NCBI RefSeq assembly: GCF_900091585.1
Contig: NZ_FMHT01000003.1
Coordinates: 496,001 to 560,000 of the forward strand
Direction: 5' to 3'
DNA length: 64,000 bases
Origin: Micromonospora nigra
GTDB taxonomy: Bacteria > Actinomycetota > Actinomycetes > Mycobacteriales > Micromonosporaceae
Shown: positions 1-64,000 of the stretch, piece by piece
Layout of the letters: the number at the start of each line of letters is the position of its first letter
How positions within the stretch are numbered: position 1 is the first letter of the stretch
Position numbers and translations under genes: made by a program
Notes under the pieces: generated by a model
The model's input: the letters and a program-made list of their open reading frames with translations, nothing else
What the model was told of the DNA's origin: nothing
Database searches by the model: none

Positions 1-1
1 C

Positions 2-3000
2 GTCTCCTTCCAGGAGATCTTCGGCACGCTCTGCGGCGGCGGCACCCTGCACCTGACCCGGCCCGGATGGCGGCAGGACATGCCGGCGCTGCTGGAACAC
101 CTCGACACCGCCGGCATCGAGCGGATCTTCCTGCCGTACGTCGCCCTGCAACTGCTGGCCGAGCACGGGGTACGCCTCGGCCGGTATCCGTCCCGGCTGC
201 GGGAGGTCGTCACCGCCGGTGAACAGCTGATCTGCACCGACAGCATCCGCCGCTGGTTCGCCGGGCTGCCCGGCGCACGCCTGTTCAACCACTACGGCCC
301 GACCGAGACCCACGTGGTCAGCAGTCTGTGCCTCGACGGTGACCCGGCCACCTGGCCGATCCGGCCGGCCATCGGCCGTCCGGTCGCCAACACCTGGCTA
401 CGGGTGGTGGACTCGGCCGACGAGGTGGTGCCGCCGGACTGCCCCGGGCAGTTGCTGATCGGCGGGGACCTGGTCACACCCTGCTACCTCGACGACCCGG
501 CGCTCGACCGGGCCCGCTTCGTCGAGCTGCCCGGCCTCGGCTGGTTCTTCCGCAGCGGCGACCAGGCCCGGTTCGACCGGGACGGTCTGCTGCACTACCT
601 GGGTCGCGACGACCAGCAGGTGAAGGTCAGTGGGCACCGGCTGGAGCTGGGCCAGGTCGAGGCGGCACTGCTCACGCACCCGGCCGTCGTCAACGCCGTG
701 GTGGTCCGCGACGGTCCACACCTGGTCGCCTGCCTGCAGTTCCGCGCCGACCCACCGACCCCGCAGGAGCTGACCGCCCATCTCGCGGGGCTGCTGCCCG
801 CGTACGCGCGGGTGGACCGGTTCCGACGGTTGACGGAGCTGCCGCGTACCGCCAGCGGGAAGCTGGACCGCCGTCGCGCCCTGGCCGCGCCTGGCGAGGA
901 GCTCCGCCCGGATGGTGCCGCTTCGGTGCCGGTCATGTCGGACCTGGAGCAACGACTGGCCGGGCTCTTCGAGGAGGTCGTCGGCATCCCGATCGGGCCG
1001 GACCGGCGCTTCTTCGACCAGGGCGCGGGCAGCCTGGACCTGATGCGCTTCCACCTGCGTTGTGCCGCCGAAGGGTTGCCGCTGACGATCCCCGACCTGT
1101 TCGAGCACGTCACGATCCGCCGCCTCGCCCGGTTCCTCACCGACCGGCGGGCCACGAAGGTGGCGGCGGCCGGGCGGGACGAGGCCGGCGCGGGCCCGGC
1201 GGACGAGCCGGTCGCGGTGGTGGGGATGGCCGTCCGGTTGCCCGGCGCCGACGACCTGGCGGCCTTCTGGGCGATGGTGGAGGCCGGCGACCGGGGCGTC
1301 GAGCACTTCGACGCCACCGACGGTCTGGTGGGCGCCCGCAGCCAGCTGGCCGCTCCGCTCGGCTTCGACCCGGGCCACTTCGGCATCAGCCGGCAGGAGG
1401 CCAGGCTGATGGATCCGCAGCAGCGGCACCTGCTGATGAGCTGTGTCGAGGCGTTGGCACACGCCGGCATCGCCGATCCCGCCGGGCGGCGGGTGGGCCT
1501 GCTCGCCAGCTGCGGCGAGAACACCTACTTCCAGACGATGCTGCGGGCGGCCGACCCGGCGCTGTTGCCGGACTCCTTCCAGTTGGCGCTGCACCACGAG
1601 AAGGACTTCCTCGCCACGAAGGTCGCCTACCACCTGCGCCTGACCGGCCCGGCCTTCACCGTGCAGGCGGCCTGCGCCAGCTCGTTGGTGGCGGTGCACG
1701 TCGCGGCCGGGCTGCTGCGACAGGGCGACAGCGACGTGATGCTGGTCGGCGGGGTGCTGGTGGACCCGCTGCTGAGCGCGGGCTACCGCTACCAGCCGCA
1801 GCACATCTTCTCCCCGGACGGGCACTGCCGGCCGTTCAGCGACGACGCCGCGGGCACCGTGGGCGCCAGTGGGGTGGGCGTGGTGGTGCTCAAGCCCCTG
1901 CGGACGGCCCGACGCGACGGCGACACCGTCTACGCCGTGATCACTGGATCGGCGGTCAACAACGACGGCGCGGACAAGCTCGGCTTCGCCGCCCCCTCGG
2001 TCGTCGGCCAGCGGGAGGTGATCCGTGCCGCGCTGCGCCGCAGCGGACGCGTCGGTGGCGACCTCGGCTACGTGGAGGCGCACGGCACCGCGACGGAGCT
2101 GGGCGATCCGGTGGAGGTGGCGGCACTGCGCCAGGCGTACGACCTGGCCGAGCCGGGCCGCACCGCGCTGGCATCGGTGAAGAGCCAGATCGGTCACCTC
2201 GGCGCGGCGGCGGGCGTCGTCGGCCTGGTCCGCGCGGTGCTGGCCGTGCACCACGGGCGGATCCCGCCGAATGTCGACTTCCGTCGGCTCAGTCCACGGC
2301 TGGGCCCCGACCTGGCCCCGTTCTACATCCCCACCAAGGCCCGGCCCTGGCCGGTCGACCGGCCACGGGTGGCGGCGGTGAGCAGCTTCGGAATCGGCGG
2401 CACCAACGCCCACCTGATCTGCGAGGCGGTCGAGCCGGTCGACAGCGCCCCGGCGATGCCATCCGACCCCGCTGGTGCGGTGGTGGTGCTCGCCAGCGGC
2501 AGCGCTGCCGGCCTGCGCGCCGACGCCGCCCGTGTCGCCAGCTACCTGGCGGCCCGGCCGGAGACCTACCACCGGGTGCTGCGTCACCTCCAGGCCGGTC
2601 GCACACCGGGACGCTGGCGGGCGGCGGCCGTCTGCGCCGACGCCGCTGCCGCCGTGGCCTGGCTGCACACCGCGACGGCCGTCGAGGTGAGTCCCGTCGA
2701 GGCGACGCCCGTCGAGGTCACCGACTCGGCCGGTACGCCGCAGGCGGCCACCCTCGTCGCCGCCTGGCTGGCCGGACGGCCCATCCGGTGGCCGGCCGGG
2801 CCGGCGCAACCGCCCTGGGACTTCCCCCCGCCGGCGTTCGTCCTCGACCATCACGAGTTCGCCCGCGCCGCCCCGTCGGCCGGGGCGGCAGCCCTGACGG
2901 GGGGCACTTCCACGACCGGGGCGGCAGCGCTGACCGGGGGCACGCCGTCGACCGGGGCGGCAGCGCCCGCCGCGACCGCGTCGCCCGCCGAGGCCGTCTC

Positions 3001-5746
3001 GACCGATCAGCGGTGGCCGGCGCGGCTGCCCGAGGCCGAGTGGCTGCACCAGCCGCACTGGGTGCGCTGGCGGCACGCGGGCACCGAACCCGCCGCCCGT
3101 CGCCCGGACACGCTCGTCATCCTGGCGGTGCAGCCACCGCCGCCCGCCGCACTGCGCGCCTTCGCGGCGTCCCACGCCCGGGTGGTGACCGTCACCGCCG
3201 CCGACGGCTTCGCCCGGCTCGGTCCGGACTGCTACCGGGTGGACGCGGCCGACCCCGCCTCCCTGGGCCGGCTGCTCGACGCGCTGACCGACGGCGACCC
3301 GCCGACTCACGCCGACCCGCGGGCCGACGCCGAGCGGGGCGGTGTCGACTGGCTGCACGCGCTGCCCTTGGCCGTCGACGGGCCGGTCGACACGGACACG
3401 CTGGCCCACTCGTACCGGGCCTGCGTCGACACCCCGGCGGCGCTGCTGGCGGCCGTCGCCGCGTCGCCCCGCCGGCCCCGGCTGCGGGCCTGGTGGCTGT
3501 CGCAGCAGGCGCAACCCGTCGACGACGACGTACGCCGGCCGGAGCTGGGCCTGCTGGCCGGGGCGTGCGAGGTCGCGCCCCAGGAGAGCGACGTCGAGAG
3601 CCACTGGCTGGATCTGCCGGGCCCCGATCCGGTCGACTGGGCGGCGGCGCTCGCGGTGGTGCTGGCCGAGCGGACAGCGCCACCCCGGCGACTCGCGCTG
3701 CGGGGCGGCTACTGGTGGGAGCAGGCGCTGCTGCCGGTCCGCCCGCCGGCCGGACCGGCCACGCGCCCACTGCCGGCCGCACCGGGTGAGCGCCCACGGC
3801 CGGCCGCGCCGACCACGAAGCCGCCGGCCACACCGGCCGAGCACCCGACGCCGGCCGGACCGGCCCGGTATCTGGTCCTCGGCGGAACCGGCGGCATCGG
3901 GCGCAGCATCGCCGCCTGGCTGCTGGAGCAGGGCGACTGCGAGGTGGTCCTGCTGGCGCGACGCGGGCCGCTGCCGGCTGAGCTGACGCCGTGGGCCGAC
4001 CGCGTCGACCTCGTCGAGGCAGACCTCACCGAGGCGGATCCCGACGATCTGGTGGTGCGGCTCGGCACCCGGCGGGTCGACGGGGTGGTCCACGCCGCGG
4101 GCATCGCAGCCGGCACGCTGATCGGTCGACGGGACGCGGCCACGATGCGGCGGGCCACGACCGCCAGGACCCACGGGGCGCTGCTCGTGGAACGGCTGGT
4201 CGCGCGGCACAAGCCGGCGTTCGTCGTCTACTGCTCGTCGATGTCGGCGCAGCTGGGCGGCGTCGGTCAGCTCGACTACGCCGCCAGTCACGGGCTGTTG
4301 GGCACCTTCGCCCGGCACCGGCCCACCGGGACTGACACCACGCTGCGTATCTGCGTCGACTGGGACGTCTGGAACGAGGTGGGTCTGGCCCTGGACGCCC
4401 TGCCCACCGACGCCCGGCACGGGGCGCACCTGGCGGTCGGCCTCCGCGTGGACGAGGGGCTTCGGCTCTTCGCGCAGGCCCTGCGGCTGGGTCTGCCGCA
4501 CGTGCTCGTCTGCACCACCGCGCTGGGCCGGGCGCGGGAGTTCTACGCGCCACCGGCCGGCCCGCAGGTCCCGACACCCGCCGGGCCGCCCCGGCCGGCC
4601 GCCGATGTGGTCGGCGGATGGCTGCGTGACTGGCTGGGCACCGAACAGCTCGACCCGGCCGCGAACCTCTACGACCTGGGGGCCGACTCGTTGCTGTTGC
4701 TGAACCTGATCGACCGGGTCAAGGACAACTTCGGGGTCGGCCTCAACCTGTCCCAGCTGAGCCACCGGGTGAGCCTGACCGAGGTGCTGGGCCTCCTCGG
4801 CGCAACGATCGGCGCCACCGATGCCGTCGGGGCCGCCGGATCCACCAGACCCACCGGATCCACCGGGCCCACCGGGCCCACCGGATCGACCGGGTCGGCC
4901 AGGGAGACCGGGTCGGCCGGGGAGACCGGGTCGGCCAGGGAGACCGGGTCGGCCAGGGAGACCGGGTCGGCCGGGGAGACCGGTCCCGCCGTGACGGTGG
5001 ACGTCTGGCAGGCCGGTCGGGGACGGTCGGTGCTCTGCCTGGTCCATCCGGTCGGTGGCGACGTGCAGGCGTACCGGCCGCTGGTATCGGCGCTCGACCC
5101 GACGCTCACGGTCTGCGTCATCGCCGATCCCGCGTTGACCCACACCGGGCAGCCGGCCTGGTCGCTCGCGGAGCGGGCCGCCCGCTACCACACCGCGCTG
5201 TCCGACCGCTTCCCCCGGGACGAGTGGCGCTGGCGGCTCGGCGGGTGGTCGTTCGGCGCCTGGGTGGCGCTCGGGATGGCGGCTCGGGCCGAGGCGGTCG
5301 GCCAGCCGGCGGACGAGCTCTACCTGCTGGATCCGCCGCCGCCGGACGCCGGGCCGACCTTCCGGGCGTACGACGAGGAACGACTGGCCGCACTCTTCGC
5401 CCACGAGCTGGGTGCGGCGACCGGCGCGGAACCCGCCGCGACGGCGTACGCGCAGGCGTTGGCGCGCTGCTGCCGGGCCAACCTGGCGAGCATGACGCGG
5501 CACACCCTGCCCCGGCTGGCCGGCACACCCGGGCGGTTGTGGCTCGCGGGCCGCCCGACGGCCGGCCTGCCGGCGCTCGCCCCGCCACCCGATCAGGCCC
5601 GGCAGTGGCGGACGCACCTGGCCGGGCTCGCGTGGCACCTCGTCGACACCACCCACTACGGCATCGTCGCGGCGCCGCACGTGCGGACCGTTGCCGAGGC
5701 CGTCAACGGCGCGACCCGGTCCACCGGCCCGAGGGTGGCGCGATGA
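2..5746 (+). CDS. Hybrid NRPS-PKS, A-T-KS-KR-ACP-TE without AT, 5' end outside window
   Basis: The reading frame is open from the window edge, so the start is missing; 1,914 residues are visible, numbered from nt 2. Order: adenylation domain entered at its A4 region (1-285), carrier domain (Ser344 in GAGSL), ketosynthase (about 400-815, Cys558 in ACASS), remnant KS-AT linker, a post-AT-like linker, ketoreductase (Rossmann GGTGGIG near 1293, Tyr1426; the usual Asn four residues on is His1430), ACP (Ser1563 in GADSL), a repetitive linker, and a thioesterase (Ser1750 in GWSFG). There is no acyltransferase motif. The visible specificity residues V, Q, F, V, A, H, V, V match the proline code DVQ-IAHVV, so I infer L-proline or a relative is loaded, extended once with C2, reduced and released. 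The extender must come from a trans AT. The stop overlaps the next start (ATGA). Confidence 0.93.
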   Translation, partial: VSFQEIFGTLCGGGTLHLTRPGWRQDMPALLEHLDTAGIERIFLPYVALQLLAEHGVRLGRYPSRLREVVTAGEQLICTDSIRRWFAGLPGARLFNHYGPTETHVVSSLCLDGDPATWPIRPAIGRPVANTWLRVVDSADEVVPPDCPGQLLIGGDLVTPCYLDDPALDRARFVELPGLGWFFRSGDQARFDRDGLLHYLGRDDQQVKVSGHRLELGQVEAALLTHPAVVNAVVVRDGPHLVACLQFRADPPTPQELTAHLAGLLPAYARVDRFRRLTELPRTASGKLDRRRALAAPGEELRPDGAASVPVMSDLEQRLAGLFEEVVGIPIGPDRRFFDQGAGSLDLMRFHLRCAAEGLPLTIPDLFEHVTIRRLARFLTDRRATKVAAAGRDEAGAGPADEPVAVVGMAVRLPGADDLAAFWAMVEAGDRGVEHFDATDGLVGARSQLAAPLGFDPGHFGISRQEARLMDPQQRHLLMSCVEALAHAGIADPAGRRVGLLASCGENTYFQTMLRAADPALLPDSFQLALHHEKDFLATKVAYHLRLTGPAFTVQAACASSLVAVHVAAGLLRQGDSDVMLVGGVLVDPLLSAGYRYQPQHIFSPDGHCRPFSDDAAGTVGASGVGVVVLKPLRTARRDGDTVYAVITGSAVNNDGADKLGFAAPSVVGQREVIRAALRRSGRVGGDLGYVEAHGTATELGDPVEVAALRQAYDLAEPGRTALASVKSQIGHLGAAAGVVGLVRAVLAVHHGRIPPNVDFRRLSPRLGPDLAPFYIPTKARPWPVDRPRVAAVSSFGIGGTNAHLICEAVEPVDSAPAMPSDPAGAVVVLASGSAAGLRADAARVASYLAARPETYHRVLRHLQAGRTPGRWRAAAVCADAAAAVAWLHTATAVEVSPVEATPVEVTDSAGTPQAATLVAAWLAGRPIRWPAGPAQPPWDFPPPAFVLDHHEFARAAPSAGAAALTGGTSTTGAAALTGGTPSTGAAAPAATASPAEAVSTDQRWPARLPEAEWLHQPHWVRWRHAGTEPAARRPDTLVILAVQPPPPAALRAFAASHARVVTVTAADGFARLGPDCYRVDAADPASLGRLLDALTDGDPPTHADPRADAERGGVDWLHALPLAVDGPVDTDTLAHSYRACVDTPAALLAAVAASPRRPRLRAWWLSQQAQPVDDDVRRPELGLLAGACEVAPQESDVESHWLDLPGPDPVDWAAALAVVLAERTAPPRRLALRGGYWWEQALLPVRPPAGPATRPLPAAPGERPRPAAPTTKPPATPAEHPTPAGPARYLVLGGTGGIGRSIAAWLLEQGDCEVVLLARRGPLPAELTPWADRVDLVEADLTEADPDDLVVRLGTRRVDGVVHAAGIAAGTLIGRRDAATMRRATTARTHGALLVERLVARHKPAFVVYCSSMSAQLGGVGQLDYAASHGLLGTFARHRPTGTDTTLRICVDWDVWNEVGLALDALPTDARHGAHLAVGLRVDEGLRLFAQALRLGLPHVLVCTTALGRAREFYAPPAGPQVPTPAGPPRPAADVVGGWLRDWLGTEQLDPAANLYDLGADSLLLLNLIDRVKDNFGVGLNLSQLSHRVSLTEVLGLLGATIGATDAVGAAGSTRPTGSTGPTGPTGSTGSARETGSAGETGSARETGSARETGSAGETGPAVTVDVWQAGRGRSVLCLVHPVGGDVQAYRPLVSALDPTLTVCVIADPALTHTGQPAWSLAERAARYHTALSDRFPRDEWRWRLGGWSFGAWVALGMAARAEAVGQPADELYLLDPPPPDAGPTFRAYDEERLAALFAHELGAATGAEPAATAYAQALARCCRANLASMTRHTLPRLAGTPGRLWLAGRPTAGLPALAPPPDQARQWRTHLAGLAWHLVDTTHYGIVAAPHVRTVAEAVNGATRSTGPRVAR
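2880..2965 (+). repeat. 36-bp in-frame repeat in PKS linker
   Basis: Two and a half copies of a 36-bp unit encode GAAALTGGT-type segments between the post-AT-like linker and the following structural region of the hybrid synthase. They form a flexible Ala/Gly/Thr-rich linker just where an acyltransferase is missing. Confidence 0.6.
4837..4977 (+). repeat. Tandem 18-bp (and 9-bp) repeats encoding ACP-TE linker
   Basis: Five consecutive 18-bp units (4888-4977) follow several degenerate 9-bp units. Together they encode a low-complexity Gly-Ser/Thr-Pro then TGSARE/TGSAGE hexapeptide linker between the ACP and the thioesterase. All units keep the frame, so copy-number change would alter linker length without breaking the protein. 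Confidence 0.85.
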
Positions 5747-6807
5747 ACCCGTACCGGTCGCTGCCCGCGCGGTCCTTCTGGCGCAGCGCGGTGGCCGAGC
5801 CGGAGATGCTGGCCATCGAGGAGGTGTGGACGCCGAAGTTCACCCTCGGCCCGGACGATCCGGTGCTCACCGCCGGTTCCTGCTTCGCCCGCCACCTCGG
5901 GCCCGCCCTGCTCGACGAGGGGATGAACTGGCGTGAGGTCGAGCTGCCCCCGCCGGGGCTGACCGAGGCCGAGCGCCGGGCCCGCCACTACGGCGCGTTC
6001 TCCTTCCGCACCGGCACCATCTACACGGCCGCCACGCTGCGGCAGTGGCTGGGCTGGGCGTTGGCGGGCGACCCCGGGCCCGACGAGGTCTGGCGCGACG
6101 GTGACCGGTTCTTCGACCCGTACCGCCCGTCGGTGGAGCCCGACGGCTACGAATCGGCGGAGGCGACGCTGGCCGCCCGCCGGGCCACGCTGGCCGCGAT
6201 CCGGGGGGCGGTCGCCGAGGCGGGGTGTCTCATCTTCACCCTCGGTCTGACCGAGGCCTGGCGGGACGTGGTCACCGACACCGTCCATCCGGTGTGCCCG
6301 GGCACCGTTCGCGGCACCTTCGACGCCGGCCGGCACGTCTTCCACAACTTCACCGTGGCCGAGGTGCACCGGGACCTCTCCGCCGTCGTGGCGCTGCTGC
6401 GCGCCGCCAACCCCCGGCTGACCGTGCTGCTGACCGTGTCGCCGGTGCCGCTCACCGCGACGGCCACCGGGGCGCACGCGCTGACCGCCACCACCTACTC
6501 CAAGTCGGTGCTGCGGGCGGCGGCGGGCCAACTGGCCCAGGAGCACGACCACGTCGACTACTTCCCCTCGTACGAGCTGATCACCGGCTTCCCGTTCCGG
6601 GGGGTCTTCTTCGCGCCGAACCTGCGCGCCGTGACGCCGGCGGGGGTCGCCTTCGTCATGCGCCACTTCTTCAACGCCCTCGAACGCGTCCGCGTCGGGG
6701 CCCGACCAGCGGACGCCACCGCGACGGCACGGGACCGTCGCGCCGACGCCGACGGAGGTGACCTCTACTGTGACGACGCCGTCCTCGACCACTACCGCGC
6801 CGGCTAG
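5743..6807 (+). CDS. GSCFA-family protein
   Basis: 354 residues. The start ATG overlaps the PKS stop (ATGA), which indicates translational coupling. The family-naming motif is intact at residues 45-49 (TAGSCFARH), and later blocks such as TLGLTEAW and TVSPVPLTAT fit the family. GSCFA proteins are SGNH/GDSL-like folds of largely unknown reaction; the Ser of GSCFA is in the nucleophile position by analogy. Directly after a PKS-TE and before another SGNH-like gene, it could be an esterase or acyltransferase acting on the released product, or a capsule-type tailoring enzyme. That role is inference; the family call is secure. Confidence 0.85.
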   Translation: MNPYRSLPARSFWRSAVAEPEMLAIEEVWTPKFTLGPDDPVLTAGSCFARHLGPALLDEGMNWREVELPPPGLTEAERRARHYGAFSFRTGTIYTAATLRQWLGWALAGDPGPDEVWRDGDRFFDPYRPSVEPDGYESAEATLAARRATLAAIRGAVAEAGCLIFTLGLTEAWRDVVTDTVHPVCPGTVRGTFDAGRHVFHNFTVAEVHRDLSAVVALLRAANPRLTVLLTVSPVPLTATATGAHALTATTYSKSVLRAAAGQLAQEHDHVDYFPSYELITGFPFRGVFFAPNLRAVTPAGVAFVMRHFFNALERVRVGARPADATATARDRRADADGGDLYCDDAVLDHYRAG

Positions 6808-7465
6808 GTTCCTGCTGCTGGGCGACTCGCACGCCGGGCCGATCGCCCGCGCGGCGACGGCGGCGGGGGTGCCCTTCGTCGGCGGCCCGGTCGGCTCGGG
6901 ACGCGACTTCAACGCCAACTTCTTCGACGGGTACGACGACGGTGTGGTGTTCCGGGACGACGCCGTGCAGCAACGCCACCGAGACTTCCTGGCCGAGCTG
7001 GGCGTGACCGGCATCGGTCAGCTCGGCGTCCCGTTGGTCTCGACGTTCGGTCTCAGCGCCCACTTCTTCGCCACCGGTGCGAACTGGGGGATCTACCGGG
7101 CTGGCGACGGCAACTTCCCGGCGGGGTTCCTCACCGGCGACCTCTTCGACGGCATCGTGCGCGCGATGGCCCGCGACGCGCTGGCCTTCTACCGCCACGT
7201 CCTCGACCTGGGGGTGCGCGTCCTCGCGGTGCTGCCACCGCAGCGGGTGCCGGGGATGTCCGATCCGCAGGTCTTCACGGCGGCCCAGGAGACGATCCGC
7301 CGCGCGCTCGTCGAACTCGGCGTCGAGATCGTGGACCTGCGCGCCCGGGTGACTGACGGCGCGGGCCGGCAACGGGCCGCGTTCTGCGAGCCGGACGACC
7401 CGATCCACGGCAACCTCGCCTTCGGCCGGTTGATCGTGGCCGACCTGCTGGCCCGGGGGCTGTGA
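6770..7465 (+). CDS. SGNH/GDSL-like hydrolase-fold protein
   Basis: 231 residues. I chose GTG at 6770 because a perfect GGAGGTGA Shine-Dalgarno sits eight bases upstream; another in-frame GTG at 6758 lies inside that site. The gene overlaps the end of the GSCFA gene by 38 bp. The N-terminus reads FLLLGDSHAGP, an SGNH block I-like motif with Asp-Ser-His (residues 19-21), and the C-terminal DPIHGN gives a plausible catalytic Asp/His pair. The protein is small, without signal peptide or membrane segment, so a cytosolic esterase/acyltransferase is likely. Pairing with the GSCFA protein suggests they work on the same intermediate. The substrate is unknown. Confidence 0.72.
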   Translation: MTTPSSTTTAPARFLLLGDSHAGPIARAATAAGVPFVGGPVGSGRDFNANFFDGYDDGVVFRDDAVQQRHRDFLAELGVTGIGQLGVPLVSTFGLSAHFFATGANWGIYRAGDGNFPAGFLTGDLFDGIVRAMARDALAFYRHVLDLGVRVLAVLPPQRVPGMSDPQVFTAAQETIRRALVELGVEIVDLRARVTDGAGRQRAAFCEPDDPIHGNLAFGRLIVADLLARGL

Positions 7466-7487
7466 CACCCAATCCTGGAGGGAACGA

Positions 7488-8363
7488 ATGGAAGAGCACG
7501 TCCTTGCCGCCGTCGAGCGGGCGACGACCCGCCCTTCGGAGCACTACGACACCATCACCGTCACGCCGATCTCGCCGGTGATCGGCGCGGAGGTGTCCGG
7601 CCTCGACCTCGCCACCGAGCTGTCGGACACGCAACTGGCCGAGGTCAGACGCGCGTTCCTCGCCCACCACGTGCTGGTGTTCCGCGACCAGGTGCTCTCC
7701 GCCGAGGACCACAAGCGCTTCGCCGGCCACTTCGGCGAGTTGCGCCGCCAGCCCCTCGCGGACCTGGACGGCGGCGACCCCGCCATCCTCGAGATCAGCG
7801 CCGACCGGGAGTCACGTTTCGTGGCGGGCGAGGACTGGCACACCGACGGCACCGCCGAGGCCGAGCCGTCGCTGGGTTCGATGCTCTACGTGACCAGGAC
7901 ACCGGAGATCGGCGTCGGTGGCGACACCCTCTGGGCGAACATGCACCTGGCGTACGAGATGCTCTCCGCGCCGATGCGGGCGTTCCTCGACGGTCTGACC
8001 GCGATCCACGACGGCCTGATCCCGTGGCAGGGGCACACCCCACCACCGGAGTACGTCGTGCCCAGGAGCGAACACCCGGTCGTCGTACGCCACCCGGAGA
8101 CCGGTCGCCGGCTGCTCTTCGTCAACGCCGGTTTCACCTCGCACATCGTGCAGCTCTCCCGGCACGAGAGCCGGGCGCTGCTGGACATGCTGTTCGGCTG
8201 GGTCGCCGGGCAGCCGATCCTGAGCTGCCGGGTCCGCTGGACGCCGAACACGCTGGTGTTCTGGGACAACCGCTGCACCCAGCACCACGCCGTGTGGGAC
8301 TACTATCCGCACTCCCGCTACGGCCAACGGGTGACCATCAACGGCAGCCGGCCGGTCGGGTGA
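7488..8363 (+). CDS. TauD/TfdA-family Fe(II)/2-oxoglutarate dioxygenase
   Basis: 291 residues, normal for the family. The iron-binding triad is visible: His118 and Asp120 in WHTDGT, and distal His266 in TQHHA; Arg281 near the C-terminus is the likely 2-oxoglutarate anchor. A GGAGGG Shine-Dalgarno precedes the ATG, 22 bp after the previous stop. Such enzymes hydroxylate, desaturate or otherwise oxidise unactivated carbons. In this context I infer a tailoring oxidation of the proline unit or the polyketide extension made by the upstream synthase. It could also be a taurine/sulfonate dioxygenase, but the gene is co-directional with and close to the PKS. Confidence 0.88.
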   Translation: MEEHVLAAVERATTRPSEHYDTITVTPISPVIGAEVSGLDLATELSDTQLAEVRRAFLAHHVLVFRDQVLSAEDHKRFAGHFGELRRQPLADLDGGDPAILEISADRESRFVAGEDWHTDGTAEAEPSLGSMLYVTRTPEIGVGGDTLWANMHLAYEMLSAPMRAFLDGLTAIHDGLIPWQGHTPPPEYVVPRSEHPVVVRHPETGRRLLFVNAGFTSHIVQLSRHESRALLDMLFGWVAGQPILSCRVRWTPNTLVFWDNRCTQHHAVWDYYPHSRYGQRVTINGSRPVG

Positions 8364-8398
8364 CCCGGCCGGTTCGACCCTCGAGCGGGATGACACAT

Positions 8399-8427
8399 GA
8401 CCGGGTCGGCCGACGGTCGGCCCGGTC
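8399..8427 (+). terminator. Possible weak hairpin between dioxygenase and GNAT genes
   Basis: A 13-base arm (8399-8411) pairs imperfectly (two mismatches) with 8415-8427 around a three-base loop, with no T-run. It could be a weak terminator ending the PKS-tailoring operon, or only GC-rich coincidence. Confidence 0.25.
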
Positions 8428-8463
8428 GGTCGACACGGCCGGCGATCGGAACGGCCCGGGGCG

Positions 8464-9159
8464 ATGACCAGGCAGGGCGAGGACGGCGCCGGTACGACCG
8501 AGCCGGCCGGTCGTGAGCTGTCCGGTCTGCTCGCCGCCTGGGTGCGCGGGTGGGCCGCCTCACGAGCCGTGCCGCCCCCGACCCCCGTGCCCGGTGGATG
8601 GCGCCTCCAGGTCGGGCTCGCGGGTCATCGCGTCCGCTACGTGCTGGCGGCGTACGACGACGCGTCGTTGGCCGAACTGGGCCGCCGGCGGGCCACACCG
8701 GGTACCTGGATCAAGGCTGCGGCGGATCCGGCGGACCTGCGCACGGCGCTACCCGCCGCCTGGACGATGGCCGACACCGGTCATCTCATGACCATCCCCT
8801 TCACCGCCGGCACCGCGACGCCTCCGGCGTCGTACACCACCCGGATCGCGGTCCTCGGCGACGTCATCGTCGCCAAGGTCATCGACGCCGCCGGCGAGGT
8901 CGCCGCTTCGGGCCGGCTCGCACCGGCAGGCCAGGTCGGAGTCATCGACCAGGTCGAGACCGCCCCCGCGCACCGCCGTCGCGGCCTCGGCAGCTCGGTG
9001 ATGCGCACCCTCAGCCACCACGCGGTCCGGCTCGGCGTGCACCGCGGCGTCCTCGTCGCCACCGACGAGGGCCGCGACCTGTACCGCGCCCTGGGCTGGA
9101 CGGTACGCGCGCCCGTCGCCGCCGCACACGTACCGGAAGCCGGCGTACCACTGACGTGA
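8464..9159 (+). CDS. GNAT-family N-acetyltransferase
   Basis: 231 residues. The C-terminal half has the acetyl-CoA-binding region: VETAPAHRRRGLGSSVM matches GNAT motif A (R/Q-x-x-G-x-G/A), followed by a DLYRALGW block typical of motif B. The first 110 residues are less conserved and may form a second, degenerate GNAT-like fold. It is 100 bp downstream of the dioxygenase with only a weak ribosome site, so it may or may not belong to the left gene cluster. An acetyltransferase beside a proline-using assembly line could be for self-resistance or N-acylation; that is speculation. Confidence 0.8.
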   Translation: MTRQGEDGAGTTEPAGRELSGLLAAWVRGWAASRAVPPPTPVPGGWRLQVGLAGHRVRYVLAAYDDASLAELGRRRATPGTWIKAAADPADLRTALPAAWTMADTGHLMTIPFTAGTATPPASYTTRIAVLGDVIVAKVIDAAGEVAASGRLAPAGQVGVIDQVETAPAHRRRGLGSSVMRTLSHHAVRLGVHRGVLVATDEGRDLYRALGWTVRAPVAAAHVPEAGVPLT

Positions 9160-9193
9160 TCGACCGTGGTGGCACGGCGCCAGACGGGCGCGG

Positions 9194-10249
9194 TCAGCCG
9201 CGCACGATCTGCTCGGTGTAGGTCCAGTCGGCGTCGAGGGCGGCGTCGCGTTCGTCGGTCAGGCCGGTCAGGTCGGCGTGGGCGACGCGGCCGGCAGCCG
9301 CGACGCGGTCCCGCAGGATCCGGGCCGTGACCAGGGCGGCCCGGGTGCCCTGTGCGGTGACCGGGTCCAGGTGGTAACCGGCGTCGCCGACCAGGCACCA
9401 CCCCGGCCCGCTCATCGGTCGACGCAGCATGCGCATCCGCCCGGCGCCGCCGATCGTGGTGCTGCGGCGGCCGGCGGCGACGGCCGGGCCGAGGTGCGGG
9501 TCGTCGCGCACCATCCGCTCGAACGTGTGTGCCGGGTGCCGACCGGTCTCGTCGATCAGGCTCTGGTGCAGGTCGAGCGCGACGCACCACTGCTTGTCGC
9601 CGCAGGGCGTCGAGATGAGCACGCTGCGGTCCTGCAGGGAGAAGTACGAGCGGTCGGTGGGCAGCGGCAGGTTCTCGTAGTACGCCAGCAACGCGAACCA
9701 CGGTGACTCGACGACCCGGTAGGCGCCCGCCCCCACACGTTCGGCGTTGCGCGAGAGCCGGCCGTCCGCGAGCACCAGCAGGTCACAGGTGACCTCGATG
9801 TCGACGCCCCCGTGCCGTACGGTCGCTGCGCGCACCCGTCCGGCGTCGATCGTGAGGTCCCGTACCCGGGCCGGGCGCACCACGGTGACGTTGCCCCGGG
9901 TGCGTGCCGCGGCCAGCAGCGCCGGGTCCAGCACCTCGCGGGGCACGCTCATCCGGAACGAGTAGGCGTCCTCGCGCGGGTAGACCCGCTCGGCCACGTC
10001 CTCGCCGACGCGCTGGGTGTCGCCGTAGGTGCGCGGGGCACCGCAGGCCAGGACCGTCTCCAGCAGGTCGAGTTCCGCCCAGGCGAGGTTTCCGGACCGG
10101 TCCCAGGTGGACTGCTGCGGCCAGAACGCGGTGGGCTGCGAGGCGTCCAGCACGAGGACGCGCTCCGCGTACGGTGCCAGGGCCCAGGCGGTGGACGCCC
10201 CGGCTATCCGGCCGCCGACCACGACGACCTCCCAGTGGCCGGCGATCAT
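9194..10249 (-). CDS. FAD-dependent monooxygenase/oxidoreductase (PHBH-like fold)
   Basis: 351 residues from the ATG at 10249. An N-terminal dinucleotide-binding loop (VVVVGGRIAGAS), a DG motif (LVLADGRLSRN) and a GD motif (LVGDAGYHLDPVTAQG) place it in the group A flavoprotein monooxygenase/geranylgeranyl-reductase-like superfamily. It converges on the GNAT gene with only 34 bp between them. The start overlaps the TGA of an open but start-less frame upstream (10,246-10,398), suggesting it was once the second gene of an operon whose first gene is now largely gone. The substrate is unknown. It could be part of the left biosynthetic region on the opposite strand. Confidence 0.85.
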   Translation of the reverse strand: MIAGHWEVVVVGGRIAGASTAWALAPYAERVLVLDASQPTAFWPQQSTWDRSGNLAWAELDLLETVLACGAPRTYGDTQRVGEDVAERVYPREDAYSFRMSVPREVLDPALLAAARTRGNVTVVRPARVRDLTIDAGRVRAATVRHGGVDIEVTCDLLVLADGRLSRNAERVGAGAYRVVESPWFALLAYYENLPLPTDRSYFSLQDRSVLISTPCGDKQWCVALDLHQSLIDETGRHPAHTFERMVRDDPHLGPAVAAGRRSTTIGGAGRMRMLRRPMSGPGWCLVGDAGYHLDPVTAQGTRAALVTARILRDRVAAAGRVAHADLTGLTDERDAALDADWTYTEQIVRG

Positions 10250-10398
10250 GCCGCCACCGGCTGGACGCGGTGGTGCTCCGGCGGGCTCCCGACGGCGTCG
10301 AACGGCACGGCGCAGTCTCCCATCCGGAAGCCTGTCCGGACCAGAGCCGATCGCAGGGCGGCCAGGTTGTCGGTGGCGACGACCAGACCGGGGCGTCC
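10246..10398 (-). pseudogene. 50-codon open remnant between ltrA-like gene and FAD monooxygenase
   Basis: Immediately after the LtrA stop, the same frame stays open for 50 codons with good codon bias (it begins GRPGLVVATDNL and ends EHHRVQPVAA). It stops at TGA 10248-10246, which overlaps the ATG of the FAD monooxygenase in the classic ATGA coupling seen elsewhere here. The only start is an ATG deep inside. The simplest reading is the 3' end of a gene truncated by a rearrangement that brought LtrA next to it. I cannot name the family. Confidence 0.45.
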
Positions 10399-11607
10399 TC
10401 AGGCAGGTGGTGCCGGTGCCTCCGGTGGGCGTCCGGCGGAGCGCCGGGCGTCGGCTGCGGCGACCCCGAACAGGACGACGGAGGCGGCGATGGCGGCGAC
10501 CAACGCGCTGGTGAACGCGAGCGGCACCATGAGCACGGCCAGGGCGACGATGGCGACGACGCGACGCCGGGACAGCCGGTCGAACACGACCCGTTCCAGT
10601 CGGATGCGACCCCAGAGGAACAGCGCCGGGCCGCCCAGGATCACCACCACCCACAACGGGAAGGGCCGGTCGAGGGCGTGTTGCTGCACGAGCTTGTAGC
10701 CGATCGCCGTGGCGACGATGCCGAACACCATCACGATGTGCGCCGCGCCGGTGATCCGGCCCAGGTTGTTCCGTCCCCGGACGCTGTCCAGCGCCTCACC
10801 GAGCATCTCCCCCGAGCGGTGGTAGTAGACCCGCCAGAGCAGGACGGTGGTGAGGTACGCCGTCAGCAGCCCGATGGTCGTCTCGGTCGTGGCCGGCTCG
10901 TTGGTGTACGAGATGCCGAGCGCCAGGACGGTCTCCCCCAGGGCGATGAGCAGCAGCTGCTGGTACCGCTCCGGGAGGTGCCGGCCGCGTTCCACCGCCC
11001 ACGCGCTGGCGGGGAGACGAGCCAGCCCGCGTACGGGCCAGTTGAGTCGGGCCCCGATGAGGTCGACGGCCACCGCCGACGTCCACAACACCACCCGCCG
11101 CCACTCCGTGGTCAGCGCACCGCCGATCCACAGCACCGCCGAACCGGCGAACCAGATCGCCGACCGGAGGTAGAGGGCCCGGACGGCGTCACCGACCGGC
11201 AGCGTGAAGATGAAGAGCAGGGGCCGACCGGCCTGGAGGAGCACATACGGCAACGCGAACGCCAGGCCCCGCCCGGAGAACGCGTACGGCAGGGACGTAC
11301 CCATGATCAGCAGACCGAGGGCACTGATCAGCACCACCAACTGGATCAGCCGTCGCCGGGGGTCGAAGCGGCTGGTGATGTGGCCGGTGGTGGTCCAGAG
11401 CCAGAGCAGCGGCAGCGCCAGCACCACGGTCTGGAACAGCGCCGCCCAGCGGACGTTGAGGTCGTCCGTGGTCAGCGCGGGCACGATCCGGTTGACCAAC
11501 CCGTTCAGTGCGAACACCAGCACCAGATCGAAGAACAGCTCGAGGTAGTCGGCCTGGTGGGCGCTCTCCCGGCCACCCGGTACGTAGCGTCCCCGATCGC
11601 GTTCCAC
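10399..11607 (-). CDS. LtrA-family (low temperature requirement A) membrane protein
   Basis: About 402 residues. The opening block YLELFFDLVLVFAL is the hallmark of the LtrA family, followed by roughly ten to twelve hydrophobic helices with conserved pieces such as ALGETVLALG and LLWRVYYHRSG. It is an integral membrane protein; the family is widespread in actinomycetes and its transport substrate is not established. I prefer GTG 11607 because GGGGAG lies about 11 bases upstream; an in-frame GTG at 11673 would add 22 residues. It is divergent from the repeat protein gene across a 433-bp gap and probably not part of a biosynthetic cluster. Confidence 0.88.
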   Translation of the reverse strand: MERDRGRYVPGGRESAHQADYLELFFDLVLVFALNGLVNRIVPALTTDDLNVRWAALFQTVVLALPLLWLWTTTGHITSRFDPRRRLIQLVVLISALGLLIMGTSLPYAFSGRGLAFALPYVLLQAGRPLLFIFTLPVGDAVRALYLRSAIWFAGSAVLWIGGALTTEWRRVVLWTSAVAVDLIGARLNWPVRGLARLPASAWAVERGRHLPERYQQLLLIALGETVLALGISYTNEPATTETTIGLLTAYLTTVLLWRVYYHRSGEMLGEALDSVRGRNNLGRITGAAHIVMVFGIVATAIGYKLVQQHALDRPFPLWVVVILGGPALFLWGRIRLERVVFDRLSRRRVVAIVALAVLMVPLAFTSALVAAIAASVVLFGVAAADARRSAGRPPEAPAPPA

Positions 11608-12040
11608 CCGGTCATGCTCTCCCCGAACCGGATCGCTCCGTCGCCGTTCGGCCTTAACGATCACCACCGGCACCGGGCTTCGCCGCCCGCCTCCGCGCAG
11701 AGTTGATCAACCGGCGGCGCACCGAGGGCGAGGAGCGCCGGTGCGCGTGCCGGGGCCGGTTGGTGTCGCACACCCGTCCGTCCCGGCGCCGCAACAGCGG
11801 GCCCATGCTCGGCGTCGCGGTGGCTGCGGGGGGAATAAGGGGATCGAAGGGCATCAAGGTGGATCAGCCATGATATGCCCGTCAATGCCGCCAGAGCAGC
11901 AGTCAGTCGGCTACACGCAGTAGTCAGATCTTGGATAACTCCTGGTCGCCCAACTACTTAACGTGAGCGGGGTTAGGTCAGCGCTCGACAACGGGCGCCC
12001 CACCGGCACTGCGCCGGAATCGTGGAACAGGAGCGACACC
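11608..12040. other. Divergent intergenic region
   Basis: This 433-bp gap holds the promoters of the LtrA gene (minus) and the triple-repeat secreted protein (plus). Its right half is clearly less GC-rich than its neighbours. I see no convincing small gene in it. Confidence 0.5.
11931..11960 (+). promoter_or_regulatory. Putative sigma70-type promoter for triple-repeat protein
   Basis: TTGGAT, an 18-bp spacer, then TACTTA, about 80 bp upstream of the start at 12041. The match to the consensus is moderate. Confidence 0.3.
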
Positions 12041-12940
12041 ATGTCACATCGAACAGCACGCCGCCGCCTCACCGTACGCGGGCTCGTCCTCGTGCTCGGC
12101 ATCACCGCGGTGGCGGTCGCCCCGGCGGGACCCGCCTCGGCGGCCGTGCCGGGCCTGGTGAGGATCGCCGCGGTCAGCGCGTCGAACTCCAACGACTTCC
12201 GCTCGGTCACCGCGACCTGCCCGGCGGGCAAGGTGCTCACCGGCACCGGGTACGAGATCAACGGTGCCACCGGCGAGGTGGTGGTGGACGACCTGCGGCC
12301 CAACGGCAGCACGGTCACCGCTCCGACAGCCGTGACCGTCGGAGCGTACGAGGCGGATCCGTTCGCCGGGAACTGGACCGTCACCGCGTACGCCGTCTGC
12401 GCCAACCCGCTGCCCGGCCTGATCCGGGTGACGGCGGTCAGCGACACCGACCTGAACGACTTCCACGCCGCCACCGCGGCCTGCCCGTTCGGCAAGGTGC
12501 TGACCGGCACCGGCTTCGAGATGACCGGCATCACCGGCGAGGGGGTCGTCGACGACCTGCGCCCCAACGGCAGCCCGGTCAGCGCGCCCAACGCCGTCAC
12601 CGTCGGGGCGTACGAGGTGGACACCTTCCTGGGCAGTTGGAACGTCCGGGCGTACGGGATCTGCGCGAACCCGATCCCGGGGCTGGTGCGGATCACGACG
12701 GTCAGCGCCCGCGACTCCAGCGACTCCCGCTTCAGCACGACGGTCTGCCTCAACGGGCAGGTGATGACCGGGGGCGGCTTCGAGGTGAACGGCGCGCTCG
12801 GTGAGGTGGTCGTGGACGACTTCCGGCCCAACGGCAGCGCCGCCACCGCGCCGGTCGCGCTCACCGCGGGGGCGTACGAGGAGGACCCGTTCGCCGGCAA
12901 CTGGAACCTGCGGTCGTACGCGATCTGTGCCACCAGGTAA
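12041..12940 (+). CDS. Secreted protein of three 88-residue tandem repeats
   Basis: 299 residues starting at ATG 12041, seven bases after an AGGAG site. A Sec signal peptide (Arg-rich start, hydrophobic stretch, ASA cleavage site near residue 34) is followed by exactly three repeats of 88 residues (264 bp each: 12149-12412, 12413-12676, 12677-12940). Each repeat opens with PGL(V/I)R and carries one Cys before a GKVLTGTG-like turn, a VVDDLRPNGS motif, GAYE-DPF/TF, and a second Cys near its end, giving one probable disulfide per repeat. The function is unknown; it looks like a small beta-rich extracellular module, perhaps for binding. It has its own promoter region and a strong terminator, so it is monocistronic. 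Confidence 0.85.
   Translation: MSHRTARRRLTVRGLVLVLGITAVAVAPAGPASAAVPGLVRIAAVSASNSNDFRSVTATCPAGKVLTGTGYEINGATGEVVVDDLRPNGSTVTAPTAVTVGAYEADPFAGNWTVTAYAVCANPLPGLIRVTAVSDTDLNDFHAATAACPFGKVLTGTGFEMTGITGEGVVDDLRPNGSPVSAPNAVTVGAYEVDTFLGSWNVRAYGICANPIPGLVRITTVSARDSSDSRFSTTVCLNGQVMTGGGFEVNGALGEVVVDDFRPNGSAATAPVALTAGAYEEDPFAGNWNLRSYAICATR
12149..12940 (+). repeat. Three tandem 264-bp coding repeats
   Basis: Units at 12149-12412, 12413-12676 and 12677-12940 have exactly equal length and code for the three 88-residue modules of the secreted protein (the last unit includes the stop). The first two are the most alike in motif; the third is more divergent. Confidence 0.85.
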
Positions 12941-13050
12941 TCCGTACGCCGGCAGCCGGCCACCGGGCCCGCCCGCCCATGCGGCCCCCCTCGACGGCCC
13001 GCCGGCCACCGGCACGGCCGCCCCGCCCGGCCGCGCACCCGCCGGGCTCC

Positions 13051-13086
13051 ATCCGGGAGCCGCCCCTCGTCGGGCGGCTCCCGGAT
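13051..13086 (+). terminator. Strong intrinsic-type hairpin after triple-repeat gene
   Basis: A perfect 15-bp stem (13051-13065 with 13072-13086) around a six-base loop lies 110 bp after the stop codon. There is no T-run, as is common for high-GC actinomycete terminators. Confidence 0.75.
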
Positions 13087-13156
13087 CCGTCGGTCCCGCC
13101 CGGAGCCGGCCGCCGACGAGACGCCGCGAGTCGCCGAGGCGAAAGCATCGATAGAC

Positions 13157-13186
13157 TTGCATACATCACTGCCGGTCCGGTATGAA
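13157..13186 (+). promoter_or_regulatory. Putative promoter for secreted serine protease
   Basis: TTGCAT, an 18-bp spacer, then TATGAA, 45 bp upstream of the protease start, in a short AT-richer stretch just after the terminator of the previous gene. Confidence 0.4.
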
Positions 13187-13230
13187 GTCCGCAAGCGCGT
13201 CGATGCGCCTGTTCCTGGAGGGGAGCGACT

Positions 13231-14460
13231 ATGAAACTCGCCCTGCGTCGCCTACGGATGGCGGCGGTCACACTCGGTGCCTGCACTCTCGGGCTCAGCC
13301 TGGTATCGGTGCCCGCCGCCGAGGCGTACTCCGTCCGACCGCTCGCACCCCAATCCGAGCGGGCACCCGAGGCGGAGCAGTTCTCGGCGGAGGGCGTCAC
13401 CACCGTCGGCGAGCTGCGCACCGTGAACGGCGTGTTGTCTCACGCTCCCGACGGCCGCAAGCAGGTTATCCGGCACCCCGGCGCCGCGTACGTCAAGGTG
13501 CACTTCAGCTCCCTGCGCCTGGCGCACGGCGACTACGTCACCGTGGCGAGCGCCGACGGCCGGGAGAGCTACCGGTACGACCGCTACCTCAACCGGGCCA
13601 CCAGCTCGGACTACACCACCGACGGCGGTCCGGGCTTCTGGGCGATGTCCGTGGAGGGCGACACCGCGGTGGTGACGCTGCACAGCAGCCGTACCTCCCG
13701 CGCCAGGGCCGTGACCATCGACCGGTTCTGGCGCGGCTACGACCGGGCGGAGCTGACGCAGCACAACTTCTCCACGCAGTCGGTGTGCAGCACCGACGCC
13801 CGCCGCGACGTGGTCTGCTACCGCACCAGCCACCCCACCGAGTACGCCCGTGGCAACGCGGTCGCGCGGCTGCTGATCGCCGGCGGCGGCATGTGCACCA
13901 CCTGGCGGGTGGGCAACACCAACCGCATGCTGACCAACAAGCACTGCATCTCGACGCAGTCCGCCGTCAGCGGTAGCGAGATGCAGTTCAACTACCAGTG
14001 CGCCACCTGCGGCGGCAACAACCCCGGCGCCGGCACCAAGGTCAGCGGCGCCACTCTCTACAAGGTCAGCAGCGGCGGTTCCAGCCAGCTGGACTACACC
14101 CTGTACTCGGTGAACAACTTCGCCAACATCCAGAGCTACGGCACGCTGTACCTGGCGACGACCGCCACCAGTAACGGCACCCAGATGTACATCCCCGGCC
14201 ACGGCGACGGTCGCCCGAAGCGGTTGTCGATCTACGAGGACAGCCAGGGCGGTACGCGGTGCACCGTGCGGAACGCGAACTACAACACCTGGAACATCAG
14301 CTACAGCTGTGACACCTCCGGCGGCAACTCCGGCTCGCCGGTGCTGGACAGCAGCCACCGGGTGATCGCCCTGCACCACCTCGGCGGCTGCCCGTCGAAC
14401 CAGGGCGCGAAGTCCCACCTGATCTACAACGAGATCAAGGGTCTGATCGACAACGGCTGA
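13231..14460 (+). CDS. Secreted trypsin-like serine endopeptidase
   Basis: 409 residues. The ATG follows a GGAGGGG ribosome site. It has a Sec signal peptide with an A-E-A cleavage site near residue 32, then a propeptide-like segment of about 160 residues, then the protease domain. The catalytic triad is visible: His238 (TNKHC), Asp288 (QLDYTL) and Ser367 (GGNSGSP). Several Cys residues around the triad (186, 196, 222, 239, 257, 260, 344, 360) suggest disulfides, as in lysyl-endopeptidase-like enzymes. It is exported and most likely degrades extracellular protein. It sits between two strong hairpins, so it is transcribed alone and has no evident link to the biosynthetic genes. Confidence 0.9.
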   Translation: MKLALRRLRMAAVTLGACTLGLSLVSVPAAEAYSVRPLAPQSERAPEAEQFSAEGVTTVGELRTVNGVLSHAPDGRKQVIRHPGAAYVKVHFSSLRLAHGDYVTVASADGRESYRYDRYLNRATSSDYTTDGGPGFWAMSVEGDTAVVTLHSSRTSRARAVTIDRFWRGYDRAELTQHNFSTQSVCSTDARRDVVCYRTSHPTEYARGNAVARLLIAGGGMCTTWRVGNTNRMLTNKHCISTQSAVSGSEMQFNYQCATCGGNNPGAGTKVSGATLYKVSSGGSSQLDYTLYSVNNFANIQSYGTLYLATTATSNGTQMYIPGHGDGRPKRLSIYEDSQGGTRCTVRNANYNTWNISYSCDTSGGNSGSPVLDSSHRVIALHHLGGCPSNQGAKSHLIYNEIKGLIDNG

Positions 14461-14465
14461 CGACG

Positions 14466-14504
14466 ACGGGCCGGCGGAGCGCACGTCGCGCTCCGCCGGC
14501 CCGT
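14466..14504 (+). terminator. Perfect 17-bp hairpin terminator after serine protease
   Basis: Arms at 14466-14482 and 14488-14504 pair perfectly around a five-base loop, six bases after the protease stop codon. It probably works for this gene and as a barrier to convergent transcription. Confidence 0.85.
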
Positions 14505-14517
14505 TCCGTCCTGCGAC

Positions 14518-14552
14518 GGGGTGCCACGGCGAGGTCGTCGCCGTGGCACCCC
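14518..14552 (-). terminator. Hairpin terminator after acyl-CoA carboxylase gene
   Basis: A 15-bp perfect stem (14518-14532 with 14538-14552) with a five-base loop lies just past the stop of the minus-strand carboxylase gene. Together with the hairpin at 14466-14504 it forms a back-to-back convergent terminator pair. Confidence 0.75.
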
Positions 14553-14556
14553 GCTG

Positions 14557-20010
<5,454 letters not shown>

Positions 20011-20264
20011 TCGATCAAGCCTTCCTGTAAGAACCACGATGTACGCACCCGGTGACGCGGTGATTCCGACAGTGTTCACCCTTCCCGCCTCGTCGGCTAC
20101 GCCCCGACCCGGACAGCGCACGATCCATAGTCACCGCAATCAGCAAGAGCGTCGAGCACCTCCGTCTGACCAGGGCGTATCCGAGCGGACGGCGGCGCAC
20201 GCCCGAGTACGGGCGTACGGGCGCGACCCGCCGGCCAGTCGTCGGCGAGGGCGACCGATCCGGC
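20011..20264. other. Upstream region of carboxylase gene
   Basis: This holds the carboxylase promoter and the ribosome site just before 20010. I find no gene with convincing codon use here and no clear consensus promoter. Confidence 0.4.
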
Positions 20265-20490
20265 TCAGTGCTCGGCGGTGATCCCCGGGGCGAGGCCATC
20301 GTCGACGGCGAGCTCCACATCGGGTGGTGAAGGTCGGGTCCGCGGCGAGCAAGAGGGCGCAGGCCATGGCAGAGCAGCTCGGCGGGCCCGCGAAACCGTG
20401 CCGTCCACAACTCGGTGAGCACCTCCCGCTCGGCGGCATGCAGGCCCGCTATCGCGCCGGTCGGCAGGGCGACGCCCCTGACCAGCGCCA
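20265..20490 (-). pseudogene. Possible frameshifted gene remnant
   Basis: On the minus strand, coding-like sequence jumps between frames. One frame reads REVLTELWTARFRGPAELL, a second continues with ALLLAADPTF, and a third ends with VELAVDDGLAPGITAEH and a stop at 20267-20265. Stitched together these resemble the C-terminal part of one protein broken by two indels, with no usable start. I do not recognise the family. Sequencing error is an alternative explanation. Confidence 0.3.
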
Positions 20491-20779
20491 CTGAGCTGCG
20501 ACTACGCCTCAGTGACGAGCTCGCGCCCCACCGGCCGGTTCTCCGACGGTGCCTGGCTGGTCGATCGGGCGGCCCTCGGTCGCCCCGAACCGCGCGTGAA
20601 CCGCAGCCACCATGGTCAAGTGGCCACTGGCGGGCACCAGCGATCACCGCTGCCGGGCGGTACCGCCCGCGGCGATGGTGTCCCGTCTCACCGCCGTCTC
20701 GCTCCCCTGGTGACCGTGGCAGGCCGGTACCCTTGATCAGGACCATACTGTGCGCATATGTCCGATTCGAGGGGGGACC
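20491..20779. other. Promoter region of acyl-CoA dehydrogenase gene
   Basis: I see no gene here. The last 60 bases are less GC-rich (including a CATACT and CATATG stretch), end in a G-rich ribosome site, and probably contain the promoter. Confidence 0.35.
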
Positions 20780-22771
20780 ATGCCCGATCACGCGTCCGGC
20801 CACATCGACCTCGCCCGCCTTCAGGAAGTGCTCGACGGACCGTGGGCCGAGGTCCGCAACGCGCACCGGAACCAACTCGACGCGCGTTTCCTCCCGGTGT
20901 ACGGCGAGACCGGCGACCAGGCACGTGAGCGGATCACCCGACTGCTCACCGCACTCCCCGTCGAGCTTGGTATCGCGTCGGCCTTCCCCACCGAGTACGG
21001 CGGCAGTTCCGACGTCGGTGGCTCGATCGTCGCCACCGAGATGCTGGCGCAGGTCGACCTGTCGCTGATGGTCAAGGCGGGCGTGCAGTGGGGCCTGTTC
21101 GGCGGCGCCGTCCTGGCCCTCGGCACCCGGCGGCACCACGACGCCTACCTGCGGGACATCATCTCGGGCAAGATCTTCGGCTGCTTCGCGATGACCGAGA
21201 CCGGTCACGGCTCCGACGTCCAGAATCTGCGCACCACCTGCACGTACGACCCGCAGACGCAGACCTTCGACCTGCACACCCCGCACGAGGCGGCCCGCAA
21301 GGACTACATCGGCAACGCGGCCCGGGACGGGCGGATGGCGGTGGTCTTCGCGCAGCTGGTCGCCGACGGACGGCGGCACGGCGTCCACGCGTGGCTGGTC
21401 CCGATCCGCGACGCCCAGGGCAACCCGCTGCCCGGCGTGACCATCGGCGATGCTGGAGCCAAGGCCGGCCTGCTCGGGGTGGACAACGGCCGGCTCAGCT
21501 TCGACCACGTGCGGGTGCCACGGGACATGCTGCTGGACCGGTACGGTCAGGTCGCGCAGGACGGCACGTACTCCAGCCCGATCGAGAACGACTCCCGGCG
21601 CTTCTTCACCATGCTCGGCACGCTCGTCCGCGGTCGGGTGAGCGTGGGTGGTGCCGCCTCGGCGGCCACCCGGTCGGCGCTGACCATCGCGGTGCGCTAC
21701 GGCGACATCCGCCGCCAGTTCGACACCCCCGAATCGGACCGGGAGGTGCTGCTCAACGACTACCTGGCCCACCAGCGCAAGCTGCTGCCCGCCCTGGCCA
21801 CCACCTACGCGCTGCACTTCGCCCAGGCTCAGCTGGTCGCCGCGGTGCACGAGGTGCAGGGCGGCGACGGCCCGGTCGACGAGCTCCGGCAGCGGGAGTT
21901 GGAGTCCCGGGCCGCCGGGCTCAAGGCCGCGCAGACCTGGCACGCCACCAGGACCATCCAGATGTGCCGCGAGGCCTGCGGCGGCGCCGGTTACCTGGCC
22001 GAGAACCGGCTGCCCGGTCTCAAGGCCGACACCGACGTCTTCACCACGTTCGAGGGCGACAACACCGTGCTGCTCCAACTGGTGGCCAAGGGGCTGCTCA
22101 CCGGCTACCGGGACGAGTTCGGTTCGCTGGACGGCTGGGGGCGGGCCTCCTTCGTCGCCGAACAGGTCCGGGAGATGGTGCTCGAACGCACCGAGGCGCG
22201 GTCGGTCATCGAACGGCTGATCAGCGCCGTGCCCGGCCGCGACGAGGAGGTCGCCGTCACCGACCGCGGCTGGCAGCTCAAGGTCTTCGAGGACCGCGAG
22301 GCACACCTCCTCGACGGCGCGGTCCGCCGCCTGCGCAACGGCGCGGCCACGAAGAAGGACCGGCCCTTCGACATCTTCAACGACGTCCAGGACCACGTGC
22401 TCACCGTCGCCGCCGCGCACATCGACCGGGTCACCCTGGAAGCGTTCGTCGCCGGCATCGAGGACACCGCGGACCCACAGGTCCGGGCGCTGCTCTCCCG
22501 GGTCTGCGACCTGTACGCGCTCAGCGTCATCGAGGCCAACAAGGGCTGGTTCCTGGAGCACGGCCGACTCACGCCGGCCCGCTCCAAGGCGATCACCGGG
22601 GTGGTGAACGGCCTGCTCAAGGAACTGCGCCCGTACATGCGCACGCTCGTGGACGGTTTCGCCATCCCGGACGCCTGGCTGCACTGCGCCATGCTGCGCG
22701 AGGAACCCCACCGCCAGGAGACCATGGCCGCCCACGACTCCGCCGGTGATCCGCAGGCGGTCCCGGCGTAG
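20780..22771 (+). CDS. Acyl-CoA dehydrogenase/oxidase family flavoprotein
   Basis: 663 residues from ATG 20780 (GGGGGG ribosome site). The length and order fit the acyl-CoA oxidase-like branch rather than classical 390-residue dehydrogenases: N-terminal helical domain, middle domain with CFAMTETGHGSDV, a helical region with REACGGAGYLAENRLPGLKAD, the FTTFEGDNTVLLQLVAKGLL block, and an extra C-terminal helical domain. It would oxidise acyl-CoA to enoyl-CoA with FAD. It is divergent from the carboxylase gene and convergent with the NRPS operon; a housekeeping beta-oxidation role is most likely. Confidence 0.9.
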   Translation: MPDHASGHIDLARLQEVLDGPWAEVRNAHRNQLDARFLPVYGETGDQARERITRLLTALPVELGIASAFPTEYGGSSDVGGSIVATEMLAQVDLSLMVKAGVQWGLFGGAVLALGTRRHHDAYLRDIISGKIFGCFAMTETGHGSDVQNLRTTCTYDPQTQTFDLHTPHEAARKDYIGNAARDGRMAVVFAQLVADGRRHGVHAWLVPIRDAQGNPLPGVTIGDAGAKAGLLGVDNGRLSFDHVRVPRDMLLDRYGQVAQDGTYSSPIENDSRRFFTMLGTLVRGRVSVGGAASAATRSALTIAVRYGDIRRQFDTPESDREVLLNDYLAHQRKLLPALATTYALHFAQAQLVAAVHEVQGGDGPVDELRQRELESRAAGLKAAQTWHATRTIQMCREACGGAGYLAENRLPGLKADTDVFTTFEGDNTVLLQLVAKGLLTGYRDEFGSLDGWGRASFVAEQVREMVLERTEARSVIERLISAVPGRDEEVAVTDRGWQLKVFEDREAHLLDGAVRRLRNGAATKKDRPFDIFNDVQDHVLTVAAAHIDRVTLEAFVAGIEDTADPQVRALLSRVCDLYALSVIEANKGWFLEHGRLTPARSKAITGVVNGLLKELRPYMRTLVDGFAIPDAWLHCAMLREEPHRQETMAAHDSAGDPQAVPA

Positions 22772-22901
22772 GCAGGCGGTTCCTGCGCCAGGTGCTCCAG
22801 GGCGTCCTGTCGCGGGGTGCGGGTGGCGTCGGTGGCGGGGGGCCTTCGCCTTGCCGGCCACCACCCCTTCGCTGACCGTCATGTCGACACGATGCCGGCA
22901 G

Positions 22902-25214
22902 TCACGTCGGCAGCCCCGGAGCGGCGACGAAGCGCAGTTCGGCGCTGCGCCGCCGGCCGTCCGGGCCGGTGAACCAGAGCTGGTCGGGGGCGGGAAGCAT
23001 CTCGGTGACGCTGACCCGGGCGTCCGTCCCGGCGGTCCGCGCCGCCCGGCGTACGGCCCGGCAGAGCACCTCCACCGAGGCGAGGCTGGCCAGGTCGACG
23101 TGGATCGGCTTCTGTTCCCCGGTGCACCGGACGAAGACGTGCCGGGGCAGCCCGTGCCGGACCGCCCAGGCGCGGGTCCGGCGGTAGCGGCGCGCCTCGT
23201 CGGAGTCGGCCGTGAAGTCGACGGTGCTGGCGGGGAAGGTCCACGACTCCCGGTTGACCACCAGCCGGTCGATGGTCACGCGGGGCCGGTGCGGGGCCGG
23301 GGACAGCAGCCGGAAGTGTGGCATCAGGTTCGCCGCCACCAGGTCCGACACCACCTCCAGCAGGTCGTGGCACACGCCGTCGCGGCGCCGCCGCACGACC
23401 AGCCGGCCGTCGCGGTCGACCACGTCGCAGCCGCCGACGACCAGGTCGTGCTCCGGGTCGTGACCACAGGTGTCGGGGGCGAACACCAACCGACGGTCCG
23501 CGGTGGTGCGCAGCCGCGGGGAGAACCGGGTCGCGCTGCCGCCCTGTGCCCCGGTGGCCCCGAGCCGGACCGTCCCGCCGGGCAGGTCCGCCACCATCGC
23601 CCGGGCCAGGTCGTCCGGCGCGGGGTGGCACTCCACCCAGCTCGCGTACCGCATCGTGTGGTAGCCGGGATGCAGCTCGCCGAGAACCCAGTCGACGTCC
23701 CCGGCGGCGACGGCGGCCAGGTCCGGTGCGGCGATCATCAGATCCGGGCTGTGCTGGGCCGCCGACGGCCAGCCGGGCGGGCCGGCGGGGAACGCGGCGG
23801 CGACGCCGGCCCGCAGGTCGGCGGCGTCCCGCCACACCCGGCGGTTCCCGTCGTCGACGGCGAGCAGCCGTTCCCAGCGGGCGGCCAGGGCGCGGGTCAG
23901 CGGCCGGACCACCGGTTCCGGGTCGTCGATCAGCACGCCCCGGGCAGCCAGCCACAACTCCGCCAACGGCACCACGCCGTCCGGCCGCCCGGCGGTGAGC
24001 TGGTCGAAGTGGGTCCGCAGGGCCCGCCGGTAGAGGGCCGCACCGGCCGCCGTGTACCACCGGGCACTGTCGAGCAGCAGCGTCAGCGGAGCGCGCAACG
24101 TCGCCAACGCCGTCGGGCCGATGGTGACCGTGTCCGGCTCCCGGCACTCCTCGAAGACCAGGGTGCGCCCGGCGTACAGCTGACCGGCCGCCCGGGCCGG
24201 GGCTTCGCCGGTCAGCTCGGTGAAGGTCGCGCCCAGCGCGGCCAGGGCGTCGCGGACCGCCGTCGCGTCACCCCGGGCCGCCGCCACCGTCGCCGCCACG
24301 GCGGTGAACCGGTCGAGGGCGGTGAGGGCGGTTTCGCGTACGGCGGGATCGTCGACCCGGTCCACGACGGCCCGCATGGTGGCAGCGGGGTGCAGGTCGT
24401 CCGGGGGTGCCTCCAGTGTCCACTCGATCCGGCGGTCGGCGTGCAGCCGGTCCAGCGCGGTACGGACCCGCTCCGGGTCGGTGGTGGGGCCGGCCGGGTC
24501 GGCGCAGACCGCCGCGACCACCTCCCGGGCGGTGCGGTCCGGCCGCAGCGCCCGCAGCACGGCCGCCTCGACCGGTTCCAGGGGCACCGGCTCGGCCAGC
24601 GGGACACGGAGTGCTTCCCCGTCGACGTCGAGCAGGGGCAGCAGCCGGGGCACCAGCCAGGGCCGCAGCGGTGGGGCGAGCGCCCGGCCGAGCGCCGCGA
24701 GGGCCCAGCCTTCCAGGTAGAGGGTGCGGTCGCCAGCGGTGCCGTCGTGAGCGGGGCGCACCGGCTCGGCCTGGGCCGGGTCGATCCGCCCCCAGCGCAG
24801 CGGCCCGAAGAAGCCGATCGTGTCGTTCTTCAGGCAGTACCGGTGCAGGTAGCTGGTGACCAGTGCCTCGGTCCGGCGGTGCCGGCCGGTGCGGGCCACG
24901 GTCTCCGGGTCGCGGCGCAGCAGGGTGTCGAAGCCGTTGTCCAGTGCGGCCGGGTTCTGCCAGGCGACCGCCTCGCGGATGCGGGGGTCGGCGGCGACCC
25001 GGTGCAGCGCCCGCGCGAGGGCCCGCTCGGCGACCCGGAACCGGGCGAGGTAGTCGTCCGGTTCCCCGCCGTCGTTGGCCGTGTCGGCCAGCCCGGCCAG
25101 TTCCGGGTCGGCCAGGGCCTCCACCAGGTCGGCGGGGAAACCGGCCGCGCGGACGCAGAACCACCGCCACAGGCCCCAGCCGCCACCGAGCGGAACCAGA
25201 TGCGGGTCGGCCAT
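22902..25214 (-). CDS. Stand-alone LanB-type (lantibiotic dehydratase N-terminal) protein
   Basis: 770 residues. The ATG shares its A with the TGA of the methyltransferase gene. The motif YCLKNDTIGFFGP (residues 126-138) sits where lanthipeptide LanBs have their R-x-TPFG motif and marks the divergent branch of this family. The protein ends after the aminoacyl-tRNA-using N-terminal region and lacks the SpaB_C elimination domain, like split thiopeptide dehydratases and PEARL ligases. In known members this fold transfers an aminoacyl group from tRNA to a hydroxyl, or to a peptide C-terminus. The protein is collinear with the C-terminal region of the NRPS at 46.8-40.9 kb. No precursor peptide is visible nearby. 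I infer tRNA-dependent acylation of an assembly-line intermediate or product. Confidence 0.85.
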   Translation of the reverse strand: MADPHLVPLGGGWGLWRWFCVRAAGFPADLVEALADPELAGLADTANDGGEPDDYLARFRVAERALARALHRVAADPRIREAVAWQNPAALDNGFDTLLRRDPETVARTGRHRRTEALVTSYLHRYCLKNDTIGFFGPLRWGRIDPAQAEPVRPAHDGTAGDRTLYLEGWALAALGRALAPPLRPWLVPRLLPLLDVDGEALRVPLAEPVPLEPVEAAVLRALRPDRTAREVVAAVCADPAGPTTDPERVRTALDRLHADRRIEWTLEAPPDDLHPAATMRAVVDRVDDPAVRETALTALDRFTAVAATVAAARGDATAVRDALAALGATFTELTGEAPARAAGQLYAGRTLVFEECREPDTVTIGPTALATLRAPLTLLLDSARWYTAAGAALYRRALRTHFDQLTAGRPDGVVPLAELWLAARGVLIDDPEPVVRPLTRALAARWERLLAVDDGNRRVWRDAADLRAGVAAAFPAGPPGWPSAAQHSPDLMIAAPDLAAVAAGDVDWVLGELHPGYHTMRYASWVECHPAPDDLARAMVADLPGGTVRLGATGAQGGSATRFSPRLRTTADRRLVFAPDTCGHDPEHDLVVGGCDVVDRDGRLVVRRRRDGVCHDLLEVVSDLVAANLMPHFRLLSPAPHRPRVTIDRLVVNRESWTFPASTVDFTADSDEARRYRRTRAWAVRHGLPRHVFVRCTGEQKPIHVDLASLASVEVLCRAVRRAARTAGTDARVSVTEMLPAPDQLWFTGPDGRRRSAELRFVAAPGLPT

Positions 25215-26269
25215 CAGCCGGCCCGGACCGCGGTCATCAGGTGGTCGGTGTCCGAGCGGGTGAGCACCTGCTGCCGTACGTCGGTGAAGCCTGCCTCGTG
25301 CAGCAGCCCGACGAGTTCGTCGTGGCCGTAGGCCCGACCGCCCTGGGTGTGGAAGAGGTTCAGGCTGAACATCCGGACGAACGCCTCGCCCGGACCGGCC
25401 GGCCGCTCCGGCACCTCGGCGAGCGGTTCGAGCAGCGCCACCCGGCCGCCGGGTCGCAGCGCGGCGGCGGCCCGGCGCAGCAGGGTCAGCGTCTCAGCCG
25501 GCTGGTAGCCGTGCACGATGTTGAAAAGCAGCACCAGGTCGTGGCCGGTGCCGTAGTCGACCTCGAAGAGGTCGCCCGCGCGCAGGGTGACCCGGTCGGT
25601 CAGGCCGGCGGCGGCGGTGGTCCTCGCCCCCTGGGCCAGCGCGCCGGCCAGGTCCACGACGGTGGCCCGCAACTGCGGGTGCGCGGTGAGGAAGGCGACC
25701 GGGTAGCTCGCGTGCCCGCCGCCGACGTCGAGCAGACTGCGCGCGTCGGACGGCACCGGCACCAGCTCGACGATCTCCGCACCGAGCCAGTCGGCGAGGC
25801 GACGCAGCATGGTCTGGAAGTCCGCGAGGACCTCGGGCTGCTTCTCCAGCCAGGCGTAGAAGTCGCCGGTCGGGGCGCCGGAACGGATCGACGTCTCCAG
25901 GTCGTGCCACCAGCCGGTGAGCAGCGCCGACCAGAAGGAGAGCACCGGCGCGAAACTGTCCGGGGTGGCCCGCAGCAGCCAGCGCGCGGTGTTGGCGCTG
26001 TTGGCGTACCGGCCGTCGGCGCGGGTCAGGTAGCCGTAGCCGACCAGCGCGTCGAGGAGGATCCGCAGGCCGAGCGGGTCGGTGCCGGTCTGCGCGGCGA
26101 GTTGCTCGACCGGGAGCGGGCCGTCGGCCAGCGCCTCGAACACGCCCAGCCGCAGCCCGGCTCCGGCGCTGCGGAAGGAGACGGCGTCGAGCAGGTCGAG
26201 GTAGGCGGCGGGGGCGGCGTCGGAGGCGTGGAACTGCTGCGCCTCCTCCGGGCTCAACGGCACCGGCAT
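25214..26269 (-). CDS. SAM-dependent O-methyltransferase
   Basis: 351 residues. ATG 26269 follows AAGGAG about seven bases upstream, and that site overlaps the MFS stop codon. An N-terminal winged-helix dimerisation domain (about 20-120) precedes a Rossmann fold with the SAM loop LLDVGGGHASYPVAF and later FNIVHGYQPAETLTLLRRA, as in the plant-type O-methyltransferase family used in many actinomycete pathways. Located in the NRPS operon with a kynurenine-3-monooxygenase-like gene, it probably methylates the phenol that enzyme creates, or another hydroxyl of the product. The catalytic His typical of the family falls in NIVHGY, but the substrate cannot be read. Confidence 0.88.
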   Translation of the reverse strand: MPVPLSPEEAQQFHASDAAPAAYLDLLDAVSFRSAGAGLRLGVFEALADGPLPVEQLAAQTGTDPLGLRILLDALVGYGYLTRADGRYANSANTARWLLRATPDSFAPVLSFWSALLTGWWHDLETSIRSGAPTGDFYAWLEKQPEVLADFQTMLRRLADWLGAEIVELVPVPSDARSLLDVGGGHASYPVAFLTAHPQLRATVVDLAGALAQGARTTAAAGLTDRVTLRAGDLFEVDYGTGHDLVLLFNIVHGYQPAETLTLLRRAAAALRPGGRVALLEPLAEVPERPAGPGEAFVRMFSLNLFHTQGGRAYGHDELVGLLHEAGFTDVRQQVLTRSDTDHLMTAVRAG

Positions 26270-26282
26270 GGCGATGGCTCCT

Positions 26283-27650
26283 TCACGAGGCTGGTCGAGG
26301 GTCGGCGGAAACGGTCGCGGGTTCCGGGGTGCCGTCGTGGTCGGCAGTGTCGTCGGGGAGGGCGTCGGGCAGGTCGTCGACGCCGCGCAGCACCGGCCGG
26401 GTCCAGGCGAGCGCGGCGAGGAGCACCATCGCCACCCCGGTGACCGCGAAGAGCAGCGCGATTCCCCGGCCCTCCCCGGTGCCGACCACCCGGCCCACCG
26501 AGTCGGCGAGGGCACCGTCCGGGCGCAGCAGCGGCTCGAACAGGCCGTCGGCGATCGGCCCGGCCAGCACGTACGCCAGCGGCACGCTGGCGTCGCCGAT
26601 GACCCGGGCGGTGGCGAGCACCCGGCCCAGCACGGACGGTTCGGTCTTGGTCTGGATCAGCGTCATGGTGGAGCTGTTCACGATCGGCAGGGTGAACAGG
26701 AAGAGGGGGGCGACCACACCGATCAGCCAGGCGGACGGGGCCGCCGCGTGCAGGACGAGGGCCACTCCCCCGGCGGCGAGTCCACCGCAGACGGCGGTGA
26801 CCCGGCGGGTCGGCCCGCCCCACGCGCCCATCACCAGGCTGCCGGCGAAGAGGCCGGCGCCCCCGGCGAACATCAGCACGCCGAGGGTGTCCGCCGTGGT
26901 GAACGAGAGGATCAGCGGCTGCACCAGCACCCCGGCGATGCCGAAGAGGAAGTTGTACGCGCCGAAGACCACCATGAGCTGGAGCAGGCCGGGTCGTTGC
27001 CGCAGGTGCCGCCACCCGGCGGTGGCTCCCCGCAGCACCGCCTCGGCGGGGCCGGAACCGGCCGGGCGGGTCACCTCGGCGGGCAGCCGGACCAGCAGCA
27101 GGGTCGCGGCCGCGACCACGAAGGTGCCCAGGTCGATCGCCATGACCCCGCCGATCCCGATGGTCACCACGAGCACCCCGGCGATCAGCGGCGCGGCGAT
27201 CTGCACCGCCCGGGAGACCTGCATGAGCCCGTTGAACCGGCCCAGGTGCCGCTTGCCGATCAGCGCCGGGGTCATCGCCTGGTAGGCGACCTGGTGCACG
27301 GTCGACGCGGCGGCACTCACCGCGGTCGCCAGGTAGATGTGCCAGACCTGGAGTGCGTCGGCGACGACCAGCGCGGTGAGCGCCGCCGTGCCGGCGGCGG
27401 CGACGGTGTCGGCGACCAGCATCAACCGGCGGCGGTCGCGGCGGTCGGCGAGCGCCCCGGCGAAGGGCGCGAACAGGACCGCCGGCAGGGTCGCGGCGAG
27501 GAAGATCAGCGAGAACTGGGTGACCGACCCGGTGCGCTGGTAAACCCAGACACCGAGGACGAACGCGGTGAGGCTCGACCCGACCAGCGAGACCAACTGG
27601 CCGAGCCAGATCGCGGCCCACCGGGCGGTGGGGGTGGTGCGGTCATCCAT
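26283..27650 (-). CDS. MFS exporter
   Basis: 455 residues with about twelve transmembrane helices. The cytosolic loop ALADRRDRRRLMLVAD is the MFS motif A between helices 2 and 3. The sequence resembles the enterobactin-exporter/MFS_3 branch. It overlaps the preceding NRPS gene by eight bases and precedes the methyltransferase, so it belongs to the operon. The probable job is export of the finished peptide, giving secretion and self-protection. Confidence 0.9.
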   Translation of the reverse strand: MDDRTTPTARWAAIWLGQLVSLVGSSLTAFVLGVWVYQRTGSVTQFSLIFLAATLPAVLFAPFAGALADRRDRRRLMLVADTVAAAGTAALTALVVADALQVWHIYLATAVSAAASTVHQVAYQAMTPALIGKRHLGRFNGLMQVSRAVQIAAPLIAGVLVVTIGIGGVMAIDLGTFVVAAATLLLVRLPAEVTRPAGSGPAEAVLRGATAGWRHLRQRPGLLQLMVVFGAYNFLFGIAGVLVQPLILSFTTADTLGVLMFAGGAGLFAGSLVMGAWGGPTRRVTAVCGGLAAGGVALVLHAAAPSAWLIGVVAPLFLFTLPIVNSSTMTLIQTKTEPSVLGRVLATARVIGDASVPLAYVLAGPIADGLFEPLLRPDGALADSVGRVVGTGEGRGIALLFAVTGVAMVLLAALAWTRPVLRGVDDLPDALPDDTADHDGTPEPATVSADPRPAS

Positions 27651-30600
27651 GGGCCCTCCCGGGCGGCGGGTCGAGGAAGCCGGCGGCCACGAACGCCGCC
27701 AGGTAGGTGTGCAGCAGCCGTTCGTCGGCAGCCGGGCAGGTGATCCCGGCCGCCGCGAGCACCGTCTCGGTGCCGGTGCAGTCGAAGTCGGGCTGCGTCC
27801 GGACGGGGGTGTCCGCGCCGAAGAGCGGTGCGAACCGGGCCAGCGCGGCGTCCGGGCGGTCCAGCAGCGCCGCCCGCCAGCGCGGGTACGCCACCAACGT
27901 GACCGGGTAGCCGAAGCTGGCCAGCGCGTCGGCCAGGGCGGCGTACGACATGGTCCGGTTGTTGTAGTAGTGGTGGTCCGCGGTGGAGCCGGTGCGGGTC
28001 AGGTGCCCGATGCCGGCCCCGACGTAGTCGACCGGCGCGAGGTCGGCGGGGTCGTCGATCTCCGGTACGGCACCGAGCTGCACGCAGGTCTTCAGCAGCC
28101 GGCTGAAGAAGTCGTCGGTGTTGCCGACGCCGCTGCCGGCGTCGCCGGTGATCCTTGCGGGCCGGTGCACGCCGACCGGCAGCCCCCGCTCCCGGGCGGC
28201 GCGGACCAACGCGTCGGCCACCCACTTGCTGCCGTTGTAGCCGTCGTGGAGGCCGTCGCAGTCGGCCGGGACGTCGCCCTCGCGCACCAGCGTGCCGGTG
28301 CGGGACGGGGTGACGAAGACCCCGAGGGTGGAGACGAAGTGCACCGCGCTCGGCCGGCCGGTGGTGGCCAGCCGGAGCACCTCCAGCGTGCCGCCGACGT
28401 TGGCCGGGCGCAGCGCCGGATACGGCTGCACGAAGTTGACCACGCCGCCGTTGTGCACGATCGCGTCGAGCCGTTCGCCCAGCTCGGCGAAGTCCACGCC
28501 GGTCAGGCCGAGTCGGGGTGCGCCGAGGTCACCGGGGACGCCGACGAGGCGGTCGGCGTACTCCGGTCGCCAGAGGCCGTACCTGTGCAGGTTGGCGCGG
28601 ACCCGGTCGAGCGCGGCGGCCGGGGTGTCGGCGCGGACCAGGCAGTGCACGGTGGCGGTGCTCGCGGCGAGCCAGTCGGCGAGCAGGTACGCCCCGAGGA
28701 AGCCGGTCGCCCCGGTGCAGAGCACCGACCGTGGCGGCGCGGCCGGCACCCCGGGCGGTACGGCCAGGTCGTCGGCCAGGCGGGCCTCGGCCCGCAGCAG
28801 GTCACCCCCGGCGTCGGCGGTGGGCCCGGCACCGTCGAGGACGGCGGCGAGACCGGCCAGGTCGGCGGTGGAGAACAGCTCCCGAAGCGGCAGGTCCACG
28901 CCGAGCGCGGCCCGGATCCGGGTCACCACGCTCGCGGCGAGCAGCGAGTGGCCGCCGAGGTCGAAGAAGTTGTCCTGCCGGCCCACCGGGCCGGTGTCGA
29001 GCAGCTCGGCCCAGATGTCGGCGAGCGCCTTCTCCGTGGGGGTGGTCGGCGGCTCGTGCGCCGGCCGGTCGGTCTCCTCGGGGCGGGGCAGGGCGGCCAG
29101 GTCGAGCTTGCCGTGCCGGTTGGTGGGCAGGTCGGGCACCCGGACGAAGCAGGCGGGGACGAGGTGTTCCGGCAGCCGGCGACGCAGTGCGGTCCGGGCC
29201 GCCGGCCCGTCCGGGACGGTGTCGTCGCCGACCATGTAGGCGACGAGCCGGGGGCCGGCCGGGGCGTGGTCGACGACCACGGCGGTACGCCGGACTCCGG
29301 GCAGGGTGGCGCAGGCCGCCTCCACCTCGCCGATCTCGATGCGGTGCCCCCGGATCTTGACCTGCTGGTCGGTGCGGCCGAGGAACTCGAGGGTGCCGTC
29401 GGCGCGGTGCCGGGCCAGGTCACCGGTGCGGTAGAGCCGCGACCCGGGTGGGCCGTACGGGTCGGGCACGAAGCTGCCGGCGGTCTCGGCGGCGTTGCCG
29501 AGGTAGCCCCGGGCGGGGGCGGTGCCGCCGACGAAGACCTCGCCGACCAGGCCGATCGGCACCGGCCGCAGGTCGGCGTCGAGGACGTGCACCCGGACGT
29601 TCGGCACCGGGCGGCCGATCGGCAGCCGGGTCAGACCGGGCAGCTCATTCGCGTCCACGGTGGCGTAGGTGGTGGCGCAGACGGTCGCCTCGGTCGGGCC
29701 GTAGTGGTTGTGCAGGGTGACCCGGCCGGCGGTGAGACCGGCCCAGCGGCGCACGGTCTCCAGGTCGACGGCCTCCCCGCCGACCATCATGGCGCGGAGC
29801 GGACCGACGTCGACCGCGTCGGGCTGCGCGGCGAGGTCGCCGACCCAGCGGGCCCACAGCGGCGCGGCGGTGTCGACCAGGGTGAGGCCGTGGGTGCGGC
29901 ACAGCTCGGTCAGGCCCGCTCCGGTGATCGCGGCCGGCTGCCGGTGCACCACGATCGCGGCCCCGCTGACCAGGGCCGGGAAGAGGTCGCCGACGGAGGC
30001 GTCGAAACTCAGCGGGGGCAGCATGAGCAGCCGGTCGCCGGGGCCGATGCCGTGCAGGTCGGCGAAGGCCAGGGCCAGGTTGACGGCGGTGCGGTGGCTG
30101 ACCATCACCCCCTTGGGCGTGCCCGTGGAGCCGGAGGTGTGGATGACGTAGGCGAGCTGGTCCGGATGGACCTGCCGGGGGGCCACCGGTGGCGGGTCCC
30201 CGGCCGGGCCGCCGTCGACGGGCGGGCCGTCGGTGTCGACAGTGCGGCCGGCGGTGCCGACGGGCAGTCCGTCGGTGTCGACGGCGAGCACGGTGCCGGC
30301 GTACGGCTGGTCGTCGGGTTCGTCCGGCGGGGCGGCGATGGTGGCGGCGAGGTCGGCGTCGGTGAGGCAGACCGTGGTGCCCGCGGCGGTGAGCAGGGCA
30401 CGCAACCGGGCCGGCGGGTGGGTGGGGTCCAGCGGCAGGTAGCCGGCCCCGGCCTTGAGGATCGCCAGCAGGCCGGTGACGGCGGCGCGGCCGGCGGCCA
30501 GCGCGAGCCCGACCGGCTCGTCGGGGCGGACCCCGAGGCGGCACAGGTGCGCGGCGAGCCGGTCGGCGTCCGCGTCCAGCCGGCCGTAGGTCAGGGCCGG

Positions 30601-32184
30601 CCGGTCCGGCTCGTCCGGGCTGACGTCCAGCAGGGCGGGCGCCTGCGGGTCGGCCGCCGCCCGGGCGCTGACCAGCTCGTGCAGCCCCACCCCGGCGGGG
30701 TACGCCCGGTCGGTGGCGTTCCAGGCGGCCAGGTCGCGTCGCTCGGCGGGGCCGGTCAGGTCCAGTTCGGACAGGCGCAGGTGTGCCCGGGTGGCCAACG
30801 CCCACAGCACGGACCGGAACCGGTCGACGAACCGGTCGATGGTCGCCTGGTCGAACAGGTCGGTGTTGTAGTCGACCAGGCCACTCAGGCCGGCCGGGGA
30901 CTCGTGCACCGCCACGGTGAGGTCCAGCCGGGAGGTCTCCCGCAGGACCGACACGGGGCGGACGGCGAGACCGGCCCTCGGACCGGCGACACCGGCCTGG
31001 TTCAGGACCAGCATCACCTGGAAGAGCGGGTTACGGCTCAGGTCGCGGGGCAGTCGGACGGTCTCGACGATCCGTTCGAAGGGCAGCTCGGCGTGGGCCA
31101 GGGATGCCACACAGGTGCCCCGGACCCGGGCCAGTGCCTCGGCCAGGGTGGGGTCCCCGGCCAGGTCGGTGCGCAGCGGCAGGCTGTTGACGAGCAGGCC
31201 GACCATCTGCTGCTGCTCGGCGTCGGTGCGCAACGTCACCGGGGAGGCGACGCAGACGTCGTCGGTGCCGCCGAGGCGGGCCAGCAGCACCTGGAGGCCG
31301 GCGAGCAGGATCATGAAACGGGTGCAGCCGGTGCGGTGCGCCAGGCTGTCGAGCGCCGCGACCAGGTCGTCGGCGACGGCGAAGCCGTGGGTGCGGCCAG
31401 GGAAGGTCTGGGTGGCCGGGCGCGGTCGGTCGGTGGGCAGGTCGAGCAGGCCGGAGGAGCCGGCCAGTCGGTCGGCCCAGAAGCTGCGCAGCCGGTCGGC
31501 GGCGGCCCCGGCCAGCCGGTCGTGTTGCCACAACACGTAGTCGGGGAAGTGCACGGCCGGCGGAGCCGGCGACGTGGCGGCCCCGGTGAGGCGGCGGCGG
31601 TGGCCGTCGAGGAGTCCGGTGAGCACGATGTCGAGGGACCGTTCGTCGGCGACGATGTGGTGCAGGCTGACCACCAGCAGGTGTTCCTCGACGTCGAGCC
31701 GGCCCACCCGGACCCGCACCAGCGGCGCCCGGCCCAGGTCGAAGGGGGTCTCACTCTCCCGGCGGACGGCAGCGACGACGGCCGCCTCGCGACCGGTGCG
31801 CGGCACCGTGGTCAGGTCCTCCACCACGAGCCGGCACCGGGCAGCCGGGTCGTCGGCCGGCAGGACGACCTGCTCCACCGCCCCGTTCCGCTCCACGAAC
31901 CTGGTCCGCAGGGCGTCGTGCGCGGCGACGACCTCGTCGAGCGCGGACTGCAGGGCGGCCAGGTCCAACCGGCCGGTGATTGCGACCGCCTGGTTGAGCA
32001 CGTACGCCGGGTTGCCCGGCTGGAGCCGGTCGAGGAACCACATGCCCTCCTGCATCGGGGAGAGCGGCACCCGGGTGCCCGGTGACCGGCGCGGAATCCC
32101 GGCGGGCCGGGTCGCCGTGGCCAGTCCCCGCCGGGCCATCAGTTCCCGGATGAGGCGTTCCCGGTCGGGTCCGGGGGCGGTCAT
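27643..32184 (-). CDS. NRPS module C-A-T with terminal thioester reductase
   Basis: 1,513 residues. ATG overlaps the stop of the preceding NRPS (ATGA). Condensation domain (about 35-460) with active-site variant HHIVADE, where Gly is replaced by Glu; adenylation domain (about 490-1000); carrier domain with Ser1080 (LGGHSL); and a Lys2/NAD_binding_4-type reductase starting near 1150 with CTGATGFLGAYLL. Such domains release the chain by NAD(P)H reduction to an aldehyde, sometimes on to an alcohol, so this should be the final module. Hand-aligned specificity residues are D-A-G-D-M-G-H-V-C, which I cannot assign; the Asp at the fourth position would suit a substrate with a basic or amine group, such as a kynurenine-type residue. 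There is no thioesterase in the operon. Confidence 0.93.
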   Translation of the reverse strand: MTAPGPDRERLIRELMARRGLATATRPAGIPRRSPGTRVPLSPMQEGMWFLDRLQPGNPAYVLNQAVAITGRLDLAALQSALDEVVAAHDALRTRFVERNGAVEQVVLPADDPAARCRLVVEDLTTVPRTGREAAVVAAVRRESETPFDLGRAPLVRVRVGRLDVEEHLLVVSLHHIVADERSLDIVLTGLLDGHRRRLTGAATSPAPPAVHFPDYVLWQHDRLAGAAADRLRSFWADRLAGSSGLLDLPTDRPRPATQTFPGRTHGFAVADDLVAALDSLAHRTGCTRFMILLAGLQVLLARLGGTDDVCVASPVTLRTDAEQQQMVGLLVNSLPLRTDLAGDPTLAEALARVRGTCVASLAHAELPFERIVETVRLPRDLSRNPLFQVMLVLNQAGVAGPRAGLAVRPVSVLRETSRLDLTVAVHESPAGLSGLVDYNTDLFDQATIDRFVDRFRSVLWALATRAHLRLSELDLTGPAERRDLAAWNATDRAYPAGVGLHELVSARAAADPQAPALLDVSPDEPDRPALTYGRLDADADRLAAHLCRLGVRPDEPVGLALAAGRAAVTGLLAILKAGAGYLPLDPTHPPARLRALLTAAGTTVCLTDADLAATIAAPPDEPDDQPYAGTVLAVDTDGLPVGTAGRTVDTDGPPVDGGPAGDPPPVAPRQVHPDQLAYVIHTSGSTGTPKGVMVSHRTAVNLALAFADLHGIGPGDRLLMLPPLSFDASVGDLFPALVSGAAIVVHRQPAAITGAGLTELCRTHGLTLVDTAAPLWARWVGDLAAQPDAVDVGPLRAMMVGGEAVDLETVRRWAGLTAGRVTLHNHYGPTEATVCATTYATVDANELPGLTRLPIGRPVPNVRVHVLDADLRPVPIGLVGEVFVGGTAPARGYLGNAAETAGSFVPDPYGPPGSRLYRTGDLARHRADGTLEFLGRTDQQVKIRGHRIEIGEVEAACATLPGVRRTAVVVDHAPAGPRLVAYMVGDDTVPDGPAARTALRRRLPEHLVPACFVRVPDLPTNRHGKLDLAALPRPEETDRPAHEPPTTPTEKALADIWAELLDTGPVGRQDNFFDLGGHSLLAASVVTRIRAALGVDLPLRELFSTADLAGLAAVLDGAGPTADAGGDLLRAEARLADDLAVPPGVPAAPPRSVLCTGATGFLGAYLLADWLAASTATVHCLVRADTPAAALDRVRANLHRYGLWRPEYADRLVGVPGDLGAPRLGLTGVDFAELGERLDAIVHNGGVVNFVQPYPALRPANVGGTLEVLRLATTGRPSAVHFVSTLGVFVTPSRTGTLVREGDVPADCDGLHDGYNGSKWVADALVRAARERGLPVGVHRPARITGDAGSGVGNTDDFFSRLLKTCVQLGAVPEIDDPADLAPVDYVGAGIGHLTRTGSTADHHYYNNRTMSYAALADALASFGYPVTLVAYPRWRAALLDRPDAALARFAPLFGADTPVRTQPDFDCTGTETVLAAAGITCPAADERLLHTYLAAFVAAGFLDPPPGRAHG

Positions 32185-35100
32185 CCCTGGCCGCCCAGCA
32201 GTGCCCGCAGTTCCTCGTCGGAAAGGTCGGCCACCTCCTGCCGGAGGGCGGCGACGGCGTCGACCTGACCGGCGACCGGCTCGGCGGTGCGCAGCGCGCC
32301 GGCCATCGTCGCGATCGTCGGGGCCTCGAAGAGGACCCGGATCGGCACCTCCGTCTCCAGCGTCGCCGCGATCCGGCTCAACGCCTGCGCGCCGAGCAGC
32401 GAATGCCCGCCGAGCCGGAAGAAGTCGTCGTGCACGCCGATCCCCTCGACCCGCAGCACCTCCTGCCAGATCCCGGCGAGCACCTGCTCGAGGGGGTCGC
32501 GGGGGGCGACCCGCTCCGCCTGCGGGTCGGTCCATCGGGGAGCGGGCAGGGCGTTACGGTCGACCTTGCCGTTGTCGGTGAGGGGCAACGCGGTCAACGG
32601 CACCAGGGCCGCGGGCAGCATGTACTCGGGCAGGCGGCCGGCCAGGCCGGGGCGGACCCGGTCGGCGAGGGAGTCCGGGTCGACGCCGGGCACCGGCACG
32701 GCGTACGCCACCAGTCGGGTGTCGCCGTCCCCGCCGGCCCAGGTGCTCACCACCGCGTCCGCGACCAGGTCGTGGCCGCGCAGCAGCGCCTCGATCTCGC
32801 CCAGTTCGATCCGGAACCCACGCACCTTCACCTGGTGGTCGGCGCGGCCGAGGAACTCCAGCCGGCCGTCGGCGCGCTGCCGGGCCAGGTCACCGGTGGC
32901 ATAGAGGCGGGCACCGGGCTGGTCGGCGAACGGGTCGGGGACGAACCGGCCGGCGGTCAGGCCGGGCCGGCCGTGGTATCCCCGGACCACCCCCGACCCG
33001 CCGATGTGGATCTCGCCCACCACGCCCACCGGCACCGGCTGGTGGGACTCGTCGAGAAGATAGATGCGGGTGTTGGCGATCGGCGCGCCGAGGTCCACGG
33101 CGGCCGGGGCAGGTGACACGGGGGCGGCGGCGGACCAGACGGTGGTCTCGGTGGGCCCGTAGCAGTTCCACAGGGTCGCGCCGTCGGCCAGCAGGGCGTC
33201 GGCGAGATCCCGGGGCAGGGCCTCGCCGCCGCACAGGCGCAGCCGTAGCGCCGACGGTACGCCCCCGGAGGCCAGCAGCAGCCGCCAGGTCGCCGGGGTG
33301 GCCTGCATGGCGGTGATCCCCGCGTCGGTCAGGCGACGGCGCAGTGCCGTGCCGTCACCGACCTCGTCGGCGCCGACGACCAGCAGCGGGACGTCGAGCA
33401 GCAGCGGCACCAGCAGTTCCAGCACCGAGATGTCGAACGACAGGGTGGTGACCGCCGCGAACCGGTCGGCGGGGGTCAGGTCGAGGTCGTCGTGGAAGGA
33501 GGCGACGAGGTTGACCACGCAGCGGTGCGGGACCGCGACGCCTTTCGGCCGGCCGGTCGAACCGGAGGTGTAGATGAGGTATGCCAGCCCGTCCGGATGC
33601 ACCGGAACCGCCGGGACCGGCTCGTCCGGGCCGGAGGCACCGGGCTGGTCGTGGGCGGGCAGCGGACCGTCGTCGTCGAGGAGCAGCACCGCCGCCGAGC
33701 CGTCCAGCACCGCGCCGAGCCGCGCGACGACCGCCCGCTGGGTCAGCACGACCCGGGTGCCGGAGTCGGCGAGCATGTGGCGCAGTCGCTCCGGGGGCAG
33801 GGTGGGGTCGAGTGGCAGGTAGCCGGCCCCGGCCCGCCACACGCCGAGCACGGCCGCGACCATGTCGACCCCACGGTCCACGCAGATGCCGACCGGGGTG
33901 TCCGGGGCGACACCGGCGGCGAGCAGGCGTCGGGCGATCCGTCCGGCCCGCCGGTGCAACCCGGCCCGGTCCAGCTGCCCGTCGGGGCCGGTGACGGCAG
34001 GTGGGGCGCCGGGCTCGGCGGGGTCGGTGGGCAGCAGGTCCAGGATGGTAGCGACCGGCAACGTACCCCGGTCGGTCTGGTTCCACTCGACCACGGCCCG
34101 CCACCGCTCCACCCCGCTGAGCAACGGGATCCGCGTCAGGGGCCGGTCCGGGTCGGCGACCGCCGTGTCCAGCAGGGTGCACAGGTGCCGGGCCAACCGG
34201 TCGACCGTGGACGCGTCGAACAGGGCGGTGTCGTACTCGATCGCCAACCGCAGGGCGCCCTCGGCGGTGATCTCGCCGACCAGGGTGAGGTCGAACTTGG
34301 CGGTGCCGCTGTCGACCTCCAGCGAGGTGGTCGTGCAGCCGGCGAGCCGGAAGGCGTTGTCCGGGGTGTTCTGGAGGATGATCTGGGCCTGGAAGATCGG
34401 CGCGTGGGCCAGGCTGCGTTCCGGCTGCAGTTCCTCGACCACCCTTTCGAAGGGCACCTCGGCGTTGCCGAGCCCGACCAGCGTGACCTCCCGTACCCGC
34501 TGCACAAGTTGCCGCAACGACGGGGAGCCGGCGGACGAGACCCGCAGGGCGAGAGTGTTGACGAAGAACCCGACCAACTGCTCCAGGTCGGGGTGTTCCC
34601 GGCCGGCCACCGGGGTGCCGATCACGATGTCGTCCTGCCCGCTGTGCCGGGACAGGACAGCCTGGAAGGCGGCGAGCAGGGTCATGAACATGGTGACCCC
34701 GGTGTCCCGGTTGAACTCCTCGATGCGCCGGGTGGCCGCCGCCGGCACGGTGAAGTAGTGGCAGGCGCCCCGGTACGAGCGGCTGGTCGGGCGGGGCCGG
34801 TCGGTGGGAAGGCTGAGCAGGGCCGGGGCCCCGCGCAGGTGCGCCACCCAGTAGTCGAGCTGGCTGCGCAGGGCATCGCCGGCGAGCCGGTCCCGCTGCC
34901 AGACGGCGAAGTCGGCGTACTGGGTGGGCAGGTCGGGCAGGCGGGCGGGCGTACCGGCCGACGCGGCGGCGTACGCGGTCACCAACTCCCCGAAGATCAC
35001 CCCGAGCGACCACGCGTCGGAGACGATGTGGTGCACGCAGAACGCCACGTGGTGCCGGTCCGCGTCGGTCCGGACCACCGTCACCCGCAGCAGCGGGCCC

Positions 35101-35522
35101 CGGGCCAGGTCGAACGGTTGGCCGGACTGTTCCCAGACGAGCCGGGTGGCCTCGGCGTCGCGCCGATCCGTCGGCAGCCCGGTCAGGTCGACCTCGGTGA
35201 GGTCCACCTCGCCGGTCGGTCGGACCACCTGCACCGGTTCGCCGCCGGATTCGCTGAAGGTGGTGCGCAGCGCCCCGTGCCGGTTGACGATCGTGGTCAG
35301 CGCGGTGCGCAGCGCCGCGACGTCCAACGGCCCGTGCACCCGGTACGCGACGGGGATGTTGTAGACCGGCACGCCGCTGGTGAAGCGGTCCAGGAACCAC
35401 AACCGCTGCTGGCCGAAGGAGACCGGGTAGCTGCGGGGCGCACTGGCCCGTTCGGTGAGCAGCCTGGCCAGCAGGGCCCGCTTGCCGCCGTTGCCGGACG
35501 CGGTGGAGTCGGCGGTCGTCAT
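32181..35522 (-). CDS. NRPS module C-A-T
   Basis: 1,113 residues. ATG overlaps the upstream stop. Condensation domain (about 35-460) with HHIVSDA (usual final Gly replaced by Ala), adenylation domain (about 490-1000, signature TSGSTGRPKG) and carrier domain with Ser1041 (LGGHSL). Hand-read specificity residues D-I-L-Q-L-G-C-V-W are close to the glycine code DILQLGLIW, so glycine or a small residue is the best guess. There is no epimerase or methyltransferase domain. It lies between the DUF6875-like gene and the reductase-ending NRPS, so it is probably the penultimate module if gene order matches use. Confidence 0.92.
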   Translation of the reverse strand: MTTADSTASGNGGKRALLARLLTERASAPRSYPVSFGQQRLWFLDRFTSGVPVYNIPVAYRVHGPLDVAALRTALTTIVNRHGALRTTFSESGGEPVQVVRPTGEVDLTEVDLTGLPTDRRDAEATRLVWEQSGQPFDLARGPLLRVTVVRTDADRHHVAFCVHHIVSDAWSLGVIFGELVTAYAAASAGTPARLPDLPTQYADFAVWQRDRLAGDALRSQLDYWVAHLRGAPALLSLPTDRPRPTSRSYRGACHYFTVPAAATRRIEEFNRDTGVTMFMTLLAAFQAVLSRHSGQDDIVIGTPVAGREHPDLEQLVGFFVNTLALRVSSAGSPSLRQLVQRVREVTLVGLGNAEVPFERVVEELQPERSLAHAPIFQAQIILQNTPDNAFRLAGCTTTSLEVDSGTAKFDLTLVGEITAEGALRLAIEYDTALFDASTVDRLARHLCTLLDTAVADPDRPLTRIPLLSGVERWRAVVEWNQTDRGTLPVATILDLLPTDPAEPGAPPAVTGPDGQLDRAGLHRRAGRIARRLLAAGVAPDTPVGICVDRGVDMVAAVLGVWRAGAGYLPLDPTLPPERLRHMLADSGTRVVLTQRAVVARLGAVLDGSAAVLLLDDDGPLPAHDQPGASGPDEPVPAVPVHPDGLAYLIYTSGSTGRPKGVAVPHRCVVNLVASFHDDLDLTPADRFAAVTTLSFDISVLELLVPLLLDVPLLVVGADEVGDGTALRRRLTDAGITAMQATPATWRLLLASGGVPSALRLRLCGGEALPRDLADALLADGATLWNCYGPTETTVWSAAAPVSPAPAAVDLGAPIANTRIYLLDESHQPVPVGVVGEIHIGGSGVVRGYHGRPGLTAGRFVPDPFADQPGARLYATGDLARQRADGRLEFLGRADHQVKVRGFRIELGEIEALLRGHDLVADAVVSTWAGGDGDTRLVAYAVPVPGVDPDSLADRVRPGLAGRLPEYMLPAALVPLTALPLTDNGKVDRNALPAPRWTDPQAERVAPRDPLEQVLAGIWQEVLRVEGIGVHDDFFRLGGHSLLGAQALSRIAATLETEVPIRVLFEAPTIATMAGALRTAEPVAGQVDAVAALRQEVADLSDEELRALLGGQG

Positions 35523-36262
35523 CGGGCCCCCTGGTTCGTGGTCTGGTGCAGGATCACAACGTCGGTGGTGGGTTCGGGCACCGGCAGACCGTGCCGCTCC
35601 GCCGCCATCGCGACCTGCCGGCGCAGCGACGCCGGGCCGTTGTGCGCGAAGCGCCGCAGGTAGCCGGCGAGGGTCACCGGGTCGTCGGCGAGGAACGGCA
35701 GGTCGCTGGCGACCATGTGCCGGACCACCAGCATCGGCACCGGGCTGTGCAGCGGCCGGAACTCGGCGTTCCACAGGCCGCCCTTGGCCGGCGGGCCGTC
35801 GTGGAACTCGCCGAGCATCAGCCCCTGCTCGGTGTAGTCCGGCTTGAGCCGCGACTGCGTGCGGTCCACGATCTGCCGGGCGAGGTCGGCCGGAAGGTCG
35901 GGAAGGGTGAGCAGGATCGTCTTGAACTGGGCGGCCGGCCCGGCGAGCGGTTCCAGGTGACGGAACCAGTCCCGGTAGACGGCGAGCACCTCGTCCAGCT
36001 CGGCCTCGTCGACGGTGTCCCCCCGGTACACCGCCAGGTAGAAGGTGTCCCGGTCCAGGGAGCCCTGGGCGAACGGACAGACCGGGCCCTTGCGACCCAG
36101 GTCCGGGTGCGGTTCGCAGAGGTACTCGCGGGCCCATTCGACGACGGCCCGCAGCTGGTCCACCACCCCGGTCAGCAGCGGGTGCAACGGATCGGCGCGC
36201 AGGTCGGGCTCGGTGAAGAGGGTCTGTTCGGGGAACAGTGTCCGGTTCAGCACCGCACTCAC
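35519..36262 (-). CDS. DUF6875-like protein of NRPS clusters
   Basis: 247 residues from GTG 36262, which overlaps the monooxygenase stop as GTGA and matches the coupling pattern throughout the operon; a longer upstream frame lacks coding character. Recognisable blocks are the CPFAQGSLDRDTFYLAV region with a conserved Cys, and LMLGEFHDGPPAKGGLWN followed by SPVPMLVVRHMV. From memory these match proteins annotated DUF6875, often found beside NRPS genes and without an assigned reaction. It has no signal peptide or membrane segment. Tight coupling on both sides implies a role in making the peptide rather than in regulation or export. Confidence 0.7.
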   Translation of the reverse strand: MSAVLNRTLFPEQTLFTEPDLRADPLHPLLTGVVDQLRAVVEWAREYLCEPHPDLGRKGPVCPFAQGSLDRDTFYLAVYRGDTVDEAELDEVLAVYRDWFRHLEPLAGPAAQFKTILLTLPDLPADLARQIVDRTQSRLKPDYTEQGLMLGEFHDGPPAKGGLWNAEFRPLHSPVPMLVVRHMVASDLPFLADDPVTLAGYLRRFAHNGPASLRRQVAMAAERHGLPVPEPTTDVVILHQTTNQGAR

Positions 36263-37617
36263 CGCCTCGTCGACCGGCGACGGCCGGCGCGGAGGGTGGC
36301 GGTGGCGGCGAGGCCGGCGGCCATGACGAGCCCGGCACCGGCCGCGCGCAGGATGCGGTCCTGCCGGTCGGCCCGGGCCAGCGCGTCGGCGTACGGGGTG
36401 GTGGTGTGCGAGACCATCGCGTACAGCGGCACCCACCGGCCGGGCAGCAGCCGGGCGAGCAGCCGGTCGGCGGCGGCGGCAGCGGTGTACCCGAACCGGT
36501 GCACCCGGTCCCGCAGATCCTCGAAGTTCGCCGTGGACAGGTCGGCGAGCACGTCGGTGTGCGGCTTGCGGGCCGTCTCGTACGCGGCGAGTGCGGTGGC
36601 CCGGTCGGGATGGTCGGCCAGGCAGCCGTCGAGCACCAGGCAGTCCTCGAAGGCCGAGTTCATGCCCTGCCCGTAGAACGGGTAGACGGCGTGCGCGGCG
36701 TCGCCGATCAGCACCACCCGGTCCGCGTACCGCCAGGGGGCGGTGCGGACGGTGACCAGGTGGCCGACCGGATGGTCGGCGAGTTCCCGGACCAGGTCGG
36801 GCATCAGGCCCACCGCGTCGGGGAAGTGCCGGTGGAAGAACTCCGACACCGCCGTCGGGGTGTCCAGGGCGGTGAAGCTCACCGGTCCCTCGTGGGCCAT
36901 GAACAGCGAACAGGTCAACGAGCCGTCCCGGTTGGGGTGGGCGACCATCAGCGCCTCGTGACCGGGCCAGACGTGCAGCGCCTCCAGCCGGACCCGGGGC
37001 CGGCCGTCGGCACCGACCGGAATGGTCAGCTCCTTGTAGCCCCAGGGGAGGAACTCCTGGGCGTAGTCGGCGCGCAGGCCGTGCTGCATCTGCTGCCGGA
37101 CGGTGGAGAAGACCCCGTCCGCGCCGACGACCAGGTCCGCGGTGACCGTGGTGGGGTCACCGCCGCCGGTCGGCTCGACCCGCACCGTGGCGGTCTCCCG
37201 GTCCAGGTGCACCAGTCGGCTGCCGAAGTGGAACCGGACGCCCGGTTCGGCCTCGGCGGCGTCCACGACCAGCGAGATCAGTTCCTCGCGGAGCACCGAG
37301 TGGAGGATCTCGTGCTCGCGCACCCCGTACGGCTGGAAGCGAACCGCACCGTCCGGCGAGTGCACCACCCGGCCGCGCATCGGCACACTGCGCTTGAGCA
37401 CGTCGGTGAGGAGTCCCACCCCCTCCAGCGCCCGCATGCCCCGGGCGGAGAGTCCCAGGTTGATCGACCGGCCCCCGGGGCTGGTCAGTGCGGAGCGGGG
37501 GTCGGGGCGTCGCTCGTGGACGTCCACCTCGTAGCCCCGGCGGGCGAGATGGAGCGCGGCGAGCGAACCGGCCAGACCGGCCCCGACGACGACCACACGT
37601 TCTCTGCGCTCGGTCAC
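36259..37617 (-). CDS. Kynurenine 3-monooxygenase-like flavoprotein
   Basis: 452 residues starting at GTG 37617, which overlaps the NRPS stop (GTGA). N-terminal FAD loop VVVGAGLAGSLAAL; the SINLGLSARG, PWGYKEL and YGQGMNSAFEDC blocks are characteristic of kynurenine 3-monooxygenase; GD motif LIGDAAHAVYPF. A hydrophobic C-terminal stretch near residue 430 resembles the membrane anchor of this family. It would hydroxylate the aromatic ring of kynurenine or a related amino acid, free or carrier-bound, using NADPH and O2. No tryptophan dioxygenase, formamidase or kynureninase gene is in the window, so kynurenine must come from primary metabolism, or the true substrate is another aryl amino acid. 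Confidence 0.85.
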   Translation of the reverse strand: MTERRERVVVVGAGLAGSLAALHLARRGYEVDVHERRPDPRSALTSPGGRSINLGLSARGMRALEGVGLLTDVLKRSVPMRGRVVHSPDGAVRFQPYGVREHEILHSVLREELISLVVDAAEAEPGVRFHFGSRLVHLDRETATVRVEPTGGGDPTTVTADLVVGADGVFSTVRQQMQHGLRADYAQEFLPWGYKELTIPVGADGRPRVRLEALHVWPGHEALMVAHPNRDGSLTCSLFMAHEGPVSFTALDTPTAVSEFFHRHFPDAVGLMPDLVRELADHPVGHLVTVRTAPWRYADRVVLIGDAAHAVYPFYGQGMNSAFEDCLVLDGCLADHPDRATALAAYETARKPHTDVLADLSTANFEDLRDRVHRFGYTAAAAADRLLARLLPGRWVPLYAMVSHTTTPYADALARADRQDRILRAAGAGLVMAAGLAATATLRAGRRRSTRR

Positions 37618-40600
37618 ACGCCCTCCTCGGCGATCAGGGTGTCCAGGAGCTCGTCGACCTCGCTGTCGGAGAGATCGTCGAGCGAGGCGAGCAGATCCTG
37701 CGGGGTCGGTCCGGCGGGCCCGATCCGATCGGCTCCGCCGGGGGTCTCCCCGGTGGCGGCGACCTCGACGGCGAGTTCGGCGACGGTGGGCGCGGCGAAG
37801 AGGCTGCGCAGCGCGAGGTCGACGCCGAAGGTGGTGCGGATACGGGCGATCAGCCGGGTCGCGGTGAGCGAGTGCCCGCCGAGGGCGAAGAAGTTGTCGT
37901 GCACACCGACCTCGGTGCGGCCGAGCACGTCCCGCCAGAGCACGACGAGCTGCTCCTCGGTCGGCGTGCGGGGTGCGGCCGGGCCGCTGCCGGTGGTCTC
38001 CCGCCAGGTCGGCTCGGGCAGCGCCCGCCGGTCCAGCTTGCCGCTCGCGGTGCGGGGCAGCGCGTCGAGCAGGACCAGGGTGGCCGGCACCATGTACTCC
38101 GGCAGCCGGCGGGCCAGGGCGGCGCGGACCGCCGGCCAGACCGACGCCGGGTCGGCGGTGGGTGGCTCGGTGACCGCGTACGCGGCGATCCGGACGTCGG
38201 CTCCCGCGCCCCAGGTGGTCACGGCGGCGTCCCGGACGCCCGGCTGGTCGCGCAGCGCCGCCTCGATCTCGCCCAGTTCGATCCGGAACCCACGCACCTT
38301 CACCTGGTGGTCGGCGCGGCCGAGGTAGTCGAGTCGCCCGTCGGGAAGCCGGCGGGCCAGGTCGCCGGTGGCGTAGAGCCGGCCGCCGGGACGCGGGCCG
38401 AACGGATCGGGCCGGAACCGGGCGGCGGTGAGGCCGGGGCGACCGTGGTAGCCCCGCGCCACCCCCGTACCGCCGATGTGGATCTCCCCCACCACGCCCT
38501 CGGGAACGGGCTGGCCGGCGGGATCGAGCAGGTGGATGCGGGTGTTGGCGGTGGGGCGGCCCAGGTCGACCGGGCCGGTGTCGCCGACCGGGCCGGCCGA
38601 GGAGTAGACGGTGGTCTCCGACGGCCCGTACCCGTTGACCACCAGGGCACCGTCAGCACGCAGCGCGTCGGCCAGGTCGCGGGGCAGCGCCTCGCCGCCG
38701 CTGATCCGCAGCCGCACCCCGGCCGGTACGCCCGCCGCGGTGACCAACATCCGCCAGCTCGCCGGGGTGGCCTGGAGAACGGTGACGCCCCGGTCGACGC
38801 AGGCGGCCCGGAGCGCGGCGGCGTCCCGGGTGGTCTCCGCGTCGAGGACCTCGATCCGGGCCCCGGCCAGCAGCGGCAGCACCAGTTCGACCACGGAGAT
38901 GTCGAAGGCCGGGGTGGTGATCGCCGCGACCCGGTCGGCGGGGGTGAGCCCGAACAGCCGGTGGCAGCCGACGAGGAGGTTGACCACCGAGCGGTGGGTG
39001 ACGGCGACCCCCTTGGGCACGCCGGTGGAGCCGGAGGTGTAGAGCAGGTAGGCGAGCCCGTCCGGGTGGCCGGTGACCGGCGGCGGATCGGCCGGCAGGT
39101 CGGTCGGGTCGAGCTGGTCGACGCGGAGCACCACCGGGGTGGTCCCGGCCGCGGCGGCGGCGTCGGCGAGGCCGGCCGCCCCGGTGGCGTCGGTGAGCAG
39201 CACCGGCGGGGCCGCGTCGGCCAGCATGGTGGCGAGCCGGGCCGCTGGCAGCGTCGGGTCGAGCGGCAGGTAGCCGCCGCCGGCCCGCCAGACGGCCAGG
39301 AGCGCCGCCACCAGTTGGGTGCCCCGACCGACGCAGAGCCCGACCGGTACGTCCGGGCCGACGCCGTGGGCGCGGAGCAGGTGGGCGAGCCGGTTGACGC
39401 GGGCGGCGAGATCCCGGTGGCGCAGGGCACCGTCCGGGCCGACGACCGCGACCGCGTCCGGGTCGGCCGGTGGGTACCGGTCGAGCAGCTCACCGACGCC
39501 GGCCACGTCGGGCAGGGGCTGGGCGGTGTCGTTGCCCTGGCGCAGGATCCGCTCGCGTTCGGCCGCGTCGAGCAGGGGCAGCTCGGCGACGGGTGTGCCG
39601 GGCCGGTCGAGGGCGGCGGTGAGCAGGGTGAGGTACCGCTGCGCGAGGTGGCGGATCCGGTCGTCGTCGTAGAGGTCGGTGCGGTAGGTGATCCGCCCGC
39701 GCAGCCCGTCCGGGCGATCCTCCACGGTGAGGGTCAGGTCGAACTTGACCGTGCCGTTCTCCCAGAGGCGGGGTGCGATCCGCAGCCCGGCCGACGTGAC
39801 GTCAGGTGGGGGCTCGTCGAGGGCGAACATCACCTGCACCACCGGGGAGTGGGCGAGGCTGCGGGTGGGGGCGAGCCGGTCCACGATCCGGTCGAAGGGG
39901 ACGTCCTGCCGGGTCTGCGCGGCGGTGGTCGAGGCGCGGGCCTGTGCGAGGAGGTCCGCGAAGTCCGGTCGGTCGGCGAAGCGGGCGCGCAGGGCGAGGG
40001 TGTTGGCGAAGAAGCCGACCACGTCCCGGGTCTCCGGCCGGGTACGCCCGGCCACCGGGACCGCCACCAGCAGGTCGTCGGCTCCGGTGAGCCGGTGCAG
40101 AAGGGTCTGGAAGCCGGCCAGGAGCCGGGTGAACAGTGTGCCGTCCCGGCTGGCCCGCAGCCGTGCGGTCAGCTCGTCCGGGACGGCGAAGACCACCTCT
40201 GCCCCGGCGTCGGACTGCTCGGCCGGGCGTGGCCGGTCGGCGGGGAGGTCGAGCAGGGTGGGTGCGCCGGCCAGTTCGGCGTGCCAGAAGTCGACGTCGG
40301 CGTCGAAGGTGCCCCGGTCGGCCTCCTCCCGCTGCCAGACCGCGAAGTCCGCGTACTGCACCTCGGGGGCGGGCAGGTCGGGGCGGGTGCCGACGGTCGC
40401 CGCCGCGTACCCGGTGGCCAGTTCGCGGAAGAGAATCCCGAACGACCAGCCGTCGGCGACGCTGTGGTGCACCACGACGGTGAGCACGTGGGACCCGGTG
40501 TCGCGCCGGACGAGGCCGAACCGGGCCAGCGGACCGGTGGCCAGGTCGAAGGGCTCCCGGGCGGCGGCGTCCACCAGGTCCCGCCAGGCGTCGCCGGGGC

Positions 40601-40868
40601 CGGCGGCGACGACCGGCAGGCGGACCGGGGCGGCCGGGACGACCACCTGGGCGGGTTCCCCGTCGACGGAGGTGAAGTGGGTACGCAGGGTCTCGTGCCG
40701 GTCGACCAGCCAGCTCAGGGTGGACTCCAGTGCGGCCACGTCGAGCGGGCCGGTCAGCTCGACCGCCCAGACGATGTGGTAGGTCACCGCCCCCGGGGTC
40801 ATCTGGTCGAGCATCCACAGTCGACGTTGGGTGAACGATGACGGAAGGACGTAGGTTTCGGTGTTCAT
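37614..40868 (-). CDS. NRPS module C-A-T
   Basis: 1,084 residues. ATG 40868 overlaps the stop of the NRPS-LanB gene (ATGA). Condensation domain (about 5-440) with an intact HHSVADG active site, adenylation domain (about 460-960, TSGSTGVPKG) and carrier domain with Ser1000 (LGGHSL). It ends in an acidic DDLSDSEVDELL-type tail resembling a docking segment. Hand-read specificity residues are D-I-V-Q-I-G-G-V-Y, which I do not recognise. It has no tailoring domain. It follows the NRPS-LanB protein and is a likely second module. Confidence 0.92.
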   Translation of the reverse strand: MNTETYVLPSSFTQRRLWMLDQMTPGAVTYHIVWAVELTGPLDVAALESTLSWLVDRHETLRTHFTSVDGEPAQVVVPAAPVRLPVVAAGPGDAWRDLVDAAAREPFDLATGPLARFGLVRRDTGSHVLTVVVHHSVADGWSFGILFRELATGYAAATVGTRPDLPAPEVQYADFAVWQREEADRGTFDADVDFWHAELAGAPTLLDLPADRPRPAEQSDAGAEVVFAVPDELTARLRASRDGTLFTRLLAGFQTLLHRLTGADDLLVAVPVAGRTRPETRDVVGFFANTLALRARFADRPDFADLLAQARASTTAAQTRQDVPFDRIVDRLAPTRSLAHSPVVQVMFALDEPPPDVTSAGLRIAPRLWENGTVKFDLTLTVEDRPDGLRGRITYRTDLYDDDRIRHLAQRYLTLLTAALDRPGTPVAELPLLDAAERERILRQGNDTAQPLPDVAGVGELLDRYPPADPDAVAVVGPDGALRHRDLAARVNRLAHLLRAHGVGPDVPVGLCVGRGTQLVAALLAVWRAGGGYLPLDPTLPAARLATMLADAAPPVLLTDATGAAGLADAAAAAGTTPVVLRVDQLDPTDLPADPPPVTGHPDGLAYLLYTSGSTGVPKGVAVTHRSVVNLLVGCHRLFGLTPADRVAAITTPAFDISVVELVLPLLAGARIEVLDAETTRDAAALRAACVDRGVTVLQATPASWRMLVTAAGVPAGVRLRISGGEALPRDLADALRADGALVVNGYGPSETTVYSSAGPVGDTGPVDLGRPTANTRIHLLDPAGQPVPEGVVGEIHIGGTGVARGYHGRPGLTAARFRPDPFGPRPGGRLYATGDLARRLPDGRLDYLGRADHQVKVRGFRIELGEIEAALRDQPGVRDAAVTTWGAGADVRIAAYAVTEPPTADPASVWPAVRAALARRLPEYMVPATLVLLDALPRTASGKLDRRALPEPTWRETTGSGPAAPRTPTEEQLVVLWRDVLGRTEVGVHDNFFALGGHSLTATRLIARIRTTFGVDLALRSLFAAPTVAELAVEVAATGETPGGADRIGPAGPTPQDLLASLDDLSDSEVDELLDTLIAEEGV

Positions 40869-43800
40869 GCCCCCGCCTGGTTGCGGTGTGGAGGGTCCGG
40901 GCGCCGGTCGGCGGCCGGGTTGGCGGAGCCGGTCGACGTGGTGTCGACGACTCCGGGCGTACGGGTGTCGACGACTCCCGGGGTACGGGTGTCGACGGCG
41001 ACGAGCCGCAGCTCCGCCGTGTGGTGCCGGCCCTGCGCGTCGGTCAGCCAGGCGTGCTCCGGGCCCGGCAGCATCTCGCTGAACCGCAGCGTGGCCGCCG
41101 GGTCGTGGGCGACGGTGCGCCGGACCGCACGGGCCAGGACATCGACCGAGGCGAGGCTGGTGAGGTCGAGGTGGAACGGTTTCGCCTCCACCGGGGTCTT
41201 CACGAACAGGTGCCGGGGCAACCCGTGCTCCCGCTGCCAGTGCCGGACCCGGCGGAACCGTTCGCCCTCGTCGGGCAGGGTGGCGAAGTCCAGCCCGGCG
41301 GTGGCGAACCGCCAGCTCTCCCGGGCCAGCACCACCCGGTCGACGGTGATCCGGGGCTGGTGATCGGCCGGACGACGGATGTCGAAGCGCTGCACCAGGT
41401 GCAGCATCAGCGGTTCCCCGAGCACCTCGGCCAGCGGCAGCCGGTACCGGCCGTCCCGGCTGCTCACGGTCAGCACGCCGTCGACGGGGCCGAGGACACA
41501 GTCCCCCACCGGCAGCGACGTGGCCGGGTCGAGGCCGCCGCTGTCGTGGCCGAAGACCAGCCGGACATCGCGGTCGGTGACGAGCGCGTCGGTCAACCGG
41601 GACGACGCGCCGCCCTCCTCCCCGGTGGCGGCGAGGACGATCCGGCCGTGCGGCAGGTCGGCGGTGATCGCCGCGCGCAGTTCCTCCGGCGCGGGGTGCT
41701 GGCCGACGAACAGCGCGGCGCGCAGGGTGTTCACCCCCGGGTGCACCTCGCCGACCACCCAGTGGAAGTCGCCCCGGGCGACCGCCTCCGGCCCGTCGGC
41801 GGCGAGGAGCACGTCCGGGCTGTGCTGGTACGCGCCGACCCAGCCCGGCCGGGGTGCGGCGAACGCCGCAGCCACCTGCTGGCGCAGCTCGGCCGAGGTG
41901 GCGGTGACCCGGTGGTCGACCGCGTCGGGCAGGATCCGCGCCCAGCGGTCCTGCAACGCCCGCACGACCGGGGCGATCAGCTTCTCCGGCGGGTCGAAGA
42001 GCAGGTCGTTGGCCCACAGCCAGAAGTCGGCGAAGGGGACCGTCGGCGAGCCGGTGCGGGCCACGAGTTCGCGGTACCGCTCGGTGGCGGCCCGCCGGAA
42101 CAGGGCCGCCCCGGCGGAGGTGAACCAGCGGACGCTCTCCAGCAGCAGGCTGAGCGTCGGCCACAGGGTCGCGGTGAGGTCGGTGGAGAGGGTGACGTCG
42201 GTGCCGGATCGGCACTCCTCGTAGACGAGGGTCCGTCCGGCGTACACCTTGCCGGCCCGCCGGGTGGGTGACCGGCCGGTGAGGGCGGTGAACCGCTCCT
42301 CCAACGCCTCGATCGCCGCACCGAGCCGGTCGGCGTCCCCGGCGGCGTCGGCCACCTCGCCCCGGGTCCGGTCCAGTTCGTCGAGGGCGGCCAGCGCCGG
42401 TTCGCGTACGGCCGGGTCGGTGACGGCGACGAGCCGGGCGCGCAGCAACCGTTCCGGGTGCAGGTCTTCGTTCGGCACCTCCAGGGACCAGGAGATCCGG
42501 CGGGCGTCGCGCAGTTCCGCGAGCATCCGGTAGACCTCCGACGGGCTGTCGATCCCGCTGCCGGGGTCGGCGACCAGCTCGGCGGCGATCTCGCCGGCCG
42601 GTCGGATGCCGTCGCAGGCCCTCAGCAACCGGACGGTCGCCGGGGCGAGCGGAACCGGTTCGGTCAGCGGCATGTGCAGTTCGTCGCCGACGAGGGCGAG
42701 GAAGGGCATCCGCCGCGGCACCAGCCAGGGGCGCAGCCCTGGGTCGCGGGTGGCGAGGGCCTCGGCCGTCTCGACGATCGCCCAGTTCTCGAAGTGGACG
42801 GTCCGCTGGGCGAGGGCCGCCGGGCCGTGTCGAACGGTCAGCCCCGGTGCACCGTCCTCGATCCGGGCCCAGCCGACCGGCCCGAAGAAGCCGATGGTGT
42901 CGTTCTTGACGCAGTACCGCTGGAGGTAGGTGGCGACCAGGGCCTCGTGCTGCCGGTGCCGCGAGTCGGTGGTGCCGGGTGCGGCGGCGCGCAGCGGGTC
43001 CACCCCGGTACGCAGCGCGTGCCGGTTCTGCCAGGTCACGGCGGCCCGGAAGAGCGGGTCGGCGGCGGTGGCGCGCAGGGCGGCGGCGCGCCGCGCGCTG
43101 GCGTCGGCGTAGCTGTGCAGGTAGCCGGCGAGCGCGGCCTCCCGGGCGGTGTGGGCTTCCCGCAGGGCGGCGTCGGCCCGGACGAGTTCGCCACCGGCGA
43201 GCGTGGCGGCGCCCGGCGGCAGAGGGTCCGGTGGGCTGTCCCGGCGGACCTGCCGCACCGCCCGGTTCCACTGGGCACGTTCCCCGGGTGGGCTGTCGGT
43301 GCGGGTCCGGCGCAGCGCGTCGGCGAGGTCGCGGCGGGCCGCGGTGAGCCGCTGCTCGGCGGCGAGCACCGTGTCGGCGGCCCGGACCAGGTCCGGGTCC
43401 CCGAGGGCGGTCAGGGTCCGCAGCGGGAAGCCGGCGGCGCGCAGTCCGACCCAGCGCCACAGTGCCCAGGGTCCGTCGACCGGGCGGACCAGGTGCGACG
43501 GCGCGGCGTCGGTGGTCGGGGTGGCGGGCGACGGCGCGGCGCCGGTGGCCGAAGTGGCGGGCGACGACCGGTAGCCGGCGCGGTCGCGGCGGGTCACCCC
43601 GGTGCTCACCGCGCCGAGGGCCCGCCCGTCGAGCAGGCCGGCCAGCCGGGCGAGGGTCGGGTGTTCGTAGACGACGCTCACCGGCAGGTCGACGCCGAAA
43701 CGGTCGGCGACGACGAAGGTCAGCCGGGTGGCGAGCAGCGAGTTCCCGCCCAGCACGAAGAAGTCGTCGTCCGGGGTGGACGGGGCGGTGCCGAGCAGTT

Positions 43801-46768
43801 CGGCCCAGAGGGCGGCCAGGCGCACCTGGATCGGGTCGGTCAGGTCGGCGGCCGGCCGGGCCGCCGGCTGCTCCGGCAGCGGCAGTGCCCGCCGGTCGAC
43901 CTTGCCGTTGCCGGTCAACGGCAGGGTGGGCAGGACCAGGTGGGCGGCCGGTCGGAGGTGGACCGGGAGCCGGTCGGCCGCGTACCGGGCCAGGTCCTGC
44001 GGCGTCGGGTCCGCCGCGCCGGGCCGGAGCGTCAGGTACGCCAGCAGCCGGCGCCGCTCCCCCTGCCCGTCGACCAGGACGGCGGCGTCGGCGACGGCGG
44101 GATGGGTGCGCAGCACCGCGGCGACCTCGCCCGGCTCGACCCGGAACCCGCGGATCTTGACCTGCTCGTCGATCCGGCCGAGGAAGTCGAGGCTGCCGTC
44201 CGGCCGCCACCGGACCCGGTCCCCGGTGCGGTACATCCGGGCACCCGGGCGCGGGTCGAACGGGTCGGGGAGGAAGGCCGCAGCCGTCGCCCCGGGACGC
44301 CCGAGGTAGCCGCGCGCCACCCCGTGACCGCCGGTGTGGAGTTCGCCGGGCACCCCGACCGGCACCGGCCGGCCCGCCGGGTCGAGGACGTACACCGTGG
44401 TCCGGGGCACCGGCCGGCCGATCGGCACCGGGTCCGGTACCGTCGCCGGGTCGGTCATCGGGTGCACGCAGGTGAAGGTGGTGTTCTCGGTCGGCCCGTA
44501 CCCGTTGACCAGCACCGCCCCGGCCCGCGCCCGCAGGGCCCGGCGGACCGCCTCGGGAGCGAGCACGTCCCCGCCCGCGAGGAGTTGCCCGACCCCGGCG
44601 AGGCATTCCGGGTCGAACTCGACCAGTTGGTGGAACAGCCCGGCGGTCAGCCAGAGGACGGTGATCCGTTCCCGGCGGATCAACCGGGCCAGCTCGGCGA
44701 GGTCCGGCGCTCCGGGTGGGGCCACCACGAGCCGGGCCCCGGCCGTCAGGGCACCCCAGATCTCCAGGGTGGCCGCGTCGAAGGCCACCGGGGCGAGTTG
44801 CAGGACCGTCTCGGTGGGGCCCAGGCGCAGGTAGCCGGGCTGGTGGACCAGGCGGACCACGGCGGAGTGGGCGACCGCGACGGCCTTCGGCGTGCCGGTG
44901 GAGCCGGAGGTGAAGTTGACGTAGGCCAGCCCGGCCGGATGAGGTCGCCGCACCGCGGCGCCACCCGGCTCGGCGGGATCGGGTTGGTCCAGGCGGAACA
45001 GCCGCGTGGCACCGGGTACCTCGCCGGTGGCCAGCACCGGCGGGTCACCGGCGACGGCGAGCAGCTGCCGGATTCGCGCGGGCGGGTCGGCGGGGTCCAG
45101 CGGCAGGTACCCGGCACCGGCCTTGAGCACGGCGAGGAGGGTGACGACCAGTTCCACCGAGCGCGGCAGGGCCACCGCCACCGGCTCGTCCGGGCGGACG
45201 CCCCAGGCGACGAGACGGTGGGCGAGGGCCTCGGCCCGCCCCGCCAACTCGCGGTAGGTGAGGGTGGCACCGTCGACGCCGGCCACCGCGACCGCGTCCG
45301 GTTGCCGCCGGGCCACGGCGGCGACGAGGTCCGGCACGGTCGCGTTGACCGGGTACGCCTCGGCGGGCACCGGGTCGGCGACGGCGCGGAAGTCGGCCAG
45401 CATGGCCCGGTCGGTGGCGTCGAGCAGGGGCAGCGCGGCCACCGGCCGGTCGAGCCCGTCGGCCAGTGCGGTGAGGATCAGCTCGACGTGGCGCAGCATC
45501 GCCTCGGCACCACCCTCGCTGAGCCGGCGGCGGTCGTGGTAGAGCAGCGCCGTCAGCACCGGTTCGCCGAAGACGCACAGGGTTACCGACGGTGCCGGGT
45601 GCCGGTACACGCGGGCTCTCCGGGCGCCCCAGTCGGGCACCGTGCGACTCAACGCGGCCTGGAGGTCGCGGTGCTCGTACACGAGAAGGGTGTCGAAGAG
45701 CGGGGTGCTGGCCGGCACGCCGCTCCACTGCTGGATCCGGGACAGGGGTGCGAGCTGGTGCGGGCGTACCTCTTCGATCTGTCGGCGGACGTCGAGGAGC
45801 CAGTCCCGGACCGGCTGCTGTGGGTCGACGTCGATCCGCAGCGGCACCGTGTTGATCAGCAGGCCGAGCATCCCGTCGGCCCCGTCCACCGTGCCGTTCC
45901 GACAGGTCCGGGTGGAGCCGAAGACGACCTCGTTCCGCCCGGCGTAACGGTGCAGCAGCACCGACCAGGCCGCGGTGACCAGCGTGCTGACCGGGACGCC
46001 GACGGTCCGGGCCGCCGTGTGGAGGGCGGCGGTGGCCGCCGGGGTGAGCGACCTGGCCAGTTCGCGGACGGTGTCCACCCCCCGGGGCGAGTCGTCCGGC
46101 GCGATGGTCAGCGGCAGTGGGGTCGGCAGGGTGACGTCGGCCAGCCGGCGGGTCCAGAAGCGCCGGTCTGCGGTGAGTGGACGCTGCGCGACCCAGACCA
46201 CGTAGTCGCGGAACGGACGGCGCGGCGGCGGATCGTAGGGGCGGGCGGTCCGCAGCGCGTCGTGTTCGGCGAAGACCTCGTCGAGCAGGAGGTGCACCGA
46301 ACGGCCGTCGAGGATGGCGTGGTGCAGGGTGACGGTGAGGGTGTGCCGGTCCGGCCCGTGGGTGAGGAGGGTGACCCGGGCCAGGGGTGCGGTCGAGGAG
46401 TCGAAGCCGGCGGCGCGGTCGTCGGCGAGGAACCGGGCCAGCCGTTCGCCACAGGCGGCGGACGGCTCACCGGACCAGTCGTGGTGCGTCACCGGCAGGG
46501 CCACCGCCGGTTGGACCTCCTGCGCGGGGTCGCCGTCGGCGGGCCACACGAAGGCGGTACGCAGCACCGGATGGCGCGCGGTGGCGCGTTGCCAGGCGGT
46601 ACGCATGGCGGCCGGGTCCAGCGGTGCGGGCCAGTCGACGACCACCTGGAGGATGTCGACACCGGCCCGGGGCTGGTGTTCCCGGGTGAAGAGCATGCCG
46701 GACTGCAACGTCACCGTGTCGTACCGGCCGTCCGGATCGATGTCGGTGTCCAAGGGCGGTGCCGGCAA
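40865..46768 (-). CDS. NRPS module C-A-T fused to complete LanB-type domain
   Basis: About 1,967 residues. I chose TTG 46768 because GAAGGAG lies six bases upstream; an in-frame TTG at 46840 (GGAGG too close, Cys-rich extension) is the alternative. Condensation domain (about 20-440, HHAILDG), adenylation domain (about 460-960; residues D-A-L-W-L-G-G-T-F, valine-like), carrier domain (Ser1010, LGGNSL), a 70-residue linker, then a LanB N-terminal-type region from about 1090 to 1950 with YCVKNDTIGFFGP (about 1284-1296). That region is collinear end to end with the stand-alone LanB protein of the same operon, apart from a roughly 70-residue insert. It has no SpaB_C elimination domain. It is the first gene of the operon. 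I infer loading of valine or a similar residue and tRNA-dependent acylation in cis; the reaction is untested. Confidence 0.92.
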   Translation of the reverse strand: MPAPPLDTDIDPDGRYDTVTLQSGMLFTREHQPRAGVDILQVVVDWPAPLDPAAMRTAWQRATARHPVLRTAFVWPADGDPAQEVQPAVALPVTHHDWSGEPSAACGERLARFLADDRAAGFDSSTAPLARVTLLTHGPDRHTLTVTLHHAILDGRSVHLLLDEVFAEHDALRTARPYDPPPRRPFRDYVVWVAQRPLTADRRFWTRRLADVTLPTPLPLTIAPDDSPRGVDTVRELARSLTPAATAALHTAARTVGVPVSTLVTAAWSVLLHRYAGRNEVVFGSTRTCRNGTVDGADGMLGLLINTVPLRIDVDPQQPVRDWLLDVRRQIEEVRPHQLAPLSRIQQWSGVPASTPLFDTLLVYEHRDLQAALSRTVPDWGARRARVYRHPAPSVTLCVFGEPVLTALLYHDRRRLSEGGAEAMLRHVELILTALADGLDRPVAALPLLDATDRAMLADFRAVADPVPAEAYPVNATVPDLVAAVARRQPDAVAVAGVDGATLTYRELAGRAEALAHRLVAWGVRPDEPVAVALPRSVELVVTLLAVLKAGAGYLPLDPADPPARIRQLLAVAGDPPVLATGEVPGATRLFRLDQPDPAEPGGAAVRRPHPAGLAYVNFTSGSTGTPKAVAVAHSAVVRLVHQPGYLRLGPTETVLQLAPVAFDAATLEIWGALTAGARLVVAPPGAPDLAELARLIRRERITVLWLTAGLFHQLVEFDPECLAGVGQLLAGGDVLAPEAVRRALRARAGAVLVNGYGPTENTTFTCVHPMTDPATVPDPVPIGRPVPRTTVYVLDPAGRPVPVGVPGELHTGGHGVARGYLGRPGATAAAFLPDPFDPRPGARMYRTGDRVRWRPDGSLDFLGRIDEQVKIRGFRVEPGEVAAVLRTHPAVADAAVLVDGQGERRRLLAYLTLRPGAADPTPQDLARYAADRLPVHLRPAAHLVLPTLPLTGNGKVDRRALPLPEQPAARPAADLTDPIQVRLAALWAELLGTAPSTPDDDFFVLGGNSLLATRLTFVVADRFGVDLPVSVVYEHPTLARLAGLLDGRALGAVSTGVTRRDRAGYRSSPATSATGAAPSPATPTTDAAPSHLVRPVDGPWALWRWVGLRAAGFPLRTLTALGDPDLVRAADTVLAAEQRLTAARRDLADALRRTRTDSPPGERAQWNRAVRQVRRDSPPDPLPPGAATLAGGELVRADAALREAHTAREAALAGYLHSYADASARRAAALRATAADPLFRAAVTWQNRHALRTGVDPLRAAAPGTTDSRHRQHEALVATYLQRYCVKNDTIGFFGPVGWARIEDGAPGLTVRHGPAALAQRTVHFENWAIVETAEALATRDPGLRPWLVPRRMPFLALVGDELHMPLTEPVPLAPATVRLLRACDGIRPAGEIAAELVADPGSGIDSPSEVYRMLAELRDARRISWSLEVPNEDLHPERLLRARLVAVTDPAVREPALAALDELDRTRGEVADAAGDADRLGAAIEALEERFTALTGRSPTRRAGKVYAGRTLVYEECRSGTDVTLSTDLTATLWPTLSLLLESVRWFTSAGAALFRRAATERYRELVARTGSPTVPFADFWLWANDLLFDPPEKLIAPVVRALQDRWARILPDAVDHRVTATSAELRQQVAAAFAAPRPGWVGAYQHSPDVLLAADGPEAVARGDFHWVVGEVHPGVNTLRAALFVGQHPAPEELRAAITADLPHGRIVLAATGEEGGASSRLTDALVTDRDVRLVFGHDSGGLDPATSLPVGDCVLGPVDGVLTVSSRDGRYRLPLAEVLGEPLMLHLVQRFDIRRPADHQPRITVDRVVLARESWRFATAGLDFATLPDEGERFRRVRHWQREHGLPRHLFVKTPVEAKPFHLDLTSLASVDVLARAVRRTVAHDPAATLRFSEMLPGPEHAWLTDAQGRHHTAELRLVAVDTRTPGVVDTRTPGVVDTTSTGSANPAADRRPDPPHRNQAGA
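40941..40997 (-). repeat. 24-bp tandem repeat at 3' end of NRPS-LanB gene
   Basis: Two full copies (40941-40964 and 40965-40988) plus nine bases encode a VDTRTPGV repeat in the C-terminal tail, after the last conserved LanB block. It probably forms a linker to the next NRPS or is neutral expansion. Confidence 0.7.
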
Positions 46769-46900
46769 AATAAGCTCCTTCACGTCCGGGAACACCGGAC
46801 ACAAACACCCTGCTGAACAGGCGAAATCGGGAGACGCCAATTCCTCCGACCACCTGGCGGCAATGTGCGGAATTGCCTCGGGCCGGGAATGACTTACAAG

Positions 46901-46929
46901 AAACTACGAGAACGATTCAACTCTGTCAA
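46901..46929 (-). promoter_or_regulatory. Near-consensus sigma70 promoter of NRPS-LanB operon
   Basis: On the minus strand, a perfect TTGACA (46929-46924), a 17-bp spacer and TAGTTT (46906-46901) lie in an AT-richer island. Transcription should start near 46894, leaving a leader of about 125 bases to TTG 46768. It would drive the nine-gene operon independently of mbtH. Confidence 0.7.
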
Positions 46930-47257
46930 CCGGCCGTAATGCCCGGTCCGACCCACTCTGCGGCCAGTTCACATACGGCGGACTATCCGGATATTTCCCC
47001 GACAATGAGGAATGAGTTCTCCCAATCCGTCGATAGCCAGAACAGCCGGCAAAGGTGGCGACTTATCGCCGGTGCGAGAGCAGCCCGCACGGCGGTTGTC
47101 GAGACGGCGCGGCGAGTGGATCGGGGCCGTCGTCACCCGCGGCGGAAGCCCCGCGCACCCGTGCGCGCAGCACGCCGGTCGCCGCCGCCGGAACGACGAC
47201 CGCGGGCGCCCCCGGTGTTCCGGGGACGCCCGCGGTCCGTAGGCGGTGCGGCGACGA
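46930..47257. other. Intergenic region between mbtH-like gene and NRPS operon
   Basis: The left part is AT-richer promoter DNA; the right part is GC-rich and carries the hairpin at 47201-47234. I see no gene with convincing codon usage on either strand. Confidence 0.5.
47201..47234 (-). terminator. Hairpin after mbtH-like gene
   Basis: An inverted repeat of about 15 bp per arm (one bulge) around a short TGTT loop lies 24 bp past the stop codon. It suggests the small gene is transcribed separately from the NRPS operon, or that readthrough is attenuated. Confidence 0.6.
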
Positions 47258-47467
47258 TCAGCCCTGCGTGGCCAGCCATTCCCGCAGGCTGCGCGGGCGC
47301 AGATCGGTCCAGATCTCGTCGATGTGCGCGAGACAGTCGGCCCGTCCGCCGCTGAATCCCGTCGAGCGCCACCCGGCCGGGACCTCCGAGCCGTCCGGCC
47401 AGATCGAATACTGCTCCTCGTCGTTGACCACGACTTGGTAGCGGCGCGAATCCTCGGATTCTTCCAT
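47258..47467 (-). CDS. MbtH-like NRPS accessory protein
   Basis: 69 residues from ATG 47467, preceded by GGGGAG; an upstream in-frame start would add ten non-conserved residues. The sequence has the family hallmarks in order: [15 protein letters not shown], then VPAGW, then [14 protein letters not shown] near the end. MbtH proteins bind adenylation domains and are needed for their solubility or activity. This one sits directly upstream of the four-module NRPS operon and should serve some or all of its A domains. It has its own putative promoter and a downstream hairpin, so its level could be set independently of the operon. Confidence 0.93.
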
Positions 47468-47509
47468 GAACACTCCCCAAAGCGGTACGGCCCACAAGTT
47501 AGACCGGGA

Positions 47510-47515
47510 ACTATA
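47510..47515 (-). promoter_or_regulatory. Putative -10 box for mbtH-like gene
   Basis: TATAGT on the minus strand, placing the transcription start near 47503, about 36 bases before the ATG. No good -35 box lies 17 bp upstream, which would fit activator dependence. Confidence 0.4.
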
Positions 47516-47538
47516 CCCCCCGATTCGGCTCGTTGATG

Positions 47539-47556
47539 TTGACCGATCGGTGTCAA
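47539..47556. promoter_or_regulatory. Imperfect palindrome upstream of mbtH-like promoter
   Basis: TTGACCGAT and ATCGGTGTCAA form an inverted repeat centred on CGATCG with a two-base bulge. It lies about 25 bp upstream of the -10 box, a usual place for an activator or repressor site. No regulator gene is visible in the operon. Confidence 0.4.
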
Positions 47557-47856
47557 TGTATCACCCGATCGCCCACCGACATCGCGCCGGGAATACGAGT
47601 TGGCGGGCCGACCGAAATTACATCGACGGGGCCTTGCGCGACCGGCCAGTCGACGGCTGAGTGGCGGCCGAAATGCGACACATAATGCCCGAAGAACACC
47701 GCCTGACCAAGCACTGACGGTGTCGCGGCCGTAACTGAGCGCCGTTCCGGTGCGGGTCGCCGGCACCGACCAGCAGGGCCGGCCGGCACGCCCAGCCCGG
47801 CCTGGGCCGTCGCCGCGGCGCGGGGCACTCGCCCCGTTCTGTCAGACTGGCCTTCC

Positions 47857-48645
47857 GTGAAGCATCGGCAGATTCTGGACAAGCTCGCCGCGCCCGTCCA
47901 CGTACGCGCGTTGGACGAAGACCTCGCCCGGTGGGTGGGCTGGCAGATGTCGGGCGCTCGACACACTCACAGCGACCTCGAACGGGCGGTGCTACCTCCG
48001 GTCCTGACCCGGTGGCGGTGCCTGCTCGACGCCACCGACACCAGCCCGGTGACGAGGGACAAGGTGTGGGTGGCGCTGGCGACCCTGCTACACCGGTACG
48101 GCCTCGCCGACGGAGCGGTCACGGCCCGGGCGCTGGCCGCGGTGGACGAACTCAACCGTGACGTGGTGCTCTCCGACGCCTTCGCCCGGCACGCCCCGGC
48201 CATCAAGGACTTCCTCCGGTCGCCGCCGACACCGCTGGCCCGCCGGCCGCGTCAGCCCAGGACCATGACGCTCCTGCGCCCCGGCGACGTGGTCTGCGTC
48301 CAACTGGACGCGCACTTCCACGCGGCGTTCGTGCGCGACGTCGTGGGTGCCCACGAACGGCCGGTCATCGAGTTCTACGCCGGCCGGTTCCGCCGGCCGC
48401 CCAGCCTGGAGCAGTTGCACGGCCGGGCCGCCGCCCGCGAGCGTGGCCAGGCCCGGTTCGCTGTCGGTGGCCTCGTCCACCTGCCCGACCCCGCCAACCA
48501 GGTCCTGGCGCTGGCCGCCGGGCACCCGGAGCCTCCGCTGGGTGCCGACCCCGGACCGGGCGAGGGCCTGTACACGCTGACCGACAGCATCCGGCTCCAG
48601 CGCACGATGGCCACCCTGTTCCACGCCGCACCCCTCGAAGGATGA
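47857..48645 (+). CDS. Conserved-looking protein of unknown function
   Basis: 262 residues from GTG 47857. No Shine-Dalgarno is visible, so the start or a leaderless transcript is uncertain. I do not recognise the family. The N-terminal half is helical and charged; the middle has a beta-like segment around GDVVCVQLDAHFHAAFVRDV with two His; and a segment GGLVHLPDPANQVLALAA follows near residue 205. It has no signal peptide or membrane helix. It is divergent from the mbtH-like gene and may mark the edge of the NRPS region or be unrelated. Codon use is typical of the window. Confidence 0.65.
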   Translation: MKHRQILDKLAAPVHVRALDEDLARWVGWQMSGARHTHSDLERAVLPPVLTRWRCLLDATDTSPVTRDKVWVALATLLHRYGLADGAVTARALAAVDELNRDVVLSDAFARHAPAIKDFLRSPPTPLARRPRQPRTMTLLRPGDVVCVQLDAHFHAAFVRDVVGAHERPVIEFYAGRFRRPPSLEQLHGRAAARERGQARFAVGGLVHLPDPANQVLALAAGHPEPPLGADPGPGEGLYTLTDSIRLQRTMATLFHAAPLEG

Positions 48646-48768
48646 GGATCGCCACGGCGGACGGCCCCGACTCGCGGCCCGGCGCCAGCGTGGGCACCGA
48701 CCCGCCCGGCTACGGCTGACGTACTAGCATTGCCGCGGTCCGGGACGGCTCTGCGGAAGCGAGGCGAC

Positions 48769-49482
48769 ATGCGTTGGCTCCAGCGGTTGCTGACCGGCGG
48801 GCGGGTCCAGCTCGATCCGGGACGACAGCAGGCGCTGCTACGGGACGTCCAGCGCCGTTACGGTGCCCACGCGCAGATCCGGTTTCCCGAGCAGGTCGTG
48901 GCGGTCACCGGGATGCTCGACGGTGACGACGGTCTGGTGACAGCGGCCCGGATCGTGAGCCAGGTCGCCGACGAGGCCCATGCGGACCTCCAGGCCCAGG
49001 CCCACGAGGTGCACCGACGGACGGGCCGGCGGCTGCTGGTGCACCGCCGGAACTACCGGCCGCTGTGGCGGGAGGCCGGCCCGACCCTGCGGTGGCCGCT
49101 GTTCGCGTTGCCGTGCGGCTTCCACCCGTACGCACAGGTGGCCGCCGCCGTCGAGGTGGTCGGTGGACAGGCGAGCCGGCTCGACCGGGTGACCGACCCG
49201 ACCCCGCTGCTGACCCGCGTGTTCGAGTTGCTCGACCTCACCACCGCCGGCTGGGAGTACGGCCGGGTGCGGGTGGACACCGACGCCGCCGCCCTGGCCG
49301 ATCGACTGGTCTCGACCGCCGGGCAGGTCCTCGCCGCCATGGACGACCCACCGCGGCTGCCTCCACCGGTCCGTGAACTCATGCGGCGCAACAACACCGT
49401 GGACGTGCACGATCCGGCAGGCCCCCGGGCAGTGGGCGTGATCAATCCGGGCGCGATGATGCGGGAGCGCCTACTGGCCTAG
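48769..49482 (+). CDS. Protein of unknown function
   Basis: 237 residues from ATG 48769 with a GAGGCG ribosome site; a TAGCAT -10-like box lies at about 48725. I do not recognise it. It starts with a basic MRWLQRLL segment without a cleavable signal, then mixed alpha/beta sequence with RRLLVHRRNYRPLWREAGP, a short hydrophobic WPLFALPCGF, and an Asn-rich RRNNTVDVHDPAGPRAVGV near the end. It is co-directional with the unknown gene upstream, 123 bp away, and could share its transcription. Its 3' end overlaps by 41 bp the tail of the truncated gene on the other strand. Confidence 0.65.
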   Translation: MRWLQRLLTGGRVQLDPGRQQALLRDVQRRYGAHAQIRFPEQVVAVTGMLDGDDGLVTAARIVSQVADEAHADLQAQAHEVHRRTGRRLLVHRRNYRPLWREAGPTLRWPLFALPCGFHPYAQVAAAVEVVGGQASRLDRVTDPTPLLTRVFELLDLTTAGWEYGRVRVDTDAAALADRLVSTAGQVLAAMDDPPRLPPPVRELMRRNNTVDVHDPAGPRAVGVINPGAMMRERLLA

Positions 49483-49885
49483 GTGTACTGACCAGGCCGA
49501 TGGTCGAGTCGACCCGTGGCCCGGCCGAGCCGGTGGACCGCCACGGGTCGACGGCGGTCCGGCCCGCGTGGCGCAGCGTCGCCCTGACCACCAGCGGGTG
49601 GACCAGCCGGACAACGGCGAGGTAGGCGCGGCCGGCCCGGGAACGGGTCGCCGCCAGGGTGGCCACGGTGATCGTCGTGCCGTCGGGGTCCGGCTCGACC
49701 AGGACGCTGGCCCGGAAGGTCAGGTGACTGGCGTCGGTGCCGAGCAGCACCTCGCGCCCGGTGCGACTGATGGTGTCGAAGGCCGAGGCGTCGCCGCGCT
49801 CGATGCCGAGGCCTGCCGGCCGCGCATACTGCGCCGTCCGCCACGCACCCGCGTCGGCGCGCAGGCGAGAATCGAGGCGACCGTT
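49442..49885 (-). pseudogene. 5'-truncated DUF2867-like gene
   Basis: The frame is open for 148 codons from the TGA of a small upstream frame to a stop at 49442, but ATG, GTG or TTG is absent until a GTG at 49750, well inside a conserved block. The readable part (DASHLTFRASVLVEPD, then RAYLAVVRLVHPLVVRATLRHA) looks like the C-terminal half of proteins annotated DUF2867; the usual N-terminal half is missing. A short 102-residue product from GTG 49750 is possible, but a truncated gene fits better. Confidence 0.45.
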
Positions 49886-50020
49886 TCAGATCGCGACCAG
49901 GATGAGGGTCAGCACGAGCACCGCGGCCGTGTTCACCGCGGTGAAGATGGGCAGCCTCGTCGAGCGCGACGGGTGAGGCGCAGTCCCCGGCAGCCCACGA
50001 CGGCATACGGGGCTGTTCAA
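49886..50020 (-). CDS. Possible small single-pass membrane protein
   Basis: 44 residues if started at TTG 50020. It has a Pro/Arg-rich N-terminus followed by a clean C-terminal hydrophobic helix (AAVLVLTLILVAI) ending in TGA. No ribosome site is visible. It may instead be the 3' end of a lost gene, since the frame runs straight into the truncated DUF2867-like remnant. Confidence 0.3.
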   Translation of the reverse strand: MNSPVCRRGLPGTAPHPSRSTRLPIFTAVNTAAVLVLTLILVAI

Positions 50021-50186
50021 CTGGTCAGGGGCCGGCGTGTCGGCGTTGGTGGGACAGCTCGGTGTGGTGGTCCCCGGCCCGGGTGGCTGTGCGGGTCGGT
50101 GTGGACGGTGGCGCTGGCCGGAACGCCAGCCGGTGTTCGCCTGCCGGACAGGCCGGCGCAGCGTCCCGGAAACACTGGCATCGATC

Positions 50187-50192
50187 TAATGT
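50187..50192 (+). promoter_or_regulatory. -10 box consistent with leaderless PHP-domain gene
   Basis: TAATGT ends six bases before the ATG at 50199, so the transcript probably starts at or next to the start codon. This agrees with the absence of any Shine-Dalgarno. Confidence 0.4.
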
Positions 50193-50198
50193 CTATCC

Positions 50199-51491
50199 AT
50201 GAGTGAACCTCACCTTCATCACTGCCACCACCACCACGATGATCACCGGTCCGACCAGACCCCGTACGGTCAGGTCGATCCTGCCGAGCACGCCGTCGGG
50301 GGCATCGCCCGTCGAACCATGCTGGCCGGTGCCGGCAGCATGTTGATGCTCGCCGCGATCCCCGGTACCGCACGCGCGGCCAACGCGATGACGGCCGGCA
50401 GTCCGACCTCGACCGCGCCCGGGGCGTCCAGAGCCTCCCTGATCACTCAGGGAACCACTCTGGTGCATGCAGACATGCACAACCACACCGTCATGTCCGA
50501 CGGGGACGGCAGCGCCGATGCGGCGTTCGCCTCGATGCGTGAGGCCGGTCTCGACGTCGCCGCCCTGACCGACCACGCGACGATGTTCTCCATCGAGGGG
50601 CTGAGCCAGTCGGAGTGGAACACCACCGGCAACCTGGCCAACGCGGCCAACGATCCCGGCCAGTTCACCGCGATCCGCGGGTTCGAGTGGTCGCACCCGC
50701 TGCTGGGCCACATCAACGTGTGGAACACCTCCGACTTCGCCGACCTGTGGCGGGCGGGCAGCACCCCCAGCCTCTACCGCTGGCTGGAAGGTCGCCCGGG
50801 TGGCCTGGCCAGCTTCAACCACCCGGGCCGGGAGGTCGGCCGGTTCAGCAACTTCTCGTTCTACGCCTCGGCCCGCGACCAACTCGTCGGCCTGGAGATG
50901 TTCAACCGCACCGACGACTACCTGTTCGAAGGCTGGTCGTCCGGCATGTCCTCGCCGCTCGTGGCCTGCCTGAACGCCGGGTGGCGGCCGGGCCTGACCG
51001 GCGTCACCGACGAGCACGGAACCACCTGGGGGTTCCACGAGGGTAAGGGGCGCAGCGGTCTCTGGGTCACCGAGAACACCCGTGCCGCGGTGTTCGAGGC
51101 GATGGCGGCCCGCCGCTGCTTCGCCACCAGGGTCTCCGGCCTGCGGCTCGACGCCACCGCGAACGGCGTACGGATGGGTCAGGTCCTCGGCGTGACCTCC
51201 GGCGACATCCGGTTCCGGGTGGACCTGGACCGGGGGACGGTCTGGGACGGCAAGCCGCTGCGGATCCAGGTACTGCGCCCCGGAACGTCGGCTCCCACCG
51301 TCGTCGACGTCGTCGACACCCTGTGCGGTTCGGTCGCCGACTTCACCGTCCCGCTCGACGCCGCCGACGGGAACTGGGTGGTACTGCGGGTCTCCGACCC
51401 GGAGCTGCCCAATCCGACACCCGGCCCGTCCGGCCATCCGTGCAACGACTTCGGGGTCGCCTACAGCAGTCCGTGGTGGCTGCGCCCCTGA
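50199..51491 (+). CDS. Tat-exported PHP-domain metallohydrolase with His-rich N-terminus
   Basis: 430 residues. The first 14 residues contain a striking His/Asp cluster (HLHHCHHHHDDH), followed by a twin-arginine-type signal (ARRTMLAGAG, hydrophobic stretch, ARA cleavage near residue 60). The mature part begins with the PHP metal motif HADMHNHTVMSDGDG and continues with TDHATMFS, ASFNHPGRE and TDEHGTTW, which supply further His/Asp ligands. A C-terminal beta domain ends the protein. PHP proteins are metal-dependent phosphoesterases; Tat export implies it folds and takes its metal in the cytosol before secretion. It is transcribed alone, probably leaderless. Confidence 0.85.
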   Translation: MSEPHLHHCHHHHDDHRSDQTPYGQVDPAEHAVGGIARRTMLAGAGSMLMLAAIPGTARAANAMTAGSPTSTAPGASRASLITQGTTLVHADMHNHTVMSDGDGSADAAFASMREAGLDVAALTDHATMFSIEGLSQSEWNTTGNLANAANDPGQFTAIRGFEWSHPLLGHINVWNTSDFADLWRAGSTPSLYRWLEGRPGGLASFNHPGREVGRFSNFSFYASARDQLVGLEMFNRTDDYLFEGWSSGMSSPLVACLNAGWRPGLTGVTDEHGTTWGFHEGKGRSGLWVTENTRAAVFEAMAARRCFATRVSGLRLDATANGVRMGQVLGVTSGDIRFRVDLDRGTVWDGKPLRIQVLRPGTSAPTVVDVVDTLCGSVADFTVPLDAADGNWVVLRVSDPELPNPTPGPSGHPCNDFGVAYSSPWWLRP

Positions 51492-51563
51492 GCAGCAGCC
51501 GCGAGACTGGGGAGCCGGCCGCGGTGCCGGGAAGGCGGAACGCCTGGCCCGGGTCGGCTCCCG

Positions 51564-52010
51564 TCAGCGTCGGTAGGCATCCGGGAAGGCGGCGACGGCG
51601 GTCTGTAGATCGGTCAACGGCGCGCCCTCCACCGGCGTACGGGCGGTGAGCAGTTGTCGGGCACCGCGCCAGACCGCCACCGCGTAGTCAGCCTCGGACG
51701 TCTGGCACAGCGGCCTGCCGGCGAGGGTGCTCACCTGGAGACCGTGCCGGCGGGTTCGCCGCACCGCGAAACCCCAGCCGCTGGAGATGCCGGTGAACAC
51801 GTAGCTGGCGCCCGGGTCCGCCGACAGGGCCACGACGCCGTCGAGCATGTCCGCGACGGCCGGATACCCCATCAGCAACCCGCGGGACCCGAGCTGGCGG
51901 GAACTGTGGGCTCCTCCGTTCCACTGCAGGGTGACGTGCCCCAACTCGAACCCGGTGACCTGCGTCAGCGGATCCACGGGCACGTCGAACTCCACGACGA
52001 TCACCGCCAC
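51564..52010 (-). CDS. Small protein of unknown function
   Basis: 148 residues from GTG 52010; longer upstream frames run into the promoter of the divergent nuclease gene, so the short start is preferred. I do not recognise the family. It reads as an alpha/beta cytosolic protein with VIVVEFDVPVDPL at the start, HVTLQWNGGAHSSRQLGSRG in the first third and a conserved-looking SSGWGFAVRRTRR segment. It has no membrane helix or signal. It sits between two genes for exported enzymes with no clear operon partner. Confidence 0.6.
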   Translation of the reverse strand: MAVIVVEFDVPVDPLTQVTGFELGHVTLQWNGGAHSSRQLGSRGLLMGYPAVADMLDGVVALSADPGASYVFTGISSGWGFAVRRTRRHGLQVSTLAGRPLCQTSEADYAVAVWRGARQLLTARTPVEGAPLTDLQTAVAAFPDAYRR

Positions 52011-52102
52011 ACGATCCCATCCCGGCCCGGCCCCGGCTCTTGGATCCTGAACCGGTGTCAAATGTTGGGCCGCTGCCCTCCCACCGTTCACACCGAACCC
52101 CA

Positions 52103-52108
52103 TAGCAT
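52103..52108 (+). promoter_or_regulatory. -10 box consistent with leaderless nuclease gene
   Basis: TAGCAT ends eight bases before ATG 52117. With no ribosome site present, this supports a leaderless transcript and the choice of 52117 as the start. Confidence 0.4.
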
Positions 52109-52116
52109 CGTTGAGC

Positions 52117-53310
52117 ATGAATATGCAGAGCAGGTTCCGTTCGCGGTCCACCTGGCTGGCGACGGTGTGCGCGCTGGTCGTCGTGCTGGCGACTCCGGTG
52201 GTGGTGGCAACGGCGTCGACGTCGGCGTCGGCCGCGACCACGTTGACCGTGGCCCAGGCGCTGGGCGCGCAGGACGGCCGGTCAGCGACCGTGACCGGCT
52301 ACGTCATCGGCCAGCCGACCGCCAGCAACACGGTGATCAGGTCCGGCTTCACCGCCGACACCGCCGTCGCCATCGCCGACACGTCGGCCGAGACCAGTAC
52401 CAGCAGGATGCTCTACGTCCAGGTCACCACCGCGTACCGGAGCGCCTTCGGACTGCTCAGCAACCCGGGCCTGCGCGGCCAGCGGATCACCGCCACCGGG
52501 ACGCTGACGGCGTACTTCGCCCACGGCGGGCTGAAGAACCCGACGGCGATGAGCCTCGGCGGCACCACCCCGACCTCGTCGCCGACCCCCACCCCGAGCC
52601 CGACGGTCCCCGGTGGCGGATACGACTCGACCTACTACGCCGCCGCGATCGGCAAGACCGGCACGGCGCTGCGCAGTTCCCTTCACTCGATCATCCGGTC
52701 GCACACCAGGCTCTCGTACGACCGGGTGTGGGAGGCGCTGAAGGACACCGACCAGGACCCGGCGAACCCGAACAACGTCATCCTTCTCTACACCGGACGA
52801 TCGCAGAGCAAGTCCAGCAACGGCGGCGACCCGAACGACTGGAACCGCGAGCACGTCTGGGCCAAGTCGCACGGTGACTTCGGCACCGCGACCGGCCCGG
52901 GTACCGACGTGCACCACCTGCGGCCGACCGACGTGTCGGTCAACGCCAGCCGTGGCAACAAGGACTTCGACCTCGGTGGCAGCACGGTCGCCGAGGCACC
53001 CGGCTGCTACACCGACGCCGACTCGTGGGAGCCGCGCGACGCGGTGAAGGGCGACGTGGCCCGCATGATCATGTATATGGCGATCCGGTACGAGGGCACC
53101 GACGGCTGGCCGGACCTGGAGCTGAACCAGTCGGTCGGCAACGGCTCCGCGCCGTACCACGGAAAGCTGTCAGTGCTCTTGCAGTGGAACCAGGCCGACC
53201 CGCCGGACGCCTTCGAGAAGCGCCGCAACCAGGTGATCCATGAGCGCTGGCAGGGCAACCGCAACCCGTTCATCGACCATCCGGAGTGGGCGACCTCGAT
53301 CTGGGGGTGA
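52117..53310 (+). CDS. Secreted endonuclease I with N-terminal OB-fold-like domain
   Basis: 397 residues from ATG 52117 (alternatives TTG 52111, ATG 52123). A Sec signal peptide (helix around residues 12-32, ASA site) is followed by an OB-fold-like region (about 40-150, VTGYVIGQ), a Thr/Pro/Ser linker (TPTSSPTPTPSPTVPGG), then an endonuclease I domain with NREHVWAKSHGDFG, where the His is catalytic and metal-linked, plus DVHHLRPTDVSVNASRGNKDF. The enzyme should cut extracellular DNA or RNA non-specifically, probably for nutrient scavenging. It is unlinked to the biosynthetic genes. Confidence 0.88.
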   Translation: MNMQSRFRSRSTWLATVCALVVVLATPVVVATASTSASAATTLTVAQALGAQDGRSATVTGYVIGQPTASNTVIRSGFTADTAVAIADTSAETSTSRMLYVQVTTAYRSAFGLLSNPGLRGQRITATGTLTAYFAHGGLKNPTAMSLGGTTPTSSPTPTPSPTVPGGGYDSTYYAAAIGKTGTALRSSLHSIIRSHTRLSYDRVWEALKDTDQDPANPNNVILLYTGRSQSKSSNGGDPNDWNREHVWAKSHGDFGTATGPGTDVHHLRPTDVSVNASRGNKDFDLGGSTVAEAPGCYTDADSWEPRDAVKGDVARMIMYMAIRYEGTDGWPDLELNQSVGNGSAPYHGKLSVLLQWNQADPPDAFEKRRNQVIHERWQGNRNPFIDHPEWATSIWG

Positions 53311-53472
53311 TCGGGCGGACCGGGCGGACCGGCGCTCCTCCGGCAGCAGCCGGCGGTGCGCCGGGTACCCGACGAATCCGGTTCGCGACAGCTGAGGTCC
53401 CTTCACCCGCGCCAATGACCCTGACAGTCTGCAATCGTCGGTTCACCCACGGGACTGGGCAGGTCGAGAACG

Positions 53473-54300
53473 ATGGCGAAGCGTTGGTTGATCACGGGAT
53501 GTTCGAGCGGACTCGGTCGGGCCCTCGCGGCCCGGCTAGCCGCCGAGGGCGAGCAGGTGGTGGCGACCGCCCGGCGGCCGGAGACCCTCGCCGAACTGGT
53601 GGCCCGGCATCCGGGCAACCTGGTGGCAGCCGCCCTCGACGTACGGGATCCGGCGCGGTGCGCGGCGGCGGTGGAGCGGGCCGTGGACGCGTTCGGCGGC
53701 ATCGACATCCTGGTCAACAACGCCGCCTACGGCCAGTTCGGCACCTTCGAGGAGGTCTCCGACGCGGAACTCGCCGCACAGTTCGACACCAACGTGTTCG
53801 GGCCGTGGCGACTCACCCGGGCCGTGCTGCCGCTGTGGCGGGCGCAGCGCCACGGGTACGCGATCTTCGTCAGCTCGATCGCCGGTGTGGTTCCCTTCCC
53901 CGGGCTGGCCGCGTACACGGCCACGAAGTTCGCGGTGGAGGGAGCCGCCGAGTCGCTGGCCGTCGAGGCCGGGCACCTCGGAGTGAAGGTCACCATCCTG
54001 CAGCCGGGCGGCTTCGCCACCGGGTACGGCACCAACCTGGTCATGCCGGAGCACCGGATCGCGGACTACGCACCGGTCAGCGACGGCCTGCTCGGCGCGC
54101 TGCGCGGCCTGAACACCGCGAGTGAGGTGAACTCCCCCGAGCTGTTCGCCGACGTGGTCTGGCGACTCAGTCAGCTGGAGTCGCCGCCGCTGCGGCTGCC
54201 GGTGGGACCGGACTCGGAGACGTTCCTGGAGGCCGCCTACGACGCCCGACGCCGTGAGTACGACCAGGTCGTCAAGGCGGGTCACCACACCCTCGGATGA
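53473..54300 (+). CDS. Short-chain dehydrogenase/reductase (SDR)
   Basis: 275 residues. The classical SDR pattern is present: cofactor loop TGCSSGLGRALA near the N-terminus, NNAAYG, catalytic Ser in VSSIAG, and YTATK containing the Tyr and Lys of the active site, then QPGGFAT. An Arg just after the first strand (TARRPE) suggests NADP(H). It is an oxidoreductase for an unknown alcohol/ketone substrate. It is 160 bp downstream of the nuclease gene and convergent with the unknown gene on the right; nothing ties it to a pathway here. Confidence 0.9.
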   Translation: MAKRWLITGCSSGLGRALAARLAAEGEQVVATARRPETLAELVARHPGNLVAAALDVRDPARCAAAVERAVDAFGGIDILVNNAAYGQFGTFEEVSDAELAAQFDTNVFGPWRLTRAVLPLWRAQRHGYAIFVSSIAGVVPFPGLAAYTATKFAVEGAAESLAVEAGHLGVKVTILQPGGFATGYGTNLVMPEHRIADYAPVSDGLLGALRGLNTASEVNSPELFADVVWRLSQLESPPLRLPVGPDSETFLEAAYDARRREYDQVVKAGHHTLG

Positions 54301-54404
54301 CCCGGCCCGCGATCGCCGCCGCCGGGCGGCTGCATCCACGCGGGCTGGCCCACCACCACAGTGGGCTGGTCCACGCCCCCGGGACGGCCGTCTTCCACCG
54401 CGCG

Positions 54405-54485
54405 TCGGTTACGGCGACCACCGGAAGCCCATCGGTTTCGGCGACCACCGGAAGCCCATCGGTTACGGCGGCCACCGGAAGCCCA
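54405..54485. repeat. Three 27-bp tandem repeats spanning a stop codon
   Basis: Units 54405-54431, 54432-54458 and 54459-54485 differ by one or two bases each. The right-hand unit holds the last codons and the TAA stop of the minus-strand unknown gene; the other two lie beyond it. On the minus strand each copy would encode LGFRW(P/S)P-type residues. Confidence 0.85.
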
Positions 54486-55191
54486 GTTGCCGTGCGGCCT
54501 CCCTGGTGCCACCGGCCAGCCGGCCCTGCCGACGCGGGTCGCCGTCGCAGAGCGCGCTGACGACACCGCCGGCAGCCTTCGCCGGGTCGCCCGCGGCAAC
54601 GTCGAGGACGGCCACGAACTGCAGCCACGGCTGCTCGCCCGCACTCGGGGGCCGCGGGTGGAAGTACGACACGTGTACGCGGCCGGAGTCGTTCGGACGG
54701 GCCTCCACCCAGCCTGGACAGCAGTCCCAGCGGCCCAGCAGCTCCGGGTCTTCCCGTAGTCGCTGTCCGACGAGACGGGCCACGGTCCGCTCGTGCCACT
54801 CCCAGCTGTGGTCGGATTCGGCGCGGGCGATCTCGGTGTCGTACTGGGCGGCGTCGAAGGTGAACGGTCGCAGGGTGAGCCCGGCGGCGTCGGGGTTGCG
54901 CCAGTCGCGCCACACGACCTGGTCACCGCACCGTTGAATGGTGACGTAGAGCGCGCCGCAGCAGCCCTCGGTGCAGTCGGCCTCGGCCAGCCGCACCTCG
55001 TGCGGCTCGACGTCGGCGTGGAGCCGATGATCGGGACCGAGCAGGTGTTCGGGCGGCTCGGCCGGTCCGGCGGTGAACACCTCCGCGACGACGGGTCGGT
55101 CGTCGACGAGGATTCTCGTCTCGACGGCAGTGGCGCGCGCAGGGTCGGCCACCGTCACCCGGATCGAGATCCGGTCGACCGTCCCGCCCAT
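54463..55191 (-). CDS. Conserved protein of unknown function
   Basis: 242 residues from ATG 55191, with AGGAG four to five bases upstream. I do not recognise a named family. A beta-rich N-terminal part (RISIRVTVADPARATAVET, ILVDDRPVVAEVF) is followed by a Cys motif CTEGCCGALYVTI with three Cys in five residues, a Trp-rich WRDWRNPDA, and later WDCCPGWVEARP with another Cys pair. The Cys pairs could bind a metal. The C-terminus (LGFRWPP) lies in the first unit of a 27-bp tandem repeat. It is co-directional with the GNAT gene upstream, which ends 70 bp before it. Confidence 0.65.
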   Translation of the reverse strand: MGGTVDRISIRVTVADPARATAVETRILVDDRPVVAEVFTAGPAEPPEHLLGPDHRLHADVEPHEVRLAEADCTEGCCGALYVTIQRCGDQVVWRDWRNPDAAGLTLRPFTFDAAQYDTEIARAESDHSWEWHERTVARLVGQRLREDPELLGRWDCCPGWVEARPNDSGRVHVSYFHPRPPSAGEQPWLQFVAVLDVAAGDPAKAAGGVVSALCDGDPRRQGRLAGGTREAARQLGFRWPP

Positions 55192-55261
55192 GATGCTCCT
55201 GTCGCCCGTGGCCGCCGCTTCACCGTCGACAGCCGGTTCGTCGTCGGCCGCAGGTTCGTCG

Positions 55262-55807
55262 TCAACGGCCGGGCGACGCCGGAGCCGACGGCCGGTCGAT
55301 GGCGTAGACCCGCAGAAAACGCCCGGTCGCCGGGTCCACCGTATCGCGGTCCAGGTGCATGCCCAGCTTGCGCATGACCCGCTCCGAGGCGTCGTTGCCG
55401 ATCTGGTGGACGCTGACCAGCCGGTCGAGCGCCAGTGTCCCGAACGCATGGTCGAGCACCGCCCGGGCGGCCTCGGTCGCCAGCCCCCGCCCCCAGTGCC
55501 GCCGCGCCAGGCGCCAGCCGATCTCGACGGCGGGCATGATCTCCGGTAGAAAGGCGGGCACCGCCAGCCCGGCGAAGCCGGCCAGTTCCCCGGTCGGCCG
55601 CAGGGTCAGCGCGAACAGGCCGAAGCCGTGTTCCTGCCAGTGGCGCTCGTAGGCGGCGATCCGCGCGTCGCTGCGCTCGCGGTCGAGCACGGAACCGTCG
55701 GCGATCCACCGCATCACCTCGGGGTCGGCGTTGATCGCCGCCATCGCCGGCAGGTCCTCCGGGCACCACCCGCGCAGGACGGTGCGCGGGGTCTCCAGCG
55801 CCGTCAC
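55262..55807 (-). CDS. GNAT-family acetyltransferase (RimJ/RimL-like)
   Basis: 181 residues from GTG 55807. Upstream in-frame codons lie in the terminator of the next operon, so the short start is preferred. It has the RimJ/RimL-type GNAT layout: TPRTVLRGWCPEDLPA at the start, GWRLARRHWGRGLATEAA as the acetyl-CoA loop, then VHQIGNDASERVMRKLGM. Such enzymes acetylate protein N-termini or small molecules, including antibiotics. It lies just beyond the right-hand biosynthetic operon and is separated from it by a strong hairpin, so cluster membership is doubtful. Confidence 0.85.
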   Translation of the reverse strand: MTALETPRTVLRGWCPEDLPAMAAINADPEVMRWIADGSVLDRERSDARIAAYERHWQEHGFGLFALTLRPTGELAGFAGLAVPAFLPEIMPAVEIGWRLARRHWGRGLATEAARAVLDHAFGTLALDRLVSVHQIGNDASERVMRKLGMHLDRDTVDPATGRFLRVYAIDRPSAPASPGR

Positions 55808-55862
55808 GACGGCTGCCCTCGCGAGCGGCGGCGGATCGTCCGGGGCTCCGGGACCCCGACGA

Positions 55863-55913
55863 CGCCACGGTGGCGGACAACCATCTCCGAGACGGTTGTC
55901 CGCCACCGTGGCG
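55863..55913 (-). terminator. Perfect 20-bp hairpin ending right-hand operon
   Basis: Arms 55863-55882 and 55894-55913 pair perfectly across 20 bp with an 11-base loop, 45 bp past the stop of the ThiG-like gene and ahead of the GNAT gene. This is a strong transcript end for the NRPS-PKS operon. Confidence 0.8.
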
Positions 55914-55957
55914 ACAGCCGGACCACGCCCACCGGTCGCCGATGGAACTCGGACGCC

Positions 55958-56692
55958 TCAGCGCCCGACGAGTTCCGTCGGCTTCTCGACCGAGTCGATC
56001 GCCGCACGGAACTCACGCAGCGCGGCGACCGGGTCCCCGTCGGCGAAGAGGCAGGAGTTCACCAGGATGGACGAGAAGCCCTGCTCGGCGGCGGCGACGG
56101 CGTGCTCCACGGACCCGACCCCGCCGTCGAGCATGACCGGCACCGTGGCGTCGGCGAGTAGCGCGTCGGTGGCCGAGCGCCACTGCGGGTCGATGCCCCG
56201 CCGGGCCCCGATCGGGGAACCCATCACCCGGACCATGGTGCTGCCCAGTTCGACGCAGTCGGCGAAGACCGCCGCGTCCGGGGTGATCAGCGGCCAGACC
56301 TCCAGGCCCTCCCCCACCAGGACGGTCGCCGCCTCCACGACGGCGGCGTTCTGGCTGAGGTTGAAGCCCTCGTCGAGGACCTCCAACTTGATGATCCGCA
56401 GGCCGGTCATCTCGACCGCCCGACGCGTGCGGTCGATGGCCTCGGCCGCCGTGGTGGGGTGGTTGATGTTGAGCACCGGCCGCACCGGGGAGGCCGCGCC
56501 GAGTGCGTCCCGGACCGAGCCCAACGTGGCGGTCGAGTAGCCGATCGGCAGGTCGTCGCCGCGCGAGACCTCGTCGATCGTGTGGGTGTTGACGGCGAGC
56601 CAGCGGCATCCGCTGGCGGCGAGCATGTCGACGGCCTGGCGGGTGTCCACCCGGTGCTCGGGCCGGGCACCGAAGCAGTGAAAAAGTTCCAC
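55958..56692 (-). CDS. ThiG-like (thiazole synthase family) protein
   Basis: 244 residues from GTG 56692, seven bases after GAGGAGG. It is a TIM-barrel protein with ThiG landmarks: IIKLEVLDEG containing Lys102, equivalent to the Lys that forms a Schiff base with the sugar phosphate in ThiG; WPLITPDAAVF; MGSPIGARRGI; and VMLDGGVGSVEHA with ILVNSCLF. Ordinary ThiG needs ThiS thiocarboxylate, but no thiS, thiF or thiH is nearby. ThiG homologues are known in secondary metabolism, for example BexX, which makes 2-thiosugars. As the last gene of a PKS operon it suggests sulfur insertion or a related lysine-imine reaction on the product. A stray thiamine gene is unlikely given the coupling to its neighbours. 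Confidence 0.82.
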   Translation of the reverse strand: MELFHCFGARPEHRVDTRQAVDMLAASGCRWLAVNTHTIDEVSRGDDLPIGYSTATLGSVRDALGAASPVRPVLNINHPTTAAEAIDRTRRAVEMTGLRIIKLEVLDEGFNLSQNAAVVEAATVLVGEGLEVWPLITPDAAVFADCVELGSTMVRVMGSPIGARRGIDPQWRSATDALLADATVPVMLDGGVGSVEHAVAAAEQGFSSILVNSCLFADGDPVAALREFRAAIDSVEKPTELVGR

Positions 56693-56704
56693 GAGTGTTC
56701 CTCC

Positions 56705-57643
56705 TCAGATACGGGCAGCTTGGTGGGGTTCGGACGTACGGGTGAGCCAGCCCAGATCACGGAAACGTCGCCCGCGGACGGTGTCGCGGAAGGCCTCCGC
56801 GACAGCTCGGAACACCGGGCCGGCCGGGTCGGTCCCGTGCCCGTCGATCTCGGTGGCCGGCACCAGCTCGGCGGCCGTGCCGGTCAGGAACACCTCCTGG
56901 GCCCGGTGCAGGTCGCCCACCTCGACGGGCCCCTCGACGACGTCGATGCCGAGCCGCCGGGCGAGCACCAGCACGGTGTCCCGGGTGATGCCGGCCAGCA
57001 GACTGTCGGAGAGCCACGGCGTCAGCAGCCGACCGTCGCGGACCACGAAGACGTTCGCGACGGTCGCCTCCGCCACCCGGCCGGAGACCGGGTCGAGTTG
57101 GATCGCGTCGTCGAATCCCGCCGCCGCGGCGGCGGTGCGGGCCAGCGCAGACACCGCGTACGTGCCGGTCGCCTTCACCTGCGGCGGAAACGAGGTGGCG
57201 GCCGGACGACGCCAGGGTGACACCGTCAGCCGGACGCCCGGCGGCAGGGCGCCCACGCCGGTGTCGGCCGACGCGGTCGAGTAGACCTCGACGGCGAGCA
57301 CGAACCGGAACCGCCCCAGGTCGACGCCGAGCCGCCCCTCGGGGGTGTAGAGGACCGGGCGCAGGTACGACTCGTCCGGGCCGTCGGCGTCCGCCGCGGC
57401 CAGCACCCGCTCGCGCAGCCGGGGCAGGTCGTAGTCGTGCGGGACGCCCAGTTGCCGGGCGGAGCCGAGCAACCGCCGCAGGTGGTCGTCGAGGCGGAAG
57501 ACCGCCCGGCCCCGCTCCGTCGGGTAACACCGGATTCCCTCGAACACGGCGGTGCCGTGCTGCATGCTGTTGCTGCCGAAGGGCAGACCCTCCGGGCCGG
57601 CCGGGTCCCACACGGTGCGCACGGCGCTGCCCTGGACGCTCAT
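56705..57643 (-). CDS. Class IV (branched-chain-type) aminotransferase
   Basis: 312 residues. ATG overlaps the thioesterase stop (ATGA). The PLP lysine is Lys157 in PQVKATGTY; the early block GSNSMQHGTAVFEGIRCY and the later EATVANVFVVRDGRLLTPWLSDSLLAGITRD are characteristic of the IlvE/fold-type IV family. It interconverts 2-oxo acids and amino acids with PLP. In this operon it could make the amino acid used by the adjacent NRPS, or transaminate a polyketide-derived keto acid. Housekeeping valine/leucine synthesis is less likely because it is embedded between biosynthetic genes. Confidence 0.9.
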   Translation of the reverse strand: MSVQGSAVRTVWDPAGPEGLPFGSNSMQHGTAVFEGIRCYPTERGRAVFRLDDHLRRLLGSARQLGVPHDYDLPRLRERVLAAADADGPDESYLRPVLYTPEGRLGVDLGRFRFVLAVEVYSTASADTGVGALPPGVRLTVSPWRRPAATSFPPQVKATGTYAVSALARTAAAAAGFDDAIQLDPVSGRVAEATVANVFVVRDGRLLTPWLSDSLLAGITRDTVLVLARRLGIDVVEGPVEVGDLHRAQEVFLTGTAAELVPATEIDGHGTDPAGPVFRAVAEAFRDTVRGRRFRDLGWLTRTSEPHQAARI

Positions 57644-58362
57644 CGCGACGCCCGGAGGTCGACGCCGGCGGCCTCGGTCAACAACTCCAGCAGCACGCCG
57701 TGGTTCTCCAGCACCGCGCCGTGCCCGCCGGGCACCGTCAGGAACCGGGAACCGGGCCCGCCGACCTGCTGCCAGGCTGCCAACTGCGCCGCGTCCACCA
57801 GGGGGTCCGCGCTGCCGGCCACCGCCAGCACCGGGCAGCTCAGCCGCACTCGGGCACGTGGGTGACTCTCCACCACCGCGCAGTCCGCCCGCCAGATCGG
57901 CAGCATCAGCTCCCGCAGCTCGGCCTCTGGCAACACCGTCTGGGCCATCACCCCGTGCCGGGCCAGGGCCGCGACGAACTCGTCGTCGGGCAGGTCACCG
58001 ATGCGCTCCACCGCGTCCAGCAGGTGCGGGGGCGGCGAACCGGCGACGACCAGGCCCCGGCAGCCGGTGCCCTGCTCGGCGAGCCGGGCCGCCAGTTCCG
58101 TCGCGAGCAGGGCACCCATGCTGAACCCGAAGAGCACCAGCTCACCGGGGTCGGCGCCGGCGTCCAGCTCGACCCGCAACTGCTGCCACAGGTCGTCACC
58201 GAGCGAGGCGAAGGTGCGGTGGGCGGGTTCGCCGTACCGGCCGTCGCGGCCGGGCAGCGTCGGCACGTGGCAGGTCGCCACCCGTCGCAACTCCGCGAGC
58301 ACCGGCAGGTAGGTGCCCCTGCCCCCGCCCAGGTGCGGGTAGACGCTGAACCAGGCGGTCAA
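57640..58362 (-). CDS. Type II (editing) thioesterase
   Basis: 240 residues from TTG 58362; the start overlaps the upstream stop as TTGA and has GGAGGA nine bases before it. Typical TEII layout: YPHLGGGRGTYLPVLAEL at the N-terminus, nucleophile Ser81 in GFSMGA, Asp187 in GSADPLV and His214 in PGGHGAV. It clears misprimed or stalled acyl groups from carrier proteins. No release thioesterase domain is seen on the right-hand PKS, so this protein may also perform release. Confidence 0.9.
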   Translation of the reverse strand: MTAWFSVYPHLGGGRGTYLPVLAELRRVATCHVPTLPGRDGRYGEPAHRTFASLGDDLWQQLRVELDAGADPGELVLFGFSMGALLATELAARLAEQGTGCRGLVVAGSPPPHLLDAVERIGDLPDDEFVAALARHGVMAQTVLPEAELRELMLPIWRADCAVVESHPRARVRLSCPVLAVAGSADPLVDAAQLAAWQQVGGPGSRFLTVPGGHGAVLENHGVLLELLTEAAGVDLRASR

Positions 58363-59585
58363 CGCGCTTCCTCCGCGCGGTCGCGTACCTGCTCCTGCAA
58401 CCGGCCGAGCTGCCGGACGCACTCGAAGACCTGCTCGTCCGGCAGGCCGAAGTCGACCAGGCACCCCAGCTCGGTCACCCCGGCCGCGACCAGTCGGTCG
58501 ACCATCGGCAGGCAGGTCTCCACGCTGCCGAACAGGCCGGACTGCCGCAGGTACCGCTGGAGGCCGTGCTCCAGCAGCAGGGCCCGGTCGGCCTCGGTGA
58601 CCTCCTCCGGGCGCACCCCGACATCCTGGGTGGAGGCGAACTTCTCGAACAGGTTCAGGTGCGCCGAGAGGTAGCGGCCCAGGGGTTCACGCACCCGGGG
58701 CACCACGTCCTCCGCCCGCTCCGCGAGGTGGGTGTGGAGCATGCAGGTGACCTGCCGGTCGTCACTGACGTGCCCGGCCTCCGCGCGGGCCTTCTGGTAC
58801 AGCGTCACCTTCTCGGCGATGTCGTCGACGGTCTGTTCCAGCATCGCCGTCAGCACGTGCAGGTCGAGGGCGCCTGCGGTCCGCCAGGTCTGCGGGTTGC
58901 TGGAGCTGGTCAGCCAGGTCTCCAGGGGCCGGGCCGGCCGCGGGTAGGTGCGCGTCTCGATCGTCCGTCCCTGCGGCGCGGCGCGCAGGCTGCCGTCGCC
59001 CCGCCACAGGGTACGCAGCACCTCCAGCCGTTCGGTCAGCACCTCCTTGCGACGCTCGTACGAGTCGGGGTCGAGAACGAAGTCGTCGGCGTGCCAGCCC
59101 GAGGCGAGCGACAGCGCCACCCGGCCCCGGCTGATCGCGTCGAGCACGCCCCACTCCTCGGCCACCAGGAGCGGGTCGTGCAGCGGCAGCACGACGCTGC
59201 CGGCGCGCAGCCCGATCCGACGGGTCCGGGCGGCGATCGCCGCCAGCAGGACCGCCGGTGCGGGGTACGGCGCACCGAACGGGTCGAAGTGCCGCTCGGG
59301 TACCCACACCGCGTGCAGGCCCAGTTCGTCGGCGAGTTCGGCGCAGCGCAGCACGAGGTCGTACTTGTCGGCCGGCGCGTCGTCGAGGTCTGCGGAGAAG
59401 AAGAACAGGCTGACCGCGAGTGCCGGTCGCCTGCCGGGCACCGCAGCCGGCGCGGCCGGTTCGGCGGAGCGCGTCGGGGTGGCCGGGGTGGCCCCGGCCT
59501 GGCGCTGCCGCAGCAGGCGTTCGACCAGTTCCCGGCGTTGCGGGGTCAGCTGGTCCAGGTCGACGCCGTCGATCGGGGCGCTCAT
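58359..59585 (-). CDS. MupA-type luciferase-like FMN monooxygenase
   Basis: 408 residues; ATG overlaps the PKS stop (ATGA). The first 55 residues form a linker starting with LTPQRRELVERLLRQR, a short helix often seen at the ends of assembly-line proteins, which may dock to the PKS. The rest is a luciferase-like TIM barrel (LFFFSADLDDA, VWVPERHFDPFG, PYPAPAVLLAAIAART, LASGWHADDFV) matching the MupA/Atu3671 branch found inside or next to PKS/NRPS systems. These FMNH2-dependent enzymes hydroxylate or oxidise carrier-bound intermediates. I infer oxidation of the chain made by the adjacent KS-AT-ACP protein. Confidence 0.88.
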   Translation of the reverse strand: MSAPIDGVDLDQLTPQRRELVERLLRQRQAGATPATPTRSAEPAAPAAVPGRRPALAVSLFFFSADLDDAPADKYDLVLRCAELADELGLHAVWVPERHFDPFGAPYPAPAVLLAAIAARTRRIGLRAGSVVLPLHDPLLVAEEWGVLDAISRGRVALSLASGWHADDFVLDPDSYERRKEVLTERLEVLRTLWRGDGSLRAAPQGRTIETRTYPRPARPLETWLTSSSNPQTWRTAGALDLHVLTAMLEQTVDDIAEKVTLYQKARAEAGHVSDDRQVTCMLHTHLAERAEDVVPRVREPLGRYLSAHLNLFEKFASTQDVGVRPEEVTEADRALLLEHGLQRYLRQSGLFGSVETCLPMVDRLVAAGVTELGCLVDFGLPDEQVFECVRQLGRLQEQVRDRAEEAR

Positions 59586-62500
59586 CGGTCCGCCGTCCCG
59601 TCCAGCTCGGCCAGCCGGGCCGCGACCTCGTCCTCGGAGAGCGCGTCGACCTCGGCGAGAAGCGCGGCCAGTTCGTCGGCCGGTCCGCCGGGCGCCTGGG
59701 CGGGCGCCGCCGTCTCCGGCCGGGCAGCCCCGGCCGCGTCCGGGGCCGGCGGTCCGTCCGGTGGTACGAAGCCGCTGCCCTCCAGGTGGGCGGCCAGCCC
59801 GGCGACGGTGGGCGACTCGAACAACGCGGTCATCTCCAGTTCTGCCGCACCGTCGCGACGGACCTGGGTGACCATCTGCATGGCCAGCAGCGAGTTGCCG
59901 TCCAGGTCGAAGAAGCTGTCGTTGAGTCCGACCCGTTCGGTGCCCAGCAACTGTTTCCACAGGGCGACGAGGTAACGCTGGGTGCGGGTGTAGCCGGCGT
60001 CCTCGGCCGGGGTGGCCGCGGCGGCCGGCGCCACGACCGGGGACGCCTGGGCCGGGGCCGCCGCGCGGGGGGCCGGGGGCATCGGGTCCAGCCAGTGCCG
60101 GGTCCGGGCGAAGGGGTACGTGGGCAGCGACAACCTGGCGCGCTGTTCGTCACCGTAGTAGGCGGCCATGTCGTAGCTGCCGCCCAGCAACCACAGGTCG
60201 GTCAGGACGCCGAGCAGGTCCTCCGCCTCCTGGGTGTCGTCCACCGTCAGCACCGGCAGGCAGGTGGCCGCCGAGGCGGTGGCCCGCACCAGGGCGCTCA
60301 GCGACCGCCCCGGCCCGACCTCCAGGAACGCCGACGCCTGGTCGGCTACCAGCGTGCGCACCCCGTCGGCGAAGCGCACCGGCTGGCACATCTGGGCGAC
60401 CCAGTAGTCGGCGCTGGTCGCCTCCTGCGCGGTCAGGTAGTCGCCGGTGACGTTGGAGACGATCGGGATCCGCGGCTCCCGCAGCGTGAGCCCGTCGAGG
60501 CCGGCCCGCAGCCGCTCAGCCGCCGGCTGCACCAGCGCGGAGTGGAACGCGTGGCTGACCCGCAGCCGGGTCGTGGTCACGCCGTCGGCCCGCAGCAGCG
60601 CGGCGAACTCCTCGACGGCCTCCTCGGTGCCGGCGACCACGACCAGTGACGGCGCGTTCTCCGCCGCGACGCTCAGGTCGCGGCCGTCCAACAGTCGCCG
60701 CACCTCGTCGACCGGCAGGTTGACCGAGAGCATCGCGCCCTCGGCCGTCTCGGCCAGCGCCTGCCCGCGCAGGGTCACCAGCGTGACCGCGTCGGGCAGG
60801 TCGAGCACCCCGGCGAGCACGGCGGCGACCAGCTCACCGATGCTGTGTCCGAGCATGGCGTGGGGTCGTACGCCCAGGTCGACCAGGGTCTGCCCGAGGG
60901 CCCACTCCACCGCGAAGAGCGCCGGCTGGGTGACCTGGGTCCAGGCCAGCGCGGCCCGGGTCTCCTCGGTGTCGCCGGCCTCCGGGTGGATCGCCGACCG
61001 CAGGTCCAGGCCGGCCCCCTTGAACAGGTCCAGCACCGTCTCCAGGTGCCGGGCGAAGATCGGGTCCCGACGGGCCAGGGCGGCGCCCATGCCGACCCGC
61101 TGCGCGCCCTGCCCGGGGAAGAGGAACACGGGGCGGTCGTTGGGGCGGCGCTGCCCGGTCTTCTGCCGCCGGCTGCCGGTGGCGGAGAGGGCGGAGGCGA
61201 CGTCGGTGAGGTTGCGGGCCAGCACCACCCGGCGGTGCTCCCACTCCTGCCGGCCGGTGGCCAGCGTGTACGCCACGTCGGCCAGCTCGACGCCGGGGTG
61301 CTCCCGGGCCCAGCGGCCCAGGCGGCGGCTCATCTCCTCCAGCGCCTCCGGACTGCGCGCGGACAGCTGCACCGCGTGTCGACGCCGGGCGGAGCGCGTC
61401 GCGGCGGGCGACGGGTCCGGCTCCCGCAGCACGACGTGCGCGTTGGTGCCGCCCATGGCCAGCGAGTTGACCGAGGCGAGCAGCGGCCCGTCGGACTCCA
61501 GGTCCACCAGCTCGCTCGGCACCCGGAACGGGCTGGTGTCCAGCTCCAGCTTCGGGTTGGGGCGGCGGAAGTTCACCACGGGCGGCACCTGGCGGTGTCG
61601 CAGCGCCAGGACCGCCTTGATCAGGCCGGCGACGCCGGCCGCCGCGTCCAGGTGACCGATGTTGGGCTTGACCGAACCGAGCCAGCAGTACTGGCGGTCC
61701 GGCGTCGACTGCTCGAAGGCCCGGCTGATCGCCGCCACCTCGATCGGGTCGCCCAGCGGGGTGCCGGTGCCGTGCGCCTCCACGAACTGGATGTCCCGTG
61801 CCGACACCCCGGCCCGTTCCAGCGCCCGGCTGACCGCCCGGTACTGGCCGTCGATGCTCGGCGCGGTGAAGCTGGCCTTGGCCCGGCCGTCGTTGTTGAT
61901 GGCGGAGCCGAGGATCACCCCGTGGATCTGGTCGCCGTCGCGGAGCGCGTCGGCGTACCGCTTCAGGACCACGACCCCCGCGCCGTTGCCGGGGATGCTG
62001 CCGGCCGCGTCGGCGTCGAAGGCCCGGCAGTGGCCGTCCGGCGAGGACGTGCCGCCCGGGTTGGCGAGGTAGCCGCCGCCCAGTGGCATCCGCACCGACG
62101 ATCCGCCGGCCAGCGCCATGTCGCACTCCCCGTCGGCGAGGGCACGGGCGGCCAGGTGGATGGCGACCAGCGAACTGGAGCAGGCGGTCTGCACGCTCAG
62201 GCTCGGCCCGCGCAGGTCCAGCCGGTGCGAGACCCGGGTGGCGAGGAAGTCCTTGTCGTTGCCGACCATGGTCTGCAGGTCACCCACCATGGCCGCGACG
62301 TCGTCGCGGTGACCCATCACGTTGTAGAGCATGTAGGTGTTCATCGTGCAGCCGGCGTAGACCCCGATCTGGCCGTCGTAGCGGCGCGGGTCGTAGGCGG
62401 CGTCCTCGAGGGCGTGGTACGCGGTCTCCAGGAAGATGCGGTGCTGCGGGTCCATGATGGACGCCTCGCGGGCGGAGTAGCCGAAGAAGGCCGCGTCGAA

Positions 62501-62731
62501 GGCGTCGGCGTCCTCCAGCGCGGCGGTGGCGTCCACGTAGTTCGGGTTGTCCACCAGGTCCGGGCTGACCCCGGCGGCCAGCATCTCCTCGCGGCTGTGC
62601 CGGGTGACGCTCTCGACGCCCTCGGACAGGTTCAGCCAGTACGTGTCGACGTCCGGCGCGCCGGGCAGGCGGGCCGCCATGCCGACGATCGCTACCGCAT
62701 CGGGGTGTTCGTCAAGGGGCGTCATGGCCAT
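59582..62731 (-). CDS. Type I PKS, KS-AT-ACP
   Basis: 1,049 residues from ATG 62731 with AAGGA six bases upstream; it overlaps the end of the NRPS gene by 20 bp. Ketosynthase with Cys184 (TACSSS), His320 (EAHGTGT) and His360 (NIGH). Acyltransferase with Ser630 (GHSIG) and the HAFH signature at 727-730, which is typical of malonyl-CoA selection. Carrier domain with FDLDGNSLLAMQ near residue 945. There is no ketoreductase, dehydratase or thioesterase, so the beta-keto group should remain unless acted on in trans. It would add one C2 unit to the aminoacyl group supplied by the upstream A-T protein. Confidence 0.94.
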   Translation of the reverse strand: MAMTPLDEHPDAVAIVGMAARLPGAPDVDTYWLNLSEGVESVTRHSREEMLAAGVSPDLVDNPNYVDATAALEDADAFDAAFFGYSAREASIMDPQHRIFLETAYHALEDAAYDPRRYDGQIGVYAGCTMNTYMLYNVMGHRDDVAAMVGDLQTMVGNDKDFLATRVSHRLDLRGPSLSVQTACSSSLVAIHLAARALADGECDMALAGGSSVRMPLGGGYLANPGGTSSPDGHCRAFDADAAGSIPGNGAGVVVLKRYADALRDGDQIHGVILGSAINNDGRAKASFTAPSIDGQYRAVSRALERAGVSARDIQFVEAHGTGTPLGDPIEVAAISRAFEQSTPDRQYCWLGSVKPNIGHLDAAAGVAGLIKAVLALRHRQVPPVVNFRRPNPKLELDTSPFRVPSELVDLESDGPLLASVNSLAMGGTNAHVVLREPDPSPAATRSARRRHAVQLSARSPEALEEMSRRLGRWAREHPGVELADVAYTLATGRQEWEHRRVVLARNLTDVASALSATGSRRQKTGQRRPNDRPVFLFPGQGAQRVGMGAALARRDPIFARHLETVLDLFKGAGLDLRSAIHPEAGDTEETRAALAWTQVTQPALFAVEWALGQTLVDLGVRPHAMLGHSIGELVAAVLAGVLDLPDAVTLVTLRGQALAETAEGAMLSVNLPVDEVRRLLDGRDLSVAAENAPSLVVVAGTEEAVEEFAALLRADGVTTTRLRVSHAFHSALVQPAAERLRAGLDGLTLREPRIPIVSNVTGDYLTAQEATSADYWVAQMCQPVRFADGVRTLVADQASAFLEVGPGRSLSALVRATASAATCLPVLTVDDTQEAEDLLGVLTDLWLLGGSYDMAAYYGDEQRARLSLPTYPFARTRHWLDPMPPAPRAAAPAQASPVVAPAAAATPAEDAGYTRTQRYLVALWKQLLGTERVGLNDSFFDLDGNSLLAMQMVTQVRRDGAAELEMTALFESPTVAGLAAHLEGSGFVPPDGPPAPDAAGAARPETAAPAQAPGGPADELAALLAEVDALSEDEVAARLAELDGTADR

Positions 62732-63998
62732 GTCGGTCCTTCGGAGGTCGGGCCAGCGCGGGGGCGGGCGACGTCGGACGGGTGGTACGCCGCGCGGCGA
62801 GGTGCCCGGCGAGGTCCCGCGGGCAGGGGTACTCGAACAGGTAGTGGATCGGGAAGGTCACGCCGAGGCTGACCTGGAGCTGGTGGTGCACCCGGGTCAC
62901 CACCAGCGAGTGGGCGCCCGCGTCGAAGACGTTCACGTCCGGCGCGATCGTGCTCAGGGCCAACGCGTCGGCCCAGATGCGGCAGACCGCCGCCTCCACC
63001 TCGCGCACCCCCGCCGAACCGGGCAGCACCTCGGTGTACTCGCGCTGCGCCGCCTGCCGCAGGGGCGTCTCGTCGAGCTTGCCGTTCGCGGTCATCGGCA
63101 GCTCGTCGAGCGTGACGACCTGCTCGGGCACCATGGCCACCGGCAGTCGCGCACCCACCAGCCGGAGCAGTTCGGTGGGGTCGACCCGGTCGCCGGTGAC
63201 GAAGGCGACCAGTCGTCTCGGCTCCTCCACCACCAGCGCGGCGCAGGCCACGACGCCGGGCACGTCCCGCATGGCGAACTCCACCTCGCCGAGCTCGACC
63301 CGGAAGCCGCGTACCTTGACCTGCCGGTCCGCGCGTCCCACCACCACGAAGCCGACGTCCGGGTCGAGGTGGGCCAGGTCGCCGGTGCGGTAGTAGCGGT
63401 CGCCGGACCGGTCGGTGACGAACCGCTCGGCGGTCGCCTCCGGCCGGTGCAGGTAGCCGTCGGCCACGCCCGGCCCGGCGATGAGGATGTTCCCCAGCGC
63501 CCCGACCGGGAGCGGCCGGTCGTCGTCGTCGGCCAGCCAGATGCGGCTCGCCGCCGACGGTCGCCCGACCGGCAGCACCGCGGGCAGGTCCTCGTCGGGC
63601 ACCTTTGCGGGAATCTCGTAGGCCAGGCAGTTGACGGTGGCCTCGGTCGGGCCGTACCCGTTGACCAGGCGGCAGTCGGCGGCGACGAGCGTGCGCAGTC
63701 CGGTCACCGTGGACCGCTTCAGCACCTCACCGCCGAGCAGGACCAGCCGCAGGTCCGGCAGGGGTTCACCCGTGGCGACCAGCTGGTCGGCGTACGAGGG
63801 GGTGGTGAACAGGACGGTGACCCGTTCCCGCCGCAGGAACCGCACGTAGCTGCGGGCGTTGCGACGGTCGGCTGGTGCCGGCACGACCACGCAACCGCCG
63901 TACGGCAGGGCGGTGAACAGCTCCTGGAGGCCGAAGTCGAAGCCGAGGGAGAGGGTCTGCGCCATCCGCACCCACGGGCCCAGCTCCCACGCCTGTCC
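62712..63998 (-). CDS. NRPS A-T protein, 5' end outside window
   Basis: 428 residues are visible; the frame continues off the right edge. It enters the adenylation domain just before the A4 block (SLGFDFGLQELF), continues with NGYGPTEATVN, YRTGDL and the A10 lysine region (TANGKLDE), then has a carrier domain (VFDAGAHSLVVTR) and a short Pro-rich tail. The hand-read specificity residues D-F-Q-F-L-G-G-V-N match no code I know. No condensation domain follows, so the amino acid is handed straight to the ketosynthase of the next gene, as in amino-acid-primed polyketides. Part of the A domain and anything before it are unseen. Confidence 0.92.
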   Translation of the reverse strand, partial: GQAWELGPWVRMAQTLSLGFDFGLQELFTALPYGGCVVVPAPADRRNARSYVRFLRRERVTVLFTTPSYADQLVATGEPLPDLRLVLLGGEVLKRSTVTGLRTLVAADCRLVNGYGPTEATVNCLAYEIPAKVPDEDLPAVLPVGRPSAASRIWLADDDDRPLPVGALGNILIAGPGVADGYLHRPEATAERFVTDRSGDRYYRTGDLAHLDPDVGFVVVGRADRQVKVRGFRVELGEVEFAMRDVPGVVACAALVVEEPRRLVAFVTGDRVDPTELLRLVGARLPVAMVPEQVVTLDELPMTANGKLDETPLRQAAQREYTEVLPGSAGVREVEAAVCRIWADALALSTIAPDVNVFDAGAHSLVVTRVHHQLQVSLGVTFPIHYLFEYPCPRDLAGHLAARRTTRPTSPAPALARPPKDRHGHDAP

Positions 63999-64000
63999 CT

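Follow-up and report, generated by a model that had tools for sequence, protein, structure and literature searches.

A PEARL-like domain fused to the first NRPS module of a Micromonospora nigra gene cluster, a candidate amide ligase acting in cis

What would a lantibiotic dehydratase (LanB) domain do at the end of an NRPS module? This question is raised by a minus-strand gene in the 64,000-nucleotide stretch of the Micromonospora nigra genome analyzed here (the window), in which a preliminary description had seen a C-A-T module continuing, in one frame, into a LanB N-terminal-type region. Pfam analysis confirmed the fusion, with the domain order C-A-T-Lant_dehydr_N and no elimination domain. 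In the 1991-aa form of the protein, read from the 5'-most TTG (40865-46840; 1967 aa from TTG 46768), Pfam placed Condensation at 40-394, AMP-binding at 508-846, AMP-binding_C at 905-980 and PP-binding at 1007-1070, followed by Lant_dehydr_N (PF04738) in two stretches, the best of which spans 1260-1722 (whole-protein E 4.2e-27). PF14028 was absent from this form, as had been expected (Lant_dehydr_N without SpaB_C), and was not found in the subset of window genes whose proteins were scanned with Pfam. Of what had been called a complete LanB-type domain, the glutamylation/PEARL half is present and the elimination half is absent.

Module 1 comprises the C, A and T domains of an NRPS elongation module, with HHxxxDG and LGGxS; the motif of its C domain (C1), LHHAILDG, is not the EHHxxHDG of ureido-forming NRPS C domains (Curea). 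The codes of the four A domains were read by alignment, and that of module 1 (DALWLGGTFK) we take to be Val-like. Between the T domain and the LanB region the frame is unbroken, with coding-like codon-position GC throughout and zero N. The C-A-T-LanB fusion is no assembly accident, because it appears as a single frame in many loci and twice in the own genome, where a second copy lies ~26 kb before the window (L010:4907-10429; C3:464907-470429) with a LanB part that is 52% identical. This second copy heads another same-direction NRPS line, which apparently continues into window frame 80-5746 (ketosynthase, KR, thioesterase). An ORF at 37614-44606 (2330 aa) that overlaps the fused gene was rejected as read-through, the real gene inside it being the next C-A-T with its ATG at 40868.

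Table 1. Positions in the window of the fused gene, its parts and its neighbors.
Feature	Position	Strand	Remark
C-A-T-PEARL-like fused gene	40865..46768	-	TTG start 46768; 5'-most TTG 46840
C1 condensation domain	45659..46723	-	LHHAILDG, not ureido signature EHHxxHDG
A domain (AMP-binding + C-terminal part)	43901..45319	-	code DALWLGGTFK
T domain	43631..43822	-	LGGNS intact
PEARL-like (SnaE-type, PF04738) domain	40979..43495	-	Pfam, alignment, fold, tree
KNDTIGFFGP motif, replacing R-x-TPFG	42878..42907	-	alignment
MbtH-like protein (PF03621)	47258..47497	-	just upstream of fused gene
Module 2, C-A-T, 1084 aa	37614..40868	-	code DIVQIGGVYK; ATG 40868 overlaps fused-gene stop
FAD-dependent monooxygenase (FAD_binding_3)	36259..37617	-	Pfam
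DUF6875 protein, 305-aa frame	35519..36436	-	real start probably further in
Module 3, C-A-T	32181..36338	-	C domain from ~residue 303 of frame; code DILQLGCVWK
Module 4, C-A-T-R, reductase-type release domain (NAD_binding_4)	27643..32535	-	code DAGDMGHVCK
MFS transporter	26283..27650	-	
O-methyltransferase	25214..26515	-	
Second PEARL-like protein, stand-alone, 770 aa	22902..25214	-	nests inside fused clade

Along the minus strand the genes run in the order MbtH, C-A-T-LanB, C-A-T, FAD monooxygenase, DUF6875, C-A-T, C-A-T-reductase, MFS, O-methyltransferase and stand-alone LanB-like gene. The code of module 3 (DILQLGCVWK) is presumably Gly-like, and the C domains of modules 3 and 4 (32181-36338 and 27643-32535, minus strand) carry HHIVSDA and HHIVADE in place of HHxxxDG. 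The stand-alone LanB-like gene (22902-25214, minus strand) is apparently a once-fused domain that became separate; L094 and L095, which continue two homologous clusters, gave no LanB match. Adjoining it are a single-chain acyl-CoA carboxylase (14557-20121, minus strand; biotin carboxylase, carrier, carboxyltransferase) and an acyl-CoA oxidase (20750-22771, plus strand). Two further plus-strand frames, 47857-48645 and 48730-49482, have coding-like composition and zero Pfam matches.

At the position of R-x-TPFG, the motif of LanB dehydratases, the window domain has KNDTIGFFGP, as the preliminary description had placed it; the motif aligns with RATPFG of the one ordinary LanB of the own genome, which is encoded far from the window and carries PF14028. 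As in PEARLs, a PF04738-like domain stands without PF14028. In the passages covered of PMC11962472 and PMC11117183, the reference residues are D542, E801 and R803 of TglB for the PEARL ATP pocket, and Y205 and R208 of BhaB for the tRNA helix. Mapped onto these by motif and spacing, the putative ATP and tRNA residues of the window domain are D577, E599-x-H601, E844-x-R846 (positions in P0003 numbering) and Y206-x-x-R209. The ATP-pocket Asp and Glu-x-Arg (D577, E844, R846) are found in 21 of 21 LanB-like sequences aligned, and the tRNA-helix Tyr and Arg (Y206-x-x-R209) are invariant in 15 of 15. The D-to-E spacing is 22 in both the window domain and TglB, 17 in BhaB and 12 in P0005; Glu564 of TglB is reported to be non-essential (PMC11117183). 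Taken together, these putative residues and the replacement of R-x-TPFG by KNDTIGFFGP identify the domain as PEARL-like and not as a dehydratase. Y206, R209, R35 and H601 are aligned with identical residues in the true LanB, and therefore argue for tRNA use generally rather than for a PEARL; at the R846 position the true LanB has R in one alignment and L in the other, so that the PEARL/LanB contrast there is alignment-dependent.

A glutamylation (dehydration) like that of LanB or TbtB, here directed at a hydroxyl of the chain on the carrier, would accord with the Pfam name, with R35, Y206 and R209, which the window domain and true LanB have in common, and with the fold, which is closest to TbtB and GodF (fold search with one of two structure models of low confidence, mean pLDDT 57.2 and 56.8). 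We nevertheless rejected it as most improbable, since R-x-TPFG is missing and D577 present, PF14028 is missing in the gene and in the scanned window proteins, and module 1 is presumably Val-like. PDB sequence searches with the LanB domain and with its profile matched no LanB, and the assignment to the LanB superfamily is based on Pfam and fold. That the domain is a non-catalytic remnant serving for docking or as a scaffold is scarcely plausible either, given twelve putative key positions that are invariant across 15 sequences, the other 14 of which are 47-87% identical to the first.

The Lys of KNDT might have been read as a replacement of the tRNA-binding Arg (BhaB R208), favoring tRNA-free chemistry. 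This argument was dropped upon wider alignment because an intact Y-x-x-R ends four residues before the Lys and because Lys is usual there (21 of 21 in the LanB-like alignment set, 6 of 7 in an array from Kitasatospora). The array in question, on a plasmid of Kitasatospora sp. NBC_00039 (L126:5737-23492), consists of seven consecutive LanB-like genes with TldD/PmbA-type genes and an oxidoreductase; three of the five LanB-like genes scanned have no Pfam match, and Y206 is retained in 4/7, E599 and F780 each in 5/7, and K213 in 6/7. Adjacent PEARL-like gene pairs were also seen in L080, in L081 and in many family-level matches, and several genomes of the window's own genus have them; in L080 and L081 the pairs sit between A-T and A-T-C-T frames.

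Other C-A-T-LanB architectures were searched for, as the preliminary description had proposed. At the family level 79 of 200 sampled genomes matched the LanB domain query at E <= 1e-10, and at the order level 40 of 298 did so at E <= 1e-60, with the two samples overlapping and both counts including the own genome. The genome scan yielded 13 loci, from Salinispora pacifica, Micromonospora echinofusca, ten Saccharothrix and Actinophytocola gossypii; in 12 of them (including L045, which starts at a contig end) a single frame holds C-A-T-LanB, and in L052 it is split over two frames. Twenty further regions, chosen with preference for long frames, comprised 12 C-A-T-LanB, 2 A-T-C-A-T-LanB, 1 A-T-LanB cut by a contig end and 5 without a fusion. 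One-frame fusions thus total 28 loci (12 from the scan, 12 further C-A-T-LanB, 2 of the ureido type and 2 in the own genome), and A-T-LanB is visible in the short stretches examined of four more order-level loci (L104-L107). The long frames of L072 and L066 gave only PF04738 and no Pfam match, respectively. Several actinobacterial genera share the pairing of C-A-T with LanB.

A C-A-T gene follows the fusion in every fused locus of the architecture comparison, and matches to the monooxygenase (13/22), DUF6875 (14/22) and MbtH (9/22) were found among 22 other loci, a set in which some clusters are represented by two stretches. In 26 of 30 fused sequences, 19-60 residues separate the T profile match from that of LanB. 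Ahead of C1, 8 to ~31 residues separate a possible start codon from the C core in 13 frames examined (starts putative), with no donor domain before C1 within these frames; among the annotated frames of the 0.7-6.8 kb upstream no donor gene of wide occurrence was observed, and further upstream frames are shared by near relatives only (L058-L060).

The CHARACTERISED relative is SnaE, which stands alone as a "lantibiotic dehydratase" in the threopeptin (sna) NRPS-PKS cluster of Stackebrandtia nassauensis and which heterologous expression showed to be required for the addition of Thr to a free carboxylate (PMC11212132). This carboxylate arises where the SnaA C domain links two Arg via urea, the signature of ureido-forming C domains being EHHxxHDG; the cluster has no A domain loading Thr, the residue added by SnaE (PMC11212132). 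Use of aminoacyl-tRNA by SnaE was inferred, not demonstrated in vitro, and whether it acts on the assembly line or on free product was left open by the authors, who also mention LanBs fused to thiolation domains, put the number of NRPS/PKS clusters with LanB-like genes at about two thousand and regard SnaE as the likely founding member (PMC11212132). Among the literature matches listed, this paper and its preprint (PMC10769383) are those that deal chiefly with LanBs of NRPS clusters. No title or abstract among these matches describes C-A-T-LanB itself, and the literature search gave no product of such clusters; the statement that no characterised example is known is too strong, as the stand-alone relative SnaE is characterised in vivo. 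We infer that L079 is the sna cluster: it encodes A-T-C-A-T (EHHLVHDG from residue 744, read from ATG), then KS-AT-T, then a LanB which, taken as SnaE, shares 31.5% identity with the window domain across 819 columns.

In L069 and L070 the LanB domain ends an A-T-C-A-T-LanB protein with a C motif of the ureido type (EHHFVHDG and EHHFIHDG, respectively), an architecture that would be, in effect, SnaA fused to SnaE. Genes for an ArgC-like dehydrogenase and an ArgB-like kinase adjoin it in L070, and a transketolase-like gene in L069; such neighbors resemble carrier-protein routes to unusual amino acids. In a LanB tree of 74 sequences plus outgroup (L070 entered as L025), both sit among the fused domains, in a clade with support 0.997; the position of the ureido type within it depends on nodes with support of 0.947 and 0.82. 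This clade also takes in the second, stand-alone copy of the window with its kin, and sister to the clade is the stand-alone LanB L026 (in L082), near KS-AT-T and a C-T protein. In the C-domain tree the L069 and L070 domains group with that of SnaA (0.999), whereas all 19 C1 domains of C-A-T-LanB form a separate clade (0.946; 0.975 including one from L082). Because the C domains fall in different clades, two unlike chain-start modes pair with the same kind of ligase. The best PDB matches of C1 were McyB, PvdL, BacC, surfactin synthetase and TycB; the C domain of module 2 and the ureido domain matched others (Txo, 5u89, TycC, PCP-C). The domains matched by C1 presumably follow D-residues, only a hint that C1 is of DCL type, and no D-donor for C1 was seen at the window locus.

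On balance, we favor the view that the fused domain is a SnaE-family PEARL-type amide ligase that would act on module 1 in cis, extending a free carboxylate from aminoacyl-tRNA. One C-A-T-LanB frame, the intact T serine, the likewise intact C and A motifs, the putative PEARL residues and the lack of an elimination domain are read from the sequence; substrate, direction and tRNA use are drawn from homology with SnaE and from the form that links the two, A-T-C(ureido)-A-T-LanB. Module 1 would put a Val-like residue on T1, and C1 would cap its amine with a group leaving a free carboxylate, which the PEARL domain would phosphorylate using ATP and join to the amine of an aminoacyl-tRNA, the tRNA then being hydrolysed off the coupled product. 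The chain would grow at the "wrong" end while its thioester end proceeds to module 2, and final release would fall to the reductase domain of module 4. No tRNA gene was found in the 64-kb window, nor does the proposal need one. The free carboxylate is assumed, not seen, because C1 lacks the ureido signature and groups away from ureido C domains. A side-chain carboxylate (Asp/Glu) of module 1 as the target was set aside, as the code DALWLGGTFK, presumably Val-like, argues against it. It is possible, though we hold it with some doubt, that C1 of C-A-T-PEARL proteins is a new initiating C class (own clade, HHxx(L/I)DGRS), one that would reverse or cap the chain, leaving a carboxylate free without urea signature or upstream module and so allow the PEARL to add a tRNA-derived residue in cis.

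The preliminary description had taken the fusion to a carrier domain to mean that the substrate is an amino acid bound by thiolation. With such an amino acid replacing aminoacyl-tRNA, an ATP-activated free acid would be attacked by the amine of the T1 residue, so that T1 is acylated directly. The direct fusion of T to LanB with its short gap favors it, as does a five-gene row on the Streptomyces plasmids L077 (14752-22352) and L078 (14752-22313) of LanB, A domain, PLP enzyme, carrier and LanB, without C domain, although an NRPS gene lies ~13 kb upstream; these rows may represent C-free assembly by two PEARL-like enzymes. We consider this use of the T1 thioester quite unlikely, for it would make C1 redundant despite its intact HHxxxDG and sits poorly with the invariant Y206 and R209 (15 aligned sequences) and with a sna cluster that has no A domain for the Thr that SnaE adds (PMC11212132). 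It also fits the linking form poorly: because the T-residue amine in L069 and L070 should already have been used for urea by the ureido C domain, the other carboxylate, which is free, is the more plausible target of the LanB, as reported for SnaE (PMC11212132). A carrier-bound amino acid replacing tRNA is thus less likely than aminoacyl-tRNA, and the earlier argument is not supported by L069 and L070, the kept Y206-x-x-R209 and the ATP residues.

Alternatively, the PEARL domain itself could make a urea, the amine of T1-Val taking up CO2, the carbamate being phosphorylated and aminoacyl-tRNA attacking, with the ureido partner coming from tRNA and not from an A-T didomain. C-A-T-LanB lacks exactly the A-T didomain that is present in the ureido type, and no donor module was seen in the short stretches just upstream; but C1 would be left without a task, and a carbamate substrate is not described for any PEARL in the literature passages covered, so that we regard this chemistry as very unlikely. 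It is also conceivable that the PEARL does its work once the chain has been released, or on a different molecule, and that the fusion serves only to fix dosage or location: the timing of Thr addition was left open for SnaE (PMC11212132), and stand-alone relatives, the window's second copy among them, nest in the fused clade. A single frame behind the same T domain in 28 loci speaks against this, and we hold it to be unlikely, if less so than the carrier-bound and carbamate schemes.

With the amide ligase in cis as the preferred reading, the earlier suggestion that tRNA-dependent and thiotemplate chemistry meet in one protein is supported, a LanB domain without elimination half being fused in cis and the tRNA part being probable. 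If C1 does belong to a new class, charged tRNA and thiotemplate synthesis would be brought together within one polypeptide. In the fused form the ligase is joined to one defined carrier, where its substrate should be catchable. A comparison bearing on which carboxylate such enzymes take in the absence of urea formation, and on whether NRPS lines take residues directly from tRNA, is offered by the series SnaA + SnaE, A-T-Curea-A-T-PEARL and C-A-T-PEARL.

Among known systems, SnaE and the window domain are alike in having PF04738 only, KNDTIGFFGP, GE-x-H, ELR and an NRPS partner; SnaE is stand-alone with a ureido C domain in its partner NRPS, whereas the window domain is fused to C-A-T with a non-ureido C domain. 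The PEARLs TglB, BhaB and AmmB share the putative ATP-pocket and tRNA-helix residues, as mapped by motif and spacing, and differ in extending ribosomal scaffold peptides (PMC11962472, PMC11117183, passages covered). The full and split LanBs NisB, MibB, TbtB and GodF share the glutamylation-domain fold with the window domain and have R-x-TPFG, whereas the window domain has KNDTIGFFGP, D577 and no PF14028. PacB and the livipeptin-type transferase acylate the amine end. In PacB of pacidamycin (PMC12945691) and in the livipeptin L/F transferase with its C-minus NRPS (PMC10548850), as described in the passages covered, a tRNA-derived residue likewise enters a thiotemplate product, and livipeptin-type transferases are also found fused to NRPS (PMC10548850); these enzymes belong to other protein families (GNAT-fold and L/F transferases, respectively) than the PEARL-like domain of the window.
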